A stretch of DNA of 64,000 nt. Origin: Sitta carolinensis (lineage: Eukaryota > Chordata > Aves > Passeriformes > Sittidae). The position numbers were made by a program, and so were the translations under genes. The notes beneath the pieces are model-generated. The model made no database searches, was not told the origin of the DNA, and worked only from the letters and a program-made list of their open reading frames with translations. Of this stretch, positions 1 through 64,000 are shown piece after piece. The stretch spans positions 115,247,187 through 115,311,186 of the forward strand of contig CM063283.1 in assembly GCA_032173965.1 (NCBI GenBank), written 5' to 3'. Every line of letters starts with the position of its first letter. Position 1 is the stretch's first letter.

Positions 1-1540
1 CATCCCGTGTAATTGTCCAGTTCGTGTTTGTTTGAAGGGAAGGTTTGGGTTACAGGGAAATGGAAAAAGAAAAAAAAAAAAGGGGGGGGGAAGGGGGGAA
101 ACTAAAGCTAATTTCTGGGGTTTTTTTATTGAGTAGAGCTTTAGACCTTTCTATCCTATGCCTGGAATCCACAAAAAAAAATCCCTTGGGAACAGCAGCC
201 ACCCCCAAAGTGTTTATCAGAGGAGGATTTTTGGTGTGTAGGAAGCATCTGGAGATGATTTCTTCCCTCTTCTCCGACCCCTCTGGACAAAACTGTGCAG
301 CAGGGTGGGATAAACATAAAGCTAAGGAAGTGTACCTGGGGATGGAGAAAGCATTTGGGACCTTCCCCTCTACAAACCATCCCCTGCTGTTCCTCCTGAG
401 CTGGCTGAGGCTGCTTCTGCCAGCCAGAATGCACCTTAAAAATCTAAAATTAAAACTTGGTGCCTCGCTCTTTATTGGAGGAAAACATGGCCAAAATGAG
501 AGAGCAGCCTAGAGAATAAGAGCATTTGTTGTGACCCCACATAATCCCAAATATTAGGATTAAACATGGGCTCTGAAAATATTTGTGAATTAATAAAGGC
601 AGAAGGAGAAGGGAGGAGAAGTTTTGTGATGGGCTTGATATTGTTAATTTAAGACTGCCTAGAAAACAATCCAGCTGCTTTTCTAATTATTTCTGGAGTA
701 CAAAGGTTGAGTATTTTGCCTCACCTGGAGCTGTATTTTTGCAGTTGGGATTGGATTAGTTGTTAGTTAGAAACTGGCATGAGTTTCTCCAGGAAAAGGG
801 GAAAAAAAGGAAAGAAAAGCCAACTGGAGAGCTCAGTATTTCCCCAGGTATCCAAATGGCCATGCCATGCTTTGATAGCACAATACAAATACAGAGAAAT
901 GTAAAAATAAATCCCCCAAATGAGAGAAAATGCACAAGAAAACAACACGGGAATGGTGCTGGAATAACCCTTTTTCCCTTCTGGAGCAAAAGCTCTTTAT
1001 TGATCAGAAAGCTTCTGTAAAATGTCAGAATTTATTTTCTTTTGACCATTTGAATATACTTGAACTCTCACTAAAATTCACTCCATTGATTTCAAGCAGT
1101 AGGACATTTGTCTAAGACTTAAGAGTTTATTTCTAAATTGAAATGATCTAATTATTTATAGATGGAAAACTCAGCTGAATTAGAGCTGCAGATTTCAGAA
1201 TTCCAGAAGGATTTCTCTGTACCACAAACACTGACCAAACCACCCAGCTGGAGCACAAGGCCTTGCTCATCTCCCCAAAACATTCCTTCCTCAGTTTCAG
1301 GGTTAAATGGATTTTAGTCAAAGCTGACCATGAGCACAAGGTAATAGATTTTATCCAAGGGAAAGCAGGGGGATTTATCCAGTTTGGTCACATTCTTGGT
1401 CTCTAAATCATTTATCTCCCTTCAGAGGATGATTTCATTCCCATCAGACACAGCAGAATTTCTGCAGCAGAATTTCCTTGCCCCACTCCTGAGATATCCT
1501 TGAGTGACTTTACACAGAGTTACAGAAGAGGCTAAAAAAT

Positions 1541-1846
1541 GAGAAAGGAAAACCTTTGCTGGGAGTACAGAAATGGGAACAGCTGCATCCCTGCTGTCCC
1601 CAGTTTAAATGGGAATAGGGGTTTCCTACAAAAAAAAATCTTCTTTTGTCTGATGTGCTGAATCTGGGCCTTAAATAGAACTTAGATTATAAAGTAGCAG
1701 CTGAATTTTGGGTGCTAAAAAGGGCAAAAAATTCTGCTGGAAGTACAGAAATGGGAACAACTGCATCCCTGCTTCAGAGTCAGTATCCTCAGTTTAAATG
1801 GGAATGGGGATTTCCCACAAAAAAAACCAAAAACCAACAACAACAA

Positions 1847-1881
<35 letters not shown>

Positions 1882-1963
1882 ACAAAAAAAATTGTCTGAT
1901 GTGCTGAATCTGGGCCTTAAATAGAGCTTAGATCATAAAGCAGCAGCTGAATTTTGGGTGCTG
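1541..1963. repeat. Tandem duplication of ~200 bp with a poly-A expansion
   Basis: A block with landmarks 'gtacagaaatgggaaca' and 'tgtgctgaatctgggcctta' occurs at about 1545-1720 and again at about 1743-1963. The second copy carries a run of roughly 30 A residues (about 1849-1880) where the first has a short A stretch. Confidence 0.8.
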
Positions 1964-3296
1964 TAGGTGAGAAATCCCTGGGCAGCAGGAGCCCAGCTCC
2001 CTGGAACACCGGGATGCACATTCAGAGGAGTCTGGGCTGCACCTGGTGCTTGCTGTAAACATTGCAATTGTCATCACTGAGGAGGGGTTGGTGCTGCAAA
2101 TCCTGATTTTTCCTCCTCAGTCAGGGTGTAACTGAGTGAGGGGAGTGTGGTTATACAGCCAATAACTTGTGCTGTGTCCAGACCCAGGGGGGCACCTGTT
2201 TATGGGCCTTTTTCAGTGCAGATCAGTATTCCAATGATCTCAGTAAGTGAAATTAAAGATTTTGGTGTGCAGAGTTCCACCAGCTCCACACAGTGGGTTC
2301 TGCTCCCTTCTCCTCATTCCCTGCTTTTATCCTTCCTTAGCTCCACTCCACTCCTTCTGCAGGACCTTTTCTCCACTGCTGCCACTTGGGAAAAAAAGCT
2401 AAGATTTAACTTTGAAAATCCTGCCATTTAAAATCCTGCTATTTTTTTTTTTTAAAGTTGCTTCCTTCCACCATCCCTTTGGATATTTCCATTTGCATTG
2501 TCAGTGAGACCTTTCTGCTTTTTTAATTGAGGACTTAGGAAAGCTTTGGGCAGGTCACAAGGTTGGCATCAGGCACAGCTGGGATTCCACGGCTGGGAGG
2601 GCTTTTCCAACCTCAGGAATTCCATGATTCTGGGGATTTTCAACAATAACAGCTATTTCACCTTGGTTCCTTTGATTCCTCAGCCCCAGCCCAGGGTGAA
2701 GCTCTGCATAAACCAGAAATGAAATAAAATATCCCAGGACCACCCTGCCCTGAGCTGTGTGCTGAAGGTTCTGTTTGCTGCACCCAATGTTGTGGGTTTG
2801 GGTTTTTTTCCTCATTTTTTTCATTGGTTTTGGTGTCCAAACCCTTTCATCCTGCAGGAGGTGCTTGGGTTTTAAACAGATTTGAATCAAACAGAATGGA
2901 CCTGAAGAATTAGGCAGTGGTAAGAAAATAATTTGAGTTTCATAATCTCAGCATGGAGAGACCTGCTGGGTGATTTGGGGTCCCTTGGCTGCACAAAAAG
3001 CCCCAAAGCAGCCTTTCTCCAAAGCAGGAAGCTGGCTCCCTTCCCGTGGGTATTTGCCCTCTCACAGCTCCCTTTGAGGGTTTTTTTCAGCTGGAAAATG
3101 GCAATTCCAGGTTCCTAATGCAGCTTAAGAGGAAGGGGCATTACAGATTCCGTTCCTAGCTCGCCGGGGTGTTGGGTGTGCTGGGGGCACCACGAGCTGC
3201 AGCTTTTCTGGGGCTTGGAGTGAGATGGGCTTTAAGGTCCCTTCCAAGCCAAAGCTTCCTGTGATCCCAAGAATGGCTGAGGGAGCTGGGAAAGGA

Positions 3297-3605
3297 GCTC
3301 AGCCTGGAGAAAAGGAGGCTCAGGGGGGACCTTCTACAACTCCCTGATAGGAGGGGCAGCGAGGGAGCATCCCAAGAGGGAATGGCCCTAAGTTGTACCA
3401 TGGGGAGGCTCAGGGTGGAGATTAAAACCAAATTTTTCCCTCCCAGAGTGGCCAGGCCTTGGGCTGAGCTGCCCAGGGAGGGTTGGAGTGCCTGGAATTG
3501 TCCCCAGCAGTGTGGCTGTGCCCTTGGGGACAGGGTTTGGGGGCTGCTGGGGTGGCACTGGGGCATCCTGGAGAGCTCTTCCCACCCTGGTGATTCTGGG
3601 ATTTA
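3297..3605 (+). mobile_element. CR1-type LINE 3' fragment
   Basis: The segment carries the usual CR1 3' order: a 'cagcctggagaaaaggaggc' start, 'ttgggctgagctgcccaggg' in the middle, and a 'ggtgattctgggatt' end. A further short CR1 3' end precedes it at about 3227-3280. The family call rests on recall of the avian CR1 consensus. Confidence 0.75.
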
Positions 3606-3713
3606 GACAACTGGCAGCCCAATGTCCTTTTCCAGAGTGGCATAAACCAACAGATAGAAATCAGTGATCAGAAATAGGAAGCTGCATCTAAGTTACTTTT
3701 GTATGATTTAGTC

Positions 3714-3867
3714 AGAATCACTGATTGGACTGGGAGGGGTCTTAAAGCCCAATCCCTCTGCACCCCTGCCATGCATCCCACTAGCCCAGGCTGTTCCCAG
3801 CCCAGTCCAGCCTGGCCCTGGGCACTTCCAGGGATAAGGCAACCACAACCTCTTTGGTCAATAATTC
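3714..3867 (-). mobile_element. CR1-type LINE fragment, minus strand
   Basis: Read on the minus strand it gives the CR1-like 'ccctggaagtgcccagggcc' followed by 'ttaagacccctcccagtcca'. It is truncated on both sides. Confidence 0.6.
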
Positions 3868-4762
3868 CTGGAGTCATCCTTTGCCTGTGCTTTGGAAGTG
3901 CTAAATCTCCTTGTGCCCCCAGGCCTCTGGTCATTCCCAGGGGCCATCTCTGTGGTTCAAAGATTGGTTTTTAGGGGGAAAAAAAAAACAAATTGAAAGA
4001 AAATTAAGGTCTTCAAAGCTTCCTGGCCCTATTCCTATTTTTATTTCCTCCCAGCTGACTGCTGCAGTAAAGCTCACCATGTGTTTTGCTTTAAGCACAA
4101 GCTTAAAGTCACGTGCTGTGTAAGCCCTTCATTAAACAGGGAACCTTTTCCTGAGCCAGACCCAAGGCACAGCTTGGATTTGGTGCTGGCTGGAACCAGC
4201 AGAGGCTCCTGTTGAGGTCAGCCAGCTGCCCAAATTCCACCCGTGGGGCCTCTGCTCCTGAGTTTGGTCCCTCCCAAAGCTGCTCTCCCCTGTGGAAGTG
4301 AGAAGGGCCAAGGGTGGAAGTTCCCCTTGGTGCTCTCTGCCCTCCATCCCTGGCTGGCTGAAATTGAATTTCAGTCCCTGAATCCTGTTGGAGAGCCTCA
4401 GCCTGCCTCAGAATTTCCCTGGAAATGTTCCTCTGGCTGTAGGACCTGATTGAGAAGTGGTGATGTGGGACTGAATGAGCTCGAAGGGCTCTTCCAGATG
4501 GGATCATTTTGGGATGAGGGGATCACCCTGCAGCTCGGCCAGGGAGTTTGCACTCTGTTGAATTTGAGGCTTGATGTTTTCTCTAGAGGAGTCTAAAGAA
4601 CTCATAGCATTCACAAATATAAAACATGAGAGTGTGGGGAGTGATTTTCTGGGAAGTGATTTGACCAATAGCTTGGAAAATATAACTATACTAAAATCAA
4701 ATTATTAAAAACATCGTGGGAAACTTTGGAAAGAGCCTTCTTTAAATAAAAATTTGCAGTGG

Positions 4763-4845
4763 AAGGCGTCCCTGCCCATGGCAGGGGGTTGGCATGAGAT
4801 GATCTTTAAGGTCCCTCCAGCCCAAACCATTCTCTGATTCCATCA
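4763..4845 (+). mobile_element. CR1-type LINE 3' end
   Basis: A short CR1 tail containing 'gtccctgcccatggcag' and 'gatctttaaggtccctcc', ending in 'ccattctctgattcc'. Confidence 0.65.
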
Positions 4846-6487
4846 GTGGGATTTTTATGGAAATACCACCTGTGTAAGGCATTTCTTCCAGTGCTGTGTG
4901 AACAGTGCAAATCCATATTTCTGACTCTTTGTTAGTTTAAATTCTGTGAAGCAGAAGCAGACATGGAAGTTCTCAGCATGCCCAGGATTTTTTCAGGATG
5001 CTTATTCCTGGTGATGCCACCTGGAATTGCAGTTTTGTAGTTTTTAACCAGAGAGAGACCCTTCCTCTCCAGAGCTGGGAAAGGGAATCAGGCAGAGAAA
5101 GTTAAAATTAGAGATTATGGGAGGGGAAGTGAAGTGTGGAGACTTCTTCCTGTGCCACCACTGAGTGTATTCCCTGTGTTTTCCCAGGAAAGATCCTCCA
5201 GCTTCTCTTCTTTTCCCCCCTGAGGGTTCTGGGGCACTGCCCAGGGAATGGGCACAGCCCTGGGGCTGCCAGAGCTCCCCCAGGGATGCCCAGGGTGGGA
5301 TTTTTGGGGGGAGTCTGTGCAGGACCAGGGATGATCCCTGTGGGTCCCTCCCAGCTCAGGACATTCCCTGATTATTTAAAAAATGAATTTCTTGTCCCCC
5401 TGACTCTGCCCAAGTGAATGCCCTGGGAAGGTGACCCAAAAATCTCCTTGGTGAGATGATAAAATGTCCCTTGTGATAAGGCCCTGTGTGCATTCCCATG
5501 TGCAGCGTGTGATTATTTCCTGATAAAAACTCAGCTCCAGTGACTCCATTCCAGCTGCTCCCAATGACAGCACTGGCTCAGCACTGCAAAGTTTTAATTC
5601 CTCCCTAAAAACACCGAGTTTCCCGCAGGAAACAGCCTCGACAGGCTGGCACCGCTGTTGGAGGCAGAAGGACAAAGGTGGAATTTCCCTTTTCGTTTCG
5701 TTTCTCTCCAAATTTCAGCACGCGTGCGAGCGCTGCAGAAATTCAGCAATGGAGCTGTCAAAGTGAAAAAGCAGAAGGGGAGCAGTGAAAGCAAAGCCTT
5801 TCCCTGAGTTACTCCAACGGGGCAGTTACAAACAGGTTAAACATTGACTCAGAGTTCAGGAAAATTCCCAGTTGTGTCTTGGTGAATCATTGACATTTCC
5901 CTGGTGGCTGTTTTGATTTTTAAAAGCTCTTAGAGGAGTCTTTTCTAAATATAATTTATTTTTTTTTTTAAATGGGGCAGATAAAACTCAAAAAAAAAAA
6001 AAAAGAGATATACCCAAAAGATTTGAACATTTTGGAGCTTATGGAGAAAAAAGCCCTCAGTGCCTGTGGCAGGAGCTCCAAGGGATTCTCCAGGATTTGG
6101 GATGCCAGGGACAGCCCTGGGGTTTTACCCCTCATTCCCGCAGTGTGTCATTAAAACCCCGATTTTAATGTTGGAATTTGGCATTTTTTTAAAGACTTTA
6201 ATAATTTAAATTTGGAATTTACACTGGGGAATGGAAGGTCCATTCTGGGATGTTCTTGGAGGGCACCTTCCCATTGCAGCTGACTGGGTTTATTTTATTT
6301 TATTTTTTTCTGTGTGCACCAAAAGATCACGAATTATTGGAGGTGGAAAAAGCTCCCCCACGCTTTTAATATTTCACTTTTACCTCTTGATTATAAATTA
6401 GGAGTATCGTTGTTGCAAAGTATTTTTTACCTGAAGCTGCACAAAAGAGCTTCTTTATCTGAGTATTTCTTATTTATTTACTCTTGG

Positions 6488-7275
6488 TTTCCAGCACATA
6501 CCATGGTGTTTTATGCATATAATTTATGTATATTGTTTTGTTTATATGTATTGTATACCATTTATATGTATTCATTTATACATATAATTTATATTTTCAG
6601 GGTTTTACTGGATATATTACATATAATTTATATATAGTAGTATATAGCATTTTTTTAATGAATAGATTGCATATAATTTACAAATATAGTTTTTTACAGA
6701 TTTTTTTTAATGAAAAAGGGTTTTACTGAATATATTACATATAATTTATATATGTAGTATATAGCATTTTTTTACTGGATATATTACATATAATTTATAT
6801 AATATTAGTTATATAGCATTTTTTACTGAATAGATTGCATATAATTTTATATAGTTTTTACAGATTTTTTTTTACTGAAAAAGGGTTTATGATATATACA
6901 TTAATTTTTGTTATAGTTTTTATGATATTACATATAATTTATATATATAGTATATAGTTTTTTTACTGGATATATTACATATAATTTATATATATAGTAT
7001 ATAGTTTATTTACTATATATAATATTATATAGTTTTATTGAAAATTTACTATATACTATATATTTTATAATATAGATACTATATATATTTGTAATACTTT
7101 ATTGTATAGTATATATATTATATTATATTATTTATATATTATATATATATTATATTATATTATATTAATTTTATACATTACATTACATTAATATTATATT
7201 ATATTACATTCATTACATTATATTATATATATTAATGTACACACTATAAAATTAATATCCCTATAAATTTATAAA
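6488..7275. repeat. AT-rich tandem repeat block
   Basis: About 0.8 kb composed almost only of A and T. A degenerate unit built around 'atatattacatataattta' recurs at about 6610, 6730, 6780, 6925 and 6970. It ends in pure ATATTATATT stretches near 7080-7240. No coding potential is seen. Confidence 0.85.
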
Positions 7276-8957
7276 TACAATTTACATTTTTTTAATCGAT
7301 ACACAAGTACCTAGATAGCTTTTCTATATCATTTTTTAGTTCGTATGCAGCTCGAAGCAGCCCACCATAAACGCGGTGGAAACCAAGATCTTTCACAGAA
7401 ATCCCCTTTACTCCATTTCCCCCGGCCCTGGAACACGCCGAGGAACACAAAACCCTTTTGTTGGAGTAATTCCCTGGCGGAATTTCCGCGGGCTGGGAGG
7501 GTTTTTTGTCTCCGGGCTGAGTTATTAAATGGGGATTAGGAGGAGCAGGCAGGGATTTGACCGTAATTCCTGTAACAGGATCAGTGCTTTAGAGCCTTTG
7601 GGCTGCTGCTCGTGACCTGGGAATGTCACAAACACAGCCCCGCGGAATTCCCAGCACGGGGACTTTGGGAATAACCAAACCACCGAGCTGCAACTGGGCA
7701 GCACCTCCTGCTCTCCCTGGGTTAAAGGGCTCCGGGGGTTCTTCCCGCTCCTGCCCCAGGTGTGAAAATAAGCTGGAAAATTCAAATTAAAGAGTGGGGA
7801 AGGGTTAAAGGGAGTGATCAGAGGTGGCCGTGGACACTGCCAGGGATGGGGCAGCCTCCTCACCCTCACAGGGAGGAATTTCCTCCCCAAAGAAGACAAG
7901 AATTCCTTATTATTCTTATTATTATTGTTATTCCTTATCTGCTGCCAAAGCAAACAAATGGTGATGACCCCAATCAGTGCTGAGACACAAAGCAAGGATA
8001 ACTCAAAATCAAGGATGCTCCCAAATGGGGCAAAATTGATTTAATTGGGCAAGATTAATTCAAACTCTGCTGAAGTGCAGCTCAAGTTTTTCAGACTTTC
8101 AGTCCACAATTTAATTTGTTTTTTCCATTCATTTTTCCCTGCACTGTTCCACATCCACATGCTCTGCTAAACCCTGTAGCTACTGAAGTGGCTTTAAATG
8201 CAGGACTGGTGTAGGGAGGCACATTTGGGAAAAGAAATCTGCAGCTTGCATTTTGCCTTTGGAATTTCATTGGATTTTAGGGATTTTTTTAAAGAAAAAA
8301 GACCTGTGGAGAGCCGTGGCTGTGGCTGGAAATTCCTGTGACACCATGAGGGGCCTGGCCCAAGGCAGCAGCAGAGTTGTAAAATCACTGAACTTGTTTA
8401 TTTTCCTCTTTTGTAAAGAGTGCCTTCACACATAAATTTAACCTTTAATCTCTTAATTGTAATTAAGGTGAATATTAGCAAACCACAGCCTCTAAAAATG
8501 CAACACGAGACAACTCACATTTAAATTTTCACCTGCACTCCCTTGGTTTTTTGCTCACTTTACAGAATTATCATTGACTAGTTCATTTATTTATAACCTT
8601 TATGAGAACTGGAAAGGTGTAGAAATCCTGGGCAGGTTTTAATATCAAAATCAAATTTAAATTTAAATGGGTATTTGAACTAAGCAGCAGGACTGAGTTT
8701 GGGCCTTTTGTTTCTCATGATCCATAAAGCAACTGGCTAAAAGTAAAAAGCTGAGTGCCATGAAATTGCTTCTTAATGAAGGAGAATTTCTCCCTCTGCA
8801 TTAAAAACATTTAATGACTTACAGAGTGATTAAGTTAATTTCTGCAGTAATTACTTAACCCAGCAGCCCATGGGCAGTAAGTAAAGCAGGGAGAGAAGCA
8901 AAAAGGCTTTTTCTGCCCCGAGGTGGCTCTGAGGGGAGAGAGGGAGCTGGGTCAGAG

Positions 8958-9115
8958 GGAAAAATCCTTCCCTGGGAGGCTTTGGGGCCCTGGAATAAAA
9001 TTCCCAAAAATCTGTGGCTGCCCCTGGATCAGTGGGAGGGGTCCCTGCCAGGGCAGGGGGGCTCTGGCTGAGTTTTAGGGTCCTTTCTGACCCAAACCAT
9101 TCCATAATTCTATGA
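8958..9115 (+). mobile_element. CR1-type LINE 3' end
   Basis: It contains 'tgtggctgcccctggatc', 'ggtccctgccagggcagg' and the terminal 'accattccataattctatg' typical of CR1 3' ends. Confidence 0.7.
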
Positions 9116-9650
9116 AATTGCAGCTTCAGCCTCATTTTCCTCTCTGTTGTCTACAGAAAATTAGAATTTCCAGATGGATGTCAGCACTGCTCAGTACATA
9201 AAAACAGGGCTGAGGAGACATCCCATAAAAAGCCAACACTTTTTAAATCCTGATTGTGGCCTGAGGACCGGGAGCGTTCAAAGAACATTTTCCAGTTGAG
9301 AACTTTATTAAACATACAGCCATGAAACCTCAAATAAAATAATGGCAGTGAATTGACTCCAACACTGCATGAAAGCAAGAACATCAAATTCCAGCAGCCA
9401 AACAGAATGGGAAGACTTTAGAAATGGAATTGTTGGCTGTTAGGAGCTCATCAGTGGCCAGGATAAACGTGTCCAAGATTTGAGGGAGCAGGAATTCCCT
9501 CATTTCTGCAGGTGGGATCTCGGAACAAAGCCCAAGGTCGGAGCAGCCCTGTCCTGTCTCAGTGATGGGAGAGAAACTCAGCCTTGAGCCAACTCTGAGC
9601 CCTGATCGCCCACACCCAGCTGGGAGCAGCCCTGAGCTCACTAAAGCTGT

Positions 9651-10145
9651 GCAGGAGTAAAGTTAATTCCTTCCCTCACCTCCAGGGTAAACTTAATTCC
9701 TTTATCACCTCCAGTGTAAAGTTAATTCCTTCCCTCACCTCCAGGGTAAAGTTAACTCCTTCAATTACCTTCAAAGTTAACTCCTTTTATCACCTCCAGT
9801 GTAAACTTAATTCCTTTTATCACCTCCAATGTAAAGTTAATTCCTTTTATCTCCTCCAGTGTAAACTCCTTCCATCCCCCCCAGTGTAAAGTTAGTTCCT
9901 TTTATCCCCTCCAGTGTAAAGTTAACTCTTTCCATCACCTTCAAAGTTAATTCTTTTTACACCTCCAGTGTAAAGTTAACTCCTTCAATCCCCTCCAGTG
10001 TAAAGTTAATTCCTTCCATCACCTCCAATGTAAAGTTAATTCCTTTTACAACTTCCAGTCTAAAGTTAATTCCTTCCATCACCTCCAGTGTAAACTTAAT
10101 TCCTTCCATCACCTCAGTGTAAAGTTAATTCCTTTATCACCTTCA
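9651..10145. repeat. Minisatellite, ~30-bp unit
   Basis: About 15-16 imperfect copies of a unit of 24-31 bp with core 'taaagttaattcctt' followed by 'ccatcacctccagtg'. Units vary by single substitutions and short deletions. Confidence 0.92.
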
Positions 10146-10464
10146 CTCTCTCCATTCCTCCCATCCCCTTCCCCTGGGTCTCTTTTAGACCCAGCTGTGG
10201 CCAAAAGCCTTTAATCCACACAGGGTTTTATAAAAACCCTTCCAAAAATCCTCTGGCATCCCCCATTCCCTAACGGCCTGGCAAGAGATTTTCTGGTGGA
10301 TTTTGAGCAGACTTTTCATTCCATGCTTGCTCAGGACTGAGTTCACAGTGCCTGGATGCTGCTCTAAAGGTTTCTTTCCCTGTGTCCCTGAGGAGAAAGG
10401 AAAACTTGGCTTTCCCCCTTCCCTGTGAAATTCCAAAGTTTTAACCTCCCTGTGTTATTTATAA

Positions 10465-10572
10465 AATGGCAAGGCCCTGGAATGGAATTCCCAGAGAAGC
10501 TGTGCCTGCCCCTCCATCCCTGGAAGTGCCCAAGGGCAACTTAAATAAAACTTGGAGCAACCTGGGATAGTG
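10465..10572 (+). mobile_element. CR1 fragment interrupted by an A-rich tract
   Basis: The CR1-like stretch 'ccctggaatggaattcccag' to 'ttggagcaacctgggatag' stops where the A-rich low-complexity tract begins. Confidence 0.6.
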
Positions 10573-10589
10573 GAAAATGCTTATTTTGC

Positions 10590-10812
10590 AATTAAGCAAA
10601 AAAAAACAGAAAACAAAAAACCAAAAAAAACCCAGAAAACAAAAAAACCCACAAAAACCAACCAACCAAACAAACAAACAAAAAACAAAACAAAAAAAAA
10701 CACAAACAAAACAAACCAAAACAAACAAACAAACAAACCAAAGAAAAAAAAAAAAAAACAAAAAACACCCCAAAAAAATCACCGAAAAAAATAAAAAGAA
10801 AAAAAAAGGGAT
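10590..10812. repeat. A-rich low-complexity tract (CAAA/AAAC type)
   Basis: About 220 bp of A runs punctuated by C, with CAAA and AAAAC subrepeats. The lysine-, asparagine- and glutamine-rich open frames in it are low-complexity artefacts. Confidence 0.9.
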
Positions 10813-11474
10813 TTTTTTTCCTTTTTTTAACCTGAAGGAGTGTCCAGCTGCTCTTTTCACACCTCTCCTGTTGAACTTCCCTTCGGGGACATCACACACA
10901 GCAGGAGTGAACCCTGGAAGTAACCAAAAAAATACCATTTATCTGCAGAAATCGCCAGCCACATTTTAAACTCGGGGAGTTTTTCTGCTGCTATTTGGCT
11001 GAGAAAATAAACAGCAGCTGAAATATCTGATTTTTAGTGTTGGGTGTTGGTGGGTAGGCAGAGCTCGGGGGCTGTTGGAATAATAAGTGGCAGAATTGGT
11101 ACTTTCTCCCTGAAAATATATATTTTAATTATAGCTTCTGTGCCTTAAAATTCAGCCTGGGATTACAATTTCAGCATCTCAAATGCTCTCAAGAGCAACA
11201 TTTCAAGCCCAGTAGGTGGCATCCAAAGGAGTCTCTAAAATTCAGTGTTTGGGTGTTTGTTCTCCAGCCCGAGGCCATGCAATGAAGACAGAAATTCCAG
11301 GTGATCCCTTCCTGACAAAAAACTTTGGACTGGATGTGATCTGACCCAAATATAACATAAGATGTTAATAAGTGCATTAGATTTGCATAGAGTGGAGAGA
11401 AATTAATTGTAATTCTAGTTTTTATGGCATTTTTTTCACAGCAGTACTGTTGCCAGACAGAAGTAACTGTGGAT

Positions 11475-12020
11475 TTTGAAAAGGTTTTGTATAGCCACTA
11501 TATAATTTTAATATTGGTGAAACAGAAGTAAATTTTGTGGGGGTTTTCAGTGTTTTAATAGTGTAGGAATCTGCAGAAACGCTGTACAGTGATCAAAAGT
11601 TCAAAAATCGCTTTGTGTGCCCTCCAGGAGTGGCTGGGATGTTTTGTTCATGGAATCACAGAGTGGTTCACGTTGGGAGGGACCTTTAGGATCATCCAGT
11701 GCCACCCCCTGTGACACCTCCCTTGGACACTTCCAGGGATGCATCCTCCATATCCTCATTAAATTCCGAACTAAAAATTAAGGTTTCATTTTAATTTTTT
11801 CTTTCATCTTAAAGGTTGCAATTGAGCAACGTATCCCATCCACTCCTGGAGGACACAGAGTGATTTTTAAGCTTTTGATGACTGTACAGTGTTTCTGCAG
11901 ATTTCTGCATTATTAAAACACTGAAAATCTTGCCAAATTTACTTCTGTTTCAGCAATATTAAAATATATATATTAAATAGATTAAAATGATATAGTGGCT
12001 ATACAAAACCTTGTTAAAAT
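11475..12020. repeat. Imperfect inverted repeat with ~270-bp spacer
   Basis: The left arm at about 11475-11605 contains 'gttttgtatagccactatat' and 'ctgcagaaacgctgtacag'. The right arm at about 11871-12015 contains their reverse complements, 'atatagtggctatacaaaac' and 'ctgtacagtgtttctgcag'. The spacer includes a minus-strand CR1 piece at about 11650-11745. It could be a hairpin-type DNA transposon remnant or a local inverted duplication. Confidence 0.8.
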
Positions 12021-12049
12021 TTTAAACAGACATTCGGGGTCTAGAAAAC

Positions 12050-12262
12050 AGCAGGAGGGGATGAGGGAGCTGGGAAGGGAATGGAGAATTCCTGAGGAGC
12101 TGGGAAGGGAATGGAGAAATCCTGAGGAGCTGGGAAGGGAATGGAGAATTCCTGAGGAGCTGGAGAATTCCTGAGGAGCTGGGAAGGGATGGAGAATTCA
12201 TGAGAGAGCTGGGAAGGGAATGGAGAATTCCTGAGGGATCTGGAGAATCCCTGAGGAGCTGG
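12050..12262. repeat. Minisatellite, ~30-bp unit
   Basis: About seven imperfect copies of 'gagctgggaagggaatgg' plus 'agaattcctgag', directly adjoining the CR1 copy on its right. It probably arose by expansion of CR1-adjacent sequence. Confidence 0.88.
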
Positions 12263-12600
12263 GCAGGGGCTCAGCCTGGAGCAGAGGAGGCTCAGGGGGC
12301 CCTCATTGCTCCCCACAATTCCTGCCAGGAGGGGGAAACACAGGAATGAGGAAAGGACAAGAGGGAACAACCTCAAATGGCACCAGGGGAGGGGCAGATC
12401 AGAAATCAGAAATAATTTTCCCAGTGAGAGTGGCCAGGCCTTGGGCTGAGCTGCCCAGGGAGGGTTGGAGTGCCTGGCATTGTCCCCAGCAGTGTGGCTG
12501 TGCCCTTGGGGACAGGGTTTGGGGGCTGCTGGTGCTGCTGGGGGGCTCTGGGTGGTGCTGGAAGGTTCTTCCCCGCTCAGAAATTCTGGCATTCCTGTGC
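12262..12600 (+). mobile_element. CR1-type LINE 3' fragment
   Basis: It runs from 'ctcagcctggagcagagg' through 'ttgggctgagctgcccaggg' to an 'aaattctggcattc' end. It closely resembles the copy at 3297-3605. Confidence 0.75.
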
Positions 12601-13004
12601 TGGTATCAGCAAAGTCCCCTCAGGTTCTCCTGGTCAGAGCTCACATCCAGAGCTCAAGGGCCTCTCCCTGTCCCCTCCTGTGTCCCCCAGCTCCCCCAGG
12701 GTAGAGCTGGTGCCTTGTGGTGCCAAAGGCACTCCCAGGTCCCCACAGCAGGGCTGCTGCTGCTGTTCCACAGGACAAACAGCTCCCTGCAGCCTCAGGA
12801 GGCCCCTTGGTCACCCCATGGCTGGGGGCACCTGCCCAAAGTGCCACTGTTCCTCTGCATTTCTTCACCCTGCAGCTCAGAGGACCCATGGGGTGCAGGT
12901 ATGGGAAGAGTTAACAGTGGATTTGTTGGCTGTTAGGAGATAATCGATGTCCAGGATAAACTCGCCCAAGATTGGAAATGTGAGGGAGTAAGAAGCCAGC
13001 AGAG

Positions 13005-13190
13005 TCTGTGAGGCTCTGGCACAGGGTACCCAGAGAGGCTGTGGAGTCTCCATCCCTGGAAAGACCCAAGGCCACTTTGGATGGAGTTTGGAGCAGCCTG
13101 GGACAGTGGGAGGTGTCCCTGCCATGGCAGGGGTGGCACTGGATGGGCTTTGAGGTTCCTCCCAGTCCAAACCAGTCTGGGATGGTGTTG
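13005..13190 (+). mobile_element. CR1-type LINE 3' end
   Basis: It contains 'ggtacccagagaggctgtgg', 'ggagcagcctgggacagtgg' and 'gggctttgaggttcctccca'. The solo LTR follows immediately. Confidence 0.7.
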
Positions 13191-13497
13191 GGTACATGTT
13201 GTCTCTGAAAATCAGCTTTCTGATTTGTTTTGGTACAATGGAATCAGGTCTCATGAATTGTAAGATAAACAAGGGTCAAGTTTGCATTCCTTGGTGAAAA
13301 GATCTCACCTGATGGACTGCTCAAGTGACCAGTGGAGATGGAGAGGTGGGAACTTCTCTGTCCAATCTCTGGGCACTGTCCAGAAACTGATAGATACGAG
13401 GGCAGCAATAAACTGGAGAGTTCTTTCCTTCTTCTCTGCCTGAAGCCCTGCTGTGTGTGCTGCTGTGTTCCCTCTGTGTGTCACAGTGACAGGTACA
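13191..13497 (+). mobile_element. Solo LTR (same family as the 47663-52141 provirus) with 6-bp target duplication
   Basis: The LTR itself is 13197-13491. It starts TGTTGTCTCTGAAAATC and ends TCACAGTGACA, and is clearly homologous along its length to the 298-bp LTRs at 29999, 45950, 47663 and 51844. It is more diverged from them than they are from one another. The hexamer GGTACA stands directly before (13191-13196) and after (13492-13497) it, a perfect 6-bp target duplication. An AATAAA-like signal lies inside it ('gcaataaactgg'). It has no internal retroviral sequence, so it is the product of LTR-LTR recombination. Confidence 0.93.
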
Positions 13498-14836
13498 CAG
13501 CTGGGCAAGGGCAGCAGGGTTGTGGCAGCTCCTCCACTTCCAGAGACACAGCTGGATCCCACCAGCTCCTCTCCAGATGTGCCTGCCTGCTCCTCCAGAC
13601 AGAGCTTGTCCCCAGCAGCATCCCCAGGCTGCTGCCTCTGCCCTGGGCACAGCCTGGCAGAGGGCAGGGTGCCCATTCCCAGCACCCAGGGCTCACCAGA
13701 AGATTCTTGCCCTCCTTTTTCCCTCGTGTGGGGAACTCCAGCCATCAGAGGCAGGACAGACCGAACAGAGCTGGTGTGCACTGAGCTCTGTTCTAAGCCC
13801 TGCTGGCAGTGTCTCGGGCTCATTGTTTGCAGGATCCACAGCAGTTTTGTGTCTCCTGGCTGCTGGCAGCTGCTCTGAGTGGGAGGAAAACCACAATGGC
13901 AGCTTTTGAGCAGCTTTGCCACCTACAAAACAAGGCTTTACTGAGAGAAACAAGGCTTTTCTAACCCAGCTGTTCCAGCATTTTTGAGAGTTCTCATCCC
14001 CTGGCAGTGCTGGAGGCACTTGGGGTTCTCCCAGTGGTTGTAAGGCAGAGAGCACAGGGATTTCAGGTTCATAGGGAGAAGCAGACAATTAATCCTTGCC
14101 ATGCATCCCTCGAGCTCCTGCCTGCTCCAGGCCAGGCCCTTCTTTCCAGCCATCGAGCTCTTTGTGAAGGTGAGCACTGGGCACCGTGTGCTTGTTTAGG
14201 GAGGAGTTTTTGCTGTATTTGAGATTTGTTTGGTAGTGCAGGGCAAGGGAAAAGGACAAACACAAGTGGTTTGATTCGTGGGTCTCGTTGGGTTATCAGG
14301 GCTGCAAACCTTAATGAATTAACCTATTAACTGTGAGACACTTGGGTTTTAATACTTCTGTCCCTGATTTAATCTAAATGTTAAAGCTGTGCTTTAGGAG
14401 AGTCATGTGAAGGGCTTAAAAATTAGACCCCTAATCTCTTGCAGTGTTACATGAGTCTCACTCAGTAGCACCTCTGCAAGGCTTTGCCTCATTTTAACAA
14501 AGCCTCTTAAAAATTGCAGTTTAAATTACCTGGGAGCAAGACTCCTGTGGCCACCTCCTCCAGGGCTCCCACAGCCCTTTAGGTTGAAATTCTTAATTAA
14601 TTGATTTATTCTGCTTGTTCCCTACAGTGCTTTAGACATCATATCTCTGTTTAGGCTGGTAAATATTTCTCTGTTCCTTTCCTGTGGTCATAAACTGATT
14701 TAACTCATTTAATCTCGCAGTGATTTGTGAAGATTTATGTCCACGTAGACAAATGAGGCGGAGGCTGTTTCCTTTGGAGGGACTGCTGTGATTTATACAC
14801 AGACGTGTTTATAATTTGTAATTTTTCCAATTGTAG

Positions 14837-17800
14837 GCTGGCAGTGATGGGGAGAGTATTGGGAACTGCCCGTTCTCTCAGCGCCTTTTTATGATCCTGT
14901 GGCTCAAAGGTGTCATATTTAATGTCACAACCGTGGATCTGAAAAGGTGAGATTGTGCCTGTTAATTCTGAGATTTTAACTTTGCAGCACAACTTTTCCA
15001 AAAAGGGGGATTTTGAAAGGTGACTCTTTTCTGCCAGGCTGGGAGAGCTGGGTGTGTCCAGCCTGGAAAAGAAACAGTTCTGAGGAAACCCTTCCAGTGC
15101 CTAAAGGGACTCATAAAAAGGAGGGAGAGGGACTTTTCATGGCTTTTTCTTTCCCAGAAAACCTGCGGACCTGCAGAACCTGGCCCCGGGCACCAACCCC
15201 CCGTTCATGACCTTTGATGGGGAAGTGAAAACCGATGTCAACAAGATCGAGGAATTCTTGGAGGAAAAGCTGGCGCCGCCCCGGTACTGCATTCCCGGGG
15301 CTGCACGGGGGGGAGATCCAGCTCAGGGGTGCCTTGGAAACAGAGCTGGAGCCAGGGCTGTCACTGGGGTGTCCCCAAGTCAGGGCTGTGCTGCTCCCAC
15401 CGCTGTCCTTCCTGCCCAGCTCACTGCTGGGTCATTCCCAGGGCATGGAATCCATCCCCTGGAAACCTGGGGGCTGCTGCAGAAACCTGAGCTTTTTCCC
15501 TGCTCTGACTTGGGATGGTTTGAGGTTTCCCTCTTCCCACCACACAAATAATTGTGCTGCCTGGGTGCAGGGAGGTGGAAGCTCAGGGTGACCTCTCTGC
15601 TCTCTAAAACCACTGCAGTGAGGTGGGGTCAGACTCTCCTGCCATGTCCCAAGTGAAGGGATGAGAGGAAATGGCCTCAAGTTATGCCAAGGAAAGTTCA
15701 GATTGGAGACTGGAAAAATGTTTTCTCTTCAAGAGTGGTCAGGCATTGGAACGAGTTGCCCAGGGTGGATCACCATCTCTGGAAGTGTTCCAGTCATCTG
15801 GATGTGGCCCTTGGGGACATGGTTTGGGCTGGGGATGGTGCTGGAGGTGTTTTCCAACCCTGGTGATTCTGGGATTCTGTGAAGCCGAGGGCATGGAACG
15901 CCTCGTGCACACTGGATGTGCTGGGGCTCTTTCAGAGTGTCCACGTGGCTCCATCAGGCTGCACATGTGGGTCTGAGTTTTGGATTTGTCCTCCCCACCT
16001 CAGCAGCCCTTCCCAGCTCACCCCAAACCCCTCTGTCCCTCCGTTGTCCCAGCATCGTGTTCCTACCTCACAGACCTTTCCTCCTCTGGGATATCAGTCC
16101 CTGCCCTGCACTCCCTTCTCAAGCAGCCAAACCTGACTTAAACCAGGGAAGCAGCTGCTTGCTTCCACTTTTTTTTTCCCCATTTTTATCCACCCCTGGC
16201 AGCTACAGCTCCTGAAAGGGCTGCTGTCAGCTCGCTGATGTGGCCTGGGCCAGGAGCCCAAGAGGAGCAGCAGCTCCTGAAAGTGGAAATTTTCCCTCCG
16301 TTCCTCCTCATGGCAGGAACCACATTCCAGGCAGCCTCACCTCTGGAGGAGAAATCCAGGAAGACACCCTGGATGTCTGGGCAGTGCTTGCAGCAATAAG
16401 AGTCATTTCCCATTGTCCTCAGGAAAAGATTATTTAGGTAGGGTTTAAAATAAGTGACTTTTAGTTTAGGATGGTTCCCTTTGAGTCCTGTGTGCCTGTA
16501 TGTGGTCACCCTACAAATAAATGTGTATTAATTAGTGGAGATAAAACTAAAGGACAACTGGGTCACTTCTTGTTTCTCTGAACTTCTCAGGTATCCCAAA
16601 CTTGCACCGAAGCACCCCGAGTCGAACTCTGCAGGAAATGACGTCTTTGCAAAATTCTCTGCGTTTATAAAGAACCCGAGAAAAGATGCAAATGAAAGTA
16701 GGTGCTGCAGTCCTGTCATCAGCCCAGGGAGGGAGAAACCAGACCTGTGCAGTTGTAGGACACTGCCGGAGATGTCCCATCTCCAGTTCAGGTTAAACAG
16801 GGATATTCCAGAGTGTGGAGGCTTTGGAAATCTGTGCCTGTTTCCTCCTTTAATGGAGGATTCCAAGAGTTGGTGAAAGCAGATACTGCTGTCATCATGG
16901 GAGCACCAAACCCAGCCTCTCCTCAGTGCTTCAGCTCTGGGCTCTGTCAGGCTGCACCTTCCCCACAGCTTTGCCAAGAGCACAGCCCTCTGAAAGTGAG
17001 AGATTCCCTGTTTCCATAAATAATGAGGATTCCAGCCCCTTGGCACATCCCTAAAGCAGGACCCTCCTGACCACCATGAACGGCCCTAGGCTGGAGGAAG
17101 GCAGGGTGAAATGAAATATTAGGGAGAAATCCTTTCCTGTGAGGGTGGTGAGGCCCTGCACAGGTTGGTTGTGTCTCCCCATCCCTGGCAGTGCCCCAGG
17201 CCAGGCTGGACACTGGGGCTGGAGCAGCCTGGCACAGGGGCAGGGGTCCCTGCCAGGGCAGGGGGGGCTCTGGATGAGCTTTGAGGTCCCTCCCAACCCA
17301 ACCCATTCCAGAACTCTCTCTCTGTCCTTCAGCTCTCAGGTCTATTCCCTGGGCTGGCTTTGAACACCCCAAAGTGGCATCCCAGGGACTTGTTGTTGTC
17401 ACTCCAGCTGTGCTGCCCTGCCTTGGACAAGCACTGGCCCCGTGGCTCCCAGGGCAGGAGTCAGTGTGAAGGGGCCACCGTGCCAAACCCCGCCCCACAG
17501 AGGGGTTTGAGGAGCCATTCCTGGGAGCAGCCCCAGGATGGTTTTTCCCAGAACTCCCTTGAGCTCCTTAGAGCCCTTATCCCAGCATTAAGGTTTAAGC
17601 CTGGGATCAAGGAATTGCAGGAGTTGGCACAGCCAGATGTCTGGGCTGCTGCCAGGAGACAGGATGCAGGAGTCGCTTGGTGTCACAGAGACCTTGGTAC
17701 AGGCTTGAATGATCTTTTTATTGTCTTAACCCAGATTTGGAAAAATCGTTGCTTAAAGCCCTGAAGAAGCTGGACAACTATTTAAATAGCCCCTTGCCTG

Positions 17801-19664
17801 ATGAAATCGATGCTTACAGCACGGAGGAGATCACTGTTTCCAGCCGGAAATTCCTGGATGGAGATGAGCTCACTTTAGCAGATTGCAACCTCCTACCAAA
17901 GCTCCACATAATCAAGGTTTGCAATTGCTTTTTCAGCCTCCTAGAGAGAAGGGGAGCACAGCAGCTGAAATCCTTTTCTGAATGGCAGAGGGATCCTTCC
18001 TCTATTCTGAGGGCACAGCCAGGGCCACTGGGGCCCTTTCCTTACAGCACAGCCAGGGTGATCTCCCTTTGATGGCTGCAGGTGTGGAGGAGCTGTCCCA
18101 TATCTGTGCTGTGACTGCAGTGGCTGAGCCTCTCACAGCCCCAGGGATGAAATAAGTGCTGGATTCAGGGATGCAGATAACAGTTCTCATCTGCATTTCA
18201 CACGCAAAGCGCAAATGACCACAGCCAAGCAAGGTTACCTTGTATTGCCCATCCCAATTTCTGTCTCTCCCATGTTTAATTTCCAATTCTGACAGGGTGG
18301 CCTCCCAGGCAAGGCTCCAAGCCTCCCCTTGCAGGGCTGTGGAGCATCCACACACAGCTGAACATCTCCAGTGACCTGGGACTGGTGTTGTCACAGCCCA
18401 GAAGGCTGGAGAGGGAATTTTCACAAGTGACAGGATAAGGAGGAATGGCCTTGACCTGAAGGAGAGAAGGGTTAAATATGGTATTGGGAAGAAATTCCTC
18501 CCTTGGAGGGTGGGCAGGGGCTGGGCTGGAATTGCCAGAGCAGCTGTGGCTGCCCCTGGATCCCTGGCAGTGCCCCAGGCCAGGCTGGACACTGGGGCTG
18601 GAGCAGCCTGGGGCAGGGGGCCCTGCTCGTGTCAGGGGTGGAACAAGATGATCTTTAAGATCCCTCCAACCCAAAGCATTCTGTGATTCTGTGATTCTAC
18701 TCTGCAAGGCTCTGGAAGAGTAATGACCACACTGGGATTTCACTGGTTTTCAAACAAACAAGGTCACTTCAGGGAGTTTCCTGTTACACTCCCACCCTGT
18801 CACAGGAAGAGGGGATCCAATCGTTTTCCAACATCTCCACAAGTGAAAACTTTGCCCAGCCATCTGCTGGCTGATCCTACTGCAGACAGCAGCCAGGGAT
18901 GAGCCCTGGATGAGCCCTTTCCCACTCTCAGGCAAACCTTGAGAGGTGGCAAGGTGGCCGGGGCCAGCACGGGGAGAATCCCCTGGGGTCAGGTGAATGT
19001 CTGGAGAAGGACAGAGGTGGAATGTCACACTGTCACATCACCCTCGCTGCCTGCAGGCTGGGATTAGGGCACAGCCAAGAGTTGTCTTCCCTGATCATTT
19101 GAAATTAAGGGGTTTAATTCAAATTTTTCCTGGTTTAGTGAAAGTTTCTAAGCGTGGGCCAATTTATTCCTGTAGGATTTTTCTGTTAATTCTGGCTTAA
19201 GTTTGCTGGGTTAACCTGTATCTCTTCTAGTTCTACTGGGCCACGTGGGTTTGCATTTCTTTAGCAAAATAGAGATATAAATACAAAACAAATCCTTTAC
19301 AGGTAGTTCAGCAGCTTTCTTCATCCCATGCATTCTTTTTATGTCCTTCCCTCTTTTTTCCCCTTGGTCACCAACAACACCAGATTCACATACTGGAAAT
19401 GAAAAATGGGCTTAAAGAGTAGGCTTGGGATGTTTGGGGGTTTGGCAGATAATATGTGTAATAATGTTTTTCCTTTTTTTTTTTTTTTCCTTTTAATGAA
19501 AGGTCGTTGCTAAAAAATACCGAAATTTCCATTTCCCACCTGAAATGACAGGGATTTCAAGATACTTGAAAAACGCATACGCAAGAGATGAATTTACAAA
19601 CACGTGCCCTGCTGACCAGGAGATTGAATATGCATATTTGGATGTGGCAAAGAGAATGAAGTAA
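14837..19664 (+). CDS. CLIC6: Chloride intracellular channel 6, C-terminal five coding exons
   Basis: Exons are 14837-14946 (110 bp), 15158-15283 (126), 16591-16697 (107), 17735-17916 (182) and 19503-19664 (162, stop TAA). All have GT/AG borders and the phases join without a break. The exon sizes match the CLIC family as I know it. The product is the GST-like CLIC module: the thioredoxin-fold half with the redox/glutathione motif CPFSQR at the start of the first exon here, then the all-helical half containing [19 protein letters not shown]. The stretches [20 protein letters not shown] and LAPPRYPKL point to CLIC6 rather than CLIC2, CLIC4 or CLIC5. CLICs are soluble proteins that can associate with membranes and the cytoskeleton. 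The large N-terminal region of CLIC6 lies outside the window. One oddity in the last exon is [10 protein letters not shown], where other CLICs I recall have tryptophan in place of serine. The reading frame is otherwise intact. Confidence 0.95.
15651..15885 (+). mobile_element. CR1-type LINE 3' fragment in CLIC6 intron
   Basis: It contains 'gtggtcaggcattggaacga', 'gttgcccagggtggatcacc' and the end 'ggtgattctgggattctgtg'. Confidence 0.75.
17095..17312 (+). mobile_element. CR1-type LINE 3' fragment in CLIC6 intron
   Basis: It contains 'tgagggtggtgaggccctgc', 'ccaggctggacactggggct' and 'gatgagctttgaggtccctc'. It lies about 420 bp upstream of the 182-bp CLIC6 exon. Confidence 0.75.
18415..18705 (+). 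mobile_element. CR1-type LINE 3' fragment with octamer tail
   Basis: It ends 'attctgtgattctgtgattct', the short direct repeat that marks CR1 3' ends. The body includes 'ccaggctggacactggggct' and 'gatgatctttaagatccctc'. Confidence 0.85.
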
Positions 19665-19678
19665 CCAGAAGATGCCTC

Positions 19679-19684
19679 AATAAA
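19679..19684 (+). terminator. CLIC6 polyadenylation signal (proximal)
   Basis: AATAAA stands 15 bp after the CLIC6 stop codon. A site this close would give a very short 3' UTR, so a distal site may also be used. The stretch to 20112 carries a short GT-rich repeat near 19819-19842 and nothing else I recognise. Confidence 0.5.
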
Positions 19685-20111
19685 ACTGCTTCTGTGATGG
19701 GCAACAGCCAAGCTGGAAAAGCAAAAAACCAGCAGAGATTCTGCAGTGTGATTTTAAGTTCTGCTATTGGCCAATGCTTTTATAATGATTGTATTGCATT
19801 ATTTACTCCTTAAATTATGTGTGTGTGTGTGATTGTGTGTCTTGCACACTGGAAAGTTGGTTGTCCATTGAAAGGAAAAGGCATCCATCAATAGTAAACA
19901 TTTATAGGATTTAGGGAAACAGTGTAGGTCACGCACTTACAGCAATACCACAGAGTAGATCGCTGCATTTTGAGAAGAAATAGGCCTGTTTGAACACGTT
20001 GGACCTGTCATTAGTGCTGCCTCTGGCTTCTGCTTCATGGCTGTGGCCAAACTTCACCTTTGACTCGATGGATTCCCTTTCCTTAAGAGCCCTGACCCAG
20101 GGGAAAGCCCA

Positions 20112-20890
20112 ATCTGCAGGTGGGGCCACACCTGACATCCCTGCAGCCCTGCAGCTCCACCCAGAACAATTCCTTTTCCCACTGCAGGAGTCTCCTTTGG
20201 TGGGGAAAAGGAAGACAGAAAGGAGAATTGCTGCTTGGCCCTCTCTCAGGGCTGCAGAAGTCTGCAAACTTCCCTCCTGCTGCTGCCACAGAGAGGAACG
20301 CTGGCCTGGGGACTCTGTGCTGCTGGAGATTGGGCAAGGGAGGAGGGAGACACTTGGCTGTCCCTGTGGGCAGAAGAAATGGGGGAACATCCAGTGCCAC
20401 ACACTCCGGTGGGATTTGTCATCCTTCAGTGATCCTTACTGGGTTTTGGAAAGCAGAGAGCAGGAGGAGAGGGCTGGAGAAAGGAACAATCCTTCTGGAG
20501 CCCCTGCCAGGAGGGGACAGCTGGGGGGGTCGGGCTCTGGGCACAGGGCCAGGCACAGGAGCAGAGGGCACGGGCTCAGGCTGGGCTGGGCAGGCTCAGG
20601 GGGAGCCCAGGGGGAATTTCCCTTGGCTGGCAAGGCTGGGCAGTGGTATAAATAAATGGGCCAGGAGCTCTTCTGCTCCCTTTTAAAGCCTTTATTTTGC
20701 ACAGCCTGGGTGGGGGCTCGAGGGGTGGCGCTCACCGCCACTGCTCCCGGTGGGCAACGAAGAGGAGGAGGTGCAAGCAGCTTTGCCTTAACGACAGAGC
20801 TGGGGTCTCCGACCTCACAGGAGTCCAAGAGGAGACTTCCTCTCTTTTGGCTCGTTTGAGGTCCAGGGGGTGACTCTGAGCAAGTCTTAT
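20112..20890. repeat. Outer flank of the palindrome arm, unclassified
   Basis: About 0.8 kb of GC-rich, low-coding sequence beyond the putative end of the 3' LTR. It is present in both arms (59856-60657 on the right) and is probably host flank captured in the duplication. The right copy carries a short insertion near 60595-60635. If the true LTR end lies further out, part of this block belongs to the LTR. Confidence 0.55.
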
Positions 20891-21298
20891 TGTGGTTACA
20901 GGGAGATGATCAAACAGTTCTCCAGCTAGCTGCTGTTCTTCCCCATCTTCTAGGGTGGTTTGGCGAAGTATCTGTTTATTAGTTTCTAAACTTCAGCGGT
21001 TTGTATGCGGGGCTCTCACTCCCGTGGTCCCTCGGGGGTCTGGGAGTTCACAGGGTGTACATACCAGGGGGGAGCCACTGGTTGTCATGGGGAAGAGTAG
21101 GGGAGCAGTGGAGGCAGGACCCGACAGACACAGGAACAAGGAAACAGGATACAGGAACTTGGGATAGGGCTACAGTAGGGGTACATGTTAGGTGATTTTA
21201 AACTTTATTTAACAGTCATAACAGTTGTTACGACAAACATTAACTTTGCAACTACAAATATGGTTAACAATAACTCTTAACTCTTTTTCTTTCTAACA
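20891..21298 (-). mobile_element. 3' LTR of the gamma-type provirus, left copy
   Basis: On the minus strand it begins TGTTAGAAAGAAA directly after the purine tract AAGAGGGGGG (21303-21312) and ends, by my choice of a TG...CA pair, at ...GTAACCACA. Its length is then 408 bp, the same as in the right copy. The start is well supported by the purine tract; the end is inferred only from the dinucleotide and length. Confidence 0.65.
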
Positions 21299-21338
21299 AT
21301 ATCCCCCCTCTTATGTTTTGATCGGGCTTTAGTCGGCA

Positions 21339-23128
21339 TCAATCTTCAATTTCTGAATCATTGGAGTATATTTCTCTAGATTTCTGGTATTGGTTATATA
21401 TTTGTATAGCTGATTCATGTTCTTGGTTCTGATTCTGAGTTCCCATTAACATAATTTTGGCTTGTTTTTTATCTGTTATTTTAGGGATCTTAAGGCTAGC
21501 TTGTACTGTGGTAGTCACTGTCTTGATTACACAGGGAAGTAAACAGGGTAAAAATAAGAAGCTACCAAAGGCACAGACAGCAATAAAGATTGCTTTCTTC
21601 CACCATCCTACTTTGAATGACCAAAAGTCGTTCCACCAGTCTGAGTTTCCTAGAGGAGTCCATTCTTGGGTGCCTACATAAGCTACTTTTCGTATTTCTT
21701 TTGAAATGTTTTTGATAACTTCACTCTTATCATCTATTTCCAGGCAGCATTCTGAGGAGTTAAACTTCCCACAAATGCCTCCTTCATCTGCCAATAAGTA
21801 GTCTACTGCAAGCCGAATTTGGTAGACTACAGCTCTGGTTTGTGTCAATTGTGTGCTAATGTGGTCTAGGGCAAGTGCTGTTTTATTTGACACTATTTCT
21901 AGTACTGCCTGGAGACGGATGATTCGATTTAGCATATAAATAGGAGTACGGTACCCCCAGGATCCATCCTGGGCCCAAGTGGCTGGTCCATAGGTCTTAA
22001 TTATTTCTTCAGGGGTCCAAATTTTTCCCTTCCATTTTTGTTTACTTTCTAGGTTTACTACCTGTCTCCTCTTCCGATTACTCGTTCTTAAGTTATCATA
22101 TAAGGGGACTCCTAAGTATGACCCTGATTCCTTAGGTAGGAGGAAGAAAGCAGGTTTGATTGCTCCAATAGTGCAGCTTCCTGTCCAATCTCCGGGGAGG
22201 AGGGTATAGGCAGTGTTTCCACAAATCCAGAATAAATGCTCAGGGGCCTCCCAGAATATGTCTTGCGTTTCTGTGGGGCACTCCCAATATTTGGAGAGCT
22301 CTTTCAATCCTTGGAAAGGATTTATTCCTTTGTCTGCACACTCATAAAGTTTATACCTTCATGGTAGATACATCCTCTTTCTTTTCTTGTAGTAGTCCAA
22401 TATCTGTTTGGTTCTTGTGGGATCCACCTGCTCCCTGAATCTTTTACAATTAAATATCGTTTGCAGGCTGTTCTCCCTACGGGGGTTTGGTATTTCTTTC
22501 CTGTCCTTCTAATACATTCTTCTCCGATCACTTTTGCTTTCAGGTCCCATTGTTCTTGCCTCCTTTTTCCTGTGATTCTGGGTTTTTGCTCAGTTAATTT
22601 CCATCTTAAAATGTCTAGAGGTGTTAAACTAATTCCTTCCCAGGGCCAAATATCTGACATTTGGGTACTTCCACACACCCAACAATTGGTTACATTTAGT
22701 TCTTTGCTAATTTTTTCAATTAAGTCTATGAATAGATTTTTACCCAGTGTTTTATCTAGGCTTTCCTTTTTTACTGTCAATTGTTTTTCTTTTATTATGT
22801 CATTCATTCCTTCTTGCTCAAAACAGAACCAGGCTTCCCTTACAGGACATTCACCAATCAGGCACTGCCTATGTGAGGCAGTATTTTTTGTGAGCCAATA
22901 TGTTTTTCCTTCTTCTTGGCAAGTTTCTAATTGTGTATGATCAAAACAGGTGGGATTAATGTTTGTGTGGACCCTCATTAGTGATCCTAGGTCTTCTTCA
23001 TCATAAAGAGGGTAGTAGCACTTCGTGCATGTTTCTCCACTCCCTCCTAGTGCCAAGTTTATTGACTGGACTAACATTAGTCCACCTAAGAGTCAGGTAT
23101 GAGCTAGTTTTGTCCTAGGGGGCTTCAT
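21339..23128 (-). pseudogene. env: Gamma-type retroviral env, left copy, broken
   Basis: The product would be an envelope glycoprotein. Visible features are a hydrophobic leader, a CWVC motif in the surface subunit, a furin-type site ending RKRR near the middle, a fusion-subunit region with a cysteine cluster, then a hydrophobic membrane anchor and a tail of about 60 residues. There is an in-frame TGA about 13 codons after the start at 23128 and a one-base deletion near 22360. After that deletion the frame stays open to 21339, so surface and transmembrane halves are in different frames. Only pol and env remain upstream of the LTR. The copy cannot encode a full Env as it stands. Confidence 0.88.
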
Positions 23129-23519
23129 GGCTCACCCTTCTCTTTAGCCTCACCCGGTCTTGCCTCTTAGATTTGGAGGTGTGAGAACGTCCTCTTTTTC
23201 CCGGTAAGAAGTTCCTCTTTTTTCCATTAATAAGGTCCTTTTTTTTTTTCTTTTTTCTTTTTTCCCACCTTTTAGTTTAACTGCCTTTGGGAAATGTTCT
23301 GTGAGGGAAGTCGATGGGGGATTTTTTTATTTAACTTATTCTATTTGGATTGAAAATTTTAACAATTTATATCAAAATATTAGCAATCTACATTAGAATA
23401 TCAATTTACACTAAAACATTAACAATTACAATATATCTTAACAAATATATATATATACTTTAACAACAATTTTGCTGAACAGAACTCTGTAGTTTTTGTC
23501 TATTTCTTCTTCAGTCTGT

Positions 23520-23850
23520 CTTTGGCTGTTTTAAGAATTACTTTAAGGCTGGCAGGATCTTGGATGGCAATTCACTTTCAGAGACTCGGGGGGGGGTCTT
23601 TTCTGGGCTTTGTCCACAGTTAGGGGGAGGTGGTACTGGTCCCTTCTCACAGGAGATGTGAGTCCACCCTTTTTCTATTTTTTTCAGTCCTTCTTTGGTT
23701 GTTTCTTAAGAGTTACTTTAAGGCTGGCAGGATCTTGGATGGCAATCCACTTGGAGAAACTCGTGGGGGATCTTTCTGGGTTTTGTCCACAGTTAGGGGG
23801 AGGCAGTACTGGTCCCTTCACACGGGAGACGTGAGTCCACCCTTTTTCTT
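23520..23850 (-). repeat. Tandem duplication at the pol-env boundary
   Basis: A segment of about 177 bp occurs twice, with 'aaggctggcaggatcttgg' near 23547 and again near 23723, each followed by 'ttgtccacagttaggggg'. The same duplication is present in the right arm (about 56880-57180), so it predates the inversion duplication. It covers the pol 3' end and the leader between pol and env. Confidence 0.85.
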
Positions 23851-26142
23851 GGGTCGGATAGCAGCATGGGTCACTAGCAGAACCTGGAAGGGACCTTCAA
23901 ATTTTGGGGTTAATGGAGTGTCTTTCCAGGATTTGATTAGTACCCAATCTCCAGGACTGATTTGGTGGGTATTGGTGTCAAGTGGGGAGGTTTGAGGGAG
24001 ATACCCTCTTTTTCTTAAATTACTTAGGGTCTTTCCAATTGTCTCTAAGTATTTTCTAGTCATTTCTTCTCCCTCTATATAGTCTCCAGTGCTATAAGGG
24101 GTCATCAGGAAGGGAAGCCCAAACATCATTTTGTATGGGGATGCCCCAAGGTCAGATTGTGGCTTGGTTCTGATTCTCAAGAGGGCGAGAGGTAAACACT
24201 TTAACCAATTCATTTGGGTCTCAGTCCTCAGTTTTGTTAACACATTTTTTAATGTTTTATTCATACATTCTACTCGACCCGAACTCTGGGGGTGCCATGG
24301 GGTGTGTAGTCTCCATTTTATTCCTAGGGCTTTTACAATAGCTTGTAGGGCTTGGGAAGTGAAATGGGATCCCCTATCTGAGTCAATAGTGTTAACTAAA
24401 CCATATCTGGGGATAATATTTTCCAGTATTACTCGGGCAACTTCCTCTGCTGTTTCTCTCTTTGTGGGAAATGCTTCTACCCAATGTGTCAGGTGGTCAA
24501 CTATTACTAATAAATGTTTATATCCTTGTATAGGGGGCATTTCTGTGAAATCTATTTGCACACTCTGGAATGGTCTTAAGGCCAACTCTCTTCCCCAGGT
24601 TCAGTTTTCCTCATTACTTTTTGGTTTACTTTCTGGCATATTATACACCCCTTCGTTATAGTTCTTGCCAAATCATAAACTCCAAGGCACAAATTTTCCC
24701 TCAAGAAATGGTCCCACATCCCTTGGGTTCCCCAATGAGTTAGTTCATGTATCTCATTTAACATTTTCCGGGCTAAAGCTTTGTTGAAAAATTTTCGCCC
24801 ATCTGATGTTAACCATTCCCCTTGTTCTCCTTGAGATAATTCCAGTTTCTTTATTGCTTCCCATTCTTTCTTACTAAATATTGGTTCCCTTTTCTCTTCT
24901 TTTTCAGTCATTGCCTTGTCTAGTTTCAGGATTTTTATTGGTCCCTCTGGATTTACAGCTACTTATTTTGCTACCTGATCAGCTAATTGGTTTCCTCTGT
25001 TTTCTAAAGTGTCTCCTTTTTGATGTCCTTTTATGTGGACCACTGCAATTTCTGTGGGTTTGGTTAGGGATTCTAACACTGATTTTATTAGTCCTTCATG
25101 TGCTAGGTTCTTTCCTTTTGAATTTAGGTAGCCTCGCTCTTCCCAGATTTTACCAAAGGTATGAACTATTCCAAAGGCATACCTCGAATCTGTGTAAATT
25201 GTTCCTTTTTCTTTTTCTAACAAGTCCAGACCTCTCTTTAGAGCATGAACTTCACAACTTTGAGCTGACCAGCTGGGGGGTAATTTCCCTTTTTCTAGTA
25301 CATCTAATTCTCCTTTTTCTGTTTTCATGACTACTGCATACCCAGAATGTTGTTTTCCTTCCACTACTCTGGAGGAACCATCAGTAAATAATATTTTTCT
25401 ATAGGGTAGAGGTATATCTTCCAAATCTTCCCTCACTTTTGTTTGGAAATTCACTAATTCCAAGCAGTTATGTTCGAACTCATATGGAGGCTCCCCTGAT
25501 AAAAATTGCGCTGGGTTCAAGCTCTTGGAGGTCATTAGTTCTAAATTGCTGGTATCCATTAGAATGACTTCATATTTCAATATCCTAGCATCTGTCAGCC
25601 ATTGTTGAGCCTTCTGACTCAAGACTGTTTTTAAGTCGTGTGGACCTTGATCCTACCCTGTAAGGTTAGCTTTTGAGCTTCTTCAATTAAAATTGCAGCT
25701 GCAGCTATGGATTGTAAGCAGGTAGGCCATCCACGAGCTACTGGGTCTAATAGTTTTGATAAATAGGCTATGGGCTTGCGATATCCCCCCCACTCTTGAG
25801 TTAAAACCCCATATGCCGTCCCCTCTTCAGAGTTGACAAATAAGTCAAACTCTTTCTTTAAATCTGGCAGGCTTAAAACTGGTGCTGAAGCGAGCTTATC
25901 TTTTAGATGATTCAATCGCTCTTCGTCTTCAATTGTCCACCTTATGGGTTCAAAACTAACTAATTTTTCATAAAGAAATTTAACACTCTGGGTATATTGT
26001 TCTATCCATAGTTTGCAATATCCGAAGAGACCTAAGAGTTTTCTTATGTCTCTCTTTGTTTTTGGTGCTTGTATGGCTAGGATACCTGATATTCTTTCTG
26101 GGCTTAATTTTTTACAGCCTTGTTCTATTATATGTCCTAAAT
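23818..26142 (-). pseudogene. pol: Gamma-type retroviral pol 3' half (RT end, RNase H, integrase), left copy
   Basis: Reading on the minus strand from 26142: the connection part of reverse transcriptase, RNase H (DGSSRVVEG, the TDSRYAFG active-site motif, and an IKGHQKG histidine), a zinc-binding HHCC region with CIICQ, and the integrase core (VQIDFTEMP, DSDRGSHF, and a glutamate in SSGRVECMN). A GPF-type C-terminal motif follows. Gag, protease and the catalytic half of RT are absent; the antisense LTR at 26143 directly adjoins. A frame break near 25628 is shared with the right copy. An in-frame TAA near 24965 is unique to this copy. Confidence 0.9.
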
Positions 26143-27428
26143 TGTCGTAGTTTGAAAAAAATGAGTTTTTTGAACTTCAGTGGTCAAACCAATGAGTGCT
26201 CAGGTTTAAAGACTGGCACCTGGTGTGGCCACTGAGGACAAGGATCCGCCTCTGAGAACACAAGGGGTTCAAAGCAGAGGGCTCCCCGGAAAGCTCTCTC
26301 TTGGTTCCGGTCCCTGAGGACGGAGGGATCTCCCCTGCCCAGCGGCTGGCTGGGCGGGGAAGGGGAAGCCATGCGGCCTGGGCGAGGTAGGCTCGAGCCT
26401 TGGGCACAGAGGGGGAGAGAAAAATCCTGCAGGATGGAAGGGTGGAGAGAGTACAAAAACTTTGAGAGGCATTAAACAGCCTTCTACCCCCCCCCCCCCC
26501 AGAGAGAGAGAGAGAGAGAGACTGAGGAACCGTGTCTGTGATCTCCGTCACCTTGAAATTTGATATCAACCACTAGACAGCACGGCCGAAGGAGTATGGG
26601 GGGGTGGCGTGAGAAGAGTGCCCAACAGCAAAGATACCGTGAGAGTTCTGGGGAAACAAAGCCCAAGATTTTAACCCTTTTCGTAGATGATGGAAACTTT
26701 ATAAATACTAATCCTCCTGAATTTGAAGAAGAAAAATAGAGAGAACTAAGCAGAGATGATGAAAGTTTGTGCAAGTGGAAGATTGTCAGAGAATGCTGAA
26801 AAGAATCCTAGGTGGGAGGAGATGATGGAGTGGCCTTTGGCTGGACTTTTTTGTATAGCCATGGATGGACTCATTTCTGTTCTGTAACACAGAAACGGCA
26901 TCTGGGGAGAGGCATTGGCTTGGAGCCAGGAGTGGACAGTAGTGTGAACAGAGATGAGAGGAGGATCTCTGTTCTCAAGGCCCCTCGGCCCCAGGGGGTA
27001 ATACTGGGGGGGACTGGTGTCCCAAAATTTGAGAAGCTGTCGTTTCTTGGAACAAACCAAAGCATCTTTAAAAAAAAGGAACCCTAGAAACAGCTCTGGT
27101 CCATGCACAGTGGTGAGAGCACTGGACATGGAAGAAGGGGCCAAGATGTGGTGCAAGACAGACTCCTATCACTCCTTGATGGACTGAGTACTGATTATCA
27201 AAAGGGTGGTAATAGACTAAGGATTAATTATCTAAAAGGTGGTAACGTGATTGGGAATTTTTAGTTTGTTTTATTGTGTTGAGAACTGGTGGGGGGGAGA
27301 AAGAGTGTTTTTTAAAGTTTTCATGTTCTTCTGTATGTGTCTTCTTTGCATATTATAAGTAATAAAGTTCTTTTCTTTTGCTTTCTAAATTAGAAACTGT
27401 TTTGCTCTGTTTTTGGTCACATCTCACA
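26143..27428 (+). mobile_element. Solo-like LTR (~1.29 kb), different ERV family, antisense to the provirus
   Basis: It starts TGTCGTAGTTTGAAAAA and ends ...CACATCTCACA, the TGT...ACA form of many avian LTRs. A TAATAAAG polyadenylation signal lies at about 27359. It contains a C run followed by an AG microsatellite (about 26488-26521). The flanks differ: 'tcctaaat' belonging to pol on the left, 'gcaaatacc' on the right. I see no target duplication. It therefore looks like a recombination product joining the provirus to the gene unit, not a simple insertion. Confidence 0.75.
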
Positions 27429-27452
27429 GCAAATACCAGGGACAGTATATCT

Positions 27453-27801
27453 TCATGGGGGCACTGGCCTTGTGCCAGCGTCAAACCTTTGACACCTCCA
27501 GCACGTGCTGCCCGGCAGGCCGGGAGCAGCCGGAGCCGCTGCCGTGGCCGGGGCAGGCGCGGCCGTTCCGCACAGACCCGTTTGGTTCCGGGGGCTCCGG
27601 CGGTGCCGGTGGAATCGGCGGCTGCACCAGGCTGCCAGGCGCCCCCAGAGCCGGGCACGGAGCTCGCCCAGCGCCCAACGTGGCCCCTGGCGCCGCGACC
27701 GCCCCGACGGCTGCGGCTGCGGCTGTGGGGAGCGGGGCAGCTCCTGGCCCCACCAAGGATCTGTGCCCGGCATGTGGAGCACCTGATCCACCAAGCTGCT
27801 G

Positions 27802-27833
<32 letters not shown>

Positions 27834-28468
27834 CTCTGGGCCCTCGATGATCACCACGTCCCTGGGGATGAACCAGGCCATGGCCGCGCCGCCCGTGCCT
27901 GCCGCCGGCCGCTGCTCCGCGGGGCTCTGCGGATGCTCCTCGCCCTGCAGCAGCCCCGGTTCCACGGGCGCCTCGGGCTGCACCCTGCTGCCCCTCTGCA
28001 TCCTTGGCCTCTGGTCTAGCTGAGCCTCCAGCTCCCTGCGGTGCTCCTCGAAGAGCGCCTGGGAGTCCTGGTAGCTCCGGATGAATCTTGGCAATCGCCT
28101 CCTGGAGCTCATGGATCTGGCTGGGGCGCTGCCGGGGGGCAGCTCCAGGTCTCCTGATCTCTGTGCCCTCTCCACGTTGCTCTTCCTCTCCAGCCAGCCT
28201 CTGGCTGCGCCCAGATGCTCCGGGTCCTGATGGATCCTCTGCAATAGCACAGATGGGTGAGGGAAGAGCAACTCCCCAGAACGCTCCACACTGTCCTGTC
28301 ACGCATGCCACACCAAGCCACACGGCCCAGCCCAGCCCAGCCAGCAGAGCAGACGCCACCCACCTACAGACTCTTGTCCCGTAGCTTGATAGTGACCAGG
28401 ATGAGCTGCAGCACCAAGATCATGATCGCCACCAGCTCGCCCTCAGTGAAGATGTCGAGGAACCCCGT
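27453..28468 (-). pseudogene. Array-family gene, copy A (longest open exon 2, start codon lost)
   Basis: I do not recognise this family. Exon 1 (28364-28468) would encode a short N-terminus, a hydrophobic helix of about 17 residues and a basic end; its start codon reads ACG. Exon 2 runs from 28238, after a TTGCAG acceptor, to a stop at 27453. That is 261 open codons with strongly GC-rich third positions. They comprise an Arg/Glu-rich, coiled-coil-like segment (QALFEEHRRELEAQLDQ), the motif MAWFIPRDVVIIEGPEG, a polyserine run from a CTG/CAG microsatellite, then WWGQELPRSPQPQPQP and a basic tail. This copy lacks the premature stop of the array copies and has the intact acceptor. Exon 1 ends CTGTAG before GTGGGT, so a donor 3 bp upstream (GTAGGT) with the second of two AG acceptors would be needed to stay in frame. 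It is the best guide to the ancestral protein. Confidence 0.6.
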
Positions 28469-28645
28469 GGCACTGTCTGTAGCACTCCCAGGTCAGCAGC
28501 ACAGGCCAGTGAAGGGGCTCCCCAGACACCTGCAGGGTCCCAGTGAGGGGAATCCAACCCTGGAGGGATGGCAGAGGCTGAGGCTGTTGTCTGCCAGCAC
28601 ACTGCCAAGTTGTTGTGCCCAACGCTGTCTGCTCCTGTGGGGCTC

Positions 28646-28653
28646 CTTTTATA
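28646..28653 (-). promoter_or_regulatory. TATA box of array-family copy A
   Basis: TATAAAAG in a GGC...GAGCC context, 178 bp upstream of the start-codon position. Upstream (28665-28790) lie a cAMP-element-like TGACATCA and three spaced 'tttgtgacagtgtgg'-type repeats. The array copies retain the TATA box but read TCACATCA instead. Confidence 0.75.
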
Positions 28654-29361
28654 GCCTGGCAGTCTGGTAGAATCCCCTCTGTGACATCATGGGGCAGCCA
28701 GAGCCCACTTTGTGACAGTGTGGTGCACTCAGAAATTCCTTTGTGACAGTGTGGGGCAAGCAGAAATCCCTTTGGGAAATGGGGAGCCCTCGCTGCCTTG
28801 GGCATGGGACCGGGAGAAAGTAAACTCATGAGGTAATAGAAGCAAATTAGCAAAAAATCAGAAGGCAAAATAAAAACAAGAAAAGAGAAAAGAAGTGACG
28901 TGATGGGGAGAGGCTGTCCTGGGCACAGCGACCACCAAAGGAGGAGTTGTGGATTCCCAGGGGAGCAAGGAGGGAGGCAGCAGAAAGAGAGAGGGAGAGT
29001 TTTTGGGAGAAGGGGTAGCAAAGCAGGGGGTGACAAGGAGTTCCTAAGCTCCTGCCAGCAGCCGGCACGGCCCCCGACGCCGCGCCCGCCCCGCCGGCTG
29101 CGGCTGCGGCTGTGGGAAGCGGGGCAGCTCCTGGCCCCACCACGGATCCGCGCTCGGCATGCGGAGCACCAGCTCCTCCAAGCTGCTGCTGCTGCTGCTT
29201 CCGCTGCTGCCGCTGCCCTCCAGGCCCTCGGCCATCACCACGTCCCTGGGGATGAACCAGGCCATGGCCGCGCCGCCCGTGCCTGCCGCCGGCCGCTGCT
29301 CCGCGGGGCTCTGCGGACGCTCCGCGCCCCCCAGCAGCCTCGGCTCCACGGGCGCCTCGGG

Positions 29362-29852
29362 CTAAGCTTTGCAGACACTCTGCATCCTCGGCCACTGGGC
29401 CAGCTGCGCCTCCAGCTCCCTGAGGCGCTCCTCGAAGAGGCCTGGGAGTCCTGGCAGCTCCGGATGAACCTTGGCAATCGCCTCCTGGAGCTCATGGATC
29501 TGCCTGGGGAGCTGCCGGGGGGCAGCTCCACATCTCCTGATCTCCGTGCCCTCTCCACGTTGCTCTGCCTCTGCAGCCGGCCTCTGGCTGCGCCCGGATG
29601 CTCCGGGTCCTGATGGATCCTCTGCAAGAAGCACAGATGGGTGAGGGAAGAGCAGCTCCCCAGAACGCTCCACACTGTCCTGTCACGCATGCCACACCAA
29701 ACCACACGGCCCAGCCCAGCCCAGCCAGCAGAGCAGAGGCCACCCACCCAGAGACTCTTGTGCCGTAGCACGACAGTGATCAGGATGAGCTGCAGCACCA
29801 AGATCATGATCGCCACCAGCTCGCCCTCGGTCACGATGTAGAGGAACTCCAT
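29362..29852 (-). pseudogene. Array-family gene, copy B
   Basis: Exon 1 is 29748-29852, starting ATG GAG (array copies have ATG GGG) and ending TCTCTGG before the GTGGGT donor. Exon 2 begins at 29621 after a normal TTGCAG acceptor. A one-base deletion near 29432, where array copies read 'gaagagcgcc', breaks the frame. The shared premature TAG is present at 29362-29364. Its own promoter is missing: an LTR ends 6 bp plus a degenerate leader upstream (29999). It lies between copy A and the truncated provirus and has no counterpart in the right arm. Confidence 0.7.
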
Positions 29853-29998
29853 GGCACTGTAGCACTCCCAGGTCAGCAGCACAGGCCAGTGAAGGGGCTC
29901 CCCAGACACCTGCAGGGTCCCAGTGAGGGGAATCCAACCTCGAGGGATGGCAGAGGCTGAGGCTGTTGTCTGCCAGCACACTGACAATTTTTTTGCAC

Positions 29999-32900
29999 TG
30001 TTACTGTGACGCAGATAGAAACACACAGCAACACACACAACAGGTGTTCAGGCAGAGAAGTAGAAAGGAAGTAGATTCTAGTTTATTGTTGACCTCGTAT
30101 CTATCAGTTTCTGGACAGTGATCAGAGATTGGACAGAGAGGTTACCACCTCTCCATCTTCACTGGTCACTTGAGAAGTCCATCAGGTGATATCTTTTACA
30201 AAGGAATGCAAACATGATTCTTGTTTATCTCACAATTCATGAGAACTGACTCCACTATAGTAAAACAAATTAGAAGGCTTATTTTCAGGGACAACATCTC
30301 ACCCTTTTACCATTACAAAAAGAAAAAGAAAAAAGAAAAATGAACAATGCTCTATTACAAAAGAAAAGGAAAAACTGAACAATGTTTCATCATCAAAAGA
30401 AAGAAAATGAACAATGATTCATGTCTGCTTGATGAAGAAAAATTTTTGAAGTGATCACTCATGTTTTCTGTACCAAAACCATCATCCAATGGTTCATTCA
30501 CCTGATGATTTTCAGTTTGGTCATGGTTTCCAACCTGCCCATCATCTGGGTGTTGCCTTTGCAACCAGGTTATTGAAAATATGCAACACTTCCAGGTGAG
30601 CGATGGTATACAAAGCTCTTGCCAAACAACTGTGCGGGGTTCCACCCTGCATTCCCCGTTTTTGGTTTTGTAGAACACGCTTTTGTATACATGAGCACAT
30701 TGTACAACAGGTTGACCAGTCAGGGAATGAGACTTGCGTGACACACCCTACATCTGCAGGAACTGCTGCACCTTCAGAGAGGTGTAAGCAGAACCTTCGT
30801 TGGTCTTCACAGGAGAAGGCATGCCTAGAATGGCAAAGGCCTGCCTCCAGTGGGCAATGACATCATGGGTCTTCCCTCCAGTGTGAGCTGAAGCTCACAT
30901 CACAAAGAAGAAGGTGTCAACAGCGATATGCACATACCTGAGCTGGCCAAACTCTGCAACTTGGGTGACATCACTCTGTCAAAGCTCCAAGGCCTCTGGG
31001 CGTCACCACTGCCAGAAAAGGCACAGCAAACTCATGACAGTCCCCACAAGGCTTGACAATGTCACGCCCTCAGTTGCTGTCAATTGAAAACTCCTGCAAG
31101 GTACGTGCTGTCTGACGGAGAAACCCAAGCAATGCCTTGGCCTGCGCGAGTGTCAGGCTGAGGTGCTACCCAGGCTGGGTTAGCCAACTTGTCAGCCCTC
31201 ACGTGACCTTCAGCCATGAACCCTGGCAAATTCACATGACTCTTCACAGGCAGAATGGAAAATGAAGGGACCTGGGCCTGAATGGCACACCACAGAGTCC
31301 CCAGCAAAGGGAACAAAGCAACCATGTCAGCCACACAGGCAGAAACCCATGACCAAAGTGAAAATTCCTGGGAATTCTCAAAATGTCAGGACATCAACAC
31401 AGGCTTCCATGATTCCACAAAGTGGGCTGATCGATCCTCATGACTTTTCAAAACCTGACAAATCCAGAGTAGTTATGAAAACAGGGACATCAATGGAGGA
31501 AGACTGCGATAAATTTGAAGAGCAGAAAAAGCTCACAGAGCCCCACCAGCATGTGACGTGCCTCAGGGGTCAGTGTTTGAGGCGTCTTTGATTCAGAGTC
31601 TCCCTCTAACTATTCAAGCAAAGGAGACAATTGTGTTGCCCAAATTATGGACACAACCAAGCAACGAGTCCCACTAATTTCTGGGCTCTGCTGCACTTGA
31701 TTTTAGGACTGATAGTCCCAAAGCACTCAGAATCTTCACTGAATGCACAAATTGCGCCTCGTGACCTTAGGATTCCTGATCCAGAGGTCTTAGGACTCCT
31801 GGTCCTAATTTTGAACCTCCTAATATTTCCAAGGAGGATTTTCGTGAGCTCCTTTTCGGACCCACTGTTTGTGAGCTTCAAGCAAAGCTCATGCCAACAC
31901 CATCAAGAATGAATGGCCGGCCAATTTCACATGCCTTCATGGCTGTCTGCCATTGATATCTCTGTATGGACCCAGCACTGCTGATAGCTAGCACTGAGAA
32001 GACACATTTCATCTTTCATTGGAATGCAAAGGAACAGAAATGAAAAACCCAAAACAACACTTCAGATCCATGAGGAGGACCCAGCCAATCGGCCAGGAGC
32101 ATGATGGACAACATCAGATCAGCCTGCAACATCCCCATGCTTTCACCATGGCCTTGATCAGCCAGAGGATTTTTCAACAACCTGCAATTCCCAGAGTTTC
32201 TTTGATGCAGAAAACAAGAGCAATCAGGGCCTGGCAGAAGACACCAGATGACCCTGGTCCAATTGAAGTCCATCCTGAAAAACAACCACACAAGCCAGAA
32301 CCCCCACCCCCAGAGAGTCCCATCAGCATCAGTGGAAAAATGAGGCCAAATCCTGGCCACCAGTCCCTCTGGGTCTATGTTCATCACCGGTCTCTGGCTC
32401 ACGCAGCACTGCACCATCCTTGTCACGGCCACAACTGTCTGCTCTGGCACCAAGGAACTCAGGAAGATGAATCTCTGAAGGTGCAGCAGAAATGGACATG
32501 ACACACAGTGTCTCAGGATGTGCTGTGATCTTCAGGACACCTGCCCAGTGGATTCGAGGTGGCCCAGGAGTCGAAGCCACCTTCTCCCTGCACTTAGACG
32601 TCAATCCTGTGAACACAAAACTCAAAAAACACACATTGAGCAAACTTGCTCTTCACAACAGCAGCAAGGCTGGCAGACCCAATGGAAGAGGACCCATTCA
32701 CCTGGGATCCTTCGTCCAGGGAAATCACTGTCCCTCCAACAGCCACGTCTCTGCCTGCTCCAGAAGGAACCAACGCAGAGCCGGCAGCTGCCGCAGCCTT
32801 GGCTTTTGTGGGAGGCGTCAGCAGTGAAACCGAAGCAGCCACAGGTCCCGGCGGGGCACACGAACCCAAGGCGGGACGGAGCGGCGCCAACTCTGCTCGC

Positions 32901-33211
32901 CACTCCCCCAGCGCGGGGGGAGAACGGGACGCAGCGAGGGGCGCGGCGGGCGCAGCCGCGGGAGCACCGCCCGCCGCCCCGGGGCCGACCGGCGGCAGGG
33001 CACCCAGCACGGGCGGCAAGGGAGGGGAAAACCGCTCGGGGGGCCCCGCGGGCCCGGTGACAACCGGCCCAGCCGCCGCAGCGGGCACGGCGGCCACAAC
33101 CCCGCTCGGCGGGGCCGCCGCTGCGAGGCGTGCTGTTTGCGATGCCACCGCATCGCCCCCCGCCGCCTTCACGGGGCCGGCGGGCGGCCCGGGAGCCAAC
33201 AAGGGCAGCGC
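29999..33211 (-). mobile_element. Short provirus, left copy, 5'-truncated
   Basis: On the minus strand it consists of a GC-rich gag-like segment (33211 to about 32594), an internal region without recognisable pol or env, a purine-rich tract AAAAGGGTGAGA, and a 298-bp LTR (30296-29999; TGTTGTCCC...GTAACA). The outer flank of the LTR is GTGCAA read on the minus strand, as at the other copies. It is nearly identical to 48932-52141. The 5' LTR, primer-binding site and first part of gag are missing; the break at 33211 joins directly to an array promoter. Confidence 0.88.
32594..33211 (-). pseudogene. Gag-like Pro/Ala-rich open frame, 5'-truncated
   Basis: About 205 open codons rich in Ala, Pro and Gly. 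Composition and position after the leader suggest the proline-rich part of a retroviral gag, but no capsid major-homology or zinc-knuckle motif is visible. The frame continues upstream through the junction into the array promoter's leader without an ATG, where only GTG would be available near the junction. The right-arm counterpart ends at 49549. Confidence 0.5.
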
Positions 33212-33254
33212 TGCCAAGTTGTTGTGCACAACACTGTCTGCTCCTGTGGGGCTC

Positions 33255-33262
33255 CTTTTATA
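33255..33262 (-). promoter_or_regulatory. Array TATA box facing the truncated gag-like segment
   Basis: TATAAAAG with the usual array context. About 45 bp downstream the array sequence stops (33212) and the retroviral GC-rich segment begins, so any transcript from here would run into the gag-like frame instead of a family gene. Confidence 0.7.
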
Positions 33263-33933
33263 GCCTGGCAGTCTGGTGGAATCCCCTCTGTCACATCATG
33301 GGACAGCCAGACCCCACTCGGTGACAGTGTGGGGCAGGCAGAAATCCCTTTGTGAAATGGGGAGCCCTCGCTGCCTTGGGCATGGGACGGGAGAAAGTAA
33401 ACTCGTGAGGTAATAGAAACAAATTAGCAAAAAATCAGACGGCAAAATAAAAACAAGAAAAGAGAAAAGAAGTGATGTGATGGGGGGAGGCTGTCCTGGG
33501 CACAGCGACCACCAGAGGAGGAGTTGTGGATTCCCAGGGGAGCAAGGAGGGAGCAGCAGAAAGAAGAGGGAGGGGCCTTTGGGAGAAGGGGCAGCAAAGC
33601 AGGGGGTGACAAGGAGTTCCTAAGCTCCTGCCAGCACCGGCACGGCCCCCGGCGCCGCGCCTGCCCCGCCGGCTGCGGCTGCGGCTGTGGGGAGCGGGGC
33701 AGCTCCTGGCCCCACCACGGATCCGCGCTCGGCATGCGGAGCACCAGCTCCTCCAAGCTGCTGCTGCTGCTTCCGCTGCTGCCGCTGCCCTCCAGGCCCT
33801 CGGCCATCACCACGTCCCTGGGGATGAACCAGGCCATGGCCGCGCCGCCCGTGCCTGCCGCCGGCCGCTGCTCCGCGGGGCTCTGCATACGCTCCGCGCC
33901 CCCCAGCAGCCTCGGCTCCACGGGCGCCTTGGG

Positions 33934-34425
33934 CTAAGCCCTGCAGCCACTCTGCATCCTCGGCCGCTGGGCCAGCTGCGCCTCCAGCTCCCTGTGGCGC
34001 TCCTCGAAGAGCGCCTGGGAGTCCTGGCAGCTCCGGATGAACCTTGGCAATCGCCTCCTGGAGCTCATGGATCTGGCTGGGGAGCTGCCGGGGGGCAGCT
34101 CCACATCTCCTGATCTCCGTGCCCTCTCCACGTTGCTCTGCCTCTGCAGCCGGCCTCTGGCTGCGCCCGGATGCTCCAGGTCCTGATGGATCCTCTCCAA
34201 GAAGCACAGATGGGTGAGGGAAGAGCAGCTCCCCAGAACGCTCCACACTGTCCTGTCACGCATGCCACACCAAACCACACGGCCCAGCCCAGCCCAGCCA
34301 GCAGAGCAGAGGCCACCCACCCAGAGACTCTTGTGCCGTAGCACGACAGTGATCAGGATGAGCTGCAGCACCAAGATCATGATCGCCACCAGCTCGCCCT
34401 CGGTCACGATGTAGAGGAACCCCAT
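33934..34425 (-). CDS. Array-family small membrane protein, unit 1
   Basis: Exon 1 is 34321-34425 (35 codons). Its ATG lies in a strong AGTGCCATGG context, followed by a hydrophobic helix (VAIMILVLQLILITVVL) and a basic end RHKSLW. The intron is 126 nt (34195-34320), GTGGGT to TTGGAG. Exon 2 (33934-34194) encodes 86 residues and a TAG stop; it is rich in Arg and includes QALFEERHRELEAQLAQ. The predicted product is 121 residues with one membrane span. The TATA box lies at 34599-34606. The same frame reopens after the TAG for roughly 100 more codons with MAWFIPRDVV, so the stop truncates a once longer protein. The acceptor has G at -3, a weak choice. I do not recognise the family. It may be expressed in truncated form or be a pseudogene. 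Confidence 0.6.
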   Translation of the reverse strand: MGFLYIVTEGELVAIMILVLQLILITVVLRHKSLWVGGLCSAGWAGLGRVVWCGMRDRTVWSVLGSCSSLTHLCFLERIHQDLEHPGAARGRLQRQSNVERARRSGDVELPPGSSPARSMSSRRRLPRFIRSCQDSQALFEERHRELEAQLAQRPRMQSGCRA

Positions 34426-35279
34426 GGCACTGTAGCACTCCCAGGTCAGTAGCACAGGCCAGTGAAGGGGCTCCCCAGACACCTGCAGGGTCCCAGTGAG
34501 GGGAATCCAACCCTGGAGGGATGGCAGAGGCTGAGGCTGTTGTCTGCCAGCACACTGCCAAGTTGTTGTGCACAACACTGTCTGCTCCTGTGGGGCTCCT
34601 TTTATAGCCTGGCAGTCTGGTGGAATCCCCTCTGTCACATCATGGGACAGCCAGACCCCACTCGGTGACAGTGTGGGGCAGGCAGAAATCCCTTTGTGAA
34701 ATGGGGAGCCCTCGCTGCCTTGGGCATGGGACCGGGAGAAAGTAAACTCGTGAGGTAATAGAAACAAATAGCAAAAAATCAGACGGCAAAATAAAAACAA
34801 GAAAAGAGAAAAGAAGTGATGTGATGGGGGGAGGCTGTCCTGGGCACAGCGACCACCAGAGGAGGAGTTGTGGATTCCCAGGGGAGCAAGGAGGGAGGCA
34901 GCAGAAAGAGAGAGGGAGGGCCTTTGGGAGAAGGGGCAGCAAAGCAGGGGGTGACAAGGAGTTCCTAAGCTCCTGCCAGCACCCGGCACGGCCCCCGGCG
35001 CCGCGCCTGCCCCGCCGGCTGCGGCTGCGGCTGTGGGGAGCGGGGCAGCTCCTGGCCCCACCACGGATCCGCGCTCGGCATGCGGAGCACCAGCTCCTCC
35101 AAGCTGCTGCTGCTGCTTCCGCTGCTGCCGCTGCCCTCCAGGCCCTCGGCCATCACCACGTCCCTGGGGATGAACCAGGCCATGGCCGCGCCGCCCGTGC
35201 CTGCCGCCGGCCGCTGCTCCGCGGGGCTCTGCATACGCTCCGCGCCCCCCAGCAGCCTCGGCTCCACGGGCGCCTTGGG

Positions 35280-35771
35280 CTAAGCCCTGCAGCCACTCTG
35301 CATCCTCGGCCGCTGGGCCAGCTGCGCCTCCAGCTCCCTGTGGCGCTCCTCGAAGAGCGCCTGGGAGTCCTGGCAGCTCCGGATGAACCTTGGCAATCGC
35401 CTCCTGGAGCTCATGGATCTGGCTGGGGAGCTGCCGGGGGGCAGCTCCACATCTCCTGATCTCCGTGCCCTCTCCACGTTGCTCTGCCTCTGCAGCCGGC
35501 CTCTGGCTGCGCCCGGATGCTCCAGGTCCTGATGGATCCTCTCCAAGAAGCACAGATGGGTGAGGGAAGAGCAGCTCCCCAGAACGCTCCACACTGTCCT
35601 GTCACGCATGCCACACCAAACCACACGGCCCAGCCCAGCCCAGCCAGCAGAGCAGAGGCCACCCACCCAGAGACTCTTGTGCCGTAGCACGACAGTGATC
35701 AGGATGAGCTGCAGCACCAAGATCATGATCGCCACCAGCTCGCCCTCGGTCACGATGTAGAGGAACCCCAT
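35280..35771 (-). CDS. Array-family small membrane protein, unit 2
   Basis: Exon 1 is 35667-35771 and exon 2 is 35280-35540, the same lengths as unit 1; the visible coding sequence is the same. The TATA box is at 35945-35952. It shares the premature TAG and the GAG acceptor. The repeat distance to unit 1 is 1346 bp throughout, so the two copies are a recent duplication or have been kept alike by gene conversion. Confidence 0.6.
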   Translation of the reverse strand: MGFLYIVTEGELVAIMILVLQLILITVVLRHKSLWVGGLCSAGWAGLGRVVWCGMRDRTVWSVLGSCSSLTHLCFLERIHQDLEHPGAARGRLQRQSNVERARRSGDVELPPGSSPARSMSSRRRLPRFIRSCQDSQALFEERHRELEAQLAQRPRMQSGCRA

Positions 35772-36612
35772 GGCACTGTAGCACTCCCAGGTCAGTAGCA
35801 CAGGCCAGTGAAGGGGCTCCCCAGACACCTGCAGGGTCCCAGTGAGGGGAATCCAACCCTGGAGGGATGGCAGAGGCTGAGGCTGTTGTCTGCCAGCACA
35901 CTGCCAAGTTGTTGTGCACAACACTGTCTGCTCCTGTGGGGCTCCTTTTATAGCCTGGCAGTCTGGTGGAATCCCCTCTGTCACATCATGGGACAGCCAG
36001 ACCCCACTCGGTGACAGTGTGGGGCAGGCAGAAATCCCTTTGTGAAATGGGGAGCCCTCGCTGCCTTGGGCATGGGACCGGGAGAAAGTAAACTCGTGAG
36101 GTAATAGAAACAAATTAAGGCAAAATAAAAACAAGAAAAGAGAAAAGAAGTGACGTGATGGGGAGAGGCTGTCCTGGGCACAGCGACCACCAAAGGAGGA
36201 GTTGTGGATTCCCAGGGGAGCAAGGAGGGAGGCAGCAGAAAGAGAGAGGGAGGGCATTTGGGAGAAGGGGTAGCAAAGCAGGGGGTGACAAGGAGTTCCT
36301 AAGCTCCTGCCAGCACCTGGCACGGCCCCCGGCGCCGCGCCCCCCCGCCGGCTGCGGCTGCGGCTGTGGGGAGCGGGGCAGCTCCTGGCCCCACCACGGA
36401 TCCGCGCTCGGCATGCGGAGCACCAGCTCCTCCAAGCTGCTGCTGCTGCTTCCGCTGCTGCCGCTGCCCTCCAGGCCCTCGGCCATCACCACGTCCCTGG
36501 GGATGAACCAGGCCATGGCCGCGCCGCCCGTGCCTGCCGCCGGCCGCTGCTCCGCGGGGCTCTGCATACGCTCCGCACCCCCCAGCAGCCTCGGCTCCAC
36601 GGGCGCCTTGGG

Positions 36613-37104
36613 CTAAGCCCTGCAGACACTCTGCATCCTCGGCCACTGGGCCAGCTGCGCCTCCAGCTCCCTGTGGCGCTCCTCGAAGAGCGCCTGGGAG
36701 TCCTGGCAGCTCCGGATGAACCTTGGCAATCGCCTCCTGGAGCTCATGGATCTGGCTGGGGAGCTGCCGGGGGGCAGCTCCACATCTCCTGATCTCCGTG
36801 CCCTCTCCACGTTGCTCTGCCTCTGCAGCCGGCCTCTGGCTGCGCCCGGATGCTCCGGGTCCTGATGGATCCTCTCCAAGAAGCACAGATGGGTGAGGGA
36901 AGAGCAGCTCCCCAGAACGCTCCACACTGTCCTGTCACGCATGCCACACCAAACCACACGGCCCAGCCCAGCCCAGCCAGCAGAGCAGAGGCCACCCACC
37001 CAGAGACTCTTGTGCCGTAGCACGACAGTGATCAGGATGAGCTGCAGCACCAAGATCATGATCGCCACCAGCTCGCCCTCGGTCACGATGTAGAGGAACC
37101 CCAT
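36613..37104 (-). CDS. Array-family small membrane protein, unit 3
   Basis: Exon 1 is 37000-37104 and exon 2 is 36613-36873. Small differences from units 1 and 2 include a Trp and a Val codon near the end of exon 2 (AQWPRMQSVCRA). The TATA box is at 37277-37284. The 3' part of this unit has a few deleted bases around 36110-36120 and 36343. The frame of the 121-residue product is intact. Confidence 0.6.
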   Translation of the reverse strand: MGFLYIVTEGELVAIMILVLQLILITVVLRHKSLWVGGLCSAGWAGLGRVVWCGMRDRTVWSVLGSCSSLTHLCFLERIHQDPEHPGAARGRLQRQSNVERARRSGDVELPPGSSPARSMSSRRRLPRFIRSCQDSQALFEERHRELEAQLAQWPRMQSVCRA

Positions 37105-37670
37105 GGCACTGTAGCACTCCCAGGTCAGTAGCACAGGCCAGTGAAGGGGCTCCCCAGACACCTGCAGGGTCCCAGTGAGGGGAATCCAACCCTGGAGGGA
37201 TGGCAGAGGCTGAGGCTGTTGTCTGCCAGCACACTGCCAAGTTGTTGTGCACAACACTGTCTGCTCTGTGGGGCTCCTTTTATAGCCTGGCAGTCTGGTG
37301 GAATCCCCTCTGTCACATCATGGGACAGCCAGACCCCACTCGGTGACAGTGTGGGGCAGGCAGAAATCCCTTTGTGAAATGGGGAGCCCTCGCTGCCTTG
37401 GGCATGGGACCGGGAGAAAGTAAACTCGTGAGGTAATAGAAACAAATTAGCAAAAAATCAGACGGCAAAATAAAAACAAGAAAAGAGAAAAGAAGTGATG
37501 TGATGGGGGAGGCTGTCCTGCTTCGCTGCTGCCGCTGCCCTCCGCCCTCGGCATCACCAGTCCCGGGGATGAACCAGGCCTGGCCGCGCCGCCGTGCCTG
37601 CGCCGGCCGCTGCTCCGCGGGTCTGCAACGCTCCGCGCCCCCCAGCAGCCTCGGCTCCACGGGCGCCTGG

Positions 37671-38135
37671 CTAAGCCCTGCAGCCACTCTGCATCCTCGG
37701 CCGCTGGGCCAGCTGCGCTCCAGCTCCTGTGCGCTCCTCGAAGAGCGCCTGGAGTCCTGCAGCTCCGGATGAACCTTGCAATCGCTCCTGGAGCTCATGG
37801 ATTGGCTGGGAGCTGCCGGGGGGCAGCTCCACATCTCCTGATCTCCGTGCCTCTCCACGTTGCTCTGCCTCTGCAGCGCCTCTGGCTGCGCCCGGATGCT
37901 CCGGCCTGATGGATCCTCTCCAAGAAGCACAGATGGGTGAGGGAAGACACTCCCCAGAACGCTCCACACTGTCCTGTCACATGCCCACCAACCACACGCC
38001 CACCCGCCCAGCCAGCAGAGCAGAGCCACCCACCCAGAGACTCTTGTGCCGTAGCACGACAGTGATCAGGATGACTGCAGCACAAGATCATGATCGCACC
38101 AGCTCGCCCTCGGTCACGATGTAGAGGAACCCCAT
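37671..38135 (-). pseudogene. Array-family gene, unit 4, indel-ridden
   Basis: An ATG at 38135 and a TATA box at 38299-38306 are present, but more than ten single-base deletions relative to clean units break exon 1, the intron and exon 2. The sequence beyond the gene is fused at about 37523 by a ~300-bp deletion. Many lost bases lie in short homopolymers, which fits either decay or an uncorrected read consensus. Confidence 0.6.
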
Positions 38136-38938
38136 GGCACTGTAGCACTCCCAGGTCAGTAGCACAGGCCATGAAGGGCTCCCAGACACCTGCAGGTCCC
38201 AGTGAGGGAATCCAACCCTGGAGGGATGCAGAGGCTGAGCTGTTGTCTGCCAGCACACTGCAGTTGTTGTGCACAACACTGTCTGCTCCTGTGGGCTCCT
38301 TTTATAGCCTGGCAGTCTGGTGGAATCCCCTCTGTCACATCATGGACAGCCAGACCCACTCGTGACAGTGTGGGCAGGCAGAAATCCCTTTTGAAATGGG
38401 GAGCCCTCGCTGCCTGGGCATGGGACGGAGAAAAAACTCGTGAGGTAATAAAACAAATAGCAAAAAATCAGAGGCAAAATAAAAACAAGAAAAGAGAAAA
38501 GAAGTGATGATGGGGAGGCTGTCTGGGCACAGCGCCACCAAGGAGGAGTTGTGGTCCCAGGGGAGCAAGGAGGGAGGCAGCAGAAAGAGAGGGAGGCTTT
38601 GGGAAGGGGCAGCAAAGCAGGGGTGACAAGGGTTCCTAAGCTCCTGCCAGCACCGGCACGGCCCCCGGCGCCGCGCCCGCCCGCGGCGCGGCTGGGCTGT
38701 GGGGAGCGGGCAGCTCCTGCCCCACCACGGATCCGCGCTCGGCATGCGGAGCACCAGTCCTCCAAGCTGCTGCTGCTGCTTCCGCTGCTGCCGCTGCCCT
38801 CCAGGCCCTCGCCATCACCACGTCCCTGGGATGAACCAGGCCATGGCCGCGCCGCCCGTGCCTGCCGCCGGCCGCTGCTCCGCGGGCTCTGCATACGCTC
38901 CGCGCCCCCAGCAGCCTCGGCTCCACGGGCGCCTTGGG

Positions 38939-39418
38939 CTAAGCCCTGCAGCCACTCTGCATCCTCGGCGCTGGGCCAGCGCGCCTCCAGCCCCTGTGGC
39001 GCTCCTCGAAGAGCGCCTGGGAGTCCTGGCAGCTCCGGATGACCTTGGCAATCGCCTCCTGGAGCTCATGGATCTGGCTGGGGAGCTGCCGGGGGCAGCT
39101 CCACATTCCTGATCTCCGTGCCCTCTCCACGTTGCTCTGCCTCTGCAGCCGGCCTCTGGCTGCGCCCGATGCTCCGGTCTGATGGATCCTCTCCAAGAAG
39201 CACAGATGGGTGAGGGAAGAGCAGCTCCCCAGAACGCTCCACACTGTCCTGTCACGCATGCCACACCAAACCACACGGCCCAGCCCAGCCAGCCAGCAGA
39301 GCAGAGGCCACCCACCCAGAGACTCTTGTGCCGTAGCACGACAGTGATCAGGATGAGCTGCAGCACCAAGATCATGATCCCACCAGCTCGCCCTCGGTCA
39401 CATGTAGAGGAACCCCAT
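38939..39418 (-). pseudogene. Array-family gene, unit 5, indel-ridden
   Basis: ATG at 39418, TATA box at 39589-39596. Several one-base losses lie in exon 1 (for example 'gatcccaccagc' for 'gatcgccaccagc') and in exon 2. The 3' region is full length but also carries indels. Confidence 0.6.
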
Positions 39419-39985
39419 GGCACTGTAGCACTCCCAGGTCAGTAGCACAGCCAGTGAAGGGGCTCCCCAGACACCTGCAGGGTCCCAGTGGGGAATCCAA
39501 CCCTGGAGGGATGGCAGAGGCTGAGGCTGTTGTCTGCCAGCACACTGCCAAGTTGTTGTGCACAACACTGTCTGCTCCTGTGGGGCTCCTTTTATAGCCT
39601 GGCAGTCTGGTGGAATCCCCTCTGTCACATCATGGGACAGCCAGACCCCACTCGGTGACGTGTGGGGCAGGCAGAAATCCCTTTGTGAAATGGGGAGCCC
39701 TCGCTGCCTTGGGCATGGGACCGGGAGAAAGTAAACTCGTGAGGTAATAGAAACAAATTAGCAAAAAATCAGACGGCAAAATAAAACAAGAAAAGAGAAA
39801 AGAAGTGACGTGATGGGGAGGCTGTGCTCCGCTGCTGCCGCTGCCCTCCAGGCCCTCGCCATCACCACTCCCTGGGGATGAACCAGGCCATGGCCGCGCC
39901 GCCCGTGCCTGCCGCCGGCCGCTGCTCGCGGGGCTCTGCATACGCTCCGCGCCCCCCAGCAGCCTCGGCTCCACGGGCGCCTGGG

Positions 39986-40467
39986 CTAAGCCCTGCAGCC
40001 ACTCTGCATCCTCGGCCCTGGGCCAGCTGCGCCTCCAGCTCCCTGTGGCGCTCCTCAAGAGCGCCTGGGAGTCCTGGCAGCTCCGATGAACCTTGGCAAT
40101 CGCCTCCTGGAGCTCATGATCTGGCTGGGGAGCTGCCGGGGGCAGCTCCACATCTCCTGATCTCCTGCCCTCTCCACGTTGCTCTGCCTCTGCAGCCGGC
40201 CTCTGGCTGCGCCCGGATGCTCCGGGTCCTGATGGATCCTCTCCAAGAACACAGATGGGTGAGGGAAGAGCAGCTCCCAGAACGCTCCACACTGTCCTGT
40301 CACGCAGCCACACCAAACCACACGGCCCAGCCCAGCCCAGCCAGCAGAGCAGAGGCCACCCACCCAGAGACTCTTGTGCCGTAGCACGACGTGATCAGGA
40401 TGAGCTGCAGCACCAAGATCATGATCGCCACCAGCTCGCCCTCGGTCACGATGTAGAGGAACCCCAT
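39986..40467 (-). pseudogene. Array-family gene, unit 6, indel-ridden
   Basis: ATG at 40467, TATA box at 40635-40642. It has single-base losses in both exons. As in unit 4, about 300 bp are missing just past the gene (junction near 39824), with a similar breakpoint. Confidence 0.6.
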
Positions 40468-41286
40468 GGCACTGTACCACTCCCAGGTCAGTGCACAGGC
40501 CAGTGAAGGGCTCCCCAGACACCTGCAGGGTCCCAGTGAGGGGAATCCAACCCTGGAGGGATGGCAGAGGCTGAGGCTGTTGTCTGCCAGCACACTGCAA
40601 GTTTTGTGCACAACCTGTCTGCTCCTGTGGGCTCCTTTTATAGCCTGGCAGTCTGGTGGAATCCCCTCTGTCACATCATGGGACAGCCAGACCCCACTCG
40701 GTGACAGTGTGGGGCAGGCAGAAATCCCTTGTGAAATGGGGACCCTCGCTGCCTTGGGCATGGGACCGGGAGAAAGTAAACTCGTGAGGTAATAGAAACA
40801 AATTAGCAAAAAACAGACGGCAAATAAAAACAAGAAAGAGAAAAGAAGTGATGTGATGGGGGAGGCTGTCCTGGGCACAGCGACCACCAGAGGAGGAGTT
40901 GTGGATTCCCAGGGGAGCAAGGAGGGAGGCAGCAGAAAGAGAGAGGAGGCCTTTGGAGAAGGGGCAGCAAGCAGGGGTGACAAGGATTCCTAAGCTCCTG
41001 CCAGCACGGCACGGCCCCCGGCGCGCCCCGCCCCGCCGGCTGCGCTGGCGGCTGTGGGGAGCGGGGCAGCTCTGGCCCCACCACGGATCCGCGCTCGGCA
41101 TGCGGAGCACCAGCTCCTCCAAGCTGCTGCTGCTGCTTCCGCGTGCTGCGCTGCCCTCCAGGCCCTCGGCATCACCACGTCCCTGGGATGAACAGCCATG
41201 GCCGCCGCCCCGTGCCTGCCGCCGGCCGCTGCTCCGCGGGGCTCTGCATACCTCCGCGCCCCCCAGCAGCCTCGGCCAGGCGCCTG

Positions 41287-41761
41287 GGCAAGCTGCAGCC
41301 ACTCTGCATCCTGCCACGGGCCAGCTGCGCCTCCAGCTCCCTGTGGCGCTCCTCGAAGAGCCCTGGGAGTCCTGGCAGCCCGGATGACCTGGCAATCGCC
41401 TCCTGGAGCTCATGGATCTGGCTGGGGAGCTGCCGGGGGCAGCTCCACATCCCTGACCCGTGCCCTCTCCACGTTGCTCTGCTCTGCAGCCGGCCTCTGG
41501 CTGCGCCCGGGGCTCCAGGTCCTGATGGATCCCCTCCAGAGCACAGATGGGTGAGGGAAGAGCAGCTCCCCAGAACGCTCCCACACTGTCCTGTCACGCA
41601 GCCACACCTAACCACACGGCCCAGCCCAGCCCAGCCAGCGAGCAAGAGCCACCCACCCAGAGACTCTTGTGCCGTAGCACGACAGTGATCAGGATGAGCT
41701 GCAGCACCAAGATCATGATCGCCACCAGCTCGCCCTCGGTCACGATGTAGAGGAACCCCAT
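41287..41761 (-). pseudogene. Array-family gene, unit 7, exon 2 indel-ridden
   Basis: The TATA box (41934-41941) and exon 1 look clean, with ATG at 41761. From about 41655 downward the copy is full of one- and two-base losses, and the usual TAG near 41287 is changed. The sharp border between clean and noisy sequence is itself unusual. Confidence 0.6.
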
Positions 41762-42614
41762 GGCACTGTAGCACTCCCAGGTCAGTAGCACAGGCCAGTG
41801 AAGGGGCTCCCAGACACCTGCAGGGTCCCAGTGAGGGGAATCCAACCCTGGAGGGATGGCAGAGGCTGAGGCTGTTGTCTGCCAGCACACTGCCAAGTTG
41901 TTGTGCACAACACTGTCTGCTCCTGTGGGGCTCCTTTTATAGCCTGGCAGTCTGGTGGAATCCCCTCTGTCACATCATGGGACAGCCAGACCCCACTCGG
42001 TGACAGTGTGGGGCAGGCAGAAATCCCTTTGTGAAATGGGGAGCCCTCGCTGCCTTGGGCATGGGACCGGGAGAAAGTAAACTCGTGAGGTAATAGAAAC
42101 AAATTAGCAAAAAATCAGACGGCAAAATAAAAACAAGAAAAGAGAAAAGAAGTGATGTGATGGGGGGAGGCTGTCCTGGGCACAGCGACCACCAGAGGAG
42201 GAGTTGTGGATTCCCAGGGGAGCAAGGAGGGAGGCAGCAGAAAGAGAGAGGGAGGGCCTTTGGGAGAAGGGGCAGCAAAGCAGGGGGTGACAAGGAGTTC
42301 CTAAGCTCCTGCCAGCACCTGGCACGGCCCCGGCGCCGCGCCCGCCCCGCCGGCTGCGGCTGCGGCTGTGGGGAGCGGGGCAGCTCCTGGCCCCACCACG
42401 GATCCGCGCTCGGCATGCGGAGCACCAGCTCCTCCAAGCTGCTGCTGCTGCTTCCGCTGCTGCCGCTGCCCTCCAGGCCCTCGGCCATCACCACGTCCCT
42501 GGGGATGAACCAGGCCATGGCCGCGCCGCCCGTGCCTGCCGCCGGCCGCTGCTCCGCGGGGCTCTGCATACGCTCCGCGCCCCCCAGCAGCCTCGGCTCC
42601 ACGGGCGCCTTGGG

Positions 42615-43105
42615 CTAAGCCCTGCAGCCACTCTGCATCCTCGGCCCTGGGCCAGCTGCGCCTCCAGCTCCCTGTGGCGCTCCTCGAAGAGCGCCTGGGA
42701 GTCCTGGCAGCTCCGGATGAACCTTGGCAATCGCCTCCTGGAGCTCATGGATCTGGCTGGGGAGCTGCCGGGGGGCAGCTCCACATCTCCTGATCTCCGT
42801 GCCCTCTCCACGTTGCTCTGCCTCTGCAGCCGGCCTCTGGCTGCGCCCGGATGCTCCGGGTCCTGATGGATCCTCTCCAAGAAGCACAGATGGGTGAGGG
42901 AAGAGCAGCTCCCCAGAACGCTCCACACTGTCCTGTCACGCATGCCACACCAAACCACACGGCCCAGCCCAGCCCAGCCAGCAGAGCAGAGGCCACCCAC
43001 CCAGAGACTCTTGTGCCGTAGCACGACAGTGATCAGGATGAGCTGCAGCACCAAGATCATGATCGCCACCAGCTCGCCCTCGGTCACGATGTAGAGGAAC
43101 CCCAT
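42615..43105 (-). pseudogene. Array-family gene, unit 8, one-base frameshift
   Basis: Exon 1 (43001-43105) and the exon 2 start (42874) match units 1-3. The TATA box is at 43279-43286. One base is missing near 42646 ('tcggccctgggcc' for 'tcggccgctgggcc'), which shifts the frame about ten codons before the shared TAG and carries it into a different, longer open frame. Confidence 0.6.
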
Positions 43106-43958
43106 GGCACTGTAGCACTCCCAGGTCAGTAGCACAGGCCAGTGAAGGGGCTCCCCAGACACCTGCAGGGTCCCAGTGAGGGGAATCCAACCCTGGAGGG
43201 ATGGCAGAGGCTGAGGCTGTTGTCTGCCAGCACACTGCCAAGTTGTTGTGCACAACACTGTCTGCTCCTGTGGGGCTCCTTTTATAGCCTGGCAGTCTGG
43301 TGGAATCCCCTCTGTCACATCATGGGACAGCCAGACCCCACTCGGTGACAGTGTGGGGCAGGCAGAAATCCCTTTGTGAAATGGGGAGCCCTCGCTGCCT
43401 TGGGCATGGGACCGGGAGAAAGTAAACTCGTGAGGTAATAGAAACAAATTAGCAAAAAATCAGACGGCAAAATAAAAACAAGAAAAGAGAAAAGAAGTGA
43501 TGTGATGGGGGAGGCTGTCCTGGGCACAGCGACCACCAGAGGAGGAGTTGTGGATTCCCAGGGGAGCAAGGAGGGAGGCAGCAGAAAGAGAGAGGGAGGG
43601 CCTTTGGGAGAAGGGGCAGCAAAGCAGGGGGTGACAAGGAGTTCCTAAGCTCCTGCCAGCACCCGGCACGGCCCCCGGCGCCGCGCCGCCCCGCCGGCTG
43701 CGGCTGCGGCTGTGGGGAGCGGGGCAGCTCCTGGCCCCACCACGGATCCGCGCTCGGCATGCGGAGCACCAGCTCCTCCAAGCTGCTGCTGCTGCTTCCG
43801 CTGCTGCCGCTGCCCTCCAGGCCCTCGGCCATCACCACGTCCCTGGGGATGAACCAGGCCATGGCCGCGCCGCCCGTGCCTGCCGCCGGCCGCTGCTCCG
43901 CGGGGCTCTGCATACGCTCCGCGCCCCCCAGCAGCCTCGGCTCCACGGGCGCCTTGGG

Positions 43959-44450
43959 CTAAGCCCTGCAGCCACTCTGCATCCTCGGCCACTGGGCCAG
44001 CTGCGCCTCCAGCTCCCTGTGGCGCTCCTCGAAGAGCGCCTGGGAGTCCTGGCAGCTCCGGATGAACCTTGGCAATCGCCTCCTGGAGCTCATGGATCTG
44101 GCTGGGGAGCTGCCGGGGGGCAGCTCCACATCTCCTGATCTCCGTGCCCTCTCCACGTTGCTCTGCCTCTGCAGCCGGCCTCTGGCTGCGCCCGGATGCT
44201 CCGGGTCCTGATGGATCCTCTCCAAGAAGCACAGATGGGTGAGGGAAGAGCAGCTCCCCAGAACGCTCCACACTGTCCTGTCACGCATGCCACACCAAAC
44301 CACACGGCCCAGCCCAGCCCAGCCAGCAGAGCAGAGGCCACCCACCCAGAGACTCTTGTGCCGTAGCACGACAGTGATCAGGATGAGCTGCAGCACCAAG
44401 ATCATGATCGCCACCAGCTCGCCCTCGGTCACGATGTAGAGGAACCCCAT
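43959..44450 (-). CDS. Array-family small membrane protein, unit 9
   Basis: Exon 1 is 44346-44450 and exon 2 is 43959-44219, giving the 121-residue product with an intact frame. The TATA box is at 44624-44631. It shares the GAG acceptor and premature TAG with units 1-3. Confidence 0.6.
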   Translation of the reverse strand: MGFLYIVTEGELVAIMILVLQLILITVVLRHKSLWVGGLCSAGWAGLGRVVWCGMRDRTVWSVLGSCSSLTHLCFLERIHQDPEHPGAARGRLQRQSNVERARRSGDVELPPGSSPARSMSSRRRLPRFIRSCQDSQALFEERHRELEAQLAQWPRMQSGCRA

Positions 44451-45308
44451 GGCACTGTAGCACTCCCAGGTCAGTAGCACAGGCCAGTGAAGGGGCTCCC
44501 CAGACACCTGCAGGGTCCCAGTGAGGGGAATCCAACCCTGGAGGGATGGCAGAGGCTGAGGCTGTTGTCTGCCAGCACACTGCCAAGTTGTTGTGCACAA
44601 CACTGTCTGCTCCTGTGGGGCTCCTTTTATAGCCTGGCAGTCTGGTGGAATCCCCTCTGTCACATCATGGGACAGCCAGACCCCACTCGGTGACAGTGTG
44701 GGGCAGGCAGAAATCCCTTTGTGAAATGGGGAGCCCTCGCTGCCTTGGGCATGGGACCGGGAGAAAGTAAACTCGTGAGGTAATAGAAACAAATGAGCAA
44801 AAAAATCAGACGGCAAAATAAAAACAAGAAAAGAGAAAAGAAGTGACGTGATGGGAGAGGCTGTCCTGGGCACAGCGACCACCAAAGGAGGAGTTGTGGA
44901 TTCCCAGGGGAGCAAGGAGGGAGGCAGCAGAAAGAGAGAGGGAGGGCCTTTGGGAGAAGGGGCAGCAAAGCAGGGGGTGACAAGGAGTTCCTAAGCTCCT
45001 GCCAGCACCTGGCACGGCCCCCGGCGCCGCGCCCGGCCCGCCGGCTGCGGCTGCGGCTGTGGGGAGCGGGGCAGCTCCTGGCCCCACCACGGATCCGCGC
45101 TCGGCATGCGGAGCACCAGCTCCTCCAAGCTGCTGCTGCTGCTTCCGCTGCTGCTGCCGCTGCCCTCCAGGCCCTCGGCCATCACCACGTCCCTGGGGAT
45201 GAACCAGGCCATGGCCGCGCCGCCCGTGCCTGCCGCCGGCCGCTGCTCCGCGGGGCTCTGCATACGCTCCGCGCCCCCCAGCAGCCTCGGCTCCACGGGC
45301 GCCTCGGG

Positions 45309-45799
45309 CTAAGCCCTGCAGCCACTCTGCATCCTCGGCCACTGGGCCAGCTGCGCCTCCAGCTCCCTGAGGCGCTCCTCGAAGAGCGCCTGGGAGTCCT
45401 GGCAGCTCCGGATGAACCTTGGCAATCGCCTCCTGGAGCTCATGGATCTGGCTGGGGAGCTGCCGGGGGGCAGCTCCACATCTCCTGATCTCCGTGCCCT
45501 CTCCACGTTGCTCTGCCTCTGCAGCCGGCCTCTGGCTGCGCCCAGATGCTCCGGGTCCTGATGGATCCTCTGCAATAGCACAGATGGGTGAGGGAAGAGC
45601 AGCTGCCCAGAACGCTCCACACTGTCCTGTCACGCATGCCACACCAAACCACACGGCCCAGCCCAGCCCAGCCAGCAGAGCAGAGGCCACCCACCTACAG
45701 ACTCTTGTCCCGTAGCTTGATAGTGACCAGGATGAGCTGCAGCACCAAGATCGTGATTGCCGCCAGCTCGCAGTCGGTGAAGATGTCGAGGAACCCCAT
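45309..45799 (-). pseudogene. Array-family gene, unit 10, LTR in place of promoter
   Basis: Exon 1 (45695-45799) belongs to the other subtype, as in copies A and C: FLDIFTD after the start, and CTGTAG before the GTGGGT donor, so an in-frame stop ends exon 1 unless GTAGGT 3 bp earlier is used. Exon 2 (45309-45569) has a normal TTGCAG acceptor but carries the premature TAG. Upstream, 150 bp away, is the provirus LTR (45950-46245) with flank GTGCAA instead of a TATA box. Confidence 0.6.
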
Positions 45800-45949
45800 G
45801 GCACTCTCTGTAGCACCACCAGGTCAGCAGCACAGGCCAGTGAAGGGGCTCCCCAGACACCTGCAGGGTCCCAGTGAGGGGAATCCAACCCTGGAGGATG
45901 GCAGAGGCTGAGGCTGTTTTTTGTCAGCACACTGACAATTTTTTTGCAC

Positions 45950-47201
45950 TGTTACTGTGACGCAGATAGAAACACACAGCAACACACACAACAGGTGTTC
46001 AGGCAGAGAAGTAGAAAGGAAGTAGATTTAGTTTATTGTTGACCTCGTATCTATCAGTTTCTGGTCAGTGATCAGAGATTGGACAGAGAGGTTACCACCT
46101 CTCCATCTTCACTGGTCACTTGAGAAGTCCATCAGGTGATATCTTTTACAAAGGAATGCAAACATGATTCTTGTTTATCTCACAATTCATGAGAACTGAC
46201 TCCACTATAGTAAAACAAATTAGAAGGTTATTTTCAGGGACAACATCTCACCCTTTTACCATTACAAAAAGAAAAAGAAAAAAGAAAAATGAACAATGCT
46301 CTATTACAAAAGAAAAGGAAAAACTGAACAATGTTTCATCATCAAAAGAAAGAAAATGAACAATGATTCATGTCTGCTTGATGAAGAAAAATTTTTGAAG
46401 TGATCACTCATGTTTCTGTACCAAAACCATCATCCAATGGTTCATTCACCTGATGATTTTCAGTTTGGTCATGGTTTCCAACCTGCCCATCATCTGGGTG
46501 TTGCCTTTGCAACCAGGTTATTGAAAATATGCAACACTTCCAGGTGAGCGATGGTATACAAAGCTCTTGCCAAACAACTGTGCGGGGTTCCACCCTGCAT
46601 TCCCCGTTTTTGGTTTTGTAGAACACGCTTTTGTATACATGAGCACATTGTACAACAGGTTGACCAGTCAGGGAATGAGACTTGCGTGACACACCCTACA
46701 TCTGCAGGAACTGCTGCACCTTCAGAGAGGTGTAAGCAGAACCTTCGTTGGTCTTCACAGCAGAAGGCATGCCTAGAATGGCAAAGGCCTGCCTCCAGTG
46801 GGCAATGACATCATGGGTCTTCCCTCCAGTGTGAGCTGAAGCTCACATCACAAAGAAGAAGGTGTCAACAGCGACATGCACATACCTGAGCTGGCCAAAC
46901 TCTGCAACTTGGGTGACATCACTCTGTCAAAGCTCCAAGGCCTCTGGGCGTCACCACTGCCAGAAAAGGCACAGCAAACTCATGACAGTCCCCACAAGGC
47001 TTGACAATGTCACGCCCTCAGTTGCTGTCAATTGAAAACTCCTGCAAGGTACGTGCTGTCTGACGGAGAAACCCAAGCAATGCCTTGGCCTGCGCGAGTG
47101 TCAGGCTGAGGTGCTACCCAGGCTGGGTTAGCCAACTTGTCAGCCCTCACGTGACCTTCAGACATGAACCCTGGCGAATTCACATGACTCTTCACAGGCA
47201 G
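45950..47201 (-). mobile_element. Short provirus, middle copy, 3' end only
   Basis: An LTR (45950-46245) plus about 955 bp of internal sequence, nearly identical to 29999-31255. The sequence breaks off at about 47201, exactly where orientation of the surrounding unit sequence flips. The same GTGCAA flank as at 29998 and 52142 shows it is a duplicate of one integration. Confidence 0.88.
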
Positions 47202-47662
47202 CACAGGAGCTCAGGACCTCCTCTGCTTTGCTGCCCCTTCTCCCAAAGGCCTCCCTCTCTTTTCTGCTGACTCCCTCCTTGCTCCCCTGGGAATCCACAA
47301 CTCCTCCTTTGGTGGTCGCTGTGCCCAGGACAGCCTCTCCCCATCACATCACTTCTTTTCTCTTTTCTTGTTTTTATTTTGCCTTCTGATTTTTTGTTGA
47401 TTTGTTTCTATTACCTCACGAGTTTACTTTCTCACAGTCCCATGCACAAGGCAGCGAGGGCTCCCCATTTCACAAAGGGATTTCTGCCTGCCCCACACTG
47501 TGACAAAGGGATTTCTGCCTGCCCTACACTGTGACAAAGCGATTTCTGAGTGCCCCAACTGTCACAAAGAGGGCTCTGGCTGCCCCTTGATGTCACAGAG
47601 GGGATTCTACCAGACTGCCAGGCTATAAATGGAGCCCCACAGGAGCAGACAGTGTTGTGCAC
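47202..47662 (+). promoter_or_regulatory. Array-unit intergenic region and promoter in plus orientation
   Basis: From 47204 the sequence matches the reverse complement of the array's intergenic stretch, ending in a TATA box (TATAAAT, 47624-47630). Upstream are four spaced 'gtgacaaag/gtcacaaag'-type repeats (47485-47600) and a TGATGTCA element, more copies than array units have. The provirus LTR begins at 47663, so this promoter has lost its gene. Confidence 0.8.
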
Positions 47663-48116
47663 TGTTGTCCCTGAAAATAAGCCTTCTGATTTGTTTTACT
47701 ATAGTGGAGTCAGTTCTCATGAATTGTGAGATAAACAAGAATCATGTTTGCATTCCTTTGTAAAAGTATCACCTGATGGACTTCTCAAGTGACCAGTGAA
47801 AATGGAGAGGTGGTAACCTCTCTGTCCAATCTCTGATCACTGTCCAGAAACTGATAGATACGAGGTCAAGAATAAACTAGAATCTTCTTCCTTTCTTTTT
47901 CTCTGCCTGAACACCTGTTGTGTGTGTTGCTGCGTGTTTCTATCTGCGTCACATTAATATCTGGTGACCCCGACCAAAAAGGACAGCTTGGTAGGTCACG
48001 GAGGTAAGCTCTGCTGACCCCTGACTGTGGGACTGTTGTGGTGGGATCTGAAAGGAGATCCCCTGACCCCCTGTCTCTCGTGCGACTGTACACTTTTTAT
48101 CTCTCAGTTGGGTAGG

Positions 48117-48228
48117 ATGGCAACTCCTCTGCTTTCTGAGGAATGCCTAATGGTTATGGAGATCTGGGAGTTTTTCCTTCAGAAGTATCCTGCTCCTATT
48201 AGCCCAAAGGAACTTGAAGCTCTCTAAG
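48117..48228 (+). pseudogene. Gag N-terminal remnant
   Basis: An ATG 143 bp after the primer-binding site opens 36 codons (MATPLLSEECLMVMEIW start) before TAA. Sequence in another frame afterwards (RWAEVKAASLNLEMHSFW) suggests a frameshift at the stop. The position and matrix-like look fit a retroviral gag start; I cannot place the genus by motif. Confidence 0.5.
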
Positions 48229-48835
48229 CGTTGGGCAGAGGTCAAGGCTGCTTCCCTGAACCTGGAGATGCATTCTTTTTGGAGGCATGGTCGCTTTTGG
48301 GGGAGGTTCTCCGAAAATCCCTTCGTGTCAGCTGGAATGCTGGTACAGCGAGGCTGTTGTTGAACTGTGAACGTTTTATTAACTTTTTGCGAGGCTGGAG
48401 ACGGCGTCTAATTCTGGCGTCTCCGCAGACGCGCAGGGTGTTCGGAGCGTCTCTCCCGCCCCGGGGGCAGGTGACGGTGCAGAGCGGGACGCTGGCAGCG
48501 CGGAGGCTGCAGCTGATTCCAGCGAGGCCGCGCGTCCCGGCTCCCCCGCGGGTTCCTCCCCGCCTGCACCGGCATCGCCGCTGGGAGCGTTCCCCGCGCT
48601 GCGGGCAGAGCCCGGGCCGGCGGGGGTTTCTGTCCCCGCTGCTGCGGCCCCGCCGGACATGGCGGGGGGCCCGTATATCGTGACCGGGGCAACGGGACAG
48701 GCTCGCTGACTCCACGCGGGCCCGAGGCCCCCGCGGGCCCCTCCCCGCCTGCTCCGGCCCCTCAGCGGGGGCCGAGCCCTCGGGAGCGGTGCGGGACAGT
48801 GCTGCCATGGCTCTGCAGGCCCCGCCCGTCACTGC

Positions 48836-49549
48836 TTGGCCCGTGAGGGGCGGCGGGAGCTGCCGCTTGCAGTGAGGGGTCTGGGCCGGGGCTCAGCGCC
48901 CCCGTCCCTCCCCGAGCGGATTTCCCCTGCCGCGCTGCCCTTGTTGGCTCCCGGGCCGCCCGCCGGCCCCGTGAAGGCGGCGGGGGGCGATGCGGTGGCA
49001 TCGCAAACAGCACGCCTCGCAGCGGCGGCCCCGCCGAGCGGGGTTGTGGCCGCCGTGCCCGCTGCGGCGGCTGGGCCGGTTGTCACCGGGCCCGCGGGGC
49101 CCCCCGAGCGGTTTTCCCCTCCCTTGCCGCCCGTGCTGGGTGCCCTGCCGCCGGTCGGCCCCGGGGCGGCGGGCGGTGCTCCCGCGGCTGCGCCCGCCGC
49201 GCCCCTCGCTGCGTCCCGTTCTCCCCCCGCGCTGGGGGAGTGGCGAGCAGAGTTGGCGCCGCTCCGTCCCGCCTTGGGTTCGTGTGCCCCGCCGGGACCT
49301 GTGGCTGCTTCGGTTTCACTGCTGACGCCTCCCACAAAAGCCAAGGCTGCGGCAGCTGCCGGCTCTGCGTTGGTTCCTTCTGGAGCAGGCAGAGACGTGG
49401 CTGTTGGAGGGACAGTGATTTCCCTGGACGAAGGATCCCAGGTGAATGGGTCCTCTTCCATTGGGTCTGGCAGCCTTGCTGCTGTTGTGAAGAGCAAGTT
49501 TGCTCAATGTGTGTTTTTTGAGTTTTGTGTTCACAGGATTGACGTCTAA
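48836..49549 (+). pseudogene. Gag-like Pro/Ala-rich open frame, right copy
   Basis: About 237 open codons with no in-frame ATG at the head (it starts at TTG). It is rich in Ala, Pro and Gly and turns hydrophilic after about codon 160. The left-arm copy (32594-33211) differs by about one residue in the overlapping part seen. The bases are very GC-rich, unlike the internal region that follows. It is a gag remnant by position only. Confidence 0.45.
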
Positions 49550-51831
49550 GTGCAGGGAGAAGGTGGCTTCGACTCCTGGGCCACCTCGAATCCACTGGGC
49601 AGGTGTCCTGAAGATCACAGCACATCCTGAGACACTGTGTGTCATGTCCATTTCTGCTGCACCTTCAGAGATTCATCTTCCTGAGTTCCTTGGTGCCAGA
49701 GCAGACAGTTGTGGCCGTGACAAGGATGGTGCAGTGCTGCGTGAGCCAGAGACCGGTGATGAACATAGACCCAGAGGGACTGGTGGCCAGGATTTGGCCT
49801 CATTTTTCCACTGATGCTGATGGGACTCTCTGGGGGTGGGGGTTCTGGCTTGTGTGGTTGTTTTTCAGGATGGACTTCAATTGGACCAGGGTCATCTGGT
49901 GTCTTCTGCCAGGCCCTGATTGCTCTTGTTTTCTGCATCAAAGAAACTCTGGGAATTGCAGGTTGTTGAAAAATCCTCTGGCTGATCAAGGCCATGGTGA
50001 AAGCATGGGGATGTTGCAGGCTGATCTGATGTTGTCCATCATGCTCCTGGCCGATTGGCTGGGTCCTCCTCATGGATCTGAAGTGTTGTTTTGGGTTTTT
50101 CATTTCTGTTCCTTTGCATTCCAATGAAAGATGAAATGTGTCTTCTCAGTGCTAGCTATCAGCAGTGCTGGGTCCATACAGAGATATCAATGGCAGACAG
50201 CCATGAAGGCATGTGAAATTGGCCGGCCATTCATTCTTGATGGTGTTGGCATGAGCTTTGCTTGAAGCTCACAAACAGTGGGTCCGAAAAGGAGCTCACG
50301 AAAATCCTCCTTGGAAATATTAGGAGGTTCAAAATTAGGACCAGGAGTCCTAAGACCTCTGGATCAGGAATCCTAAGGTCACGAGGCGCAATTTGTGCAT
50401 TCAGTGAAGATTCTGAGTGCTTTGGGACTATCAGTCCTAAAATCAAGTGCAGCAGAGCCCAGAAATTAGTGGGACTCGTTGCTTGGTTGTGTCCATAATT
50501 TGGGCAACACAATTGTCTCCTTTGCTTGAATAGTTAGAGGGAGACTCTGAATCAAAGACGCCTCAAACACTGACCCCTGAGGCACGTCACATGCTGGTGG
50601 GGCTCTGTGAGCTTTTTCTGCTCTTCAAATTTATCGCAGTCTTCCTCCATTGATGTCCCTGTTTTCATAACTACTCTGGATTTGTCAGGTTTTGAAAAGT
50701 CATGAGGATCGTCAGCCCACTTTGTGGAATCATGGAAGCCTGTGTTGATGTCCTGACATTTTGAGAATTCCCAGGAATTTTCACTTTGGTCATGGGTTTC
50801 TGCCTGTGTGGCTGACATGGTTGCTTTGTTCCCTTTGCTGGGGACTCTGTGGTGTGCCATTCAGGCCCAGGTTCTTCATTTTCCATTCTGCCTGTGAAGA
50901 GTCATGTGAATTTGCCAGGGTTCATGGCTGAAGGTCACGTGAGGGCTTACAAGTTGGCTAACCCAGCCTGGGTAGCACCTCAGCCTGACACTCGCGCAGG
51001 CCAAGGCATCGCTTGGGTTTCTCCGTCAGACAGCACGTACCTTGCAGGAGTTTTCAATTGACAGCAACTGAGGGCGTGACATTGTCAAGCCTTGTGGGGA
51101 CTGTCATGAGTTTGCTGTGCCTTTTCTGGCAGTGGTGACGCCCAGAGGCCTTGGAGCTTTGACAGAGTGATGTCACCCAAGTTGCAGAGTTTGGCCAGCT
51201 CAGGTATGTGCATATCGCTGTTGACACCTTCTTCTTTGTGATGTGAGCTTCAGCTCACACTGGAGGGAAGACCCATGATGTCATTGCCCACTGGAGGCAG
51301 GCCTTTGCCATTCTAGGCATGCCTTCTGCTGTGAAGACCAACGAAGGTTCTGCTTACACCTCTCTGAAGGTGCAGCAGTTCCTGCAGATGTAGGGTGTGT
51401 CACGCAAGTCTCATTCCCTGACTGGTCAACCTGTTGTACAATGTGCTCATGTATACAAAAGCGTGTTCTACAAAACCAAAAACGGGGAATGCAGGGTGGA
51501 ACCCCGCACAGTTGTTTGGCAAGAGCTTTGTATACCATCGCTCACCTGGAAGTGTTGCATATTTTCATAACCTGGTTGCAAAGGCAACACCCAGATGATG
51601 GGCAGGTTGGAAACCATGACCAAACTGAAAATCATCAGGTGAATGAACCATTGGATGATGGTTTTGGTACAGACAACATGAGTGATCACTTCAAAAATTT
51701 TTCTTCATCAAGCAGACATGAATCATTGTTCATTTTCTTTCTTTTGATGATGAAACATTGTTCAGTTTTTCCTTTTCTTTTGTAATAGAGCATTGTTCAT
51801 TTTTCTTTTTTCTTTTTCTTTTTGTAATGGT
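49550..51831 (+). other. Internal region of the short provirus, origin unknown
   Basis: No retroviral motif is visible. An open frame of 162 codons (49639-50127) has a hydrophobic, Trp-rich composition and is identical in the left arm (32016-32504). A frame of 160 codons lies opposite it, so openness on one strand may be a by-product of composition. The region may be captured host sequence. A T-rich tract precedes the 3' LTR. Confidence 0.5.
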
Positions 51832-52292
51832 AAAAGGGTGAGATGTTGTCCCTGAAAATAAGCCTTCTAATTTGTTTTACTATAGTGGAGTCAGTTCTCA
51901 TGAATTGTGAGATAAACAAGAATCATGTTTGCATTCCTTTGTAAAAGATATCACCTGATGGACTTCTCAAGTGACCAGTGAAGATGGAGAGGTGGTAACC
52001 TCTCTGTCCAATCTCTGATCACTGTCCAGAAACTGATAGATACGAGGTCAACAATAAACTAGAATCTACTTCCTTTCTACTTCTCTGCCTGAACACCTGT
52101 TGTGTGTGTTGCTGTGTGTTTCTATCTGCGTCACAGTAACAGTGCAAAAAAATTGTCAGTGTGCTGGCAGACAACAGCCTCAGCCTCTGCCATCCCTCCA
52201 GGGTTGGATTCCCCTCACTGGGACCCTGCAGGTGTCTGGGGAGCCCCTTCACTGGCCTGTGCTGCTGACCTGGTGGTGCTACAGACAGTGCC

Positions 52293-52920
52293 ATGGGGTT
52301 CCTCGACATCTTCACCGATGGCGAGCTGGCGGCAATCACGATCTTGGTGCTGCAGCTCATCCTGGTCACTATCAAGCTACGGGACAAGAGTCTGTAGGTG
52401 GGTGGCTCTGCTCTGCTGGCTGGGCTGGGCTGGGCCGTGTGGTTTGGTGTGGCATGCGTGACAGGACAGTGTGGAGCGTTCTGGGGAGCTGCTCTTCCCT
52501 CACCCATCTGTGCTTCTTGCAGAGGATCCATCAGGACCCGGTGCATCGGGTGCAGCCAGAGGCCGGCTGAGAGGCAGAGCAACGTGAACAGGGCACAGAG
52601 ATCAGGAGACTGGAGCTGCCCCCCGGCAGCTCCCCAGCCAGATCCATGAGCTCCAGGAGGCGATTGCCAAGATTCATCCGGAGCTACCAGGACTCCCAGG
52701 CGCTCTTCGAGGAGCGCCTCAGGGAGCTGGAGGCTCAGCTAGACCAGAGGCCAAGGATGCAGAGGGGCAGCAGGGTGCAGCCGAGGCGCCCGTGGAGCCG
52801 GGGCTGCTGCAGGGCGAGGAGCTCCACAGAGCCCCGCGGACAGCGGCCGGCGGCAGGCACGGGCGGCGCGGCCATGGCCTGGTTCATCCCCAGGGACGTG
52901 GTGATCATCGAGGGCCCGAG

Positions 52921-52952
<32 letters not shown>

Positions 52953-53298
52953 CAGCAGCTTGGTGGATCAGGTGCTCCACATGCCGGGCACAGATCCTTG
53001 GTGGGGCCAGGAGCTGCCCCGCTCCCCACAGCCGCAGCCGCAGCCGGCGGGGCGGTCGCGGCGCCGGGGCCACGTTGGGCGCTGGGCGAGCTCCGTGCCC
53101 GGCTCTGGGGGCGCCTGGCAGCCTGGTGCAGCCGCCGATTCCACCGGCACCGCCGGAGCCCCCGGAACCAAACGGGTCTGTGCGGACGGCCGCGCCTGCC
53201 CCGGCCACGGCAGCGGCTCCGGCTGCTCCCGGCCTGCCGGGCAGCCGTGCTGGAGGTGTCAAAGGTTTGACGCTGGCACAAGGCCAGTGCCCCCATGA
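52293..53298 (+). pseudogene. Array-family gene, copy C, frameshifted
   Basis: Exon 1 (52293-52397) keeps its ATG in a good context and encodes FLDIFTDGELAAITILVLQLILVTIK, again ending CTGTAG before GTGGGT. Exon 2 starts at 52523 after TTGCAG. Single-base losses around 52550-52610 break the frame after 15 codons (TGA ending at 52570), and a second break near 52790 follows. It shares with copy A the long 3' part (MAWFIPRDVV, CAG repeat at about 52922-52955, extended basic tail) and the absence of the premature TAG. Its promoter was separated from it by the provirus; the TATA box is now at 47624. Confidence 0.6.
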
Positions 53299-53322
53299 AG
53301 ATATACTGTCCCTGGTATTTGC

Positions 53323-54590
53323 TGTGAGATGTGACCAAAAACAGAGCAAAACAGTTTCTAATTTAGAAAGCAAAAGAAAAGAACTTTATTACTTATAATA
53401 TGCAAAGAAGACACATACAGAAGAACATGAAAACTTTAAAAAACACTCTTTCTCCCCCCCACCAGTTCTCAACACAATAAAACAAACTAAAAATTCCCAA
53501 TCACTTACCACCTTTTAGATAATTAATCCTTAGTCTATTACCACCCTTTTGATAATCAGTACTCAGTCCATCAAGGAGTGATAGGAGTCTGTCTTGCACC
53601 ACATCTTGGCCCCTTCTTCCATGTCCAGTGCTCTCACCACTGTGCATGGACCAGAGCTGTTTCTAGGCTTCCTTTTTTTTAAAGATGCTTTGGTTCCAAG
53701 AAACGACAGCTTCTCAAATTTTGGGACACCAGTCCCCCCCAGTATTACCCCCTGGGGCCGAGGGGCCTTGAGAACAGAGCTCTTCCTCTCATCTCTGTTC
53801 ACACTACTGTCCACTCTTGGCTCCAAGCCAATGCCTCTCCCCAGATGCCGTTTCTGTGTTACAGAACAGAAATGAGTCCATCCATGGCTATACAAAAAAG
53901 TCCAGCCAAAGGCCACTCCATCATCTCCTCCCACCTAGGATTCTTTTCAGCATTCTCTGACAATCTTCCACTTGCACAAACTTTCATCATCTCTGCTTAG
54001 TTCTCTCTATTTTCTTCTTCAAATTCAGGAGGATTAGTATTTATAAAGTTTCCATCATCTACGAAAAGGGTTAAAATCTTGGGCTTTGTTTCCCTAGAAC
54101 TCTCACGGTATCTTTGCTGCTGGGCACTCTTCTTGCGCCACCCCCCCATACTCCTTCGGCCGCGCTGTCTAGGGTTGATATCAAATTTCAAGGTGACGGA
54201 GATCACAGACACGGTTCCTCAGTCTCTCTCTCTCTCTCTCCGGGGGGGGGGAAGAAGGCTGCTTGATGCCTCTCAAGGTTGTTGTACTCTCTCCACCCTT
54301 CCATCCTGCAGGTTTTTTCTCTCCCCCTCTGTGCCCAAGGCTCAGCCTACCTCGCCCAGGCCGCATGGCTTCCCCTTCCCCGCCCAGCCAGCCGCTGGCA
54401 GGGGAGATCCCTCCGTCCTCAGGGACCGAACCAAGAGAGAGCTTTCCAGGGAGCCTCTGCTTTGAACCCCTTGTGTTCTCAGAGGCGGATCCTTGTCCTT
54501 AGTGGCCACACCAGGTGCCAGTCTTTAAACCTGAGCACTCATTGGTTTGACCACTGAAGTTCAAAAAACTCATTTTTTTCAAACTAGACA
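53323..54590 (-). mobile_element. Solo-like LTR, right copy
   Basis: Mirror of 26143-27428, 1268 bp, with several small indels (the AG microsatellite and C run differ in length). As on the left, it lies between the array gene and the truncated pol with no visible target duplication. Confidence 0.75.
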
Positions 54591-57010
54591 ATTTAGGACA
54601 TATAATAGAACAAGGCTGTAAAAAATTAAGCCCAGAAAGAATATCAGGTATCCTAGCCATACAAGCACCAAAAACAAAGAGAGACATAAGAAAACTCTTA
54701 GGTCTCTTCGGATATTGCAAACTATGGATAGAACAATATACCCAGAGTGTTAAATTTCTTTATGAAAAATTAGTTAGTTTTGAACCCATAAGGTGGACAA
54801 TTGAAGACGAAGAGCGATTGAATCATCTAAAAGATAAGCTCGCTTCAGCACCAGTTTTAAGCCTGCCAGATTTAAAGAAAGAGTTTGACTTATTTGTCAA
54901 CTCTGAAGAGGGGACGGACATATGGGGTTTTAACTCAAGAGTGGGGGGGATATCAGCAAGCCCATAGCCTATTTATCAAAACTATTAGACCCAGTAGCTC
55001 GTGGATGGCCTACCTGCTTACAATCCATAGCTGCAGCTGCAATTTTAATTGAAGAAGCTCAAAAGCTAACCTTACAGGGTAGAATCAAGGTCCACACGAC
55101 TTAAAAACAGTCTTGAGTCAGAAGGCTCAACAATGGCTGACAGATGCTAGGATATTGAAATATGAAGTCATTCTAATGGATACCAGCAATTTAGAACTAA
55201 TGACCTCCAAGAGCTTGAACCCAGCGCAATTTTTATCAGGGGAGCCTCCATATGAGTTCGAACATAACTGCTTGGAATTAGTGAATTTCCAAACAAAAGT
55301 GAGGGAAGATTTGGAAGATATACCTCTACCCTATGGAAAAATATTATTTACTGATGGTTCCTCCAGAGTAGTGGAAGGAAAACAACATTCTGGGTATGCA
55401 GTAGTCATGAAAACAGAAAAAGGAGAATTAGATGTACTAGAAAAAGGGAAATTACCCCCAGCTGGTCAGCTCAACGTTGTGAAGTTCATGCTCTAAAGAG
55501 AGGTCTGGACTTGTTAGAAAAAGAAAAAGGAACAATTTACACAGATTCGAGGTATGCCTTTGGAATAGTTCATACCTTTGGTAAAATCTGGGAAGAGCGA
55601 GGCTACCTAAATTCAAAAGGAAAGAACCTAGCACATGAAGGACTAATAAAATCAGTGTTAGAATCCCTAACCAAACCCACAGAAATTGCAGTGGTCCACA
55701 TAAAAGGACATCAAAAAGGAGACACTTTAGAAAACAGAGGAAACCAATTAGCTGATCAGGTAGCAAAAGAAGTAGCTGTAAATCCAGAGGGACCAATAAA
55801 AATCCTGAAACTAGACAAGGCAATGACTGAAAAAGAAGAGAAAAGGGAACCAATATTTAGTAAGAAAGAATGGGAAGCAATAAAGAAACTGGAATTATCT
55901 CAAGGAGAACAAGGGGAATGGTTAACATCAGATGGGTGAAAATTTTTCAACAAAGCTTTAGCCCGGAAAAGGTTAAATGAGATACATGAACTAACTCATT
56001 GGGGAACCCAAGGGATGTGTGACCATTTCTTGAGGGAAAATTTTATTTATGATTTGGCAAGAACTATAACGAAGGGGTGTATAATATGCCAGAAAGTAAA
56101 CCAAAAAGTAATAGGAAAACTGAACCTGGGGGAAGAGAGTTGGCCTTAAGACCATTCCAGAGTGTGCAAATAGATTTCACAGAAATGCCCCCTATACAAG
56201 GATATAAACATTTATTAGTAATAGTTGACCACCTGACACATTGGGTAGAAGCATTTCCCACAAAGAGAGAAACAGCAGAGGAAGTTGCCGAGTAATACTG
56301 GAAAATATTATCCCCAGATATGGTTTAGTTAACACTATTGACTCAGATAGGGGATCCCATTTCACTTCCCAAGCCCTACAAGCTATTGTAAAAGCCCTAG
56401 GAATAAAATGGAGACTACACACCCCATGGCACCCCCAGAGTTCGGTCGAGTAGAATGTATGAATAAAACATTAAAAAATGTGTTAACAAAACTGAGGACT
56501 GAGACCCAAATGAATTGGTTAAAGTGTTTACCTCTCGCCCTCTTGAGAATCAGAACCAAGCCACAATCTGACCTTGGGGCATCCCCATACAAAATGATGT
56601 TTGGGCTTCCCTTCCTGATGACCCCTTATAGCACTGGAGACTATATAGAGGGAGAAGAAATGACTAGAAAATACTTAGAGACAATTGGAAAGATCCTAAG
56701 TAATTTAAGAAAAAGAGGGTATCTCCCTCAAACCTCCCCACTTGACACCAATACCCACCAAATCAGTCCTGGAGATTGGGTACTAATCAAATCCTGGAAA
56801 GACACTCCATTAACCCCAAAATTTGAAGGTCCCTTCCAGGTTCTGCTAGTGACCCATGCTGCTATCCTGACCCAAGAAAAAGGGTGGACTCACGTCTCCC
56901 GTGTGAAGGGACCAGTACTGCCTCCCCCTAACTGTGGACAAAACCCAGAAAGATCCCCCACAGTTTCTCCAAGTGGATTGCCATCCAAGATCCTGCCAGC
57001 CTTAAAGTAA
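54591..57010 (+). pseudogene. pol: Gamma-type retroviral pol 3' half, right copy
   Basis: Same content and 5' truncation as 23818-26142, with RNase H and the integrase D,D,E motifs visible. It shares the frame break near 55100. Copy-specific breaks include an inserted base near 54918, a base change giving TGA near 55936, a missing stretch near 56045 and single-base losses near 56290 and 56450. It therefore cannot encode an intact integrase. Confidence 0.9.
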
Positions 57011-57618
57011 CTCTTAAGAAACAACCAAAGAAGGACTGAAAAAAATAGAAAAAGGATGGACTCACATCTCCTGTGAGAAGGGACCAGTACCACCTCCCCC
57101 TAACTGTGGACAAAACCCAGAAAAGACCCCCCCGAGTCTCTGAAAGTGAATTGCCATCCAAGATCCTGCCAGCCTTAAAGTAATTCTTAAAACAGCCAAA
57201 GACAGACTGAAGAAGAAATAGACAAAAACTACAGAGTTCTGTTAAGCAAAATTGTTGTTAAAGTATATATATATTTGTTAAGATATTGTAATTGTTAATG
57301 TTTTAGTGTAAATTGATATTCTAATGTAGATTGTTAATATTTTGATATGTTCTAATGTAGATTGTTAATATTTTGATATAAATTGTTAAAATTTTCAATC
57401 CAAATAGAATAAGTTAAATAAAAAAATCCCCCATCGACTTCCCTCACAGAACATTTCCCAAAGGCAGTTAAATTAAAAGGTGGGAAAAAAGAAAAAAGAA
57501 AAAAAAAAGGACCTTATTAATGGAAAAAAGAGGAACTTCTTACCGGGAAAAAGAGGACGTTCTCACACCTCCAAATCTAAGAGGCAAGACCGGGTGAGGC
57601 TAAAGAGAAGGGTGAGCC

Positions 57619-59407
57619 ATGAAGCCCCCTAGGACAAAACTAGCTCATACCGGACTCTTAGGTGGACTAATGTTAGTCCAGTCAATAAGCTTGGCACTAG
57701 GAGGGAGTGGAGAAAGATGCACGAAGTGCTACTACCCTCTTTATGATGAAGAAGACCTAGGATCACTAATGAGGGTCCACACAAACATTAATCCCACCTG
57801 TTTTGATCATACACAATTAGAAACTTGCCAAGAAGAAGGAAAAACATATTGGCTCACAAAAAATACTGCCTCACATAGGCAGTGCCTGATTGGTGAATGT
57901 CCTGTAAGGGAAGCCTGGTTCTGTTTTGAGCAAGAAGGAATGAATGACATAATAAAAGAAAAACAATTGACAGTAAAAAAGGAAAGCCTAGATAAAACAC
58001 TGGGTAAAAATCTATCCATAGACTTAATTGAAAAAATTAGCAAAGAACTAAATGTAACCAATTGTTGGGTGTGTGGAAGTACCCAAATGTCAGATATTTG
58101 GCCCTGGGAAGGAATTAGTTTAACACCTCTAGACATTTTAAGATGGAAATTAACTGAGCAAAAACCCAGAATCACAGGAAAAAGGAGGCAAGAACAATGG
58201 GACCTGAAAGCAAAAGTGATCGAGAAGAATGTATTAAAAGGACAGGAAAGAAATACCAAACCCCTGTAGGGAGAACAGCCTGCAAACGATATTTAATTGT
58301 AAAAGATTCAGGGAGCAGGTGGATCCCCCAAGAACCAAACAGATATTGGACTACTACAAGAAAGAAAGAGGATGTATCTACCATGAAGGGTATAAACTTT
58401 ATGAGTGTGCAGACAAAGGAATAAATCCTTTCCAAGGATTGAAAGAGCTCTCCAAATATTGGGAGTGCCCCACAGAAACGCAAGACATATTCTGGGAGGC
58501 CCCTGAGCATTTATTCTGGATTTGTGGAAACACTGCCTATACCCTCCTCCCCGGAGATTGGACAGGAAGCTGCACCTATTGGAGCAATCAAACCTGCTTT
58601 CTTCCTCCTACCTAAGGAATCAGGGTCATACTTAGGAGTCCCCTTATATGATAACTTAAGAACGAGTAATCGGAAGAGGAGACAGGTAGTAAACCTAGAA
58701 AGTAAACAAAAATGGAAGGGAAAAATTTGGACCCCTGAAGAAATAATTAAGACCTATGGACCAGCCACTTGGGCCCAGGATGGATCCTGGGGGTACCGTA
58801 CTCCTATTTATATGCTAAATCGAATCATCCGTCTCCAGGCAGTACTAGAAATAGTGTCAAATAAAACAGCACTTGCCCTAGACCACATTAGCACACAATT
58901 GACACAAACCAGAGCTGTAGTCTACCAAATTCGGCTTGCAGTAGACTACTTATTGGCAGATGAAGGAGGCATTTGTGGGAAGTTTAACTCCTCAGAATGC
59001 TGCCTGAAATAGATGATAAGAGTGAAGTTATCAAAAACATTTCAAAAGAAATACGAAAAGTAGCTTATGTAGGCACCCAAGAATGGACTCCTCTAGGAAA
59101 CTCAGACTGGTGGAATGACCTTTGGTCATTTAAAGTAGGATGGTGGAAGAAAGCAATCTTTATTGCTGTCTGTGCCTTTGGAAGCTTCTTATTTTTACCC
59201 TGTTTACTTCCCTGTGTAATCAAGACAGTGACTACCACAGTACAAGCTAGCATTCAGATCCCTAAAATAACAGATAAAAAACAAGCCAAAATTATGTTAA
59301 TGGGAACTCAGAATCAGAACCAAGAACATGAATCAGCTATACAAATATATAACCAATACCAGAAATCTAGAGAAATATACTCCAATGATTCAGAAATTGA
59401 AGATTGA
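57619..59407 (+). pseudogene. env: Gamma-type retroviral env, right copy, broken
   Basis: The start ATG and leader are intact, unlike the left copy, and the surface-subunit CWVC motif, the RKRR cleavage site and the membrane anchor are all recognisable. The frame is broken by single-base changes near 58222 and 58575 and by a base loss near 59005 right after the cysteine cluster. None of these is shared with the left copy, so the copies decayed separately. Surface, middle and transmembrane portions are in different frames. Confidence 0.88.
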
Positions 59408-59447
59408 TGCGGACTAAAGCCCGATCAAAACATAAGAGGGGGGATAT

Positions 59448-59855
59448 TGTTAGAAAGAAAAAAGAGTTAAGAGTTATTGTTAACCATATTTGTAGTTGCA
59501 AAGTTAATGTTTGTCGTAACAACTGTTATGACTGTTAAATAAAGTTTAAAATCACCTAACATGTACCCCTACTGTAGCCCTATCCCAAGTTCCTGTATCC
59601 TGTTCCTTGTTCCTGTGTCTGTCGGGTCCTGCCTCCACTGCTCCCCTACTCTTCCCCATGACAACCAGTGGCTCCCCCCTGGTATGTACACCCTGTGAAC
59701 TCCCAGACCCCCGAGGGACCACGGGAGTGAGAGCCCCGCATACAAACCGCTGAAGTTTAGAAACTAATAAACAGATACTTCGCCAAACCACCCTAGAAGA
59801 TGGGGAAGAACAGCAGCTAGCTGGAGAACTGTTTGATCATCTCCCTGTAACCACA
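59448..59855 (+). mobile_element. 3' LTR of the gamma-type provirus, right copy
   Basis: It follows the purine tract AAGAGGGGGG (59434-59443) by four bases and begins TGTTAG. The end at ...AACCACA is inferred. TTAAATAAAG (about 59536) and CTAATAAACAG (about 59764) are candidate TATA or polyadenylation signals. Confidence 0.65.
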
Positions 59856-60657
59856 GTAAGACTTGCTCACAGTCACCCCCTGGACCTCAAACGAGCCAAA
59901 AGAGAGGAAGTCTCCTCTTGGACTCCTGTGAGGTCGGAGACCCCAGCTCTGTCGTTAAGGCAAAGCTGCTTGCACCTCCTCCTCTTCGTTGCCCACGGGA
60001 GCAGTGGCGGTGAGCGCGACCCCTCGAGCCCCCACCCAGGCTGTGCAAAATAAAGGCTTTAAAAGGGAGCAGAAGAGCTCCTGGCCCATTTATTTATACC
60101 ACTGCCCAGCCTTGCCAGCCAAGGGAAATTGCCCCTGGGCTCCCCCTGAGCCTGCCCAGCCCAGCCTGAGCCCGTGCCCTCTGCTCCTGTGCCTGGCCCT
60201 GTGCCCAGAGCCCGACCCCCCCAGCTGTCCCCTCCTGGCAGGGGCTCCAGAAGGATTGTTCCTTTCTCCAGCCCTCTCCTCCTGCTCTCTGCTTTCCAAA
60301 ACCCAGTAAGGATCACTGAAGGATGACAAATCCCACCGGAGTGTGTGGCACTGGATGTTCCCCATTTCTTCTGCCCACAGGGACAGCCAAGTGTCTCCCT
60401 CCTCCCTTGCCCAATCTCCAGCAGCACAGAGTCCCCAGGCCAGTGTTCCTCTCTGTGGCAGCAGCAGAGAGGGAAGTTTGCAGACTTCTGCAGCCCTGAG
60501 AGAGGGCCAAGCAGCAATTCTCCTTTCTGTCTTCCTTTTCCCCACCAAAGGAGACTCCTGCATGGGAAAAGGAATTGTTCTGGGTGGAGCTGCCCCCCAG
60601 GGCTGCAGGCCAGAGGATTGGCCTGGGGGATGTCAGGTGTGGCCCCACCTGCAGACT
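59856..60657. repeat. Outer flank of the right palindrome arm
   Basis: Counterpart of 20112-20890. It includes AATAAAGG at about 60048, which could be a polyadenylation signal if the LTR extends this far. Confidence 0.5.

Positions 60658-64000
<3,343 letters not shown>

Follow-up and report, generated by a model that had tools for sequence, protein, structure and literature searches.

The array of short repeated genes in the window (the whole 64,000-nucleotide stretch of Sitta carolinensis DNA that was analysed) probably consists of shortened copies that were amplified recently from a tail-less, and probably impaired, member of an undescribed family of passerine membrane proteins. Array copies with an intact frame end at residue 121, where their relatives continue, and intact members of the family are found on the same contig at distances of 0.7 and 1.0 Mb.

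Organisation of the array

The ten head-to-tail copies reported in an earlier note on this DNA were all found, on the minus strand, as were the thirteen reported for the whole window, of which 12 are on the minus strand and one on the plus strand. The unit length of 1.345 kb given there fits undamaged units (~1345 bases) and four of the nine steps between neighbouring starts, which measure 1344-1349 bases, whereas the other five deviate (1333, 1031, 1283, 1049 and 1294 bases). The 126-nt intron and the consistent exon phase were as described. The same note gave each copy a clean TATA box, an ATG and two exons in consistent phase; exon 1, intron and exon 2 are indeed present in all 13, but TATAAAA within 260 bases upstream in only 10 and the full 121-aa head frame in only four (34425, 35771, 37104 and 44450, copies being named by the start of exon 1). 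The features are as follows.

33212..45949, minus strand: tandem array of ten shortened gene copies
34600..34606, minus strand: TATAAAA of array copy 1, 181 bases upstream of the ATG
34321..34425, minus strand: coding part of exon 1 in array copy 1, 35 aa with a membrane helix
34195..34320, minus strand: intron of array copy 1, 126 bases, acceptor TTGGAG
33934..34194, minus strand: exon 2 of array copy 1, carrying the remainder of the conserved head and closed by the TAG (33934-33936)
33640..33933, minus strand: type 1 tail remnant (AMAWFIPRD ... PWWG), in frame behind the TAG of copy 1
35280..35771, minus strand: array copy with full 121-aa frame
36613..37104, minus strand: array copy with full 121-aa frame
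37518..41908, minus strand: four interior copies (exon 1 at 38135, 39418, 40467 and 41761) with dense 1-2 base deletions
42612..43105, minus strand: array copy whose exon 2 is frameshifted by one base
43959..44450, minus strand: array copy with full 121-aa frame
45012..45799, minus strand: outermost array copy, mosaic, exon 1 like 52293 and exon 2 array-like, no TATA
27682..28468, minus strand: copy A, in arm 1 of the palindrome, with ACG start, TAG before the donor, tail frame open
29065..29852, minus strand: arm 1 copy adjoining copy A, exon 1 array-like, no TATA, one-base gap in exon 2
52293..53069, plus strand: copy in palindrome arm 2, TAG before the donor, small exon 2 gaps, no TATA

In the nine array copies that bear a TATA box it lies 171-181 bases from the ATG, and other DNA occupies this place at copies 29852, 45799 and 52293. 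At the first of these it is a dispersed 300-base repeat (29998..30297, strand not assigned), relatives of which, at 45949-46246 and 51843-52142, likewise replace the promoters of copies 45799 and 52293.

Damage to the copies and quality of the assembly

The exon 1 frame ending in W is kept in six of the ten array copies, five of which also keep the W|RI junction. Three array copies have small gaps in exon 1, and in copy 45799 a TAG replaces the W, a TAG just before the donor being found also in copy A and 52293; copy A moreover has ACG for ATG. The whole conserved head (SSRRxFPRFIRSxxDSxxLFEExxxELEAQL) is in frame in four of the ten.

Compared with unit 44450, the four interior units at 38135, 39418, 40467 and 41761 together show 158 deletions of 1-2 bases, along with 5 insertions and 11 mismatches, and two of them additionally lack 271-273 bases. 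The remaining five compared units have in total 10 small deletions, as many as 11 insertions and 40 mismatches, 27 of these last in 45799. This bias towards deletion in the interior copies is likely the mark of unpolished long-read sequence, and the copy number of the array is unreliable; the copies are likely to be mostly damaged and their true count uncertain. It is possible, if somewhat unlikely, that the array is really far shorter or longer than assembled and the palindrome partly misjoined, an artefact that would be compatible with the origin proposed above. Both the excess of small deletions and the missing 271-273 bases would fit such an artefact, but the outer units are clean and few substitutions apart, another array is present at 116.0 Mb, and the arms of the palindrome differ by more than would usually be expected of an allelic duplicate. 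These arms are:

20109..33214, plus strand: palindrome arm 1
48929..60659, minus strand: palindrome arm 2, inverted match of arm 1

That the array lies inside a palindrome, as had been claimed, is borne out by these inverted arms, which are ~97.7% identical by BLAST with gaps; substitutions number 75 in the 8449 aligned bases of one block and 66 in the 4127 of another (0.9-1.6%), an identity of 99.1% and 98.4%.

CLIC6, RCAN1 and GART lie beside the array on a contig of 116.35 Mb, which would appear to be chromosome 1-like, and no telomeric run was seen in its last 9654 bases. The earlier placing of the array between CLIC6 and GART holds in that both are near, but the GART of the window is a decayed inverted duplicate, the better-kept GART being inverted and further along the contig. 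We also rejected an inversion broken at GART and at CLIC6, since the GART of the window is a duplicate copy.

A family of proteins in perching birds

Of 7991 candidates scored in a family profile search, 30 proteins reached E<=1; 29 carry passerine names, from both suborders, Tyranni and Passeri, and one carries no name. The search was word-based and distant relatives may therefore escape it. In this search, as judged by sequence matches, the family is found only in perching birds, which make up more than half of all bird species. Homologues thus exist outside this locus, in answer to a search that the earlier note had proposed. The splice junction W|RI predicted there is the junction in the 30-protein family, and exon 1 of array copy 1 matches the N-terminal 35 residues of the passerine homologues, which share with the array the exon 1 helix, the junction and the head motif.

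The protein had been reported as unrecognised, and the family, of two-exon genes with a TATA promoter and a helix exon, is likewise uncharacterised. No Pfam hit near the curated cut-off was obtained for the array protein, the exon 2 frame of copy A or five homologues, solved structures gave one match at E 0.28, and Rfam nothing at gathering score within the window. AlphaFold models of types 1 and 2 have a mean pLDDT of 52.8 and 45.6 respectively, with only the N-terminal helix of type 1 confident. Literature searches by six locus names gave no papers, and searches by topic, at the level of titles and the opening lines of abstracts, found no name for the family.

The homologues have a full tail, whereas the array has a stop at 121 aa together with an altered acceptor and promoter. 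Named passerine homologues are 263-274 aa long, the flycatcher model reaching 356 aa with an N-terminal extension, and the array copies fall short of full length, the relatives being ~130-150 residues longer. Type 1 tails are found in Parus major LOC117245092, Corvus hawaiiensis LOC125321180 and Taeniopygia guttata LOC115497223, and type 2 tails in Corvus kubaryi LOC121658760 and Ficedula albicollis LOC107603601.

Intact relatives in the same genome

All of the at least 35 matches to a relative's protein in a search of the bird's own genome are on the contig of the array (C1), from 115.275 to 116.323 Mb, and a DNA search gave 36 on C1 and, elsewhere, a single match of 51 bases on C39. The family occupies three sites in the last 1.1 Mb of C1, namely the window array, a second array near 116.0 Mb with two intact genes (locus B, C1:116.007-116.025 Mb) and a single gene (C):

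C1:116015830: intact 247-aa gene of locus B, TATAAAA present
C1:116019665: intact 247-aa gene of locus B, TATAAAA present
C1:116321950: intact 249-aa gene (C), TATAAAA present

Each of the three has a TATA box, a hydrophobic stretch in exon 1, an intron of 126 nt and one long exon 2, and each has the full-length tail that the window array lacks. Locus B is itself partly decayed, since TATAAAA is missing in two of its six copies (116007840 and 116009602).

Changes shared by the array copies

The array copies share changes at three points. At the head-tail junction nine of the ten carry a stop (TAG); the sequence there is GCTTAGCC in nine of the ten and in copy 29852 but in none of the six B copies, the junction reading GTGCAGCC in those six, copy A and 52293. 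The splice acceptor is GAG in nine of ten, with the AG itself retained, whereas the other four window copies and all seven B and C copies aligned have CAG (within TTGCAG). Finally, the promoter octamer TGATGTCA, present in copy A, in six of six B copies and in C, is absent from all ten array copies, 29852 and 52293. From these alignments the array is, as a matter of sequence, a degraded branch of the gene family.

Could the array nevertheless be a live ampliconic gene, its copies encoding a working head-only membrane protein at high dose, likely in germ cells? Such a protein may be made, because four copies combine TATA, ATG and a whole 121-aa frame with a stop in the last exon, and three of these units are only 2-8 mismatches from the fourth, 44450; the undamaged units are near-identical, and a 144-aa isoform annotated in the starling (P0030) likewise stops within the head. 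The altered acceptor and the missing octamer speak against it, as do the full-length relatives across both suborders and the lack of AATAAA or ATTAAA downstream of the stop in the one array unit checked, and we consider it distinctly unlikely.

Copy 45799 is a mosaic. Its exon 1 differs at 2 of 105 places from 52293 and at 15 from array copy 34425, and its exon 2 head at 12 of 222 places from 52293 and at 3 of 225 from 34425.

Divergence between loci within this genome is 8.5-12.4% in the coding heads, whereas in promoter plus intron it is 1.6-3.9% for nine of ten pairs; the coding excess is significant at p<0.01 in nine of ten pairs, and in seven of ten after removal of CpG sites. This is not predicted by plain homogenisation of the heads, and the cause is either recent exchange confined to the non-coding parts or fast coding change. 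Positive selection behind fast exons is unsupported, because synonymous change is raised too; dN/dS between copies, computed for 17 pairs, is 0.47-1.09 and points at best to weak constraint. That the array is a source of non-coding transcripts, such as a small-RNA cluster, keeping gene remnants is very improbable, for although promoter, 5' leader and intron are the parts most conserved between loci and the head frame is broken in 9 of 13 copies, frames of 247-249 aa are open at the intact loci, the proteins are conserved in many species and the dN/dS values allow for some, if weak, constraint.

Common heads and private tails

The heads (about the first 110 residues, with the membrane helix) are 85-98% identical within species, and trees of the two halves of the protein disagree. 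The head tree groups mostly by species, tail type changing 10 times on it (10.7 on average after shuffling) and a four-state clade label 3 times, and the tail tree by tail type, with 3 changes across all types against 6 for the clade label and type 2 forming one clade at 99/97. In seven pairs of different tail type from the same species or genus the heads are alike at 93-108 of 106-110 places and the tails at 35-55 of 104-144. The heads therefore appear to have been homogenised, most simply by gene conversion, and the tail tree places the origin of the type 2 tail before the oscine-suboscine split. In some lineages homogenisation would be incomplete, since tail type in part decides the grouping of the manakin rows in the head tree (type 1 of Pipra and Pseudopipra together at 97/90, type 3 of Pipra and Chiroxiphia together at 85/71).

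Better conservation of the 5' leader than of the head between species is no general rule: the leader frame is at 78-84% and the head at 66-72% for flycatcher P0017 and tree-finch P0022, but suboscine P0025 and P0027 show the opposite, at 47-53% and 58-61%.

A model for the family

We suggest that unequal crossing-over from a single, already truncated copy is likely to have produced the array, whose members would yield at most a short membrane-anchored head and no tail. Gene conversion would keep the block of promoter, exon 1, intron and head common to the family and leave the tails private. To judge from the positive charges that follow the helix, the intact proteins would sit in the membrane with a short N-terminus outside and with the basic head helix and Ser-rich tail on the cytoplasmic side, a predicted membrane tether with exchangeable cytoplasmic tails. 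The array copies would be splice- and promoter-impaired bystanders of the exchange, and the mosaic copy 45799 suggests that they are sometimes also partners in it. We think it doubtful, though worth stating, that the array serves as a store of heads without tails, from which head sequence passes to the full-length genes or which rivals their products at the membrane, in a passerine-only family with head, promoter and intron shared by conversion and tails kept private for tens of millions of years.

In the ampliconic palindromes of sex chromosomes, tandem and inverted copies exchange sequence with one another. The parallel that the earlier note drew with these extends to the tandem and inverted copies, but the unit here is truncated and, as far as synteny with CLIC6, RCAN1 and GART shows, the array is off the sex chromosomes, on the chromosome-1-like contig. 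Arm identity in such palindromes exceeds 99% through continuing conversion; the arms here stand at 99.1% and 98.4% by substitutions and at ~97.7% with gaps. In the avian MHC class IIB family, within-species homogenisation likewise goes with the persistence of ancient lineages; here it is the N-terminal half and the promoter that are homogenised and the C-terminal tail that is private. Songbird-unique genes at rearranged sites, amongst them that on chr1A for the membrane protein TMRA, which has a lectin domain and three membrane helices, are described by Wirthlin et al. 2014 (PMC4377847). They too are lineage-restricted, but the loci in Table 1 of that paper differ from the present family in name and place, and the present family, unlike that set, is also found in suboscines.

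The family lies near the end of the contig on which GART and CLIC6 are found, and our searches gave no name or study for it. In arrays of this kind, automatic gene models can rest on poor sequence, and so can counts of the copies. The evolution of common heads and private tails is a clear test case for gene conversion that acts on only one part of a gene.

Array structure and neighbouring genes

The gene block, made up of the 105 coding bases of exon 1, an intron of 126 bases and the beginning of exon 2, occurs 13 times in the window, 12 times on the minus strand and once on the plus strand, and the count of ten array copies among thirteen given in the earlier note is borne out in the assembly. 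The features discussed here, with C1 denoting contig CM063283.1 and the window spanning C1:115247187-115311186, are:

33212-45949, minus strand: tandem array, ten copies head to tail
20109-33214 and 60659-48929, inverted: palindrome arms flanking the array
14837-19658: CLIC exons, found with a human CLIC4 query
C1:115367634-115341234, minus strand: better-kept GART, its first coding exon identical to that of a decayed copy

The proposed 1.345-kb unit holds for part of the array: four of the nine start-to-start steps measure 1344-1349 bases and one 1333, the other four being shorter because of damage in the units. Compared with unit 44450 (copies are named by the start of exon 1), the interior units 38135, 39418, 40467 and 41761 carry 158 deletions of 1-2 bases, 5 insertions and 11 mismatches, against 10 deletions, 11 insertions and 40 mismatches in the other five; one-sided small-deletion error is typical of unpolished long-read sequence, and the number of units should therefore not be trusted.

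The arms, aligned in two blocks, differ by 75 substitutions in 8449 bases and 66 in 4127. Both contain retrovirus-like pol and env reading frames (21339-26176, minus; 54551-59407, plus), so the element was probably inserted before the inverted duplication took place. Adjoining the array end, both arms also have a GC-rich stretch (32640-33263, plus; 48829-49503, minus) with long open frames of 207 and 224 amino acids (MEEDPFTWDPSS...).

The array had been placed between CLIC6 and GART, and both do lie beside it, but the flanking GART, with an exon at 63441 (plus), is a decayed copy, poorly preserved in many of its later exons, the better-kept one lying further on. The CLIC exons are assigned to CLIC6 on the strength of their place beside an RCAN gene (C1:115188580-115193253). 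The two GART copies are arranged tail to tail (63441-64000 and C1:115310627-115367634; loci L021-L024 and L030-L031), and their first coding exons are identical in protein despite widely different later exons, which suggests recent exchange at their 5' ends.

Condition of the copies

The clean TATA box claimed for each copy is found in most, TATAAAA lying 171-185 bases upstream of the start in 10 of 13, with other DNA in its place in 29852, 45799 and 52293 (29852 being in arm 1 and 52293 in arm 2). The intron and its phase are as the earlier note describes. Not every copy is clean, however: the complete 121-residue frame exists only in 34425, 35771, 37104 and 44450, and copy A (28468, arm 1) begins with ACG instead of ATG. 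Exon 2 of 43105 has lost one base, and TAG stands immediately 5' of the donor in copy A, 45799 and 52293. A dispersed 300-base repeat at 13185-13492, 29998-30297, 45949-46246, 47652-47953 and 51843-52142, the last four 84-85% identical to the first, abuts a promoter-less gene copy at three of its five places. Tandem repeats of a 31-base unit (CCCCACACTGTCACAAAGG...) occur at 28708-28774 and 47472-47586, within the promoter block towards its upstream end or close to it, and sequence like them is also found upstream of the intact genes.

Sequence exchange between copies appears to be visible within the window at 45799, where exon 1 has 2 differences in 105 from arm copy 52293 and 15 from array copy 34425, and the exon 2 head 12 in 222 and 3 in 225 respectively.

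Intact genes elsewhere on the contig

When a relative's protein was searched against the genome, all 35 matches listed, a lower bound, fell on C1 (116.35 Mb long), between 115.275 and 116.323 Mb; a DNA search added one 51-base match, on contig C39. A second array, array B, near 116.007-116.025 Mb has six exon 1 copies in the alignment made; of the five spliced, two give 247 residues and three are cut short, after 108, 56 and 77 residues, and the sixth, 116007840, begins with TTG. Gene C, at 116321950, gives 249 residues when spliced. These three intact genes each have a 126-base intron and TATAAAA, the latter missing from two of the six array B copies. Across C1:116013500-116025600 (loci L012-L014) array B copies alternate with remnants in which promoter and tail persist and exon 1 has no match, which makes a repeat of ~3.8 kb.

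The family proteins share a common head of ~110 residues, containing the membrane helix, followed by differing tails. The copies of the first array are likely degraded, to judge from their splice sites, junctions and flanks. The acceptor reads GAG instead of CAG in nine of ten (8 TTGGAG, 1 CTGGAG; 45799 keeps CAG), and G at the third base before the acceptor is strongly disfavoured in vertebrates. The head-tail junction reads GCTTAGCC in nine of ten (not 41761) and in 29852, and GTGCAGCC in copy A, 52293 and all six array B copies, type 1 tail remains following TAG in the array copies. The octamer TGATGTCA, presumably a CRE-like element, is present in copy A, all array B copies and gene C, and missing from all ten array copies, 29852 and 52293; downstream of its stop, the one array unit examined has neither AATAAA nor ATTAAA. 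It is possible instead that the array yields a head-only protein, since four copies retain an AG acceptor, TATA, ATG and frame, and the stop is located in the last exon.

In one respect this genome departs from the head pattern described below. Five copies chosen from 20 aligned gave ten pairs, which are not independent; nine of them compare different loci and show divergence of 8.5-12.4% in the coding head and just 1.6-3.9% in promoter, leader and intron, the figures for the tenth, two array B copies, being 4.0% and 2.2%. With CpG sites removed the coding excess still has p<0.01 in seven of ten. Positive selection behind these fast heads is not proven, because synonymous change is raised alongside amino-acid change (dN/dS 0.47-1.09, 17 pairs computed).

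Homologues and the history of heads and tails

Homologues proposed to be sought beyond this locus were found. The array protein matched one swallow protein at E<=10, and copy A's exon 2 frame matched eight passerine proteins at that threshold; a profile built from seven of these (omitting P0008) matched 30 at E<=1 among 7991 candidates scored. Twenty-nine have passerine names and include manakins and flycatchers (Tyranni) as well as crows, tits, finches, starlings and thrushes (Passeri); the other, P0018, lacks a species name and is nearest to hawfinch and tree-finch (89% identity). Where labelled, all are uncharacterised, hypothetical or unnamed. Homologues that include exon 1 confirm the predicted splice junction, the 35-residue exon 1 part ending LW and continuing RI. 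The P0018 frame, on a 1280-base contig of source 'lgn', spans this junction without intron residues, and we therefore read the contig as one that may come from sequenced RNA. A literature search on six locus names returned no paper, and none of the songbird-unique genes in Table 1 and the first Results part of the catalogue of Wirthlin et al. 2014 (PMC4377847) matches by name or place; 'undescribed' here means not found in these searches.

Heads and tails were compared in 23 of the 30 proteins (leaving out P0001, P0008, P0009, P0018, P0023, P0024 and P0030, several short or partial) and two from the Sitta carolinensis genome, with tails assigned to three types by eye. In seven gene pairs with unlike tails, six within one species and one across two Corvus species, heads are identical at 93-108 of 106-110 places and tails at 35-55 of 104-144. 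When different oscine species with the same tail type are compared, tails match at ~57-83% and heads at 66-81%. On the head tree tail type needs 10 changes, hardly different from shuffled labels (mean 10.7), and a four-state clade label 3, and same-species genes of unlike tail type pair in zebra finch (100/99), Sitta carolinensis (100/99), hawfinch (99/96) and Empidonax (97/92). Counting against this pattern, manakin heads group partly by tail type (Pipra and Pseudopipra type 1, 97/90; Pipra and Chiroxiphia type 3, 85/71), and Corvus is without resolution. On the tail tree 3 changes account for all types, and 6 for the clade label; type 2 forms one clade (99/97) with Tyranni and Passeri apart within it, and type 3 is not one clade because the hawfinch row falls with type 1. 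Gene C has a tail that clusters with those of flycatcher, thrush and starlings (96/89), which makes an oscine close to these birds the likely source of the window.

The simplest cause of the alike heads would be gene conversion restricted to the 5' portion of the gene. The reading of the whole, an array of shortened and probably impaired copies of a family that is intact elsewhere on the contig, is likely, our confidence being slightly lowered because some manakin heads group by tail type. Taken together, the two trees indicate that the type 2 tail predates the divergence of Tyranni from Passeri, and that the heads have been homogenised since then, in several lineages.
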